Part shown: positions 1 to 44,242 of the stretch, piece after piece
Position numbering within the stretch: the first letter of the stretch is position 1
Layout: each line of letters opens with the position of its first letter
Assembly: GCA_026129915.1 (NCBI GenBank)
Contig: JAHCHD010000025.1
Coordinates: forward strand, 1-44,242
DNA length: 44,242 bases
Direction: 5' to 3'
Source: Bryobacterales bacterium
Lineage (GTDB): Bacteria > Acidobacteriota > Terriglobia > Bryobacterales > Bryobacteraceae
Made by a program: the position numbers and the translations under genes
Notes under the pieces: generated by a model
The model's database searches: none
Seen by the model: the letters and a program-made list of their open reading frames with translations, nothing else
Told to the model about the DNA's origin: nothing

Positions 1-2
1 GC

Positions 3-29
3 TGTCACCGGAATGATGTCACCGGAATG
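3..29. repeat. 13-bp direct repeat, two copies, at left edge
   Basis: The 13-mer TGTCACCGGAATG occurs at 3-15 and again at 17-29, separated by one base. Short repeats beginning with TGT near an edge resemble the multiple terminal repeats of IS21-family elements, but no transposase is visible here, so that link is only a guess. I see no convincing gene in 1-274. Confidence 0.4.
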
Positions 30-274
30 TGTCCAAAGCCCAAATCCCGACCCAGCACCGCCTTGGAAAGCGGTTGCGCGATGGAGATCGGGAGTTGACG
101 TCCCCGGAACTCCGGAATTCGGTTCTCCTCTAGTGAAGGTTGTTTCAACTCGATCGACACTATCGCATCTGAACCAGCCGCTCATCTCATCGCCGGAACT
201 CCTTTGAGCGTCCGAAGAGAACCCTCGAAATATAGCACGGAGTGCCATAGAATAAAAAAAATGCTGAACCCTCC

Positions 275-655
275 ATGGGAAGCCCGCGAGTCTTCAATTC
301 GAAGTGATTTCAACGGTTTGCCAGAAAGGAGGAGATTGAGGACGAGGCTTTGATGGACGCGGTTGACCGTGCAGAAAAAGGGCAGATCGACGCCAACCTC
401 GGCGGCGGCGCGCTCAAGCAGCGGATCGCGAGGCCGGGGGAGGAGAAGTCCGGCGGCTACCGGAGCATTGTCTTCTTTAGGCAAGGAGAGCGGGCGGTTT
501 TCGTGTACGGCTTTCCGAAGAGTGAGCGCGACAGCATCAAGGCCGATGAGGAGGAGGCTTTCAAGGAAGCCGCGAAGCACGTGCTGGCCCTGACGGACCG
601 AGAGATGGCTGCACTGGTCAAGAAGGGCGATTTTGTAGAGGTGAAACGGACATGA
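275..655 (+). pseudogene. HigB/RelE-type toxin with in-frame TGA
   Basis: This is a toxin of the HigB/RelE type (ribosome-dependent mRNA interferase family). Starting at ATG 275 the frame reads through a short N-terminus to TGA at 305-307 and then continues in the same frame as FQRFARKEEIEDEAL, followed by the family signature DANLGGGALKQRIARPG and SGGYRSIVFFR. Relatives carry a tryptophan (KWF) where this TGA sits, so TGG has apparently become TGA. Translation could restart at TTG 350 or ATG 353, giving about 100 residues that lack the first helix. The stop overlaps the start of the antitoxin (ATGA, 652-655), the usual toxin-antitoxin coupling. The toxin is probably inactive or reduced; a sequencing error is the alternative. 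Confidence 0.72.
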
Positions 656-969
656 GCAAGAAGTATCGAAGCGACGCTATGGCTTCTATTCACGAGACGA
701 TGGAAGCCCTGCACACCATAGGCGCGATCGACAAGCGGACGATGCGCCGCTTCGACGAAGCGTGCCTGACGCCGGTGAGTCCGTTGACGGCACGAGAGAT
801 AAAGGCGCTCCGTGAGCGTGAGCACGTGAGCCAGGCTATCTTTGCCCACTACCTGAACGTCACCACGAGCCTCGTGAGCAAGTGGGAGCGCGGTGAGAAG
901 AAGCCCTCCGGACCCGCGCTCAAGTTGCTGTCTCTCGTTGAGAAGCACGGTCTGACGGCCGTAGCGTAG
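652..969 (+). CDS. HigA-like antitoxin, XRE-family helix-turn-helix
   Basis: This 105-residue protein is the presumed antitoxin of the module. A helix-turn-helix of the Cro/CI (XRE) type spans about residues 45-100: a recognition-helix region around SQAIFAHYLNVTTSLVSKWE is followed by RGEKKPSGPALKLL, the usual end of HigA-like antitoxins. It would neutralise the upstream toxin and repress the shared promoter. It starts at ATG 652 inside the toxin stop codon, so the pair is translationally coupled. The reading frame is intact although the toxin frame is broken, which fits loss of a toxin before loss of its antitoxin. Confidence 0.85.
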   Translation: MSKKYRSDAMASIHETMEALHTIGAIDKRTMRRFDEACLTPVSPLTAREIKALREREHVSQAIFAHYLNVTTSLVSKWERGEKKPSGPALKLLSLVEKHGLTAVA

Positions 970-1070
970 TTCTTTCTGGTGGCGATGGTGACCGGAGGAA
1001 TTCGGTTTCAGGTTGTCCTTTTTCAAAGAAGGCGTGAGACCTTTTGGCCCTTCGCTCCACGATATGGGCG

Positions 1071-1240
1071 ATGGCGCGAATTTGACGCGTGGTGGCTGTG
1101 GGCTGCCCGCACCCCATCACCCAGCACGGTAACTTCCGCCGCAATATCTTCAATGACGACGATGACCGTCGAACCTACCTCGCCCTGTTAGCCGGGCACG
1201 CCGCCGACCGTCACCGGGGCATCTTGGGCCGTTGCTTATC
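1071..1240 (+). pseudogene. Remnant of REP-associated Y1 transposase (RAYT), N-terminal part
   Basis: From ATG 1071 the frame reads MARI, a TGA at 1083-1085, then RVVAVGCPHPITQHGNFRR and DDDDRRTYLALLAGHA. This is the start of the TnpA/REP-associated tyrosine transposase family, whose usual signature is PHHVTQRGN(N/R)R. The homology stops near 1240, before the catalytic HxH (NHVHLV) segment. The copy therefore has a premature stop, altered motif residues and no active site. It runs directly into an oppositely oriented primase fragment, so the junction is a recombination scar. Confidence 0.7.
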
Positions 1241-1464
1241 AACCGCACAAACGGATGCCGCTCATCCTTCTGCTGATACTTCTCGTTGCCGTTCGTGAAG
1301 CCGGGGAGGGTGGATTCGTCCTTGGGGAGTACCTTTCCGTGGTTGAGCCAGGCCTGGAGGTTGCCGGGGGAGGTTTCGACGACGACGCAGGGTTCGAAGC
1401 CTTGCTGCTTCATTTGCTGGATGGCTTCGGCGGTGCGGTCGTCCACCATGCTGAGGGGGTGCTC
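1240..1464 (-). pseudogene. Remnant of RepB-type primase (plasmid/phage replication)
   Basis: On the minus strand a frame reads EHPLSMVDDRTAEAIQQM, then GFEPCVVVETSPGNLQAWLN, then LPGFTNGNEKYQ and HPFVRL. These are successive motifs of the RepB-like DNA primase domain found in plasmid and mobile-element replication proteins. The stretch normally lying between QAWL and GRLxGFTN (roughly 30 residues including a conserved DWRH-like segment) is missing, and both ends are absent. It is a decayed fragment, not a working gene, and records an earlier integrated replicon. Its 3' end abuts the transposase remnant. Confidence 0.6.
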
Positions 1465-1628
1465 TCGTTTGCGCCGCGTTCCCAGCGTTCAGGGAAAAAC
1501 CCGGAAACACGGAGGCTGTCACCGTCGGGTCGGAACCAGGTCTGGTCGGCCCGGCACTCGGCGAATCGAGTATCCGCCGAGCACGTTTGGAGGGTACGGC
1601 GACATGCATCGTAACTTCGATCGCTACC

Positions 1629-1656
1629 TTGACATGATAGCTAGAAAGAGTATCAT
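1629..1656 (+). promoter_or_regulatory. Sigma70-type promoter of padR with overlapping dyads
   Basis: TTGACA at 1629-1634 and TATCAT at 1651-1656 are separated by 16 bp. Transcription would start near 1663-1665, leaving a leader of only about 13 nt before ATG 1677 and no clear ribosome binding site. The spacer and start region contain CTAG- and GATA-rich repeats (GATAGCTAG, TACTAGATAG, CTCTCTAG) and a TATC/GATA dyad at 1651-1664. This is a plausible PadR autoregulatory operator. Confidence 0.6.
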
Positions 1657-1676
1657 ACTAGATAGGCTCTCTAGGT

Positions 1677-2006
1677 ATGACGCAAAAACGATCGGAACTG
1701 GTCCAAGGCACGCTTGATCTCCTGATTCTCAAGGTGGTGGCGCTAGAGCCGCTGCACGGCTACGGCATTGCGCAGCGGATTCAGGCGGTTTCCAAGGATG
1801 TGCTGCTTGTGCAGCAGGGTTCGCTCTACCCGGCTCTGCACAGACTGGAGCGCAAAGGCTTTCTGAAGCCGGAATGGCGCGAGTCCGGCAATGGCCCAAT
1901 GGCGAAGGTCTATTCGGTGACTCCAGAGGGCCGGAAGCAGCTAAAGGAAGAAGTGGAGCATTGGCAGCGCTATGCCGGCGCGGTTGCGCTAGTGCTGGAA
2001 GCGTAG
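1677..2006 (+). CDS. PadR-family transcriptional regulator
   Basis: This 109-residue winged-helix repressor has the PadR hallmarks: LVQGTLDLLILKVVALEPLH at the N-terminus, HGYGIAQRI, and the wing region GSLYPALHRLERKGFLKPEW followed by YSVTPEGRKQL. PadR proteins bind promoters of transporters or detoxification genes and are released by a ligand. The ADOP-type permease starts 13 bp downstream, a pairing very common in Acidobacteriota. The repressor therefore probably controls its own operon through the dyads at 1629-1670. The ligand is unknown. Confidence 0.93.
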   Translation: MTQKRSELVQGTLDLLILKVVALEPLHGYGIAQRIQAVSKDVLLVQQGSLYPALHRLERKGFLKPEWRESGNGPMAKVYSVTPEGRKQLKEEVEHWQRYAGAVALVLEA

Positions 2007-2019
2007 CGGAGGAGCAGGA

Positions 2020-4695
2020 ATGAAGTTTCCATGGAAACGTTCCGAGGATGAACTGGAGCGCGAGATCGCGCATCATCTGTATCAGCTTGCGGCGGAATAT
2101 GAGCGGCAGGGCCACTCGCGCGAGGAAGCTCTTCGGCTTGCGAGGAGAGAGTTCGGGTATAGCGGACAGGTGAAAGAACAATGCCGGGACGAGCGGAGGT
2201 GGGCGTGGATGAGCGGCCTGCGGCAGGATATCGTTTTCGGAATACGGATGATGCGGAGGTCGCCGGTGGTGACCGTGGCGGCCGTGCTTTCACTGGCGCT
2301 CGGCATTGGTGCGAATACAGCCATTTTTTCCCTGACAGATCTGGTGTTGTGGCGACGGTTGCCGTTGCCGCAGCCGGAGCAGTTGAGCCTGGTGAACTGG
2401 CAGGCAGCAGCGTGGGAGGGCGGTGAACTGGCCGACAGTACGACCGGGAGCATGATGGATGGGGTGGATGGCGGCGTGGTGGCCGATTTCTTCTCCTATC
2501 CCGCGTTTGAAGCGATGCAGGAGCGGGTTGCGGGGCTGGCGTCAGTGGCGGCCTACACCTATCCGAGGGACGTGAGTGTCGGCTTCGCGGGACACCCAGC
2601 CGTTGCGAGGCGGCGCACCGTGAGTGGCAATTTCCTCTCCACGCTGGGCGTGAAGACAGTGGCTGGCCGGCTGATTTCGATCAACGACGATCGGGCCGCG
2701 GCACCGATGGTGGCTGTGGTTTCTCATCGCTTCTGGAAGGGAACGTTGAACGCGGAGACAAGCGCGCTTGGGCAAACGATCACGATCGACAATCGCCCGT
2801 ATGAGCTGGTGGGGGTGCTGGAGCCGGGCTATTACGGATTGATGCCCGGCGATGTCACTGATATTTACACCCCGATGGCCCACGCCGCGACCGGCGACGC
2901 CGGCATGCAGGACAACCGCCACTGGGGTATCTCGCTACTTGCCCGACGGGCTCCCGGTGTTAGCGAGGCGCAGTTACAGCCGGCGATGCAGACAGCGTTC
3001 TCCGCGAGCTGGTCGAAGGAACGGACGCACCCTGACCTGACTCCGCAGATCCGATTGGACGAGGGCGCACGTGGACTGGGATCGCTTCGCCGCGAGTTTC
3101 GCAACCCCCTTTATGTCTTGGGCGGGCTGGTAGGGCTGCTACTTGTGATCGCGTGCGTGAATATCGCCAATCTCTTGCTGGCACGCGCCACCGCGCGGCA
3201 AAAGGAAGTGGCATTGCGCGTGTCCATGGGCTGTAGCAGGTCCCGCTTGATGCGCCAGTTTCTCACCGAGAGCGCGCTGCTTGCTGCGCTCGGCGGCATT
3301 GCGAGTATCGTGGTGGCGGTTCTGACGGTGAGCGTATTGAGCCGTTTCCTGGGAGGCCGCGACGAGGTTCCCGTGGAGGTGGCATTGGACTTTCGGATAT
3401 TTGCCACTGTGAGCGTGCTTACCGGGGTGGCACTGCTGTTGTTTGGATTGTTTCCAGCGTGGCGAGGGTCCCGGAAGCAAAGCGCGGATTGGCTGAAAGA
3501 GGGCTCGGGTAGCCTGGGCAGCGCGTCGCGCCACAGATGGGGCTCTGGCCGGGTTCTTGTTCTGGCACAGATGGCGATGGCGATCGTGCTGGTGATGTCC
3601 GCGGTGCTGTTTACGCGCAACTTGTTGGCTATCCAATCGGCCGACCCGGGTTTTGACCGCCAGAACTTGATCCTGTTCGGGGTGCGGCCCGGAACGTCGG
3701 GCTATCACGATTCGCAATTGCCTGGATTCTATGCCGAGCTGGAGCGCAGGTTGAGTGAAGTACCCGGTGTGAAAGAAGCGGGGTTGGCGGCAATGCGCCC
3801 CATGAATATTGGCGGCTGGTGGCAGCGGGTCCGCCTGGAAGGGGAAACCGAGCTACAACAGGCTTCCATCAATGGGATTACGCCGAACTACCTGCCACTG
3901 TATACCCCAGGCGTGATCGCGGGGCGCAATCTCACCTGGGCCGATGTTCAGAGTGACGCCAAAGTGGTTGTGATCAGCGAGGACCTCGCCCTGAAGTGGG
4001 GAGGGTTGGGCGTGTTGGGGCGCAAGCTGGTGTTTGACCGCCGACGTGATGTGACACCCGTGGGGTTTGAGATTGTCGGGATCGCGCCGACGATTGCCGC
4101 TACGTCGATGAAGCAGAGGCCGTATGCGGTGTGGCGACCCCTGGACAAGGGAAATCCCTTGGTGACCGCGGTTCTGCGGACGACGCAGCCGCCGATTGCC
4201 GTGCTTCCACTGGTCCGCGAGACGATGGCCGGGATCGACTCGCGCTTGCCCATGATTGAGACCGTCACGATGGAGGACCAGATCGCAAGGGGACTCCACC
4301 GAGAGCGCATGTTCGCAACCTTGTGTATGGGCTTTGGCATCCTGGCGCTGGTGTTGACCGCGGTTGGGCTCTACGGTGTAATCGCGTACAGCACGACACG
4401 CAGGCGCCGCGAGATTGGTGTTCGTCTTGCACTTGGCGCGGTGCCGGCCGATGTGCTGCTGATGGTGCTAAGAGAAGGGTTGGTGCTTGCCGTTCTGGGA
4501 ATTCTCGCCGGCATCCCCATTGTGTGGACCGGCGCGAAGTACGTCGAGAAGGAGCTATACCAGATGAAGCCACTAGAACCGGCCTCCTTCGCCATCGCTC
4601 TTGGGGCTCTGCTGAGCGCGGCGGTGTTGGCTGTGGGTATCCCAGCGCTGCGAGCATCCTCACTTCAGCCGACGGACGCTCTACGCGAGGAATAG
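2020..4695 (+). CDS. ADOP-type ABC transporter permease (MacB/FtsX family)
   Basis: This 891-residue inner-membrane protein has an N-terminal ADOP prefix (about residues 1-70, ELEREIAHHLYQLAAEYERQ), a first helix near 90-110, a large periplasmic MacB-type core domain, an FtsX permease block (about 360-480), a second periplasmic domain and a C-terminal FtsX block (about 765-890). The duplicated FtsX layout is typical of the 800-900 residue acidobacterial permeases. No ATPase gene is adjacent, so it must use an ATPase encoded elsewhere or act alone. A strong GGAGGAGCAGGA ribosome binding site precedes ATG 2020. It is probably co-transcribed with padR. The substrate is unknown; related MacB systems export or extract hydrophobic compounds and lipoproteins. 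Confidence 0.92.
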   Translation: MKFPWKRSEDELEREIAHHLYQLAAEYERQGHSREEALRLARREFGYSGQVKEQCRDERRWAWMSGLRQDIVFGIRMMRRSPVVTVAAVLSLALGIGANTAIFSLTDLVLWRRLPLPQPEQLSLVNWQAAAWEGGELADSTTGSMMDGVDGGVVADFFSYPAFEAMQERVAGLASVAAYTYPRDVSVGFAGHPAVARRRTVSGNFLSTLGVKTVAGRLISINDDRAAAPMVAVVSHRFWKGTLNAETSALGQTITIDNRPYELVGVLEPGYYGLMPGDVTDIYTPMAHAATGDAGMQDNRHWGISLLARRAPGVSEAQLQPAMQTAFSASWSKERTHPDLTPQIRLDEGARGLGSLRREFRNPLYVLGGLVGLLLVIACVNIANLLLARATARQKEVALRVSMGCSRSRLMRQFLTESALLAALGGIASIVVAVLTVSVLSRFLGGRDEVPVEVALDFRIFATVSVLTGVALLLFGLFPAWRGSRKQSADWLKEGSGSLGSASRHRWGSGRVLVLAQMAMAIVLVMSAVLFTRNLLAIQSADPGFDRQNLILFGVRPGTSGYHDSQLPGFYAELERRLSEVPGVKEAGLAAMRPMNIGGWWQRVRLEGETELQQASINGITPNYLPLYTPGVIAGRNLTWADVQSDAKVVVISEDLALKWGGLGVLGRKLVFDRRRDVTPVGFEIVGIAPTIAATSMKQRPYAVWRPLDKGNPLVTAVLRTTQPPIAVLPLVRETMAGIDSRLPMIETVTMEDQIARGLHRERMFATLCMGFGILALVLTAVGLYGVIAYSTTRRRREIGVRLALGAVPADVLLMVLREGLVLAVLGILAGIPIVWTGAKYVEKELYQMKPLEPASFAIALGALLSAAVLAVGIPALRASSLQPTDALREE

Positions 4696-5063
4696 TCTCG
4701 ATACTCGGGCGGGGTGCGACAGCCTCCGCCACAGAAATTCCAAGATGCACCCAATGGCCAAGTCACCCTGCTATGGTTGGGGCGCAAGGCGTGAGCCCTG
4801 AGGAGCTCTGGCCCGTGCTGACACCGTTGAGAACAGTGTCCAAGCCCGTATTGTCTGTAGCCCATCGACGATGGATTGCGGCGATGGACAGATCAAAGCC
4901 AGCAGCAATTGGGGGAGTCTTGCGATCAGCCAGCCAACAGCGCCCTCATTGGGTTGCGAACGCGGCAGACTGAGACGATACTCGGCCCGGGCCAGCCGTT
5001 CGCTCCGCCATCCTACTCCATCACAGCCGGTGCCGGACACCATGTGGGGGAAAGCGATGGCTG
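4696..5063. other. Gap without recognised gene
   Basis: These 368 bases lie between the convergent ends of the permease gene and the NHL-repeat lipoprotein gene. Short open frames on both strands show no recognisable motif or ribosome binding site. I see no clear intrinsic terminator or RNA gene. Confidence 0.5.
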
Positions 5064-6335
5064 CTATTCGCTCGCGGGCCAGGGGGCGCCCAGGTTGGCA
5101 CTCTTCACCGGTCCCACGCCCTTGAAGACGAACTTCTGCAGGCGCTGGCCGCGATAGGTCTCCGTGGTGTAGAGGTTGCCCTTGGAATCCGAGGCAATGC
5201 TATGCACGGCGTAGAACTGACCGGGCTGCCTGCCACCGCCGCCAAACGCGGTAAGGATCTTCAGGGACTTCCGTTCCAGGACGTGAATCTTCATGTTGGA
5301 TCCGTCGGCCACATAGAGGTACTTCTGCTCGGGGTCGCGCGAGAGGGTGGCGTCGAAGGTAGCGCCATCGCCCAGGGTGTTGCGCTCGATGAACACTTCA
5401 TCGACGTAAGTGCCATCGGTCTGGAAGACTTGGATGCGGTTGTTGGTGCGGTCACAGACGTAGAGCAATCCATCGTCGGCGAGCGTCACCGCGTGGACCG
5501 GAGTTCGGAACTGTTTGGCTGGCGGATCCTTGGGATTGTAAGCCGGAAGCTGGGTGTCGTCTGGCTTGTTGCCATAGGCTCCCCAAAGGCGCTTGAACGC
5601 GCCTGTGTCTGCGTCAAAGACGATCACGCGCCGGTTGGCGTATCCGTCAGCCACGTAGACTTCGTTGGTTTTCGCGTCCACCAGAGACTTTGCCGGCAGT
5701 CGCAGATTGTTGATGTCGTTACTGCCGCCGCTCATGTTGTGCTTGCCGATCTGCATCAGGAAGCGTCCATCCCGGGTGAACTTCAGCAGCATGCTGTCGT
5801 GGACGCGTCCGGCGTCGGCCATGCGGCTTTCGTCGTGGGGCAGGGCAGCGGGCTGCGCGCCACGGCCATTGCCGCCGATCCACACATTGCCTTTGTAGTC
5901 GACGTCGATACCGTGGTTCGATGCCGGCCACTCATAGCCGTCACCATTTTCGCCACCCCAGTGGCCCACCAAGTCCCCCGCGGCGTTGAACTCCAGCACG
6001 GGAGGCGCGGGGCGGCAGCATTCGGCGGCGGGAGGGTTCCAAGTCGCATAGCGCTCTTTCTCTTCGAGCGACCCGCCGCGATGGATGATCCACACGTGGT
6101 CATTCGCATCCACTGCCACGCCGATGGCCGCACCTAGGACCCAATGGTTGGGTAGGGGCTTGGGCCAGAATGGGTCCACCTCAAAACGCGGGGCGACAAT
6201 TTCAGAGGCTCCGGCGTTACAGCCAACCATTGCGATGGAAGCCCCAATCACCAGGGCGGCCAGCAGCAGAATTGCCGCGAAGCGCCACAGCGGTGGGACG
6301 CTGGAAGGAGTCGGGTTAACCGCACTATGCATCAT
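5064..6335 (-). CDS. NHL-repeat beta-propeller lipoprotein
   Basis: This 423-residue exported protein has a hydrophobic segment at about residues 18-38 ending in AMVGC, a probable (slightly atypical) lipobox with Cys39. The rest forms NHL-type blades, seen as repeated segments such as GIDVDYKGNVWIGG, NEVYVADGYANRRVIVFD, LLYVCDRTNNRIQVF and KGNLYTTETYRGQRLQKF. A six-bladed propeller is likely. Relatives resemble the lyase domain of peptidylglycine amidating enzymes, but catalytic residues cannot be assigned by eye. It is transcribed divergently from the HupE-like gene, with 108 bp between the starts. A surface-bound or periplasmic binding or catalytic role is plausible; the substrate is unknown. 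Confidence 0.8.
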   Translation of the reverse strand: MMHSAVNPTPSSVPPLWRFAAILLLAALVIGASIAMVGCNAGASEIVAPRFEVDPFWPKPLPNHWVLGAAIGVAVDANDHVWIIHRGGSLEEKERYATWNPPAAECCRPAPPVLEFNAAGDLVGHWGGENGDGYEWPASNHGIDVDYKGNVWIGGNGRGAQPAALPHDESRMADAGRVHDSMLLKFTRDGRFLMQIGKHNMSGGSNDINNLRLPAKSLVDAKTNEVYVADGYANRRVIVFDADTGAFKRLWGAYGNKPDDTQLPAYNPKDPPAKQFRTPVHAVTLADDGLLYVCDRTNNRIQVFQTDGTYVDEVFIERNTLGDGATFDATLSRDPEQKYLYVADGSNMKIHVLERKSLKILTAFGGGGRQPGQFYAVHSIASDSKGNLYTTETYRGQRLQKFVFKGVGPVKSANLGAPWPASE

Positions 6336-6443
6336 CTGTGTTCATCCCCAATGGGGGGTACGTTATCATAAGCGCTTCGGGAAAGGGAACCTCTGGCGCT
6401 CGATTTCTAGTTCTGCCGCTGTGCTGGGGATTCTATTGCTGCC

Positions 6444-7817
6444 GTGCCAACTGAAAACCATCGCGCTTTTGTGTTGCTATTCCTGCTGGTGGCGGGGCTC
6501 TGGGTGGGGCCTCGTTGCCGGGCCCATGAGATTCCTGCCGATATCTACACCACCGTATTCGTGAAGCAGGAAGCGCAGCGATTGCGCATTCTGGTGAGGG
6601 TGCCGCTGGCAGCAGTGCGAGACTTCGTGTACCCGGAGCAGCCCGACGGCTATCTGGACTTCGACAAGCTGGCTGAGCAACTGCCGTCCCTGGCCCAGCA
6701 GTGGATTGCGCAGGGTATGGAAGTGCATGCGGAAGGCGTGACTCTTCCCGCCCCGGCGGTTACCGCCACCCAACTTTCAGTTGCATCTGACCGTGCTTTC
6801 ATGGATTACGAAAGCGCCCTGGATCGAGTGAGCGCGCCCCTTCCGGGGAACGACATAAAGGTGGTCTGGAACCAGCTTTGGTTTGATGTTCTGCTGGATT
6901 ACGCGGTGGAGGATTCTCCATCGCGATACACCATTCGCACCGGGTTTGAACGGCTGGCAATGCGGGTTTCCGTGGCGCTGCGCTTTCTGCCGCAGGAAGG
7001 TGGAGAACGGGTGTACTCGTTGCACATGGACGGCGGAAGCGGTGATACCGATGCGCTGCCGCTGGACCCCCGCTGGCACCAGGCGGCAGGACGGTTTATC
7101 GGGATGGGTTTTGAGCACATCCTGGAGGGAATCGACCATCTGCTGTTTCTGTGCTGCCTGGTGATTCCGCTGCGGCGGCTGAAGCCCCTGGTGCTGGTGG
7201 TGACGGCGTTCACGGTGGCACACTCCATTACGTTGCTGGCAGCGGCAGCGGGCTATGTGCCGGACGGGCTCTGGTTTCCGCCGCTGGTGGAGACACTGAT
7301 TGCGCTCACGATTGTGTGGATGGCGGTGGGCAACGTGGTGGGCGCCGTTGCGGGTACGCCCCTCAATCCCAAGGGCAAGCCGCTGGCCGAGAGCTGGCAT
7401 AGCCGCTGGAAGCTCGCCTTCGGCTTCGGGCTGATTCATGGGCTGGGCTTCTCGTTCGCGCTAAGAGAATCACTGCAATTTGCAGGCTCGCACCTTGCCA
7501 CGTCGCTGGTGGCCTTCAATGTGGGTGTAGAACTAGGGCAAGTGGCCGTGCTGCTGGTGCTTGCGCCGCTGCTCACACTGCTGTTTCGCACGTTGGTTTC
7601 GGAAGGCATCGGCGTAATTGTACTTTCCGCACTGATTGCCCACACGGGCTGGCACTGGATGCTGGAGCGTGGCGACGCCCTGCTGGCCTTCGTTCCGGCA
7701 ATCCAAATGGGCACTGTTCCCGATGCGGCCACGTTGATGGGGGCTGCGGGCAGCGCGTTTGCCCTGTTGACGGTGATCCAGTGGGCACGCAACTACCTGG
7801 GCCGAACTCCGCGATAA
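6444..7817 (+). CDS. HupE/UreJ-like membrane protein
   Basis: The 457-residue protein begins at GTG 6444 with a signal peptide (hydrophobic 8-25, cleavage after CRA, giving HEIPADIY). A periplasmic domain of about 180 residues precedes a C-terminal membrane domain with six or seven helices. The membrane domain has the HupE/UreJ features GFEHILEGIDHLLFL, AFTVAHSITLLAA and FGFGLIHGLGFSFAL, with histidines and acidic residues inside helices. HupE/UreJ proteins are linked to nickel uptake. This large two-domain version is common in bacteria without adjacent hydrogenase or urease genes, and none is present here. A metal-transport role is inferred only. A hemerythrin gene follows 80 bp downstream. 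Confidence 0.8.
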   Translation: MPTENHRAFVLLFLLVAGLWVGPRCRAHEIPADIYTTVFVKQEAQRLRILVRVPLAAVRDFVYPEQPDGYLDFDKLAEQLPSLAQQWIAQGMEVHAEGVTLPAPAVTATQLSVASDRAFMDYESALDRVSAPLPGNDIKVVWNQLWFDVLLDYAVEDSPSRYTIRTGFERLAMRVSVALRFLPQEGGERVYSLHMDGGSGDTDALPLDPRWHQAAGRFIGMGFEHILEGIDHLLFLCCLVIPLRRLKPLVLVVTAFTVAHSITLLAAAAGYVPDGLWFPPLVETLIALTIVWMAVGNVVGAVAGTPLNPKGKPLAESWHSRWKLAFGFGLIHGLGFSFALRESLQFAGSHLATSLVAFNVGVELGQVAVLLVLAPLLTLLFRTLVSEGIGVIVLSALIAHTGWHWMLERGDALLAFVPAIQMGTVPDAATLMGAAGSAFALLTVIQWARNYLGRTPR

Positions 7818-7897
7818 GCTGCTGGCACAAGCGCGCGCTGGCCATGCCACGCTGGTATTGTCGGAGGTAAGACCCAACCAGAGCGTGGAGTGCCCTT

Positions 7898-8356
7898 ATG
7901 CAGCGTCACCCTCACCTTGTCCCCTTATCGCACCAGCACCACGATGCCCTTGCGCTGTGTGTACTGGTGGAACGATCGTTGCTCGCCGACAGCAGCGCGG
8001 AGAACCTTGCACGGCAGGCGGCCAAGGCCGTTCACTTCTCCCTAACGGAAGGAGAGAACCACTTCGCATTGGAGGAAGAAATTCTATTCCCTCTGGTGGA
8101 GCAAACTCTGGGCGGGCATCCCCTGCTGACTGAACTGTGCGCAGAGCATGCGGAATTGCGGACGCTGGCGGGAAGGCTTGCGGCGCAACCGGTGCTCGAA
8201 GACCTTGAGGCGTTTGTTGTGTTGCTGCGCCAGCACGTACGCAAGGAGGAGCGTGATTTCTTTGCGGACGTACAGGAGCGGCTTCCTGAAGACTCCTTCG
8301 CCATTGCGGGGCAGCTGATGAAGGAACGCATGATTCAGGTCTGCGTGACGGGCTAG
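7898..8356 (+). CDS. Hemerythrin HHE-domain protein
   Basis: This is a 152-residue four-helix di-iron protein. Candidate ligands appear in order: H12/H15 in LSHQHHDAL, H56 in ENHFALEEEILFP with the following glutamates, H85 in CAEHAEL, and H115 in LLRQHVRKEERDFF. The spacing fits the hemerythrin/HHE cation-binding family, which binds O2 or NO or senses iron and redox state. GGAG at 7887-7890 sits 7 bases before ATG 7898. It may be co-transcribed with the upstream HupE-like membrane protein, which would hint at metal or oxygen handling. The specific role is unknown. Confidence 0.88.
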   Translation: MQRHPHLVPLSHQHHDALALCVLVERSLLADSSAENLARQAAKAVHFSLTEGENHFALEEEILFPLVEQTLGGHPLLTELCAEHAELRTLAGRLAAQPVLEDLEAFVVLLRQHVRKEERDFFADVQERLPEDSFAIAGQLMKERMIQVCVTG

Positions 8357-8395
8357 GACTCCAGTACACTCAACACAGGAAGGAGTTTGTTCCTC

Positions 8396-9325
8396 ATGGC
8401 GAGCGCAGGTCCGGTGATGACGGAGGGGGAGTGGCACGCAAACGGAGCCCTGATTCGCAGCCACCTGGGCGACGTGCCTCTCGTGGGGCGGGGAAAGGTG
8501 CGCGACATTTACGATTTGGGCCAGCAACTGCTGCTGGTGACCTCAGATCGTCTCTCCGCTTTTGATTGCATTTTGCCTACACCCATCCCAGGCAAAGGCA
8601 ATGTGCTGAACTCGATTTCGGTGTTCTGGTTTGACCGCTTTTCCGCCACGATGCCGCACCACCTGATTAGCGCCAATGTGAACGACTATCCTCCCGAGTT
8701 GCAGGTATATCGCAGGCAACTCGAAGGACGCAGCATGCTGGTGAAAAAGGCAGCGATGTTTTCCGTTGAGTGTGTCGCGCGAGGGTATCTCTCAGGGTCC
8801 GGCTGGAAGGAGTATCAACAAACCAAGGCGATTTGCGCAATCCCTCTTCCGGAAGGGTTGAGGCAGTCAGACCGGCTACCCGAACCGATATTTACTCCCG
8901 CCACTAAGGCGCAAAGCGGGCACGACATCAACATCAGCTTTGAGGAGGCCACGCGCTACGTGCCTGCGGGCTACCTGGTGGAACTACGCAACACCACGCT
9001 ACGCCTTTACAAGGATGCCGCGGCCTACGCGTTGGAGCGTGGCATCATTATCGCCGATACCAAGTTTGAATTTGGCCTCCTGAACGGGCGCATCGTACTG
9101 GCGGACGAAGTGCTGACGCCCGATTCCTCGCGCTTTTGGCCGAAAGAGGAGTACGCGCCGGGCGGTGTGCAGCCATCCTTCGACAAGCAATATGTCCGCG
9201 ATTACCTGGAGACACTCGACTGGGATAAGACCGACCCTGCGCCCGACCTGCCCGACGAAGTGGTGCGCAAGACGAGTGAGAAGTACACGGAGGCCTACCG
9301 GCTGTTGACGGGGCGAAGCCTATGA
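8396..9325 (+). CDS. purC: SAICAR synthase
   Basis: Phosphoribosylaminoimidazole-succinocarboxamide synthase joins CAIR and aspartate with ATP in purine synthesis. Diagnostic segments are GRGKVRDIYDLG near the N-terminus, TSDRLSAFDCILPTPIPGKG, VECVARGYLSGSGWKEY, SFEEATRYV, and IIADTKFEFGL followed by LADEVLTPDSSRFWP. At 309 residues it is the long form, as in yeast and many environmental bacteria. ATG 8396 is chosen because AGGAAGGAG at 8377-8385 lies 10 bases upstream; an upstream in-frame TTG at 8387 is too close to that site. Its stop overlaps cvpA by ATGA. Confidence 0.97.
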   Translation: MASAGPVMTEGEWHANGALIRSHLGDVPLVGRGKVRDIYDLGQQLLLVTSDRLSAFDCILPTPIPGKGNVLNSISVFWFDRFSATMPHHLISANVNDYPPELQVYRRQLEGRSMLVKKAAMFSVECVARGYLSGSGWKEYQQTKAICAIPLPEGLRQSDRLPEPIFTPATKAQSGHDINISFEEATRYVPAGYLVELRNTTLRLYKDAAAYALERGIIIADTKFEFGLLNGRIVLADEVLTPDSSRFWPKEEYAPGGVQPSFDKQYVRDYLETLDWDKTDPAPDLPDEVVRKTSEKYTEAYRLLTGRSL

Positions 9326-10029
9326 ACGAGATTGCCAGCCGCCTGAACTGGCTTGACTTCCTGCTGCTGTTCATTCTCGCAACCAGCCTGATCGCAAGCT
9401 TGGCCCGCGGATTCACGCGCGAGATTGCCGGGCTGGTGGCGCTATTGCTGGGCATCCTGCTGGGAATGTGGTTTCATGGCGCGGTGGGCTCGGTTTTCCT
9501 CCCCTACGTGAGTGCGCCGCAGATTGCGGATTTCCTTGGTTTTGGTGTGATCTTTTTCGCCATCACCGCGGTGGGGGCCGTTGCAGGCTTCCTGATCGCG
9601 AAGGTGCTGCGCGTTGCTGGTTTGAGCCTGTTTGACCGGCTTCTGGGCGGTGCATTTGGTTTGCTGAAGGGCGCGCTATTCGGCGCAATCATCATCTTCG
9701 CGATGTTGGCGTTTGCGCCAAAGGGTCCGCCGGAATCGGTGAGCAGGTCAGTGGTGGCGCCTTACATCACCTGGACCACCGATTTGCTGGCGGCGATCGC
9801 ACCCCGCGAACTGCGAGATGCCGTGGAGCGCAACATGACTGCGATGCGAGGCATGTGGGAAAAGGCGCCGGCGGTCATCCGTCAGTTGCCTGGCACGGAG
9901 ACTCCCGCTGCACCACCGCCAACAGCCAGCCCCAAACCGGCGCCGGCGCAGAGTCCGGCAGGCAAGCCTTCCCCAAACAAGGCACGGCTTCACTCCCGTG
10001 GCATCCGACAGATAGAGGGATCGTGCTGA
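9322..10029 (+). CDS. cvpA: CvpA-family membrane protein
   Basis: The 235-residue inner-membrane protein has four predicted helices (about residues 10-30, 32-52, 68-92 and 105-130), with the family start LNWLDFLLLFILATSLIASL and a glycine-rich second half. A proline-rich tail (about residues 190-225, many PAP/AAPP) extends beyond the membrane core. CvpA was named for colicin V production and lies near purine genes in enterobacteria; the link to purC is seen here again. Newer work ties the family to envelope homeostasis. It overlaps purC by four bases, so the two are translationally coupled. Confidence 0.88.
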   Translation: MNEIASRLNWLDFLLLFILATSLIASLARGFTREIAGLVALLLGILLGMWFHGAVGSVFLPYVSAPQIADFLGFGVIFFAITAVGAVAGFLIAKVLRVAGLSLFDRLLGGAFGLLKGALFGAIIIFAMLAFAPKGPPESVSRSVVAPYITWTTDLLAAIAPRELRDAVERNMTAMRGMWEKAPAVIRQLPGTETPAAPPPTASPKPAPAQSPAGKPSPNKARLHSRGIRQIEGSC

Positions 10030-10031
10030 CG

Positions 10032-10769
10032 ATGCAGTGGAAGCTGGTTGTGTTTGACCTGGACGGAACGCTGATTGATTCTGCGCTTGACCTGGTGCTG
10101 GCGGTAAACGCGACACGCGCGCACTACGGGCTGGCGGAATTGCCGCCAGAAACTATCGCCTCCTACGTGGGTAACGGAGCACCTACCCTCATCAGGCGGT
10201 CGATGGGCGAAGGGTACAGCGACGAAGAACTCGCCGCGGCGCTGGAAGTGTTTGTCCATTGCTACCGCGCCCACGCGCTGGACAACACCGTGCTTTATCC
10301 TGGAGTACGCGGCACCCTGCGGGTGCTTCGCGAGGCCGGCGTGCTCTGCGCGGTGCTTACGAATAAACCTGTGCGCATCAGCAAGGAAATCCTTGATGGT
10401 CTCGGGCTTCGGGAACAGTTCTTTGAGGTCTACGGCGGCAATTCCTTTGCCTACAAGAAGCCCGACCCGGATGGACTGTTGCGCCTGATGGAGCAGGCCG
10501 GATGTACGCCAAGCCAAACCTTGATGGTGGGCGATTCGCGGGTCGACATTGAAACTGCGCGCAATGCCGGGTGCGCCTCCTGTGGGGTGACCTTCGGCTT
10601 GCAACCAGAGACGCTTAGCGCCCCTGACCCGGACTTCGTGATTGACGCAATGGCCGAGTTAGCACCGATTGTGCTCCGGCGGGAAGTGACCGGGGACGCC
10701 GGTGAACTGTCAGATGGAGCGAGTCCACTTTTCTGCGAGGATCCTGAGGAATCGGCTACCCTAAGGTAG
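10032..10769 (+). CDS. gph: Phosphoglycolate phosphatase-like HAD hydrolase
   Basis: This 245-residue HAD enzyme carries motif I VVFDLDGTLIDS, motif II LTNKPV (about residue 115), the motif III lysine in AYKKPDPDGLL, and motif IV MVGDSRVDIETARNAG. The cap sequence and these motifs match Gph, which removes 2-phosphoglycolate. ATG 10032 is preferred; GTG 10023 upstream in frame would overlap cvpA by seven bases and is possible. It lies 2 bases after the cvpA stop, in the purC-cvpA-gph transcription unit. Confidence 0.9.
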   Translation: MQWKLVVFDLDGTLIDSALDLVLAVNATRAHYGLAELPPETIASYVGNGAPTLIRRSMGEGYSDEELAAALEVFVHCYRAHALDNTVLYPGVRGTLRVLREAGVLCAVLTNKPVRISKEILDGLGLREQFFEVYGGNSFAYKKPDPDGLLRLMEQAGCTPSQTLMVGDSRVDIETARNAGCASCGVTFGLQPETLSAPDPDFVIDAMAELAPIVLRREVTGDAGELSDGASPLFCEDPEESATLR

Positions 10770-10805
10770 TGGCTCGTGCGTTGTCTGCAGGGCCTTTTTC
10801 CGGCT

Positions 10806-11669
10806 ATGCATTCATCTCCTGGTAAGAAAGTCACTCTGCTGCCACTGGCATTCGCCTTGGTGCTGGTGCTTCTGCCAATGGAACTGCCTGGGCAGAGCCG
10901 GGCAAAGCCCCGCGTGCAGGCACGGTCGATACCGCTTGCGAAGGCCGCTCCGTTTGCACTGGTTGAACCTGCCGTCGTTTCCGGGGAGTCGGCGCAGTGC
11001 CGCTATCCGGCCGCCGCGGAGTATGCGGTTCCTGCCCTCGTGCTTCATGGGGGTCTTCCAGGTCCAGTAATCGCTTACGTATTCCATGGGTTTGCGAGCG
11101 AAGATGCGTTCTATGCCGAGATGCAGTCCACCTTCGGCGCCCTAAAGCCGGCACAGATGCAGGGCACCGTGCTGGCGCTGTCGCTGCCTTCGCGTGCAGC
11201 TTGCCATCCGAAGTGCCCACCCGCCGAGGATCGGTTGTTTGGGAAACTCGCCCCCGCCATTCTTGACGATGCGCGGTTTGTGGTGCAGATCCATCAGCAT
11301 CGCGGCGACGATTCCACACTGCCGCATGCGTTCGTGTACAAGGCGCCTGAGAATGCCCGCCTGGCGAACTACGTAGAGTCAATGGCGCGTGCGGCGCTGA
11401 TTCCGCAGGTGGTGGAACTGGCGGCCCTTGATGCGCCGGTGGAAGCGATGGAGCACCTGGCTCCGCGGTCTATCGAACTTGAGCATCCCGCCATCAATAT
11501 CGAGACTGTCAGCCTGGAAGACAACAATTCTGCTGCCGCGGCACAGTTGCGGAAAGGCTTGGTGAATCTGCTGCACCACTTGAAGATGGCGCCTGGCGCG
11601 GTGAGCTGGCAGAACTCGGTAAAGCGCGTCGAATTCTCCTCCGTACAGGATCTTATCCTGCCGCAATAG
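10806..11669 (+). CDS. Secreted aspartoacylase/AstE-like protein, degenerate metal site
   Basis: From ATG 10806 a signal peptide is clear (KKVTLLPLAFALVLVLLPME, about residues 7-26). The mature part loosely follows the succinylglutamate desuccinylase/aspartoacylase fold: GLPGPVIAYVFHGFASED where the family has a HGxE zinc motif, a PPAEDRLFG segment in place of PxxxDLNRxFPG, and FVVQIHQHRG in place of the DLHxG histidine motif. Histidines and a glutamate persist but the spacing is altered, so zinc catalysis is uncertain. The family assignment is tentative. A GTG at 10776 in frame is an alternative start but would put ten polar residues before the signal. The 3' end overlaps the convergent gene by 17 bp. 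Confidence 0.55.
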   Translation: MHSSPGKKVTLLPLAFALVLVLLPMELPGQSRAKPRVQARSIPLAKAAPFALVEPAVVSGESAQCRYPAAAEYAVPALVLHGGLPGPVIAYVFHGFASEDAFYAEMQSTFGALKPAQMQGTVLALSLPSRAACHPKCPPAEDRLFGKLAPAILDDARFVVQIHQHRGDDSTLPHAFVYKAPENARLANYVESMARAALIPQVVELAALDAPVEAMEHLAPRSIELEHPAINIETVSLEDNNSAAAAQLRKGLVNLLHHLKMAPGAVSWQNSVKRVEFSSVQDLILPQ

Positions 11670-12342
11670 CCCTTGCGCGTCGGAACGGCAAGCCCAACAG
11701 GCCGAATAGCGCCATGGCCACAAACTCACTGGTAACGATGTACCAGGGCCACGGCCCAAAGTAGTCGAGCGGTGAAGGCTGCGAAGCTTTCTCCATCAGG
11801 TACATATAGTTCGTCCCCAGCAGCAGATTCACCGCAAGCACCAGTAGCATGAACGCGTTCAGCGCCAGGAAGGAACGCATCGCTGCGCTGGGCCTCGGAC
11901 GCATCTGGCCGCTCCAAACCAAGTAGAGCAGAATCACCACCACTAGCCCATGGAGAACGAAGAACGAGATGGTGAACGGGTCAGGAAAGGGCTCCAGTAT
12001 GTCGGGCATCAGCATTGCCAACGGTACGGCGGTGAGTCCCCAATAGAAGACCACATCGAATAGCCACTGGTTCAGTGTCAAAGTCACCAGAACGGTGAGC
12101 ACGATGGAAGCGTCAGAAAGCTGTAATGGCAGAATCCACTTCCAACCCACGTTGTAGTGCCACACCAGCGCCAGCACCCAACTGACGGTTGCAATGGTGA
12201 GCATAGCGGCCAGCGTGAACTGGATGGGCCGTTCCAATCTCGGATTCTGCCGCGCCGTCCTGGCCAGCAAGTATCCGGCCATGGGAATGATGGCCAGAGC
12301 TGTGAGGTGAGCCGCGCCGAAGCGGGGGAATGTGCCATCCAT
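11653..12342 (-). CDS. YwaF/TIGR02206-like integral membrane protein
   Basis: The 229-residue protein has about six hydrophobic helices and starts with FPRFGAAHLTALAIIPMAGY. The features WHYNVGWKWILPLQLSDASI, LFDVVFYWGLTAVPLAML and LLLGTNYMYLMEKASQPSPL match the YwaF/TIGR02206 family of uncharacterised membrane proteins, in which H and LQLCD/LQLSD motifs are conserved. It is the last gene of the minus-strand run nhaP2-valS-nadC. It overlaps the 3' end of the convergent secreted protein gene by 17 bp. The function is unknown. Confidence 0.8.
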   Translation of the reverse strand: MDGTFPRFGAAHLTALAIIPMAGYLLARTARQNPRLERPIQFTLAAMLTIATVSWVLALVWHYNVGWKWILPLQLSDASIVLTVLVTLTLNQWLFDVVFYWGLTAVPLAMLMPDILEPFPDPFTISFFVLHGLVVVILLYLVWSGQMRPRPSAAMRSFLALNAFMLLVLAVNLLLGTNYMYLMEKASQPSPLDYFGPWPWYIVTSEFVAMALFGLLGLPFRRARAIAAG

Positions 12343-12424
12343 GGGGATACTGTATCGCGGCGCCAGCGAGGGAACTCCGTCCCAAGAAGCATCCGCCTCT
12401 CACCGGCTGGATGATGCGGCTGTA

Positions 12425-13294
12425 CTAACCCGGCGTCACCAGGAAGTGCAGATCAGCGGCGGTAACGGAGTGGGTAAGGGCTCCGGAGCTAACGAAGTCA
12501 GCCCCGGTTTTGGCGTACTCGGCAACCGATTCCAGCGTGATGTTCCCAGAAAGTTCGGTGGAGGCTCGCCCGTTGATGTGGCGAACCCAGTCACGCGCCT
12601 CTTCGGGAGTCAGGTTATCAAGCAGCAGTTTGGTTGCGCCTGCCGCCAGTGCCTCATCCAGCTCCGTCAGCGTACGGACCTCGATCTCAAAATCGAGCCC
12701 CGTCGCCTGGGCCGCACGAATCGCCGCGGTTATGCCGCCCGCAGCCGTGATGTGGTTGTTCTTGATGAGGATGGCATCAAAGAGGCCCTGGCGATGGTTG
12801 ACGCCGCCTCCGGCGCGCACAGCCATCTTTTCGAGCTTCCGCCAGCCGGGTGTGGTCTTTCGGGTATCGAGGATTCTGCAGTGTGTGCCCGACGTCTTCG
12901 CGACATAGGCGCTCGTCAGCGTGGCAATGCCGCTGAGGCGCTGCAGAAAGTTCAGCGAAACCCGTTCACATTCGAGCAAAGTTCGAGCGTCGCCCTCCAC
13001 GCGGGCAACCACAACACCTGCATCCAACTGCGCGCCAGAAGCGTGCTGCAAGTTGAGAGCGCTCACAGCGCCACCGTGCAGACGGAAGATCAGCGGCAGC
13101 ATTTCGATGCCCGCCAGGGTAAGGGGCTGCTTAGTGCGAAATGCGCCCTTCGCCTGACGCCCTGGCTCAACGGTCGCTTGCGTTGTAACATCACCGCTGC
13201 CGATGTCTTCGGTCAAGGCCATGCGGACGAGTTGTTCGATCTCTGGCGCGGAGGTGTCAAATACGGGTTCGCGCGTGATGCTGGCGTTTGTCAT
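12425..13294 (-). CDS. nadC: Nicotinate-nucleotide pyrophosphorylase (quinolinate PRTase)
   Basis: The 289-residue enzyme converts quinolinate and PRPP to nicotinate mononucleotide in de novo NAD synthesis. It shows MALTEDIGSGDVTT, FLQRLSGIATLT, the ILDTRKTTPGWRKLEK substrate loop, GGGVNHRQGLFDAILIKNNH, EVRTLTELDEAL, LLLDNL, and ELSGNITLESVAEYAKTGAD near the C-terminus. The length is normal and the frame intact. It begins 24 bases downstream of the valS stop on the same strand and is probably co-transcribed with it. No nadA or nadB is in the window. Confidence 0.97.
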   Translation of the reverse strand: MTNASITREPVFDTSAPEIEQLVRMALTEDIGSGDVTTQATVEPGRQAKGAFRTKQPLTLAGIEMLPLIFRLHGGAVSALNLQHASGAQLDAGVVVARVEGDARTLLECERVSLNFLQRLSGIATLTSAYVAKTSGTHCRILDTRKTTPGWRKLEKMAVRAGGGVNHRQGLFDAILIKNNHITAAGGITAAIRAAQATGLDFEIEVRTLTELDEALAAGATKLLLDNLTPEEARDWVRHINGRASTELSGNITLESVAEYAKTGADFVSSGALTHSVTAADLHFLVTPG

Positions 13295-13318
13295 TTACTG
13301 GTCCTGACGGCGAAACTG

Positions 13319-15980
<2,662 letters not shown>

Positions 15981-16050
15981 GAGGATTAATGCGAGACTTT
16001 CAGGATACCATGCGGGCTGGCCCGGACCGCCGTTTGAGACGATGAAACGA

Positions 16051-17559
16051 CTAGGATTCGGGCACTTCAAGCAGCGAGGCGGAATCTCCGGCCCCGGGCA
16101 GTCCCACGACTGCGCGCACCGCGGGAAGTTCCCCCAAAGGAGTAAGCACAAGCAGGCTATCGCCCTGCTCCACCACGGTGGCGCCACGGGGAGCAAGGAA
16201 GTCCTCGCCCCGGCTGATGAGCACCACCAGCGCGCTAGGGGGCCAGGGAAGATCCATGATGCGCTTGCCGACGACCGGCGAGTTGGCCGGGATGTCCAGT
16301 TCCACCATGTCACTGGCGGATTTCATGACGGGCACGTACTCCAGCGGGTAACGCCTTCGAGGGGGAAGAGGGGTATCGAGTCGCAACAGACGGGCGACCG
16401 GCGCAATCGTGGTGCCCTGCAGCAGGACCGACAGAATCACCGCAAAGAAGACCACGTTGAAGACCGCATCGGCAATGGGTAATCCTGCGCCGTAGGGAAA
16501 CGTGGCCAGCACGATAGGTACGGCTCCGCGCAGTCCCACCCAGGAAACTAACAGTTTCTGTTTCAGCCGGAGCCGGGCGAACAGAAGGCTGGCGAAAACG
16601 GCAATCGGGCGTCCCACCAGCATCAGAAACAGCGCCACCAGAATGGCGCCGCCGGCCACGGGCAACAGGCGGGAGGGGAAAACCAGCAAGCCGAGAGTAA
16701 GGAACATTGCCATCTGCATCAGCCAGGCAATCGCGTCATGAAAACGGATGAGGCTGCGTTTGTGGATGAAGTCCTCCCCATTCATCACAATGCCTGCCAG
16801 ATATACGGCCAGGAATCCATTGCCACCCACGGCCGACGTCAGGCCATAAACCAGCAACACGGAAGACACGGTGATGATGGGATACAAGCCGTCGCTTTCC
16901 AGGTGAGCACGGTTCAAGATCCACACCACTGCCTTCCCCAGCAGCACGCCGGCCACGGCTCCCACGATCATTTGCAGGACGAACATCCATAGCAAACTCA
17001 CCACGGGCAGTTCAGGATTGGTGATCAAGCCCAGGGCGCCTAGCGTAAGAAAAACCGCCATGGGATCGTTGCTGCCCGATTCCAGTTCCAGCAGGGGACG
17101 GGTGTGCCCCTTCAAGCCAATACTCTGCGAGCGGAGCACCGAGAAAACCGCAGCTGCGTCAGTGGACGACACAATGGCCCCAAGCAGAAAACCCTCGAGT
17201 GGGGAGAATCCGAGGACGAAGTGCGAGAATAGCCCCACCAGCATCGCCGTGAGCAGCACTCCCAGCGTGGATAGGCTGATGCCTTGCCAGATGACGCCGC
17301 CGAGAGTGGTCCGGCTGGTCTCAAGGCCCCCGGAAAAGAGAATATAGGCAAGAGCGAGCACGCCGATGAACTGTGCCCGCAACGGATCGTCGAAAGGAAT
17401 GCCTCCAGGACCTTCTGACCCCGCGAGCATTCCCAGCACCAAGAACAGCAACAACGCGGGAACGCCGAGACGCGAGGAAATCTTGCTCGCCAGAATGCCC
17501 AGCAAAAGCAGGGCACCGACAATGATCAGGACACTATCTGTGGAAGGAAGTTGCACCAT
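16051..17559 (-). CDS. nhaP2: K+/H+ antiporter NhaP2-like, with C-terminal TrkA-C domain
   Basis: The 502-residue CPA1-type cation/proton antiporter has about 12 helices over residues 5-395. Features include LGVPALLLFLVLGMLAGSEG, AYILFSGGLETS, the conserved GAIVSSTDAAAVFSVL and LELESGSNDPMAVFLT segments that carry the transport aspartates, and WVGLRGAVPIVLA. Residues about 405-490 form an RCK_C/TrkA-C domain (IPANSPVVGKRIMDLPWPPS), which senses nucleotides or ions in this subgroup. It probably exports K+ or Na+ in exchange for protons. It is 70 bp upstream of valS on the same strand and divergent from the universal stress gene. Confidence 0.93.
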   Translation of the reverse strand: MVQLPSTDSVLIIVGALLLLGILASKISSRLGVPALLLFLVLGMLAGSEGPGGIPFDDPLRAQFIGVLALAYILFSGGLETSRTTLGGVIWQGISLSTLGVLLTAMLVGLFSHFVLGFSPLEGFLLGAIVSSTDAAAVFSVLRSQSIGLKGHTRPLLELESGSNDPMAVFLTLGALGLITNPELPVVSLLWMFVLQMIVGAVAGVLLGKAVVWILNRAHLESDGLYPIITVSSVLLVYGLTSAVGGNGFLAVYLAGIVMNGEDFIHKRSLIRFHDAIAWLMQMAMFLTLGLLVFPSRLLPVAGGAILVALFLMLVGRPIAVFASLLFARLRLKQKLLVSWVGLRGAVPIVLATFPYGAGLPIADAVFNVVFFAVILSVLLQGTTIAPVARLLRLDTPLPPRRRYPLEYVPVMKSASDMVELDIPANSPVVGKRIMDLPWPPSALVVLISRGEDFLAPRGATVVEQGDSLLVLTPLGELPAVRAVVGLPGAGDSASLLEVPES

Positions 17560-17750
17560 TCCTTTTCAGGGTATCTACACCTGATAGGCTGTTGGGAATA
17601 CACAGCGGGAGAAAATCCGGATAACGCTGAGCCGTGACTGATTCGGGAAACGAAACGTCTTCGCAGCAAGTCTTCCGGGATAGCTGAGTAGTGCAAACTC
17701 ATACGGTGCGCAACGGCTGAAGAAAGACTGGAATTGAGGTTCCAATAACC

Positions 17751-18575
17751 ATGGTGAAACGCATACTGGCGGGGGTGGGCGGTGACGTGAAGTCGGGTGG
17801 TCCGCTCGCTTGGAGTGCTTCGATTGCGAAGGAGCGTGAGGCATCAGTAACTACCGTTCCCGTCGTGGACATGTCCGCGTGGAAGCAGTCCCTTCCTACG
17901 CTAATTTCCGCCGGGCGTGCAGCGAAGTTGCTCGATACCGAACCCTGGACGCAGCCAGACGATGCACAAGAAGCGCTACGGAAGTATTGCTGCCAGGCGC
18001 TATCCGCCCAAGGGATTCGTTGCAACATTCTGCCATTGAGCGAAGACCCACTAGGGTCTCTCGCCTCTGTGTCGCGCTACCACGACCTGCTCTTGTTTGG
18101 ACTGGGCCAGTGCTACCACCAGCGGATGGTGCCAGACTTCATGAAAGCGGTTTCGCGCCTGATCACTTATGGCGCCTGCCCGTTGTTGCTGGTTCCGCTT
18201 GAGGTGCGCGAGGTGAAGAAGGTGTTCCTGGCCTACAGCGGCACAGTGGCGTCGGCCCGCTCCTTCCGGCGATTCATTCAATCCAAGCTGTTCACCGATG
18301 CGGAGATTGATCTGGTCTGCCTGGGCGAATCGCTGGACGAGGCGGGTGCGATACTGAATGCCGCCAAGGAATACCTGGAAGAACACGGACGGAGCGTCCG
18401 TCTAACTGCACTGAGAGGGAAGGAATCCGTTCTCGTGGAGCATGCGTTCAAGAGCAATGCGGACCTGATCATCGCGGGCAGCAACCACCGCAACATGCTG
18501 GGGATCGAAGTCAGCAGCAGCACGTTGCGGGCCTTCCTCGCCCAGGACAAGATCCCGGTGTTTATCTCGCACTGA
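17751..18575 (+). CDS. Universal stress protein, tandem UspA-like domains
   Basis: The 274-residue protein has two Usp-like halves. The first starts VKRILAGVGGDVKSGGPLAW; the second starts near residue 153 with VKKVFLAYSGTVASARSFRR and ends with NADLIIAGSNHRNMLGIEVS then KIPVFISH. The ATP-binding G-x2-G-x9-G(S/T) motif is degenerate (GSNHRNMLG), so nucleotide binding is uncertain. The gene is divergent from nhaP2 across 191 bp and close to a second antiporter remnant, a frequent pairing of stress proteins with ion transporters. Confidence 0.78.
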   Translation: MVKRILAGVGGDVKSGGPLAWSASIAKEREASVTTVPVVDMSAWKQSLPTLISAGRAAKLLDTEPWTQPDDAQEALRKYCCQALSAQGIRCNILPLSEDPLGSLASVSRYHDLLLFGLGQCYHQRMVPDFMKAVSRLITYGACPLLLVPLEVREVKKVFLAYSGTVASARSFRRFIQSKLFTDAEIDLVCLGESLDEAGAILNAAKEYLEEHGRSVRLTALRGKESVLVEHAFKSNADLIIAGSNHRNMLGIEVSSSTLRAFLAQDKIPVFISH

Positions 18576-18585
18576 GGGCAGGGCG

Positions 18586-19190
18586 TCACCGCTGAACCAG
18601 AGTCGCCTCCGCTTCGAGCAGTTCGGCGGGAGACGCAACCGATTCGGGAGCGCCGCGTGACAGCAGATTGAATAGCGGGACTGTCATAAATGTGGTGACG
18701 AGGGCCATCAGGACCATCATCGAAAAGACCGCCGGTGACAGCACGCCCAAATCGAGGCCGATGTTGAGAACGACGAGTTCCATTAGACCGCGGGTGTTCA
18801 TGAAAACACCCAAGCCCAGGGCATCCCGCCATGAGAGACCCGCCGCCTTGGCAGCGAGTGCCGAACCCCCTAACTTCCCGGCAACGGCTACCAGGATGAT
18901 TAGTCCGCAGAAGAGCCACATTTCGGGGCCACGAACAAGCCCGATGCTTGTACGCAAGCCGGTATAGGCGAAGAACACGGGCAAGAGCAGTACGAGAGTA
19001 AGGGACTGCACCCGCTCACTAACGGCATGGACAAAATGCGGGTGTTTCGGTAGCACAGCCCCAAACAGGAATGCACCGAAGAGCAGGTGCACACCGAGGG
19101 ACTCCGTGAGAGTGGCGCAGCCCGGCAAAAGCCAGAGCTACAAACATTGCACTCCGCATGGGCACTCTGGGCTGTTTGCGCTGACCGGAA
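18586..19190 (-). pseudogene. C-terminal remnant of Kef/NapA-type (CPA2) antiporter
   Basis: Residues matching the C-terminal half of a CPA2 cation/proton antiporter run from LTESLGVHLLFGAFLFGAVL through PVFFAYTGLRTSIGL, LGGSALAAKAAGLSWRDAL and LGVFMNTRGLMELVVLNIGL to the end at 18586. Just upstream, SAMFVALAFAG (near 19150) is the preceding helix but in a different frame, so a one-base indel lies near 19125. The N-terminal half, some 200 or more residues, is missing. It is therefore a doubly damaged fragment. An ATG at 19128 could start a 180-residue peptide but is unlikely to transport. Confidence 0.75.
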
Positions 19191-19357
19191 AGGTCGCCTG
19201 CGGTCACGACGGCGGGCTTGTCCACTGTTCAGCCTCCTCTCCGGAATCTGCGCGCTGGGTTTGTCACCGATGCCCGAGCGAGCGCTGGCTTCACATCAGC
19301 TCACGGAATGAATCCAAACGGCAGTGCATTCCTACAAGGCAGGATAACGAAGGGTCC

Positions 19358-19366
19358 AGTCAGGAG
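19358..19366 (+). promoter_or_regulatory. Possible B12-box-like element upstream of cobU
   Basis: AGTCAGGAG matches the first nine bases of the cobalamin riboswitch B12 box (AGYCAGGAGACC). It is followed by a short terminator-like hairpin and lies about 250 nt upstream of cobU. The other conserved riboswitch pieces (for example GCCACTG and a GGGAA-type motif) are not clearly present upstream. This is a weak candidate. Confidence 0.25.
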
Positions 19367-19368
19367 CC

Positions 19369-19390
19369 ATCCCGAAAAGTAGGGATTTTT
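19369..19390 (+). terminator. Candidate intrinsic terminator/attenuator upstream of cobU
   Basis: ATCCC (19369-19373) pairs with GGGAT (19382-19386) across an 8-nt loop, and a run of five T ends at 19390. The stem is short. It could end antisense-region transcription or act as the expression platform of the B12-box candidate just before it. The rest of 19191-19612 shows no gene I recognise. Confidence 0.35.
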
Positions 19391-19612
19391 CCCGGTCTAA
19401 GTGCGGAGAAGATCACCAGTTCGACGAAGGCCGTGAGTGCTTGGAAGCCGCTCGTCATCTTGGATCTTGCCCTCAGTCTGCACTCTTGGGCCGCAGTGTC
19501 GGTGCGGCGTGACTGGTCGCGAACGTGCTGCGCACTGATTCCTCAACATTTTCATGAAGATACCGATATGGGCGGTAGTAGCAATCGTGGCTACGCGGGT
19601 ATTGGAGAACCA

Positions 19613-20122
19613 ATGGCACTAGTATTCATCGCTGGAGGATCCAGGAGTGGCAAGAGCAGGACCGCCTGGAAAATGGCCATCTCGCGGGGTCAGCGTCCCG
19701 TGTTGATAGCGACGTCGGAACCGTCCATAGACGACTACAGCGACTTAGCGGCCTGTGCCAATGATGCAAGTGAGCATTCACCACACGTTATTGTCGAGCC
19801 GTTATGCCTTTCGGATGTGTTGCGAAGGGAGTCTGCGCACCATGATCTGCTGATGATTGATAGCGTTACGGTCTGGCTTAGTAATATCATGCAACGGGAG
19901 GCCCCACCGCTTGCTGCTCAGGTGGAAGAACTAACTCAGATGCTGTCCGAGCTACCAGTTACTGTGATTGCCGTCGCCACCGAGGTGGGCTGCGGCATTG
20001 AGCCCGAAACTGAACTCGCAAGGCGATTCCGGGATGAAGCAGGGCGGTTGAACCAGCGGTGCGCAGCCCTTGCGGACGAAACCTACTGGATGGTGTTTGG
20101 ATGTCCGCTGCGCGTGAAATAG
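19613..20122 (+). CDS. cobU: CobU-like adenosylcobinamide kinase/guanylyltransferase, divergent
   Basis: The 169-residue protein matches CobU/CobP, which phosphorylates adenosylcobinamide and transfers GMP to it in cobalamin assembly. Seen: Walker A GGSRSGKS at residues 8-15, LMIDSVTVWLSNIM, then VATEVGCGIEPETELARRFR and DEAGRLNQRCAALADETYW, all near-consensus. The segment that usually holds the guanylylated histidine (RIxxHRxxRPxxW) is shortened and altered to about LAACANDASEHSPHVIVEP, so guanylyltransfer is doubtful. ATG 19613 follows GGAGA at 19604-19608. Its 3' end overlaps cobS by 22 nt. Confidence 0.85.
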   Translation: MALVFIAGGSRSGKSRTAWKMAISRGQRPVLIATSEPSIDDYSDLAACANDASEHSPHVIVEPLCLSDVLRRESAHHDLLMIDSVTVWLSNIMQREAPPLAAQVEELTQMLSELPVTVIAVATEVGCGIEPETELARRFRDEAGRLNQRCAALADETYWMVFGCPLRVK

Positions 20123-20859
20123 GGCAGCGCTTTGAAGGCGCCTGGCAATTTCTTACCCTCCTGCCGGTGCGTCGCTACCGAGCGCCGTTTGAGGAAGCTG
20201 CTGTCTTTTTTCCGTTGGTAGGCGGCATGCTGGGCTTGCTGCTGGGCTTCACCTACTGGCTATTGCTGCAACTCTCCGTTCCTGGCGGGCTGGCTGCCGC
20301 CCTCGCGCTCAGCATCCAACTGGCGATCACCGGTCTTTACCGCGAGGCGGGACTGGCGAGTATCACCGACGCCGCCTATTCCGGAAGCCCGCCTGAGCTG
20401 ATGCTGGAAGCGATGCGCGAAGCCAGGCTAGGCGCTTTCGGTGCCGCTGCGCTAGTTCTGGTGCTGTTGATCCGCTGGCAGGCGCTTGCGGTGCTATCCG
20501 AGGCGCCCATGGCTTTCCTGTTGGCCGCCGGTTGTGCGGCGGGAATGCTTTCCCGGGGCGCGGTGATCTTCCTTGCCGCCGCGTCGCAGCCGCTGGGTTC
20601 AGGCATCTCTTCAGGATTGGTGGGCAATGCACCGGGCTGGCTGTTGCTAACGACCGGCTTGCAATTGAGCGTCGCTGCTTCGCTAACTGGCTGGAAGGGA
20701 ACAGCTCCGCTACTGCTGGGGGGAACTGCGCTGGTGGCAGTGCTGCGCTACTGGTTTGCCTCTCGCATGGGTGGGGTACACGGTCACAGTCTCAGCACTT
20801 GTTCGGTGCTAATGGAGTGCCTGGTGCTCAGCGTAGCAGCCTGGCGCGGTTCGTTCTAA
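20101..20859 (+). CDS. cobS: CobS-like adenosylcobinamide-GDP ribazoletransferase, divergent
   Basis: This 252-residue polytopic protein aligns with CobS (cobalamin-5'-phosphate synthase): FEGAWQFLTLLPV at the start, VFFPLVGGMLGLLLG, and MLEAMREARLGAFGAAALVL. The acidic metal-binding motif normally HLDGLADTADG reads YREAGLASITDAAYSG, and the late GGxTGD motif reads GGVHGH. Several conserved aspartates are therefore absent. It may be inactive, altered in specificity, or simply a diverged lineage. ATG 20101 lies inside the cobU end, and its own end overlaps the convergent acyltransferase by 4 bp. Confidence 0.82.
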   Translation: MSAAREIGQRFEGAWQFLTLLPVRRYRAPFEEAAVFFPLVGGMLGLLLGFTYWLLLQLSVPGGLAAALALSIQLAITGLYREAGLASITDAAYSGSPPELMLEAMREARLGAFGAAALVLVLLIRWQALAVLSEAPMAFLLAAGCAAGMLSRGAVIFLAAASQPLGSGISSGLVGNAPGWLLLTTGLQLSVAASLTGWKGTAPLLLGGTALVAVLRYWFASRMGGVHGHSLSTCSVLMECLVLSVAAWRGSF

Positions 20860-21668
20860 GCCGCGATCAGGCCCGCGATCCGCTGCATGGCCATCGCCGC
20901 GGGGTTCGCTGCTTCCAGGATGTCGGCTGCCGGAATGGGTGCGCCGAATCGAATCAGGAAACGGCCAGCTTCTGAGATTCCGCACGGAACCGCGGGCATG
21001 CCCTGTTTCGCCAGTTGCCGCATGAATCGGTCAATGCCCGGAAGTGCGTCTGTGAGTTTACCCGCGAAACCCGCCACGCCCTCGGGGAATAATCCGATGG
21101 GGCGGTCTAGCTGTTTCGCATCCTGCAGAATTCTGCGCAGCGCCTTTGCCGTGCGCTTGGGATCCTTGCCCGCAAAGGGAATGGCGTAGCAGTGCAGCGC
21201 ATGCGCCACGCGTGGCAGCAGAATGTCGCCGGGCGAGCGGAACTGGATGGGGCCGAACTTCCAGCGGGGCCAGTTAGCGGTAACCACCCATCGCACAGGT
21301 GGGTCGCCCGCCCCGTAATGCTGCCGGATTGCCTGCGTTACCACCCCTGCCGAATGCAGAATCCATAGGCCTTCGCGCTGGTAGTGGTTGGCCACCAGCA
21401 GAAAACGCGGACTCGCCGGCAGATGCTCGAAACCCTCGAAAACCGGAGGCGGCTGAATGTAACCAAGAATGGCCCGGGTAAATGCGTCCACGTCCGTGCG
21501 CGTACCCCGCCAGATATGCTCCGTGAGGCCGGCAACCAGCTTCCAGGGCACGGGGTAGCTGAGCTGTTCGCTGGGCGGCGATGCGCTGCAGACCGGGATG
21601 CTGGATCCCGTACTGTCTTCCCCCTTGTCCAGGGTCCTTCCGCTTCCAGAAGACGCCTCGGCGCTCAT
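20856..21668 (-). CDS. PlsC-like acyltransferase at the end of the carotenoid operon
   Basis: A 270-residue 1-acyl-glycerol-3-phosphate-type acyltransferase. The catalytic motif is ANHYQREGLW (H-x4-D family with glutamate/glycine in the D region), and the substrate motif IGLFPEGVAGF fits block III (FPEG). ATG 21668 overlaps the upstream glycosyltransferase stop (ATGA), so translation is coupled. Given its place after a CrtQ-like glycosyltransferase, I infer that it esterifies a glycosylated carotenoid, as CrtO does in staphyloxanthin synthesis, although the sequence resembles general PlsC proteins. A phospholipid role is the alternative. Confidence 0.78.
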   Translation of the reverse strand: MSAEASSGSGRTLDKGEDSTGSSIPVCSASPPSEQLSYPVPWKLVAGLTEHIWRGTRTDVDAFTRAILGYIQPPPVFEGFEHLPASPRFLLVANHYQREGLWILHSAGVVTQAIRQHYGAGDPPVRWVVTANWPRWKFGPIQFRSPGDILLPRVAHALHCYAIPFAGKDPKRTAKALRRILQDAKQLDRPIGLFPEGVAGFAGKLTDALPGIDRFMRQLAKQGMPAVPCGISEAGRFLIRFGAPIPAADILEAANPAAMAMQRIAGLIAA

Positions 21669-22735
21669 CCCACCATCCTCCCTTTCCAATCTGTCTTGCC
21701 GCGCGTAAGGGCCTTCAGCATGCCACTGAGAGCGATTAGCTGGAACAGGTAGATGGCGATGGGCGCTCGCCACAGTGCGGCAAGCGTACGGTACCAGGGA
21801 AGGAGCGTAACCCCGGGAACAAGAGTGAACAATCCCGCGGCAAGCCACTCCTGGGCCAGAATCAGCACAACCAGCAGAGGAAGGTAGGTGGTGAAAATAA
21901 TGCTGGCCACCACCACCAGTAGTCCACTCAAGGGGTTCACCAGCAGGAACCGAAAGGAGTTCTTCTCAAACCCCCGCCAGATGGCGCCCAGGTTCTCGTA
22001 CATGCGCACATTACCGAGGCCTTCGGCCCGGATCACGCGGGTGATGAGTTCCTTTTCCTTGGCTAGCCGCGCCATTGCAACGTCTTCGATCACACTATTG
22101 ATCACCGCCTGATGGCCGCCGAGCTTCTCGTAGGCGTCACGCCGCACCAGCAAGCACTGCCCGTTGGCCAGCGCCTCCCGGGAAATCACGGAGTTTACAT
22201 TCGCCGGGTTCACTCCAGTGAAGTAGAGAGCAAAGGCATAAGGCAGCAGGATCTGTTCCGGGGCGGAGACGGTATGCTGCAGCAGGAACGCGCTCACCAT
22301 GTCGAGCTTCTCCGCTTCCGCATAGCCAGCAAAGGTAGCCGCAAAACGCGGATCGTACCAGGTGTCGGCATCCACAAACAAAAGCCAGCGACTGTCGGCG
22401 GCTGAGGCGCCTCGCTGACATGCGTTGGGCTTGCCAAGTGCCCCAGGGGGCAGCGGAGGTGCGTCCATCACCAGAGCGCCTGCTCTTCGGGCAATCTCGG
22501 CTGTGGTGTCAGTGGATCCGTCGTCCACTACAATCACGGGCAGTCCCGGAAAGCTCGACAAAACCCGTCCGATATTCGCCGCTTCGTTGCGGGCGGGAAT
22601 GATGACGGTGAGGTCCGGCTGCGACGTCGTAAGCTGCAACTGCAGATTCGGAAGTCGCACGTAGCTCAAGTGCGCCTTCCATCCCACCACCAGAATGGCA
22701 ATAGAAAAAACAATCGCTGCAGTGAGAGCAGTCAT
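21665..22735 (-). CDS. GT2 glycosyltransferase, CrtQ-like
   Basis: The 356-residue family-2 glycosyltransferase has an N-terminal helix (about residues 5-22), the core LTVIIPARNEAANIGRVL, VIVVDDGSTDTTAEI, LFVDADTWYDPRFA (DxD), VNSVIEDVAMARLAKEKE, and three C-terminal helices ending in TDWKGRMVG. The late WKGR and general layout recall S. aureus CrtQ, which glucosylates a C30 carotenoid acid, and HpnB-like hopanoid-associated enzymes. It starts 2 bp after the molybdoenzyme stop and overlaps the acyltransferase by 4 bp. The acceptor is inferred from the operon to be a carotenoid. Confidence 0.85.
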   Translation of the reverse strand: MTALTAAIVFSIAILVVGWKAHLSYVRLPNLQLQLTTSQPDLTVIIPARNEAANIGRVLSSFPGLPVIVVDDGSTDTTAEIARRAGALVMDAPPLPPGALGKPNACQRGASAADSRWLLFVDADTWYDPRFAATFAGYAEAEKLDMVSAFLLQHTVSAPEQILLPYAFALYFTGVNPANVNSVISREALANGQCLLVRRDAYEKLGGHQAVINSVIEDVAMARLAKEKELITRVIRAEGLGNVRMYENLGAIWRGFEKNSFRFLLVNPLSGLLVVVASIIFTTYLPLLVVLILAQEWLAAGLFTLVPGVTLLPWYRTLAALWRAPIAIYLFQLIALSGMLKALTRGKTDWKGRMVG

Positions 22736-22737
22736 GG

Positions 22738-24252
22738 CTAGAGTTTACGAATTGTAGGTCCGGCGACGCCCGCCGGGAACATAGGCACAATTCTATCCGC
22801 CTGCCAATTGCCTTGGCCATCCATCGCGCGAGCTTCGAGGGTGGCGGCGGCGGAATCGTCTGGCAATTCCGCACGGTAGCGCACCCAACTCAGCGGAGAC
22901 AGCCCAGTTTCGAGCTCCGCGTCCCTCCACTCGCCTTGCCCTAGCCGCACCTGCACCCGCTGGATGCCGCGGCTTCCAGCAAACGCGATTCCTCCGCAAA
23001 CCAGGCGGCCGCCCTCACGCGTGAAGTTATCAATGGAACACATCGTGTGTACCGGCGCCTCGCGCTCATATCCCATCTTCTGATAGGTGCCCACGTAAGG
23101 CTCAGTGACAAACCGAATCTCCTTCAGCCACTTGATGTGTTTGAAGCCAAAGTATCGCGGACACAGCACGCGAATGGGGAACCCGTGCCTGCGGTCAAGT
23201 GTATCGCCATTCATGCCGAGTGCTAGCAAGGTTTCGTCGCTGAAGGCGTAGTCCACTGAGAGGCTATCGCCATGCCCATCCACCCCTTCAAAGGCAACCG
23301 CGATGGTGCCGGGAGGCACGCGGTCGCGTGCGATCAACTGGCTAAGGCGGATGCCGCTCCACGCGGCGTTCCCCATGAGGTCAGAGCTAAGGGTGTTGCT
23401 GATGCAGCGCAGCGTGACAAAGCGCTCCTGACGCGGCAACGCTAACAGTTCACTGTAGCTGTAGGAGGCAAGACGACGATCTCCGGCGTTGATCGCCAGC
23501 CGCCAGCCTCGGGGATCAATCGTGGGGTCCACCGCATTTTTGCTCATCCGGTAAAACTCGCTTACCTTCGTAAGCCAGGGGCGCACAAGGCTACGCGCAA
23601 AGCGCGGATTCTCCGCCGGGGTCTCGAATGAAAAAAGGCGAACTGGTTCCACGGCTCGATTTGCGGAGAGCATCTCGCGAAGGTAACTTTCCACCGCCAC
23701 CAGCACCACGCCGCCTCCCATCACGATGGGTAGCGCCGTGACGCCAATGCTGGTAAGAAAGTCGCGCCGCGGCTTACCCTTGCCCACGAACTGCATGGCA
23801 TACTCCGACGCTTCGCCCCAATCCTCGTCCAGGAGTTCCAGGTGCGGTTTGCCGACGATCAACAAGGCAAGCAGCGCGGGTACCCAGAACGCGAGCGAAC
23901 CGCCCAGCGACCGGTATTCAAAGAAGCGCTGAATCACCACCACGGCAGGCACAGCCAGCACCACCAGCACGAAGAAGCGCTCATACTTCCGGTTTCGCCA
24001 GTACGAGAGCATCGCCGGAACCCACAAGCAGAGCCCCAGCATGAACAAGCCACCCGTCATCGCGAAAGGCTTTGCCAAGGGGCCGAAGGTTTCCAGAATC
24101 CAAAGTGCCGCCGCGGAAGGCGTGTTCTTCATGATCCATTCGGCAATGGACTCTGTGAGCAGCGACGTGCCAAACAGGTAGAACGCCAGGTAGTGCGGCA
24201 CCAGTCCAAGCAGCGTGGCAATGGAGGAGTCCCGAATCGTCTTCTTAAGCAT
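22738..24252 (-). CDS. Membrane-anchored sulfite-oxidase-family molybdoenzyme with internal Tat motif
   Basis: This 504-residue protein has four N-terminal hydrophobic helices (about residues 13-35, 62-82, 93-110 and 116-134), then a twin-arginine motif KPRRDFLTSIG (160-170) directly before a fifth helix (about 169-188). The rest is an oxidoreductase molybdopterin domain of the sulfite oxidase/YedY family. Cys283 in FVTLRCISNTL is the likely Mo ligand; RVLCPRYFGFKHIKWLKEI and a C-terminal Mo-co dimerisation-like Ig domain follow. Polytopic proteins whose last helix is handed from Sec to Tat are known (Rieske QcrA and some actinobacterial molybdoenzymes). The gene overlaps crtB by 8 bp. Its substrate is unknown; the carotenoid operon suggests a link. 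Confidence 0.86.
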   Translation of the reverse strand: MLKKTIRDSSIATLLGLVPHYLAFYLFGTSLLTESIAEWIMKNTPSAAALWILETFGPLAKPFAMTGGLFMLGLCLWVPAMLSYWRNRKYERFFVLVVLAVPAVVVIQRFFEYRSLGGSLAFWVPALLALLIVGKPHLELLDEDWGEASEYAMQFVGKGKPRRDFLTSIGVTALPIVMGGGVVLVAVESYLREMLSANRAVEPVRLFSFETPAENPRFARSLVRPWLTKVSEFYRMSKNAVDPTIDPRGWRLAINAGDRRLASYSYSELLALPRQERFVTLRCISNTLSSDLMGNAAWSGIRLSQLIARDRVPPGTIAVAFEGVDGHGDSLSVDYAFSDETLLALGMNGDTLDRRHGFPIRVLCPRYFGFKHIKWLKEIRFVTEPYVGTYQKMGYEREAPVHTMCSIDNFTREGGRLVCGGIAFAGSRGIQRVQVRLGQGEWRDAELETGLSPLSWVRYRAELPDDSAAATLEARAMDGQGNWQADRIVPMFPAGVAGPTIRKL

Positions 24253-25183
24253 TCATCGACTTCCAGAAGGCGAAGCGGTTCAAGGTATGCCTTGCCATGG
24301 GCAGGGCCATGGAGCGCGCGGTGATCCAATACTTTCGGGAGGCGGGAACCACAGCCCGCCGGTGAAACACATCAAAGTCGTTATCCACAATCTCTTTCAG
24401 GATGCCACGATAGACGTCCGCCGCGACGATTACTGCAAACCGGCCGTCGGCGCTCAGCAGTGGAATGCCTGGTCTTGCTTGTTGGTAGAAGCCTTCCGCA
24501 CGCGCAATTTGGAACTTCATCAGGCTGCGGAAACGCTCGTCGCGAATGCCCGCGCGAAGGTCATTGGCGGTATAGCCGAACTGGGCCATTTCTTCATGCG
24601 GCAGATAGATGCGGCCACGGCCGAGGTCCTCCCCCACATCGCGCAGGATATTGGTGAGTTGCAGGGCGATGCCCAGGTCGATGGCATGGGCGGGCGCGGG
24701 TTCACGGAAGCCAATCACGTGGCACATCATCAGCCCCACCACTGATGCCACGCGGTAGCAGAAGACGCGCAACTCCTCGAAGTTCTGGTATTGCGTGCCC
24801 CGCAAGTCCATGCGCATCCCCTCAATCAGCTCCATCGGATACTCGAGCGGGATTGCGTAGCGGCGGGCCGTCTCCACAAAAACGCGCAAGATGGGATCGT
24901 CGGCGGTGCCATTGTCCCAGGCACGCAGAAGCATCGCCTCCCAGGCGTCTAGCTGTCCTTCGCCAATCGCGGCGGAGGGCGCTTCGTCCACCAGGTCGTC
25001 TGTATGCCGGCAAAACCAGTACACCGCGTGCGCGGCCTTCGCCAGATGCGCTGGAAAGAAACGTGTGGCGAAGTAGAAGCTCTTCGAGCCCTCCGCCGTG
25101 GCGTTTGCTGCTTGTGCGTAGCAGGCGTCGAGGGCCGCAATGGAACTGCTGGATTCTGCGCCTAGAGCGGTAGTCGATCGCAA
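24245..25183 (-). CDS. crtB: Phytoene/squalene synthase family enzyme
   Basis: This 312-residue head-to-head prenyl synthase carries both Asp-rich motifs: WFCRHTDDLVDE (about residues 57-68) and LTNILRDVGEDLGRGRIYLP. The SKSFYFATRFFP start and EGMRMDLRG are also typical. It condenses two prenyl diphosphates, probably GGPP to phytoene given the CrtE-like gene in the operon. The start is TTG 25183, supported by GGAG about 9 bases upstream and by the lack of another start before the conserved region. It overlaps crtI by 22 nt and the molybdoenzyme gene by 8 nt. Confidence 0.92.
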   Translation of the reverse strand: MRSTTALGAESSSSIAALDACYAQAANATAEGSKSFYFATRFFPAHLAKAAHAVYWFCRHTDDLVDEAPSAAIGEGQLDAWEAMLLRAWDNGTADDPILRVFVETARRYAIPLEYPMELIEGMRMDLRGTQYQNFEELRVFCYRVASVVGLMMCHVIGFREPAPAHAIDLGIALQLTNILRDVGEDLGRGRIYLPHEEMAQFGYTANDLRAGIRDERFRSLMKFQIARAEGFYQQARPGIPLLSADGRFAVIVAADVYRGILKEIVDNDFDVFHRRAVVPASRKYWITARSMALPMARHTLNRFAFWKSMNA

Positions 25184-26655
25184 ACGAGGTTCTCCGCAAT
25201 TTTAGATGAACACAGAACCCCAGGGATTCCTGCGCCGGGGTGCGTGCCGGCACCCACGAAAAAGAGGTTCCCGATATCCTCGCTCTCATTGTGCGGGCGG
25301 AACCACGCAGATTGGGTGAACACTGGTTCGAACGAGAACGCCGCTCCCAGATAGCTGTTCAGCTTGGTTTCGAAATCAAGCGGCGTGATAAACATCTCCG
25401 TGGCGAGGTTCTCAAGCAGGCCGGGCATGTACTTTTCGTCCAGAAAGCTGAGGATCTTGCGCATGTAGCGCTGGCCTTCCGTATGCCAATCCGTGCCGCT
25501 CGCCAGGTGTGGTACCGGCGACAGGACATAGAAGCAATCGCATCCGTCAGGCGCCATGCGCGGGTCCGTGGCGGAGGGACGGTGCAGGTACAGCGAGAAG
25601 TCGTCAGAAAGTATCTTCTTATTGAAGATGTCGTCCAGCAATTCCCGGTAGCGGTCACCCAGGATGATGGTGTGGTGGGCAATATCGGAGTACGGCTTCT
25701 TCGTGCCGAAATAGCCCACAAACAGCGACATACTGTAGCTCAGCTTCTCGAAGCGCCGGTCGGTGTTCTTCTTGCGGGCAGCCGACGGGATCATCTTCCG
25801 ATAGGTGTTGGCGATGTCGGCATTGCTCACCACGGCATCCGCTTCAAATTTCTCTCCGTCCATGGTCTCCACGCCGGTCACGGCGTTTTTGCCATTCAAG
25901 AGGATCCGTCTTACGGGCTTGGAGGTGTGGATCTTTCCTCCGCAGTCCTCAAATAACTGCACAAGTCCGCCCACCAGCGCCCCGGTGCCGCCCATTGCAT
26001 AGTGCACCCCCCACTCCTTTTCCAGGTGATGGATCAGCGCATAGATGGAAGTGGTCTGAAAGGGATTCCCGCCCACCAGCAAAGGGTGAAAGCTAAACAC
26101 GCGGCGGAGCATGGGGTCCTTCACGTACTGGGAAACAAACTGAAACACAGTCTTGTGCGAGTCCAGCCGGATGAGGTCCGGCGCGATCTTCATCATGTCC
26201 ATGAAGCGCAGAAAAGGCTTGTCGGAGAGTTCCAGAAAGCCCTTCTTGAAAATCGCCTCCGCCTTCTGGATCATGGTCCGATAGCCGTCGACATCCCCGG
26301 GCGCGAAGTCACGAATCCGCTGTTCGGTTTGCTGCTGATTGTTGTTGTACTCGAAACTGCGACCGTCGGGGAACTCAATCCGGTAGAAGGGGTCAATGGG
26401 CACGATCTTCACGTAGTCCGCGGTCTTGCGGCCCGCAGCTGCAAAGATCTCATCAATCAGGAAAGGTGCGGTGATTACCGTTGGGCCGGCGTCGAAAGTA
26501 AAGCCGTCCTGTTGGTAAACGTAGGCGCGCCCGCCCGGTTTGTCGCGGGCTTCCAGTATGGTTACGTCGTAACCGCGGGCTTGCAAACGGCAAGCGGCGC
26601 CGAGGCCGCCGAAACCGCTACCGATGACAATGATTTTTCTGGTTTGCGTAGGCAT
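25162..26655 (-). CDS. crtI: CrtI-type phytoene desaturase
   Basis: The 497-residue FAD-dependent carotenoid desaturase has the N-terminal dinucleotide-binding site IVIGSGFGGLGAACRLQARG, ILEARDKPGGRAYVYQQDGF, FDAGPTVITAP, a middle region with HHLEKEWGVHYAMGGTGALV, and the CrtI C-terminal signature NLFFVGAGTHPGAGIPGVL. The length fits CrtI (about 490-510). It would introduce double bonds into phytoene to form lycopene-like polyenes. Product desaturation number cannot be read from the sequence. It sits between crtE (38-nt overlap) and crtB (22-nt overlap). Confidence 0.94.
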   Translation of the reverse strand: MPTQTRKIIVIGSGFGGLGAACRLQARGYDVTILEARDKPGGRAYVYQQDGFTFDAGPTVITAPFLIDEIFAAAGRKTADYVKIVPIDPFYRIEFPDGRSFEYNNNQQQTEQRIRDFAPGDVDGYRTMIQKAEAIFKKGFLELSDKPFLRFMDMMKIAPDLIRLDSHKTVFQFVSQYVKDPMLRRVFSFHPLLVGGNPFQTTSIYALIHHLEKEWGVHYAMGGTGALVGGLVQLFEDCGGKIHTSKPVRRILLNGKNAVTGVETMDGEKFEADAVVSNADIANTYRKMIPSAARKKNTDRRFEKLSYSMSLFVGYFGTKKPYSDIAHHTIILGDRYRELLDDIFNKKILSDDFSLYLHRPSATDPRMAPDGCDCFYVLSPVPHLASGTDWHTEGQRYMRKILSFLDEKYMPGLLENLATEMFITPLDFETKLNSYLGAAFSFEPVFTQSAWFRPHNESEDIGNLFFVGAGTHPGAGIPGVLCSSKIAENLVCDRLPL

Positions 26656-27466
26656 TCAGGTAGTCGAGAAGAACCAGGAGGCGCTCTTTGCCTTCGCCGA
26701 AGGGAGCGAGCAGCTCTCGCGAGGCATTCAGGTGTTGCAGAAAAGGCTGATGGTGGTCAGCGTCTCCATCCAGCAGGTCATCCACCATCTGGAAGGCACG
26801 GCCAAACTCACGGCCAAAGAGCCGAAGGCGCGATCGGTCTTCATGGTCCAAATCCACGCCCACCATTCCTGCCTCCACGGCAAGCTCGAACAGTGGCACG
26901 GTCTTCATTTCGTTCACTTCCGCGCGATGAGAAACGGCGGACGCCTCGCAAAGCGTCAGATCACGCGCCTGTCCTGCAATCAGGCCCGCGCAGTCGAGCG
27001 TCCGCAGCAGACGCTTCTGAAAGTCCACCAACTGCGGTAGCTGGGACCTGGATACCGTCACCTCCAGCACACAACGGCTGCCAAGCGCCACCAGGCCAAA
27101 TGCGGCAAGCACGGCGGTCGACTCGTCGAAGGCCACATGCACCGTGGGTCGTCCGCGACGTTCCGACTCATTATCCATGCACGGAAGGTCGTCGATAATC
27201 AGGGATGCACAGTGGAACAGTTCCACCGCCGCAGCCGCGCGCAAGGCGAGGGGACTTGCTCCATGGCCCAACATTTGAGCCACCCTTAGTGAAAGAGTGG
27301 GCCGAATCCGCTTGCCACCGCCTAGGGTCGCGTAGGCCATCGCGTCATGAACGCTGCCACAGTCGCCTTCGGTGCTTGGCGCCAGCAACACGGCAAGTTC
27401 CCGCTCGACACACTCACGCTCATTACCCAGATTGAGACTGGCTCCGGATGTGACGCTAACAGCCAA
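26618..27466 (-). CDS. crtE: Polyprenyl diphosphate synthase, CrtE-type (GGPP synthase)
   Basis: The 282-residue trans-prenyl synthase has the first Asp-rich motif in FHCASLIIDDLPCMDNESER, followed by RRGRPTVH, and the second in AFQMVDDLLDGDAD. The HCASLxxDDLPCMD context is that of CrtE-type GGPP synthases rather than IspA. GGKRIRPTLSLRVAQ supplies the diphosphate-binding lysine and arginine. The start is TTG 27466: GGAGG at 27476-27480 lies 9 bases upstream and no ATG precedes the conserved region. It is the first gene of the operon and would supply C20 precursor to crtB. Chain length is inferred, not proven. Confidence 0.9.
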   Translation of the reverse strand: MAVSVTSGASLNLGNERECVERELAVLLAPSTEGDCGSVHDAMAYATLGGGKRIRPTLSLRVAQMLGHGASPLALRAAAAVELFHCASLIIDDLPCMDNESERRGRPTVHVAFDESTAVLAAFGLVALGSRCVLEVTVSRSQLPQLVDFQKRLLRTLDCAGLIAGQARDLTLCEASAVSHRAEVNEMKTVPLFELAVEAGMVGVDLDHEDRSRLRLFGREFGRAFQMVDDLLDGDADHHQPFLQHLNASRELLAPFGEGKERLLVLLDYLNAYANQKNHCHR

Positions 27467-27880
27467 GGCGAACGACCTCCGTTAGGTTAGGGTATACGGT
27501 GATGCCTGTTTTCATTGGTCCGTGATTCTTGCCGTCAACGGCCGTTCTTGCCACCAAGAATGCCACATGCCCCGAAGTGAGGAGCTTGAAAATCAAAATG
27601 GGGGGCTTACACCACAACAACCGCCTCAAGTTGCGTGGCGCACACCGCTTCATCTTATGGCTTCTGGCTAGTTCGTAGATGCACAGTGTAACAAGATCGG
27701 TGCTTCATTTGAAGCTGTTGCGGGCTAAAGAAAGAGGAAGGTTTTCAGCTTCGAATGGCTGCGCGCACGGCATGCGACGGAATGTCTGCTGGAGAGCACC
27801 AATTCAGACAGGAACGAAGGCGGAAAGACACCAAAGTGGCGGACGGAAGCAAGATTCGCTCCCGTCCCCGCACTTCCAAC
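27467..27880. other. Intergenic region upstream of carotenoid operon and downstream of msrA
   Basis: No gene is recognised in these 414 bases. The part nearest crtE contains a TATACC-like -10 on the minus strand (27491-27496) with no convincing -35, plus the repeat cluster described at 27526-27560. The remaining stretch shows nothing I can name. Confidence 0.45.
27526..27560. promoter_or_regulatory. Repeat cluster upstream of crtE, possible operator
   Basis: TTCTTGCC occurs at 27526-27533 and 27545-27552. A 10-bp palindrome AACGGCCGTT spans 27537-27546, and TTCTTG (27545-27550) pairs with CAAGAA (27555-27560) across CCAC. The cluster lies 60-95 bp upstream of the crtE start, where a regulator of carotenoid genes could bind. 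No regulator gene is adjacent. Confidence 0.35.
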
Positions 27881-28579
27881 TTACTTCTTCTGAGGGTCGG
27901 CCAGCAGTTCCGGATAAGCCTTCTTCAGCTTCTCCACCTTCGGCAATGCATTCCCTACCACGTAACCCTGGCTGGGGTTGTTGCGCACGTAGTCCTGATG
28001 GTATGACTCAGCCGGATAGAACTTTTCCAGCTTCTCCAGAGTCGTGACGATCTTCTTGCTGAAAATGCCCGCAGCGTTCAGTTGCGCGATATAGGCCTCC
28101 GCCACTTTTTTCTGCTCGTCATTCGCGTAAAAAATCGCGGAGCGATATTGCTTGCCGTAGTCCGGACCCTGCCGGTTCAACTGCGTGGGGTCGTGGGCCA
28201 CCGCGAAGAAAATCTGCAGCAGTTTTCCATAGCTGATCACATTCGGGTCGTAGGTTACTTCGATCACTTCCGCGTGATCTGTCATTCCCGCCGACACCTT
28301 GCGATAGTCAGCCGTATCCGCGCTACCGCCGGCATAGCCGGAGACCACGTTCTTCACGCCACGAACCCGTTCGCATACCGCCTCTGTACACCAGAAGCAA
28401 CCCCCGGCGAATACCGCCTTCGCCGTCTTCTGCTGCTTTTCCGCCGTGGCATCCAGCAGCGGGGCGGGGAAGGGAGCCTTAGTTTCGGCAGCCTGTGCGT
28501 CGGTCTGTAAGGCAGTCGTGAGCCAGGAGAACATCAGCACACCTCCAAGCGCGATAAACAAAATCTGAATGCGTTTCAT
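27881..28579 (-). CDS. msrA: Exported peptide methionine sulfoxide reductase A
   Basis: The 232-residue protein reduces methionine-S-sulfoxide in proteins. The signal peptide ([19 protein letters not shown], residues 2-20, cleavage near AQA-A) places it in the periplasm. Catalytic Cys61 lies in [12 protein letters not shown]; downstream are [31 protein letters not shown] and a C-terminal [18 protein letters not shown] 28579 is chosen because AGGAGAGAGGAAAC lies just upstream and the signal peptide begins there. Periplasmic repair after oxidative damage is the expected role. Confidence 0.95.
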
Positions 28580-28700
28580 GAGTTTCCTCTCTCCTTCAGA
28601 TGCCTGGAGGCGCCGAAAAAATTCCGAAAGCGTAGACTCCGTTTGTGCCTGCGCATCTGGAATTCCCGCAGCGGCTGGCTGGATAGCTTCCAAGGCCCGC

Positions 28701-29129
28701 CTAGGCCGAGGGTTCCAACGGTTCATCGCTCAGCACGGCATAGCGCTTCAGGTCGTCAAGGGCAACAACCTGCAGCGCGTTCTGATGGGTGGCTTCAAGC
28801 AGCACGTTGGGTGCTACCCCAGCCTCATGCGCTTCCTGCCATCGCGCGGCGCACAGGCACCATCTGTCACCCGCCTTCAACCCGGGAAATCCCCAGTCCG
28901 GGCGTGGTGTGCTGAGGTCATTGCCACTCGCTTTTGAAAACTCCAGAAATTCTTGAGTAAGCACCGCGCAGACCACATGGAGACCGGTGTCCTGCTCGTT
29001 GGTGTCGCACTTTCCATTGCGGAAGAATCCTGTCATCGGCGACGTGCAGCAGGTAAGCAGAGTGCCGCCCAGCACGTTCCGGGCGCGTGAGTGTCCGTTA
29101 CTGGGCTGGATCTTAATGTCTGACGTCAT
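28701..29129 (-). CDS. DUF2237 family protein
   Basis: This 142-residue protein matches DUF2237: [76 protein letters not shown] and [14 protein letters not shown] are all at their expected places. Several cysteines (TCC, KCD, VCAV, WCLC) are conserved in the family and may bind metal. ATG 29129 has GGAGG 6 bases upstream (29136-29140). The biochemical function of the family is unknown. It lies 121 bp upstream of msrA on the same strand. Confidence 0.9.
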
Positions 29130-29235
29130 GGGAACCCTCCGCGGAAACAATGAAATTAATCGGATGGGCGGTGGCATGCAAACGAGTCAACACTGCGTTG
29201 CCACCAGCCCCGTTCGGCTGCTTAAGCCCCAGTCA

Positions 29236-30411
29236 TTACGCGCCAGTCGCGAACGGAAATCGGCCTTCGCGAATGCTCACGCCACGCACATCGATTTCTT
29301 CCGCGTTCGCACTGCCCAGGCCCAGTTGTTCGGCCAAGAGAAAGTAGTTTTCACACTTCTTGAAAGCTCCCGCTCCCTTTGGTGCGCGCGGGTCGTGGCC
29401 CATCAGAGCCGCACCCACGGCATCGGTGTTGATGGCGTTGGTACCCAGAATCAGCAGGCCCGGTTTCACAATCTCGATGCCACCAATCCAAGGACCCTCT
29501 CCGCCGCGGATGGTCTCGATGCCATCAATGAACGAGAGGCCGATCGGAAGCGCGCCATTAAGCTCCGCCACAATGCGTGGCATGCGGTAGTAGGGCACGC
29601 GCGGGCTTGCCGGGTCAATTTCACCTGGCGCGCTCTTCGCCGGTTGGCGCTGCCCCGCATGGCAAACCGCTCCACGCCCGCTGGTGGGGGCCTCGTTCGG
29701 TTCGTCGATGCCCGCGTCGTCCCCATAAATACTTGCGGGCGTGCAGCCGAAGATGTTCTTCATGGCCAGGGTGATGCCTGTTGTCTCGTGCTCCTTCAGC
29801 TTGGCCATCGACACCAGTACGTCAGTTTCCTCATAGGCAGGGTGCAGGTCGTAGGCGGGATACATCAGCGGCTGTCCGGGCACCTTGAAGCGTGCATATC
29901 GCTTCGCGCCGGCCAGCGAATTCGTATTTACAAACTCCACCTTCGGCGCCACGCGCTGCAATTGGCGCACATTCCAGCCGGATTCCAGCATGTACTCTTC
30001 CATTGGACCGCCGGTGCCCCAGCAGCTTTCCACAAACCGGATGCGCGTCGCACCCGCCTCGGCAAGAACGGTTGCCAACACCGCCGCCGTCTTTGGGTGC
30101 GTGTAGTGAGTTACACCAAGCGGCTTGCCCAGAAATCGCAGCCCTGGGCTGCCCGTAAGGTTCAGTTTGATGGTGACGGTCTTGTTGCGGACGATTGGCG
30201 CTAGTCCGCCAATTTGATCGCCCATCCGCCGCAGAATGGCGGTCAGGTCCTCGTCAAATGAGTTGCAGCGTGCAACGGCTACTGGCGTGTTGGGAAGGCG
30301 CGCGGGCGACGCGGTCTGTGCTCGCATCACAGAGGGTACTGCAGCCCCAGCCACTCCAAGACCCCCCATCTGCATTAGCAGCTGACGACGGGAACACAGC
30401 TTAGGAATCAT
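29236..30411 (-). CDS. Tat-exported DUF362 domain protein
   Basis: The 391-residue protein begins with a twin-arginine signal (CSRRQLLMQMGGLGVAGAAV, residues 6-25). The DUF362 domain follows: KTVTIKLNLTGSPG, HYTHPKTAAVLATVLAEAGA, DVLVSMAKLKEHETTGITLA, MKNIFGCTP, SFIDGIETIRGGEG and GTNAINTDAVGAALMGHDP. DUF362 proteins are often called iron-sulfur or ferredoxin-like, but no 4Fe-4S CxxCxxC cluster motif is present in this version. Tat export suggests a folded cofactor-bearing protein. It is divergent from the Fur-family gene. The function is unknown. Confidence 0.87.
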   Translation of the reverse strand: MIPKLCSRRQLLMQMGGLGVAGAAVPSVMRAQTASPARLPNTPVAVARCNSFDEDLTAILRRMGDQIGGLAPIVRNKTVTIKLNLTGSPGLRFLGKPLGVTHYTHPKTAAVLATVLAEAGATRIRFVESCWGTGGPMEEYMLESGWNVRQLQRVAPKVEFVNTNSLAGAKRYARFKVPGQPLMYPAYDLHPAYEETDVLVSMAKLKEHETTGITLAMKNIFGCTPASIYGDDAGIDEPNEAPTSGRGAVCHAGQRQPAKSAPGEIDPASPRVPYYRMPRIVAELNGALPIGLSFIDGIETIRGGEGPWIGGIEIVKPGLLILGTNAINTDAVGAALMGHDPRAPKGAGAFKKCENYFLLAEQLGLGSANAEEIDVRGVSIREGRFPFATGA

Positions 30412-30527
30412 GGTATCCGCCCCTCTCCGTTAATTTCAGTTTAGCCGATCCGCCGAGGCCCAAAGCTGAGCCATCCCTGGTGCCTTCGTTTCTGATTTCA
30501 AGGGATGATGCGCAGGAATCAGTGGGC

Positions 30528-30548
30528 TTATTGATACAATTGTGATAA
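30528..30548. promoter_or_regulatory. AT-rich dyad, possible Fur/PerR box
   Basis: An 8-bp palindrome ACAATTGT (30536-30543) is flanked by TTAT on the left (30528-30531) and ATAA on the right (30545-30548). It stands out in GC-rich DNA, about 65 bp upstream of the Fur-family start and 117 bp from the divergent DUF362 start. Autoregulation by the Fur-family protein is plausible. Confidence 0.4.
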
Positions 30549-30611
30549 GTTCTGTAGCGACGCGCCGCTCTGATGCCGCGCGGGTTACTTGAATCAGTGA
30601 AGGAATTTGCC

Positions 30612-31004
30612 ATGCCAGCCGCTGTTCGCAACACCCGCCAACGTCGCGCCATCCGCGAGGTATTCGAGGAAGCCAAGCGTCCGCTCTCCCCTGAGGAAGT
30701 CTGCCGGATGGCGCAAGGGAAAGTGGAGGGGCTGGGCATTGCCACCGTCTACCGCACCATCCGAACATTAATGGATGAAGAGTGGCTGGTGCCGGTGGAA
30801 CTGCCCGGTGAAGCCGCGCGCTATGAGGTTTCCGGCAAGGAACACCATCACCACTTCCACTGCCGGGTTTGTGGCAAGGTATACGAAATCTATGGCTGCC
30901 TGGGTGGATACACGAACCTTGTTCCCGAGGGTTTCCAGTTGGAGAGCCACGAGGTGATCCTATACGGAACCTGTAACGATTGCCGGAAAGCGCAGTTGAA
31001 TTAG
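30612..31004 (+). CDS. Fur-family metal- or peroxide-responsive regulator
   Basis: The 130-residue protein has the Fur winged helix (NTRQRRAIREVFEEAKRPLS, GLGIATVYRTIRTLMDE) and a C-terminal metal domain with KEHHHHFHCRVCGKVYEI and a structural zinc pair CxxC there plus CNDCRK near the end. The protein is short and could be Fur, PerR or Zur; the His-rich segment does not settle this. ATG 30612 gives the standard start just before the helix. An in-frame ATG at 30573 would add 13 residues. The nearby msrA fits a peroxide-stress theme but that is context only. Confidence 0.88.
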   Translation: MPAAVRNTRQRRAIREVFEEAKRPLSPEEVCRMAQGKVEGLGIATVYRTIRTLMDEEWLVPVELPGEAARYEVSGKEHHHHFHCRVCGKVYEIYGCLGGYTNLVPEGFQLESHEVILYGTCNDCRKAQLN

Positions 31005-31039
31005 GCTGGTTCAACACTGCTTGGTGGGCAGAGCCTCGT

Positions 31040-31052
31040 TATCTGGCAGATA
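31040..31052. promoter_or_regulatory. Perfect 13-bp palindrome upstream of cysteine desulfurase
   Basis: TATCTG, a central G, and CAGATA form a perfect 6-1-6 palindrome 93 bp upstream of ATG 31146 in the intergenic space after the Fur-family gene. It could be an operator for the iron-sulfur/tRNA-thiolation genes. No second copy was noticed in the window. Confidence 0.35.
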
Positions 31053-31145
31053 GCCCTGCGCGAGCGCATCCGCGAACGCAACACTTGCGCCGAGAAATAT
31101 CCTTCCGATCGGGTGTTGATAAACTGAAGCTAGAAGGTCAGCCGC

Positions 31146-32366
31146 ATGGCTGATGCTGTCCGCGGACCTCCTCTGGTGACGCACTCCATGTCTTACCCGC
31201 GCGCCTATTTTGACCACAACGCCACCACGCCCATTGCCGAAACGGTGATTGCCGGCATGATGGATGTATTGCGCGACGGCTTCGGAAACGCCTCCAGCAT
31301 TCATCAGGAAGGGCAGCGGGCACGCCATCTGGTGGAGCATGCCCGGCGAGAGGTCGCCCGCTTGCTGCACGCCGATCCCAAGGAAATCGTGTTTACAAGC
31401 GGGGGCACTGAGGCAGACAACACCGCCATTTTTGGAGCGATGGAAGCCTCTGCGTCGCCTCGCCGGCACTTTGTCACCACCACCATCGAGCATCCGGCGG
31501 TGTTGCATGCAGCGGACCGCCTAGAACAATTGGGAGTGGAAGTAACGCGAGTAGGGGTAGATGCAAGCGGTGTTGTGGATCCCCAGTCGATCCGGGCTGC
31601 CCTGCGTCCGGAGACCGTTCTCGTGAGTGTCATGCACGCAAATAACGAGACCGGCGTCATCCAGCCGGTTGCGGAGATCTCCTCGCTCTGCCACGAGAAT
31701 CGGGTCCTCTTCCATACGGATGCAGTGCAAAGTGTGGGCAAGATGAAGGTGGACGTTCGCGCGCTGGATGTGGATTTTCTGTCGCTCAGCGGGCACAAGT
31801 TCTTTGGACCTAAGGGTGTTGGGGTGCTCTTCATGCGCAAGGGGGTGGCGTGCAACCCCTTGCTCCATGGGGGGAAACACGAGCGAGGACGGCGCCCTGG
31901 CACGGAAAACGTTCCGGGGATCCATGGCTTAGGAATTGCTGCCTCTTTTGCTCACACTGCATTGCAAACGGAACCTGAACGTATAGGAAAGCTTCGTAAC
32001 GAACTGGAAGCGGCACTTATGGATTCGATTCCGAATGTCTTCATAAATTGCGGGGGCAGCCCGCGCTTGGCGAACACTTCCAGCGTGTGCTTTCCGGGTA
32101 TCGAGGGTGAGCCGCTGGTGATTGCCCTGGATCTTCGCGGCTTTGCGGTGTCCAGCGGGGCGGCTTGCTCCAGTGGATCTGTGGAACCGTCGCATGTGCT
32201 AACGGCGATCGGTCTCTCGCGCCAGGACGCGAGAAGTTGCTTGCGGATCTCGCTGGGCCCAAGTAACACGGTGGAACAGGTTAAGGAATTGGTGGGGGCG
32301 TTGCGCGACGCAACAAGCCACCTGCGCCGGCTGGCGCCGACGGCGTCCAGCCCAGTTCCGGTATAG
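31146..32366 (+). CDS. Cysteine desulfurase (NifS/IscS type)
   Basis: This 406-residue PLP enzyme transfers sulfur from cysteine. Seen: FDHNATTPIAETV (residues 22-34), FTSGGTEADNTAIFG, IEHPAVLHA, MHANNETGVIQPV, HTDAVQSVGK, PLP lysine K218 in SLSGHKFFGPKG, and the persulfide Cys341 in SSGAACSSGSVEPSH. The short active-site loop and SGxxCSSG mark the NifS/IscS class. ATG 31146 is supported by AGAAGGT at 31131-31137; ATG 31188 gives the usual family N-terminus and is an alternative. It is followed after 40 bp by mnmA, so it probably supplies sulfur to that enzyme, and possibly to Fe-S clusters. Confidence 0.95.
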   Translation: MADAVRGPPLVTHSMSYPRAYFDHNATTPIAETVIAGMMDVLRDGFGNASSIHQEGQRARHLVEHARREVARLLHADPKEIVFTSGGTEADNTAIFGAMEASASPRRHFVTTTIEHPAVLHAADRLEQLGVEVTRVGVDASGVVDPQSIRAALRPETVLVSVMHANNETGVIQPVAEISSLCHENRVLFHTDAVQSVGKMKVDVRALDVDFLSLSGHKFFGPKGVGVLFMRKGVACNPLLHGGKHERGRRPGTENVPGIHGLGIAASFAHTALQTEPERIGKLRNELEAALMDSIPNVFINCGGSPRLANTSSVCFPGIEGEPLVIALDLRGFAVSSGAACSSGSVEPSHVLTAIGLSRQDARSCLRISLGPSNTVEQVKELVGALRDATSHLRRLAPTASSPVPV

Positions 32367-32406
32367 TTGCCGGGGGCAGCGTAAGTTCAAGGAAAGATTG
32401 GAGACA

Positions 32407-33531
32407 ATGGTCCAAAGTAGCCGTATCGCGGTGGCAATGAGCGGAGGGGTGGATAGCTCCGTGGTTGCGGCATGGCTGCATCAGCGCGGTGAGAATATCG
32501 TCGGGATGACAATGCAGCTTTGGAACCAGCGCCGGCTTCCCGAGGTTGCTTCCGAGAACGCCACCGGGCGTTGCTGTTCCCTTGACGACGTCTACGACGC
32601 CCGCTATGTGGCAAACCAGATTGGGATTCCCTACTATGTAGTGAACTTTGAGGACCGCTTTGAGGAACATGTCGTCAAGCCGTTTGTTCAGGACTACTTG
32701 GAAGGGAAAACCCCCATCCCCTGTACACTTTGTAACAATTTCATCAAGTTCGACCAGTTTCTGGATATGGCCGCCAGCGTAGGTGCGTCGTACGTCGCCA
32801 CCGGGCACTACGCACGAATCCGCCAGGATGCCGCAAGCGGCCGTTGGCAACTGCTGCGCGCCGTGGACGAAAGCAAAGATCAGACCTACTTTCTGTTTGG
32901 GCTGACGCAGGAACAGCTTTCCCGCACGCTTTTCCCCTTGGGTGAGATGCGCAAAGACGAAGTGCGCGGCCTTGGACGGAGCCTCGAGGTACCCATCGCC
33001 GACAAGCCGGATAGCCAGGAAATCTGTTTCGTGCCCAACGGGGACTACGCAGCCTTTATCGACGCCTACCTGAAGGAACAAGGCCGCGAGGCCCCACTTA
33101 CTGACGGCGAGATCCACGATGAGGAAGGGAAGCCATTGGGCCGGCATCGCGGGGTGCATCACTTCACCGTGGGGCAGAGGAAGGGAATTGGTATTGCCCG
33201 ACCGGAGCCTCTCTATGTGATTGCTACTGAGCCAGGGTCCCAGACCGTCGTGGTTGGCGATGGCGATTCGCTCCTGCGCCGCCGTATGCTTGTGCGGGAG
33301 GTCAACTGGATTTCAATCGGGGAACCTGTGGGGAAAATTCGCGCCGAAGTGCGGATCCGCAATCGGCATACTCCTGCAAATGCAACGGTTTGGGTTGATA
33401 AATACAATCAATTAGTCGAAGTTCACTTCGACGAGCCACAGCGGGCAATTACTCCAGGACAAGGAGCGGTCTTCTATCAGGGCGACCTCGTTTTGGGTGG
33501 TGGTTGGATCCAGCGATCTGAATTGGGATGA
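32407..33531 (+). CDS. mnmA: tRNA-specific 2-thiouridylase
   Basis: MnmA adds sulfur to U34 of tRNA Lys, Glu and Gln. In this 374-residue protein the PP-loop is AMSGGVDSS (residues 10-18). The catalytic cysteines are C106 or C109 in PIPCTLCNNFIKF and C207 in SQEICFVPNGDY. ATGHYARI, DESKDQTYFLFGL and FTVGQRKGIGI are also diagnostic. ATG 32407 has AAGGAAAG about 10 bases upstream; a TTG at 32398 is too close to it. The cysteine desulfurase directly upstream is the expected sulfur donor, although Tus-relay proteins are absent here. Confidence 0.97.
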   Translation: MVQSSRIAVAMSGGVDSSVVAAWLHQRGENIVGMTMQLWNQRRLPEVASENATGRCCSLDDVYDARYVANQIGIPYYVVNFEDRFEEHVVKPFVQDYLEGKTPIPCTLCNNFIKFDQFLDMAASVGASYVATGHYARIRQDAASGRWQLLRAVDESKDQTYFLFGLTQEQLSRTLFPLGEMRKDEVRGLGRSLEVPIADKPDSQEICFVPNGDYAAFIDAYLKEQGREAPLTDGEIHDEEGKPLGRHRGVHHFTVGQRKGIGIARPEPLYVIATEPGSQTVVVGDGDSLLRRRMLVREVNWISIGEPVGKIRAEVRIRNRHTPANATVWVDKYNQLVEVHFDEPQRAITPGQGAVFYQGDLVLGGGWIQRSELG

Positions 33532-33541
33532 GGACTCCATT

Positions 33542-33575
33542 GACGTAAGTGTATTTGTGGCTATCGCTTACCGTC
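33542..33575. repeat. Imperfect inverted repeat between mnmA and the acyltransferase
   Basis: GACGTAAG (33542-33549) pairs with CTTACCGTC (33567-33575) with one bulged C and a 17-nt loop. No T-run follows, so it is not a standard terminator; it may be an operator or a weak mRNA structure before ATG 33587. Confidence 0.35.
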
Positions 33576-33586
33576 ATTAGTGCATA

Positions 33587-34558
33587 ATGCACTTGCAGTT
33601 CCATCTTTATCTCATTGCATTGAAAACACGATCTTCAGCTCGAAATGTTGCCGAATACCTCGTGGCGCGAAGTATTATCTTCGTGCTGGCGAGGCTGCCC
33701 AGCGCGATCAGCTATCGCCTCGCGCGTTGGATTGCGCACTTGCTTCGACTCTTTGTGCCCCGTCTCTCCCAGGTGGCGCTCCGGAACCTGAAACTCACAA
33801 AGCCAGAGCTGGGTGAGTTGGACCGATCCCGGATAGTGCGTGGGGTTTTCGATTCCGTTGCGCGTTTACTATGGGTTATGGCCAATACCGTAAGTAGCAC
33901 ACAAGATAATGAGGCTAAACGTAAGCATAAGCTGGACAAAGTCTTCACCATGGAAGGGTTGGAGATTGTCGATGAGGCGTTCTCGAAGGGCCACGGGATT
34001 CTATTTGCCACGGGACATCTTGGCGCCTGGGAATTAAGTGCACTCGGCTTTGGCGCAAAGGTGCGGCCAATGGATATCATCGCCAGGCCGCTCGATAACC
34101 CCTTGCTAGACCGATGGATTACGGCGTTGCGCGAGTCATCGGGCAACCGTGTTTTGGCGAAGTCAGGCACTGTTCGGGAGGTGCTGCGTGCTCTCGGTGA
34201 GAATCGCGCAGTTGGCTTTCTGGTAGATCACAACGTGATTTCGAGCGACCTCTGCTTCATCCGCTTTCTTGGAGTGGAAGCTGCTGCAAGCACCGTGTTT
34301 GCAAAGCTGGCCGCGCGAACCGGGGCAGTGGTCATCCCCGGATTTTGCCTTTGGGAAGAGACGCGCAAGCAGTTTGTGCTTCGCTTCTATCCGCCGGTGC
34401 CCATAAGCGGCAATACCATTGAGGATACGCAACGTATACACAGTTGCCTCGAAGAGGTACTGCTGGCGTACCCGGAGCAATGGCTGTGGGTCCATCGACG
34501 TTTCAAAACGAGGCCTGGCGGGGAAGCCGACTTGTATTCGAATCTGCAAGGCGCTTGA
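33587..34558 (+). CDS. LpxL/HtrB-family lipid acyltransferase
   Basis: The 323-residue protein belongs to the LpxL/HtrB/LpxM acyltransferase family. An N-terminal hydrophobic region (about residues 28-50) anchors it. The catalytic H-x4-E motif is FATGHLGAWELSALGFG (about residues 140-156); VGFLVDHNVI and FLGVEAAASTVFAKLAARTG follow, as does the C-terminal LLAYPEQWLWVHRRFKTRP, a family signature. It would add an acyl chain to lipid A or a related lipid from acyl-ACP. No ribosome binding site is obvious before ATG 33587. Base composition is a little less GC-rich than in the neighbours. Confidence 0.9.
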   Translation: MHLQFHLYLIALKTRSSARNVAEYLVARSIIFVLARLPSAISYRLARWIAHLLRLFVPRLSQVALRNLKLTKPELGELDRSRIVRGVFDSVARLLWVMANTVSSTQDNEAKRKHKLDKVFTMEGLEIVDEAFSKGHGILFATGHLGAWELSALGFGAKVRPMDIIARPLDNPLLDRWITALRESSGNRVLAKSGTVREVLRALGENRAVGFLVDHNVISSDLCFIRFLGVEAAASTVFAKLAARTGAVVIPGFCLWEETRKQFVLRFYPPVPISGNTIEDTQRIHSCLEEVLLAYPEQWLWVHRRFKTRPGGEADLYSNLQGA

Positions 34559-34581
34559 CGGAAGGGATATGAAAGTTTTTG

Positions 34582-35205
34582 ATGAAGAATCACATTGAAG
34601 CCGTATTGTTTGACTTCGACGGGGTGTTGGTGGATAGTGAGCCCATTCATTTTGCCGCCTGGCAGGAAGCGCTGGCGCCGTTTGGGGTCGCATTGCCAGT
34701 GGATCCGTATTACACGCGATTCATCGGGCTCGAGGACCGGGCCGCCATTCGGATGCTGGCCGCGGAACAGGTGCCGCCTCGGGAGTTCGACGAACTTTGG
34801 CCAGCGTTTCAGGTGAAGAAGCACATCTTCAACGAACGGTTTGAGAAAGCACCACAGGTAGTGGATAAGACGCGGGATGTGATTGCGGAGCTGAGTGCGG
34901 CTGGCTATCGATTGGGAGTGGTGACATCTAGTTCTGTGCAGGAAGTGGACCCCATCCTCGTCCGGAATGGAATTCGCCAATACATGCAGACCTGCGTGTT
35001 CGCCGAGGACGTTGCACGGAAGAAGCCGCACCCGGAACCCTACCTGACGGCCAAGCATAGGCTTGGTGTGGAGCGCGCTTTGGTGCTGGAGGACTCCCAT
35101 GCGGGTATGGAGAGCGCCCAGGCCTCGGGATGCGAGGTGATTCGAGTGACTGAAGTGGGGGAGGTGGCTGGATTACTGCGCGCTCGATTGGGGCTCGGCG
35201 TGTGA
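34582..35205 (+). CDS. HAD-superfamily phosphatase/phosphoglucomutase-like
   Basis: This 207-residue HAD enzyme has motif I VLFDFDGVLVDSEPIHFAAW, motif II VVTSSSVQEV, the motif III lysine in ARKKPHPEPYL and motif IV LVLEDSHAGMESAQASGC. DFDGVLVDSEP and EDSHAG are typical of the beta-phosphoglucomutase and sugar-phosphatase branch. The substrate cannot be read from the sequence. ATG 34582 is preferred; the in-frame TTG 34579 is directly before it. GGAAGGGA (34560-34567) is the nearest ribosome binding site, rather far away. Confidence 0.88.
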   Translation: MKNHIEAVLFDFDGVLVDSEPIHFAAWQEALAPFGVALPVDPYYTRFIGLEDRAAIRMLAAEQVPPREFDELWPAFQVKKHIFNERFEKAPQVVDKTRDVIAELSAAGYRLGVVTSSSVQEVDPILVRNGIRQYMQTCVFAEDVARKKPHPEPYLTAKHRLGVERALVLEDSHAGMESAQASGCEVIRVTEVGEVAGLLRARLGLGV

Positions 35206-35230
35206 GCCTCCGTCGTGAGGCATGTATGTG

Positions 35231-35258
35231 AGTTGACATAATATGTATTATCGGCGCT
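35231..35258 (-). other. dif: Candidate dif site (XerC/XerD chromosome dimer resolution)
   Basis: On the minus strand the 28-mer reads AGCGCCGATAA (left, XerC arm), TACATA (centre), TTATGTCAACT (right, XerD arm). The right arm matches the E. coli dif right arm TTATGTTAAAT at 9 of 11 positions and the B. subtilis arm TTATGTAAACT at 10 of 11. The left arm ends in ATAA as expected and shares 7 of 11 with E. coli GGTGCGCATAA. The inner ATAATA-TG-TATTAT dyad, the 11-6-11 spacing and the position between convergent genes all fit. It is the only such AT-rich site noticed in a GC-rich window. Confidence 0.7.
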
Positions 35259-35310
35259 TTTCCTGCCAGAACGCCAAACCCGAGGAGTTCGTTCCGTAAG
35301 GCCCGTCCGA

Positions 35311-36054
35311 TCAGCTAGGAGTCCTTTGCTCCCACCGCGTTCCACCCAGGGTCAACCGTCTTCCGTCACTACTCCCAATCCGTAGACGCAGTTCGGAATC
35401 TCCATCCGCTCGCACCGCCGGATAAAGCACGTCGCCCGGGCGCGCTTCATCCTGGAAGTCCACAGCCAGGCGGGTCAGCCTCTGCTGTCGCCACTGCGCA
35501 TCGGGGATGGCGGCGAGCATCCAGTCGAGGTAACGCACGTTGTTCACGTGGCCGTTCAAGTCGACATCCAGCCAGTGCACCCGGATCTCGTCCTGAGATC
35601 GCTCCGCGGCGAAGTCCTCGCCAATCTCCATGGGTTCCAGGGCGGGTTCCGGTTCGGGGTTCACCATTGCAAACACCTCTGCCGGCAGCCGGATGAGCTT
35701 CCAGCGGGCAACATCCAACATCAGCCACAGGCTGGTGGCCACCACAAGACGCTCGCCGGTTGCAGACTCCATCAGGAAATCGCGCCAGGCCCGGATGCCA
35801 GCCGAGCGTGACGACGCCCAGGTGGTTACCCGGCAGGGCTCCAGGAACCGTGGTGCGCGAGCACTGCCAGATAAACTCCGCAGAACCCAGGTGCGACCGG
35901 TCGTAAGTAGTTGATCTACAGTGAGTTCATGCTGGCGGGCGTGACCGTCGGCAGCCACTTGCAGGCGGCGAACCAGCGCCGAGGTACGCATTTCTCCTAA
36001 GGCATCGGAGTCAAACGAACTCACCGTGAAAGGGTAGACGAATTGCCGGGACAT
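35311..36054 (-). CDS. Acyl-ACP thioesterase-like protein
   Basis: The 247-residue double-hotdog protein resembles FatA-type acyl-ACP thioesterases. N-terminal half: FTVSSFDSDALGEMRTSALV and TTGRTWVLRSLSGSARAPRF. C-terminal half: the catalytic-region motif HWLDVDLNGHVNNVRYLDWM (about residues 160-180), which holds the N-x-H pair. It would release free fatty acids from acyl-ACP. It is downstream of the damaged ubiD gene on the same strand, with a strong hairpin between them. No other fatty acid gene is adjacent except the broken fabG about 1.7 kb away. Confidence 0.87.
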   Translation of the reverse strand: MSRQFVYPFTVSSFDSDALGEMRTSALVRRLQVAADGHARQHELTVDQLLTTGRTWVLRSLSGSARAPRFLEPCRVTTWASSRSAGIRAWRDFLMESATGERLVVATSLWLMLDVARWKLIRLPAEVFAMVNPEPEPALEPMEIGEDFAAERSQDEIRVHWLDVDLNGHVNNVRYLDWMLAAIPDAQWRQQRLTRLAVDFQDEARPGDVLYPAVRADGDSELRLRIGSSDGRRLTLGGTRWEQRTPS

Positions 36055-36078
36055 CGACTGTCAGGATAGCGAAGATCC

Positions 36079-36103
36079 GGGCAGGGAGGTCACTTCCCTG
36101 CCC
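36079..36103. repeat. Perfect 9-bp inverted repeat hairpin
   Basis: GGGCAGGGA (36079-36087) and TCCCTGCCC (36095-36103) are exact complements around the 7-nt loop GGTCACT. It lies between the ubiD-family gene end and the thioesterase start. No T-run follows on either strand. Each arm also contains the GGGNAGGG form of the FtsK KOPS motif, in opposite orientations. Confidence 0.7.
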
Positions 36104-36125
36104 TATGTTGGACTGTCGCTTCCCC

Positions 36126-37571
36126 TTACAGTCCTGCCTTCTTCAGAGGGCGTCCACCCGCTGCTTCACCGCTGGATCCATGTGAAGCACGTCAGCCAGC
36201 GACGGGTGAAGCCTCTTCGGGCCACTTTCTGGTGGCGTCGACCCCCATTTTGGAGCCGAAGTGGGCAGACGGCTGGCGTGGTCGAGCGAATCCACGGGCC
36301 CAAGCACCATTTCGATGTCGCTGAGGTCGATGTTATTGAGGGGCCTTCCATGCTACTTCGCTCACGTCCTGCACGTTCACATCCTCGTCCACCACGACGA
36401 TGCACTTTGAACATCGCCTGGCCGGTGCCCCAGATGGAGTGCATTACCTTGCGGGCGTGCCCAGGATAGGCTTTCCGAATCGAGACCAGAATGAGATTGT
36501 GGAAGACCCCTTCCGGGCGGCACATCACAGATATCCACCACTTCGGGCAATTGCAGCTTCATCAATGTGGAAGATGCGCTCAACCGCCTTGCCCATCCAG
36601 AAATCCTCCATAGGTGGCGGACCCACAATGGTGGCGGCATACACCGGCTTCTTGCGGTGGGTAACGCAGGTAATGTGGAAGACGGGGTAGTCGTCGTCGA
36701 GGGAATAGAAGCCGGTGTGGTCGCCGAAAGGTCCTTCGCGGCGAAGTTCACCCAACTCCACGTAGCCCTCCAGCACGATCTCCGCGTCGGCTGGCACCAG
36801 CAGATCGTTCGTCTCGCTCTTCACCATGCGTACGGGTTCGTTTCGCAGGAAGCCAGCGAACATCATCTCGTCGATGTCGGGGGGCAGCGGAGCAATGGCG
36901 GAAAAGGTCACCGCTGGGTCAGCGCCAATTGCCACCGAGATCGGCATCCGCATGTCCTTGCCTTCAGCATTCAACTGCCGGTAGTGGTCAGCGCCTTGCT
37001 TGTGGGTTTGCCAGTGCATGCCGCAGGTCTTGTCGTCGAACACCTGCATCCGGTACATGCCGCAGTTGGGCTTGCCTGTCCTGCGACTGCGCGAAAACAC
37101 CAAGGGCAAGGTGATGTAGCGGCCGCCATCATCGGGCCAGCAATGCAGGATCGGGAAGGAGTCAAGCGAAAACTGCCCTTCCCGCAGGATGACTTCCTTG
37201 CAAGCCCCATCGGATACCGTCTTAGGGAAGATGTTCGAGAGCTCGCCCAGTTTGGGCAGCATCTTCATCGCGCCCATGATGCCCTCTGGCTTCTTGAGTT
37301 CCTTTAGCTCAGTGATGCGGACCGCGATGTCGTCCATGCGCTCCACCCCAAGGGCAATGGCCATGCGCCGGTCGCTCGCAAAGGCGTTGATCAGCAGTGG
37401 GATCTGTGATCCCTTGGGGTTCTCAAACAGCAGTGCGGGACCGCCCTGTTTGGCTCCGCGGTCAGCAAACTCAGTGATTTCCAGATAGGGGTCTACCTCG
37501 AAAGGGATGCGTTTGAGTTCCTTCTTCTTCTCAAGGGTGCGAATGAAATCCTGTAGATCGTCGTGGGGCAT
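36126..37571 (-). pseudogene. UbiD-family decarboxylase, 3' quarter broken by indels
   Basis: From ATG 37571 the frame is a normal UbiD-family (prenylated-FMN) decarboxylase: PHDDLQDFIRTLEKKKELKR, GPALLFENPKG, RYITLPLVFSRS, MYRMQVFDDKTCGMHWQTHK, DIDEMMFAGFLRNEPVRMVK, ELRREGPFGDHTGFYS and FWMGKAVERIF (about residue 335). It then breaks. [83 protein letters not shown] and FTRRW are all recognisable but in different frames, through at least six small indels between 36570 and 36144, most in short homopolymer runs. With these repaired the gene ends at TAA 36126-36128, giving about 481 residues, the family length. As sequenced it stops at 36525 (348 residues). Confidence 0.88.
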
Positions 37572-37727
37572 CGGGTTCGGCTTTCAGCGCGGAATGCTCG
37601 TGTGAGCAATGTGCGGGTGGGTTCCCGGCCGCGCATCTACTATGATGATTCATTTGGGCTTGATTGCGCCGAAAGTAGAGGCATTTGCACCGCAGCGGAT
37701 GCCCGGCGCGGAAAGTGAGAACAGGCA

Positions 37728-38463
37728 GTGAGCAAGAGAATTGCATTGGTTACAGGCGCCAGCCAGCATCGGGCGCACATGTGCGCAGCAGTTGGCGGCA
37801 GCAGGACATCACGTGGTGCTGGCAGCACGCCAGGCGGAGAAGTTGGAAGAGGTGGCGGCTGAGCTCCGCGCGGCCGGCGGCGAAGCCAGCGTGTGTGCCT
37901 TGGATCTGGCCAACACCGCTGGCATCGAACCCGCACTGAAGGAGTTGCTCGCACAAGTGGGCCAGGTAGACGTGCTGGTAAACAATGCCGGCATCACCAA
38001 AGACATGCTGGCGATGCGGATGAAGCTGGAGGACTGGGACGAGGTGCTTCGTGTGAATCTGACGAGCGCATTCCAGGTGAGCCAGGTGCTGATGCAGTCG
38101 ATGATCAAGAAGCGCTGGGGCCGGATCATCAACATCAGTTCCGTGGTGGCGCAGACGGGCAATGCAGGCCAGGCGAATTACGTGGCTTCGAAGGCGGGGC
38201 TGATTGGCCTCACCAAGACTCTGGCGTTGGAACTGGCCTCCCGCAACATCACGGTGAACGCGGTAGCGCCCGGCTTCATTGAAACCGACATGACCGCGGT
38301 GCTGAATGAGCAGATCCGGGAGCGATTGCTGGGGCTGATCCCGGCGAAGCGCTTTGGCACAGCCGAGGACATCGCAGGGGTGGTAACCTTCCTCGCCAGC
38401 GACGCAGCCAGCTACATCACCGGGCAGACAATTGGGGTAAATGGCGGCATGGCAATGCCTTAG
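37728..38463 (+). pseudogene. fabG: 3-oxoacyl-ACP reductase (SDR), 2-nt deletion in the cofactor motif
   Basis: From GTG 37728 the frame reads SKRIALVTGASQ, then is lost because two bases are missing near 37765. In the next frame it resumes as IGRTCAQQLAAAGHHVVLAA and continues intact to VNGGMAMP. Restoring GG gives TGASQGIGRTCAQQL, the TGxxxGxG NAD(P)-binding motif. The rest is typical FabG: NNAGITKDMLAMRM, the catalytic INISSVVAQTGN, YVASKAGLIGLTK (Y-x3-K), VAPGFIETDMT, and DAASYITGQTIGVNGG. Without the repair only an N-terminally truncated 240-residue product from a TTG at 37741 could be made, lacking the cofactor loop. It is divergent from the ubiD-family gene. Confidence 0.88.
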
Positions 38464-38485
38464 CTTCGGGCTGCCGGGCGTACTG

Positions 38486-40984
38486 CTACTTCGCGACCGG
38501 CTTCGCGCTGGCCAGATAGATGGCGTTTAGCAGCAGCTTGAAGGTAGCGAAGGTCTGGCCGCGATGCTGGGGGCGAATACCGAAGAGGATCACCCGGCCC
38601 TTGCCCATACGGACCTCTGTGACCGCGTCCCTTCCCTTAATCGCGTTCTCGCCGGTGATCCAGCCACTGGCCAGCAGGTCAGTGATGGAATAGCGGGCCA
38701 GTGTTCGTACTTCCGCCTCCGTGGTACGGCGGTCGCGCCCGGCGGTGGATTCAAACGCATAGCCGCCATTCACGAACGCCGTGGTACGCGCTGGCATGCC
38801 CGCTGTCAGCGTGTCACCCTGCAGCACGTCCAGGCGCACAATAGCTCCAGGAGCTTTAAAGGTTCCCGTTCGAACCACATTGGCTACGGGCAACGGAAAC
38901 ATGCTGATGGGGAGTTCCGTGGCAGCGCCCATGGTAATGAGTGTGCCGCCCTGTTCCACGAATTCACGCAGGGCAACCACGCCCTCCATGCCGACGCCTC
39001 CCGTGAACTCGGGCCGCATCAAGCTCTTCGCGGCGCTTTCGGCATTGTCGATGTAGCTGCTGGTGACGGTGGGCACACCGGGCTGATAGCCATGCAGGAT
39101 CACCGCCGTGGTTTGCGATGCAATTAGGATGGTGTCGAAGCGTTCCCTCAGGTTGCCGGCGCGCACGCCGTCGTTGCGAAGTTGTTCAAAGGGCACACGG
39201 TAATAGTCAAGCATCCATTGGGTCCAGCCACCATCCATGTCTCCGCGATGGGGGACGTACATGCCCACGCGAGGAGATCGCAGCTCCACCGCCGCCGAGT
39301 CTGGTGAGTTCGCTGGGAGGAAGTTCCCGCTGCTGGCCAGACGCACGGGCTGGCTCGACTTCAGGGCGTCGGCCACGGCCCAGAACGACGCATTCTGCCT
39401 TCGATCCCAGACAGGCTGGGGAGTTGAGAGTTCAGGCAAGTTGGCTAGACTCGCCTGGAACTGGTCGTTGATGCGAACGACGTCAACTCCCATCTGTAAG
39501 GAAAGCGTATAGCCCGAGGAATCATAAGGGGAAAGCACGGGGCCGCCATTTGGGCGGATTTCCGGATACTTGTGCGGCTCCAGCAGATCCATCAGGTAGC
39601 CACGGAAGGGCTGGGCGGCAGGGATAACGTAACTGCCCGCCGGATACTCTCGCCCGTCCGCGGTGAATCCGGCGATGGCTCGCTCCACGCGAACGCCGTT
39701 GGCTTGCAGGCGACGGGTCATCTCCTGCGCGCTAGAGGGGTCCCATTGCTCTGCGGAAACGACATAGGCGTAGGGCGAACCGCGCTTGCCGGCCTCAATT
39801 TGATCCTGTGCCAGTCGCCAGGCATTGAAGCTCCAGTGCTGCGGCATACTGGCAGCGAGGTTCAGCACAGCCATGCTGGCGGTGAGGTTGTAACCCACCG
39901 CGTCGCCGAGGCTCCATCGGCCACCCTTCCAAGGGTTGGGATAAAAGATGCTGGGCTTATCGGTGGGCATGCCGTTTGCGAAATTGCGGGGGAAGCGCGC
40001 GGAGTCGTAAACGTAAGGCGTGGCGTAATAATACCCTGCCGTTTCGGTGAGGATGCCGTGCATGTTGTGGAATGGCGGCGTGGTGCGCATGCCGCCATTC
40101 CACCAGCCATCAAAGCTGATATAGGAGATCGCACCAGGCTTGCCTTCCAACGCCAGACGTTCCTTGATGGTTTGCCCAATCAGACCAATGCCTTCCACCA
40201 CCGCGGACGGTATTGCCGGATTTAGCGGCTCGGAGTAAGGCGGCACGAACATGCGCGCGGGAAACGGCGCGGTCTGGTGCTGGTTGTAGACGATGTGCGG
40301 AAACCAATCCTGGTACAGAACCTTCGAGACGTGGCGTGTTTCAGCAAGGTTCAGCATGTACCAATCGCGGTTGTTATCGTGGCCGGAGTACTTCTGATAG
40401 AGGCCCGGGTAGGCAGCAATCTCGTATTCCGTGCCTACATTGCGGCGATACCACTCGGTGATCATCTGCAGCCCGTCCGGGTTGGTTACGGGCACAAGCA
40501 GCAGGATGACGTTGTCGAGGATCTGGCGAATCTCAGTACTATCTTCGCTAAGCAGCCTGTGCGCCAGAAGTGGGGCGTGCTGCGACGGGGTTACCTCCGT
40601 GGAGTGCATGCTGCAGTCGATCCACACAATTGCCTTGGCCTGCGCCGCCATCTGCCGGGCTTCCTCTTCCCCCACCTCAGCGAGCGCCAGTTTCCGCTGC
40701 ATCTGTTGGTACTCAGCAAGGCGGGCCAAATTGGCCGGGGAGGAAATATATGCCATCAGCATGGAACGGCCTTCGGAACTCTGGCCGATCTCCACAACCT
40801 GCATACGGTCACTTTCCCTGGCTAAGGTTTCAAAGTAGCTACGGATCTGGTCGTAGTCAGCCAGCTTGTAGTCATCGCCCGGAAGGAAGCCGAAATGCGC
40901 CTGAGGAGGCGTGACCTGGCCTACGGCCGACGCAATAAAAATCAGGCATAGTACGAGCGGGCGCAGCAGGGTTCGGGAAAGCAT
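38486..40984 (-). CDS. Secreted M14-family zinc carboxypeptidase-like protein
   Basis: The 832-residue exported protein has a signal peptide (LLRPLVLCLIFIASAVGQ, residues 6-23). An M14 peptidase domain follows: EIGQSSEGRSMLMAYIS, the zinc motif SMHSTE (H127, E130), VTNPDGLQM, and GHDNNRDWYMLNLAETR. The second half, with LREFVEQGGTLITMGAAT and GKGRVILFGIRPQHRGQT, resembles a glutamine-amidotransferase-like fold seen in large M14-like proteins of Acidobacteriota. ATG 40984 is chosen since the signal peptide begins there; a GTG at 41020 is in frame but would overlap the divergent aguB start. It probably trims peptides in the periplasm or outside. Confidence 0.85.
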   Translation of the reverse strand: MLSRTLLRPLVLCLIFIASAVGQVTPPQAHFGFLPGDDYKLADYDQIRSYFETLARESDRMQVVEIGQSSEGRSMLMAYISSPANLARLAEYQQMQRKLALAEVGEEEARQMAAQAKAIVWIDCSMHSTEVTPSQHAPLLAHRLLSEDSTEIRQILDNVILLLVPVTNPDGLQMITEWYRRNVGTEYEIAAYPGLYQKYSGHDNNRDWYMLNLAETRHVSKVLYQDWFPHIVYNQHQTAPFPARMFVPPYSEPLNPAIPSAVVEGIGLIGQTIKERLALEGKPGAISYISFDGWWNGGMRTTPPFHNMHGILTETAGYYYATPYVYDSARFPRNFANGMPTDKPSIFYPNPWKGGRWSLGDAVGYNLTASMAVLNLAASMPQHWSFNAWRLAQDQIEAGKRGSPYAYVVSAEQWDPSSAQEMTRRLQANGVRVERAIAGFTADGREYPAGSYVIPAAQPFRGYLMDLLEPHKYPEIRPNGGPVLSPYDSSGYTLSLQMGVDVVRINDQFQASLANLPELSTPQPVWDRRQNASFWAVADALKSSQPVRLASSGNFLPANSPDSAAVELRSPRVGMYVPHRGDMDGGWTQWMLDYYRVPFEQLRNDGVRAGNLRERFDTILIASQTTAVILHGYQPGVPTVTSSYIDNAESAAKSLMRPEFTGGVGMEGVVALREFVEQGGTLITMGAATELPISMFPLPVANVVRTGTFKAPGAIVRLDVLQGDTLTAGMPARTTAFVNGGYAFESTAGRDRRTTEAEVRTLARYSITDLLASGWITGENAIKGRDAVTEVRMGKGRVILFGIRPQHRGQTFATFKLLLNAIYLASAKPVAK

Positions 40985-41000
40985 ATAGCACAATAGTAAT

Positions 41001-41891
41001 ATGCCTTTCTCTGCTGGCACGGCCTTCCAAATTGGCCTGGTGCAAATGACCTGTTCGGAAGATCCGAGCGAGAACCTTCAGAAAGCCGTAGCGAGGATTC
41101 GCGACGCCGCCGCGCAAGGCGCACAAGTGGTGTGCCTGCAGGAACTCTTCCGCTCACAGTATTTCTGCCGCAAGGAAGATGCGGCCCTGTTTGACCTCGC
41201 GGAGCCTATCCCCGGCGATAGCACGGACGTGATCGGAAGGGTCGCCAGGGAATGTGGTGTGGTGGTGGTGGCGTCGCTGTTTGAGCGCCGGGCCGCGGGG
41301 CTTTACCACAACACTGCCGCAGTCCTGGATGCCGATGGCAGTCTGCTGGGCATCTACCGCAAGATGCACATCCCCGATGATCCTCTCTACTACGAGAAGT
41401 TCTACTTCACTCCGGGCGACCTGGGTTTTCGGCACTTCGATACCAAGTTTGGCCGCATTGCGGTGCTGGTCTGCTGGGATCAGTGGTATCCGGAGGCGGC
41501 GCGGCTGGCTTCGCTGAGCGGGGCAAGTGTACTGTTTTACCCCACCGCGATTGGCTGGCACCCGCATGAGAAAGCCGAGTTTGGCGAGGCGCAGCGCGAC
41601 GCCTGGATCACCATCCAGCGCAGCCATGCCATCGCCAACGGCATCTACGTGGCCGCGGTGAATCGCACCGGGTTTGAGGGCACACCGGACGATGGCCTGG
41701 AGTTCTGGGGCAGCAGTTTTGTGAGCGACCCGTTTGGGCGGGTGCTGGCGGAGGCTTCCGTGGAAAAGGAGGAGATCCTGGTAACCACAATTGAACCCCG
41801 CCATCAGGAGGATGTGCGCCGAAACTGGCCCTTCTTCCGGGACCGCCGCATTGACGCCTACGCGCCTATCCTGAACCGGTGGAACCAGTAG
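41001..41891 (+). CDS. aguB: N-carbamoylputrescine amidase
   Basis: A nitrilase-superfamily amidase of 296 residues that hydrolyses N-carbamoylputrescine to putrescine, CO2 and ammonia. The E-K-C triad is E48 in CLQELF, K121 in YRKMHIPDDPLYYEKFYF and C158 in VLVCWDQWYPEAARL. KMHIPDDPxxYEKFYFTPGD and NRTGFEGTPDDGLEFWGSSF are specific to AguB-type enzymes. It begins 16 bp from the start of the divergent peptidase gene and ends immediately before aguA, so the two form one operon. Confidence 0.95.
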   Translation: MPFSAGTAFQIGLVQMTCSEDPSENLQKAVARIRDAAAQGAQVVCLQELFRSQYFCRKEDAALFDLAEPIPGDSTDVIGRVARECGVVVVASLFERRAAGLYHNTAAVLDADGSLLGIYRKMHIPDDPLYYEKFYFTPGDLGFRHFDTKFGRIAVLVCWDQWYPEAARLASLSGASVLFYPTAIGWHPHEKAEFGEAQRDAWITIQRSHAIANGIYVAAVNRTGFEGTPDDGLEFWGSSFVSDPFGRVLAEASVEKEEILVTTIEPRHQEDVRRNWPFFRDRRIDAYAPILNRWNQ

Positions 41892-42959
41892 ATGGTTCTC
41901 GCGAACTCGAACAACACCTTGCCCCGGCTACGCATGCCGGCGGAATGGGAACCGCACGAAGCCACCTGGCTTGCGTGGCCGCACGAGCGCAGCGACTGGC
42001 CAGGCAAGTTCGCCCCAGTTCCATGGATTTATGGCGACATCGTGCGGCACCTTTCGGAAGTGGAGAAGGTGCGCATCCTGGTGCGTGACCAGAAAGTGCG
42101 GCGCGAGGCGGAACGCTGCTGCGTGAAGAGCCACGCGCGGATGGAGAACGTCGAGTTCTACGAGGTGCCCACCGACCGAAGTTGGACGCGCGACTTCTGC
42201 CCTATCTTCGTGAAGACCTCGACGGGCGTAACCGCAATTACAGACTGGCAGTTTAACGGGTGGGCGAAGTACCCGAACTCGCTGCTGGATGACGGGGTAC
42301 CGTCGTTTGTCGCCGCGGCGTTGCGAATGAAGCGCTGGCAGCCGAAGCACCGGCGGCGGCGCATCGTGCTGGAGGGCGGCAGCATCGATGTGAATGGCGC
42401 CGGGATGATGTTGACCACCGAGGAGTGCCTGCTGAGTGAGGTGCAGGAACGCAACCCGGGCATGCTGCGCGAGGATTACGAAGCGGTGTTCCATGAGTGG
42501 CTGGGTGTGGAAAAGGTAATCTGGCTCCGCAACGGCATTGCGGGCGACGATACCCACGGGCATGTGGACGACCTGGCGCGCTTCGTTAGCGAAGACACCG
42601 TGGTGATTGCCAGTGAGACTAACCGGGGCGATACGAACTTTGCGCCACTTGCGGAAAACCTGAAGATTCTGCGCGCGGCCAACAATCAGCGGGGCGACAA
42701 GCTTAAGGTGGCCACGCTGCCGATGCCGGCCCCGGTGTACTTCGATGGACAGCGTTTGCCTGCGAGCTACGCGAACTTCTACATCGCCAATGGCATCGTG
42801 CTTGTACCGGTGTTCAACGATCCAAACGACCGAGTGGCGCTGAACACCATCGCACGGGTGATGCCCGGCCATCGCGTGCTTCCCATCTATTGCCGGGATC
42901 TGGTGCTGGGATTGGGTACGCTGCATTGCATGACTCAGCAACAGCCTTTGGCGGGATGA
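41892..42959 (+). CDS. aguA: Agmatine deiminase
   Basis: The 355-residue guanidine-modifying enzyme converts agmatine to N-carbamoylputrescine, the substrate of AguB. Seen: MPAEWEPHEATWLAWPHERS, EVPTDRSWTRDFCPIF, WQFNGWAKYP, LEGGSIDVNGAG, WLRNGIAGDDTHGHVDDLAR and the catalytic Cys346 in LGTLHCMTQQQP. Its ATG follows the aguB stop with no gap, so translation is coupled. Together they complete agmatine to putrescine. No arginine decarboxylase gene lies in the window. Confidence 0.97.
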   Translation: MVLANSNNTLPRLRMPAEWEPHEATWLAWPHERSDWPGKFAPVPWIYGDIVRHLSEVEKVRILVRDQKVRREAERCCVKSHARMENVEFYEVPTDRSWTRDFCPIFVKTSTGVTAITDWQFNGWAKYPNSLLDDGVPSFVAAALRMKRWQPKHRRRRIVLEGGSIDVNGAGMMLTTEECLLSEVQERNPGMLREDYEAVFHEWLGVEKVIWLRNGIAGDDTHGHVDDLARFVSEDTVVIASETNRGDTNFAPLAENLKILRAANNQRGDKLKVATLPMPAPVYFDGQRLPASYANFYIANGIVLVPVFNDPNDRVALNTIARVMPGHRVLPIYCRDLVLGLGTLHCMTQQQPLAG

Positions 42960-42984
42960 GGAGATGCCCGCGTTAGCTCCCAAG

Positions 42985-43020
42985 AAAAAAACCGCCGATG
43001 CCCTGGCAGGACACCGGCGG
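42985..43020 (-). terminator. Intrinsic terminator of the TonB-dependent receptor gene
   Basis: On the minus strand, CCGCCG (43020-43015) pairs with CGGCGG (42997-42992), extended by two more pairs past one mismatch, and a run of seven T follows (42991-42985). It lies 35 bp past the receptor stop and could also slow convergent aguA transcripts. Confidence 0.85.
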
Positions 43021-43054
43021 CCACAATTGAGTTGATGATCCGTTGAGGATCTGC

Positions 43055-44242
43055 TTAGAACGTCATACGCAGACCCAACTGGATGCTGCGCGGCGGTGCG
43101 GCACTGCTGACCACGCCGAAGCCAGGAGCGCCAAACACGCGACCGGGAATCCCGAAGTTCGCGTGATTCGGCAGGTTCAGGAACTCAGCGCGGAACTGGA
43201 TGATGCGGCCTTCACCCGGTAGTGGGAAATTCCGCAGGACGCTCATGTCGAGCTTAAGGAACGAGTCGCCACGCAGCAGATTCACACCCTGATTACCGAA
43301 GGTCGCCGCAGCGGGTTGGCTGAAGGCGTCCGTATCGAACCAGCGACCAAGCGTTCGATCGCCCGAATCGAGATTCGGGTTGCGCGACACATCCGCGCGC
43401 AATGCACCAATCGCAGAGAACACGGTGTTGGCCTGGGTCGTCACCGTGAATGCCGGAGCCGACTGCCAGTTCATAATGCCCCCCAGGCTCCAGTTGCCCA
43501 GCACATGGCGCACTGGATTATCCGTCAGCCACTTCTTGCCGCGGCCAAACGGAAGTTCGTACACCGAACTCAGCGTTACCCGGTGGGGGATGTCGTTTTC
43601 GCTGTAGCCGTAGTCGGCGCGGCGGTTGTAGTAGTTGGAATAAGTCCCGCCAGTTGCTCCCAGCGAGGACCCACCCTCGTTCGTGTTGTTCAGGAATTTC
43701 GACCACGTGTAAGTGCTGAGGAAATTCCAACCCGACGCGAAGCGCTTTTCCGCCCGCAACAGCATTGCGTGGTAGTTGGAGACGCCCAATGTGGGTAGCA
43801 GCAACGTCACGTTGGAGAACTGCGGATAGGGCCGATTGCGGAAGTTCGATGTAGGCGTTAGCAATTCAGGCAATACCTGATTGATCGACAGGTTGGAGCT
43901 GGGCAGCTTTCGCGAAGCATTTGCAAGATACCCAGCCTCCACCATGACGTTCTTGGGCAATTGCCGTTGCAGTGTGAGGTTCCATTGCATGGAGTAGCCG
44001 GTGCGGCGGTCTTCCTCGAAAGCGGTGATCGCCTGCGTGGGGTTCACGCCGAAGCGCACGGCGCCGAAAGTGTCATCCAACACGGGTGCTGTCAACTGAT
44101 AGCTGGGGACGCCACCGCGCAGGAAGAACGGGGTGGTGATTCCGTTGTCGGGGGAGTTAATCGCCGCGCTCTGCTCAAAGCCAAGCGTTGCGGCTGCTGG
44201 CGCACCAGCATCAAACGGGTGGGCAAAGAAAACGCCCATACC
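43055..44242 (-). CDS. TonB-dependent/Oar-like receptor, C-terminal part (cut by window edge)
   Basis: The visible 395 residues are the barrel end of an acidobacterial Oar-like TonB-dependent transporter. Typical segments are MQWNLTLQRQLPKNVMVEAG, YHAMLLRAEKRFASGWNFLS, TYTWSKFLNN, HRVTLSSVYELPFGRGKKWL, LGNWSLGGIMNWQSAPAFTV and the final FRAEFLNLPNHANFG. It ends in LGLRMTF with the terminal phenylalanine needed for BAM insertion. The N-terminal carboxypeptidase-like regulatory domain and plug are beyond the right edge, so the gene is 5'-partial. These proteins import or bind large substrates, often sugars or peptides. Confidence 0.9.
   Translation of the reverse strand, partial: GMGVFFAHPFDAGAPAAATLGFEQSAAINSPDNGITTPFFLRGGVPSYQLTAPVLDDTFGAVRFGVNPTQAITAFEEDRRTGYSMQWNLTLQRQLPKNVMVEAGYLANASRKLPSSNLSINQVLPELLTPTSNFRNRPYPQFSNVTLLLPTLGVSNYHAMLLRAEKRFASGWNFLSTYTWSKFLNNTNEGGSSLGATGGTYSNYYNRRADYGYSENDIPHRVTLSSVYELPFGRGKKWLTDNPVRHVLGNWSLGGIMNWQSAPAFTVTTQANTVFSAIGALRADVSRNPNLDSGDRTLGRWFDTDAFSQPAAATFGNQGVNLLRGDSFLKLDMSVLRNFPLPGEGRIIQFRAEFLNLPNHANFGIPGRVFGAPGFGVVSSAAPPRSIQLGLRMTF

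Follow-up and report, generated by a model that had tools for sequence, protein, structure and literature searches.

A predicted dif site with converging FtsK guide words marks the likely replication terminus of a Bryobacteraceae genome

We analysed a stretch of 44,242 nucleotides from a Bryobacterales bacterium (hereafter the window) and found that 28 bp on its minus strand are very likely the chromosomal dif, where XerC and XerD, both encoded in this Bryobacteraceae genome, would turn dimers of the chromosome into monomers (Table 1). The dif reading had been proposed in an earlier note made from the letters of the window, and it is supported by the single copy of the site, by the inversion of KOPS orientation around it, by counterparts in congeners and by a position opposite dnaA in two relatives. 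The site itself is ordinary, a well-conserved member of a familiar class of site. Three points appear worth pursuing: the KOPS polarity in the absence of GC skew, the one-sided synteny boundary at the site and the lack of polarity in a distant relative.

The 28-mer is laid out as an 11-bp XerC arm, a 6-bp centre and an 11-bp XerD arm with palindromic inner arm positions, and the 11-6-11 arrangement described in the earlier note was present on the minus strand at 35231-35258. The site is non-coding and its G+C content is 10/28, against about 0.6 in the window. The gene-free gap between convergent genes was likewise recovered as described; its neighbours are a HAD hydrolase gene and an acyl-ACP thioesterase gene. 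The criteria for dif given in the available part of PMC2731167 are the 11-6-11 layout, palindromic inner arms, a better conserved XerD arm, a non-coding location and a G+C content below that of the chromosome. The source is a 5.28-Mb draft split over 333 contigs, with a completeness of 84.9%; the window is its contig 168. The 28-mer was expected to be unique, and one copy was detected in the draft at up to 3 mismatches (reversed control, 0). The skeleton ATAA-N6-TTATGT-N-AA occurs at one place without mismatch and at 43 more with 1-2 mismatches, while the reversed control gave 58 in total. A weight matrix built from 24 sites outside the genus, G050 of the same family also being left out, scored the site at 36.2 bits; the second score in the window was the same site on the opposite strand (2.8 bits) and the best independent place reached 1.9 bits. 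The corresponding sites were also top in the 230 kb contig of the congener G001 (36.4 vs 6.4 bits) and in the 879 kb contig of G050 (44.2 vs 10.8 bits).

Table 1. Coordinates of the predicted dif site, its flanking genes and the FtsK guide words in the window
Feature	Position	Strand	Remarks
dif site (predicted), 28 bp	35231..35258	-	AGCGCCGATAA-TACATA-TTATGTCAACT; single copy, conserved, weight-matrix score
XerD arm TTATGTCAACT	35231..35241	-	identical in all five genus members (5/5)
Central region TACATA	35242..35247	-	read from the sequence and the alignment
XerC arm AGCGCCGATAA	35248..35258	-	same in G001, G003 and G004; one change in G002
Gene-free gap, 105 bp, between convergent genes	35206..35310	.	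ORF/gene annotation
tRNA methyl transferase (MnmA-type) gene	32398..33531	+	conserved left flank
Lipid A acyltransferase gene	33587..34558	+	conserved left flank
HAD hydrolase gene	34579..35205	+	left neighbour, conserved in the genus
Acyl-ACP thioesterase gene	35311..36054	-	right neighbour, not found beside dif in congeners
Seven GGGNAGGG, all pointing to dif	1303..28474 (1303, 3998, 5838, 6150, 18576, 24299, 28467)	+	
Three GGGNAGGG right of dif, pointing to dif	36096, 37176, 38629 (stretch 36079..38636)	-	
One GGGNAGGG right of dif, pointing away	36079	+	
Decamer GGGCGGGGAA, pointing to dif	8486..8495	+	
Decamer GGGCGGGGAA, pointing to dif	28462..28471	+	
Decamer GGGCAGGGAA, pointing to dif	36094..36103	-	

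The comparison with related genomes, which the earlier note had proposed for the orthologous gap, detected a counterpart of the site in all four congeners searched (4/4). A 21-mer search at up to 3 mismatches matched 36 of 101 genomes (the window's genome included), one site each, with no match in the controls. The strict dif pattern ATAANNNNNNTTATGTNAANT was found in 70 of the 101 (again counting the window's genome), at exactly one site each, and its reversed control matched in 3/101. A looser pattern gave candidates in 16 of the 31 genomes without a strict match (17 places; controls, 0); at least one of these places, G027:C19, looks like a chance match. With both patterns a dif candidate was present in 86/101 genomes, and 15/101 had none by the strict or the looser pattern. 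Thirty of the 36 sites found with the 21-mer were aligned side by side: 12 of the 28 columns are invariant and the XerD arm is the better conserved. Across a phylum sample the strict pattern matched 146 of 297 genomes, a rougher figure since some genomes have several matches and the control matched in 20. A related exact pattern was present in records that carry the names of many other phyla, among the matches listed.

The earlier note regarded the site as a rare acidobacterial dif sequence, which does not hold, given the candidates in 86/101 genomes and the dif predictions of Kono et al. 2011 for all three Acidobacteria (3/3), including Acidobacterium capsulatum, in the available part of that paper (PMC3025954). 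Accordingly, dif in Acidobacteria is not new. Our literature search found no paper treating dif, XerCD and Acidobacteriota together, and for KOPS, FtsK and Acidobacteria together it found only Kono et al. 2011. The present analysis supplies a dif alignment at the genus and family level.

Twenty ORFs of the window were compared with the stretches around dif in six relatives. In G001, G002 and G003, the congeners whose contigs extend far enough, the genes for the tRNA methyl transferase, the lipid A acyltransferase and the HAD hydrolase follow one another up to dif on the left, as in the window; the HAD gene is also present in G004, whose contig begins near dif. In G005, from another genus of the same family, the 20 kb taken had no match to the window ORFs. 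On the right, genes for an M48 peptidase and an AI-2E-type transporter are common to G001, G003 and G004 (families named from G001); the genes there are others in G002 and others again in the window. Within the genus, synteny thus breaks at dif on one side only, the left side being kept while the five genomes show three different right flanks. On contig C12 of G050, a homologue of the HAD gene (44% identity, 453694-454275) was observed 3.3 kb left of dif at 457028 (+); the orientation of this dif relative to the HAD homologue is the reverse of that seen in the window's genus.

Mobile elements that exploit Xer recombination use dif, and the variable right flank between lineages of the genus would suit an attachment site of such an element (phage, plasmid or island), instead of or besides the host dif. 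We consider this explanation extremely improbable: the left flank consists of housekeeping genes, no second dif-like place was detected in the window or in the G001 and G050 contigs, and the ten right-flank ORFs of G001 and G002 showed no mobile-element family (five of the ten had no Pfam match at all). One exact pattern also had 0 matches in viral contigs, a search that a diverged attachment site would escape. The suggestion that the gap is a target for Xer-dependent elements thus found no example in these limited tests (three contigs, ten flank ORFs and the viral contigs).

Returning to the chromosomal dif, its position was assessed in G011 (same family) and G064 (same order), the two relatives whose contigs reach chromosome length. 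In G011 dif at 560,858 and dnaA at 3,809,571 lie 48.6% of the 6,690,628-bp chromosome apart, and in G064 the distance is 49.0% (dif 1,847,580, dnaA 4,876,064, of 6,185,587 bp). From these relatives we infer that the site lies at the terminus of the window's own genome, the placement being indirect because the draft is in 333 contigs. An AT-rich palindrome arisen by chance, or a regulatory element (promoter or terminator) resembling dif, might be suspected from TTGACA on the plus strand and from the short inverted repeat in the core. The location opposite dnaA in two relatives, the conservation of both arms across genera and the nearly empty reversed controls given above argue against such an origin, which we regard as scarcely credible. 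Promoter and terminator readings were rejected, since the scan found no promoter- or terminator-like site.

GC skew was expected to invert near 35 kb and did not: it is +0.040 to the left and +0.043 to the right of the site in the window. It is also flat across the site in G001 (-0.002/+0.003), in G050 (+0.025/+0.029) and in G011 and G029 of the same family. A switch at dif was detected in G084 (same class) and G068 (same order), and a weak one in G064 and G065 (same order). Nearness to a GC-skew switch is a usual correlate of dif and not a requirement, and GC skew as a dif marker was rejected for Bryobacteraceae. For a fragmented acidobacterial genome, a well-supported dif marks the likely terminus, which GC skew is unable to do here.

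The KOPS octamer GGGNAGGG was counted on nine contigs, namely the window, G001, G050, G011 and G029 (genus or family), G064, G065 and G068 (order) and G084 (class), overlapping matches being counted as they stand. The KOPS inversion looked for around the site was present: in the window the octamer is distributed 7:0 to the left and 1:3 to the right of dif (plus:minus strand; Fisher p = 0.024), and in the nine contigs pooled 294 copies point toward dif and 93 away. The octamer leans toward dif in 9/9 contigs, with Fisher p < 0.05 in eight of them (G065, p = 0.35). In every one of the nine, dif falls inside a best switch interval or within about 6 kb of one; in G064 another interval, about 42 kb off, scores equally well, and in G001 the polarity to the right of dif turns mixed at distances above about 25 kb. 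When all octamer pairs with at least 30 copies were ranked without prior choice, GGGCAGGG came first of 21,184 pairs (146:35). By gene context (a crude gene call) the bias of GGGNAGGG was 126:45 in genes directed toward dif, 125:30 in genes directed away and 86:36 in intergenic DNA; these classes sum to 337:111 and not 294:93, as each site was assigned by the gene context around it and two labels of the same name both took intergenic sites. Gene direction does not account for the bias, which holds in genes of both directions and between genes.

It could be argued that the site is a decoy or a former dif, with the true dif in the approximately 15% of the genome missing from the draft. An 84.9% complete assembly in 333 contigs leaves room for a second copy in the missing sequence, and the strict pattern matches more than once in some genomes from other parts of the phylum. 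The KOPS switch beside the site in the window speaks against this, as do the 70 positive genomes (of 101), which have one strict site apiece and no more, and the same site with the same left-hand gene in 4/4 congeners searched; we therefore hold a decoy to be very unlikely, though a shade less so than the two explanations above.

Around the window's dif, a hairpin of two head-to-head KOPS (GGGCAGGGA...TTCCCTGCCC) was noticed at 36079-36103, 0.8 kb to the right. One of 200 shuffles folds equally well (z -3.27), and no T run follows the hairpin.

KOPS polarity is not supported as a phylum-wide feature. In G254, a distant acidobacterium of another family that was set aside as a test genome, the dif-like site (contig C1, around 4,483,093) showed no GGGNAGGG polarity within 200 kb (45:49). 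Either another guide word is in use there or the dif-like site is not a true dif.

A longer guide word, GGGCRGGGAA, was examined in the same nine contigs, where 93 copies point toward dif and 3 away. The form GGGCAGGGAA alone gave 45:0. Along the whole chromosome GGGCAGGGAA points to dif in 39/40 cases in G011 and 42/49 in G064 (reversed control, 9 and 12 copies, respectively), and without the 100 kb on each side of dif that served for word discovery the figures are 36/37 and 36/43. All three GGGCRGGGAA in the window point at the site (3/3). In the window's genome, among the 100 places listed out of 111, 23 of 26 neighbouring decamer pairs on one contig share a strand. Strands are mixed in 3 of the 16 contigs with at least two listed decamers: the window (as expected), C273 and C1, the contig of dnaA (71367-72716). 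Two GGGCRGGGAA converge on C1 (791, plus strand; 97630, minus strand), the opposite of the divergence expected at an origin, which counts against the guide reading of the decamer.

The AA that follows the octamer in the decamer was found after 45 of the 146 toward-pointing GGGCAGGG in the nine contigs and, in E. coli, after 4 of 19 (Fisher p = 0.44), so that a 3' AA special to acidobacteria is not supported. Since these frequencies are not significantly different, the decamer describes these bacteria and carries no demonstrated difference from E. coli. GGGCRGGGAA is a sharper guide word than the octamer, and E. coli may have a similar tendency. Among the matches listed in the literature search for the decamer, the text-string matches concern other subjects, judging by title.

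The window's genome encodes the parts expected for dimer resolution. A XerD-like recombinase scored 324.6 bits, below the NCBIfam equivalog cut-off of 329.6, and a XerC-like recombinase scored 303.3 bits, below its cut-off of 335.15; the R, GKG, HxLRH, LGH and Y motifs are present in both. An FtsK gamma domain is encoded with a score over the cut-off, and the domain is present in all 11 relatives searched. The gamma sequence of these bacteria has GYGRAAR (GYSRAAS in G068) in comparison with GYNRAAR in E. coli, with D at the E1303 position. The residue that we take to be N1296 in E. coli numbering has G as its equivalent in the window's genome and is G or S in all 12 gamma domains compared; G068 also has S for R1300. 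In E. coli, R1300, E1303 and E1306 contribute to KOPS reading, according to the available part of PMC2680272. Counted along the alignment, these positions are R, D and Q in the window's genome. R1300 is therefore kept, while E. coli N1296, E1303 and E1306 are replaced by G, D and Q, the change of E1306 to Q being found in the window's genus.

As outlined in the available part of a XerCD/dif review (PMC5357621), FtsK loads on KOPS and moves toward dif, its gamma domain activates the first exchange by XerD, XerC completes the reaction and the dimer is converted to monomers. By analogy, homologous recombination between sister chromosomes in the source organism would produce a chromosome dimer; FtsK at the septum would load on KOPS (GGGNAGGG, most sharply GGGCRGGGAA) and pump DNA toward dif from both arms; and FtsK gamma would then activate XerD, after which XerC would finish the strand exchange between two dif sites. 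Beyond the presence of the parts, these steps are presumed for this organism.

Joining these observations, we offer a tentative hypothesis that we consider less likely than not. Bryobacterales and their close relatives might code the terminus by the FtsK guide word GGGCRGGGAA converging on dif instead of by GC skew. The reader of the word would be an FtsK gamma helix differing at two of the three E. coli KOPS-reading residues, other parts of the phylum would have lost or rewritten the code, and dif would be a one-sided synteny boundary whose XerC-side flank is exchanged among lineages of one genus.

With regard to the published record, Kono et al. 2011 described acidobacterial dif in the same phylum as the window's site, within the available part of that paper (PMC3025954). 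A 2026 paper considers a switch of KOPS at dif to be a hallmark (PMC13342612), and the string 'Acidobacteri' does not occur in the main text of that paper or in the main text of Hendrickson 2018 (PMC5993296). With the counts reported here, FtsK guidance through GGGCAGGG now reaches contigs from three acidobacterial families, while one genome from another part of the phylum gave a negative result; whether FtsK gamma and its guide word have evolved together is therefore testable within this phylum. KOPS polarity is also able to locate the terminus in little-studied bacteria.

Taken together, the system resembles dif/XerCD/FtsK-KOPS of E. coli in its 11-6-11 site, its two Xer recombinases, its FtsK gamma domain and the orientation of GGGNAGGG toward dif on either side. 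The E. coli dif 28-mer has an exact match in the terminus region of MG1655; 8 of the 28 bases of the window's site differ from it, two of them in the XerD arm. From the sequence that we take to be B. subtilis dif, 7/28 bases differ, one of them in the XerD arm, so that the arm distances stated in the earlier note (one base from B. subtilis, two from E. coli) were confirmed by comparison. The SRS octamer of the B. subtilis SpoIIIE/SftA system is GAGAAGGG; it is weakly polar in the nine contigs (72:38, vs 146:35 for GGGCAGGG) and was rejected as the guide, which is of the KOPS type. In E. coli MG1655, taken as the positive control, GGGNAGGG within about 200 kb of dif is distributed 34:2, compared with the less strict 294:93 in the nine contigs, and GC skew switches at the E. 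coli dif (+0.032/-0.033), whereas it is flat at the window's site.
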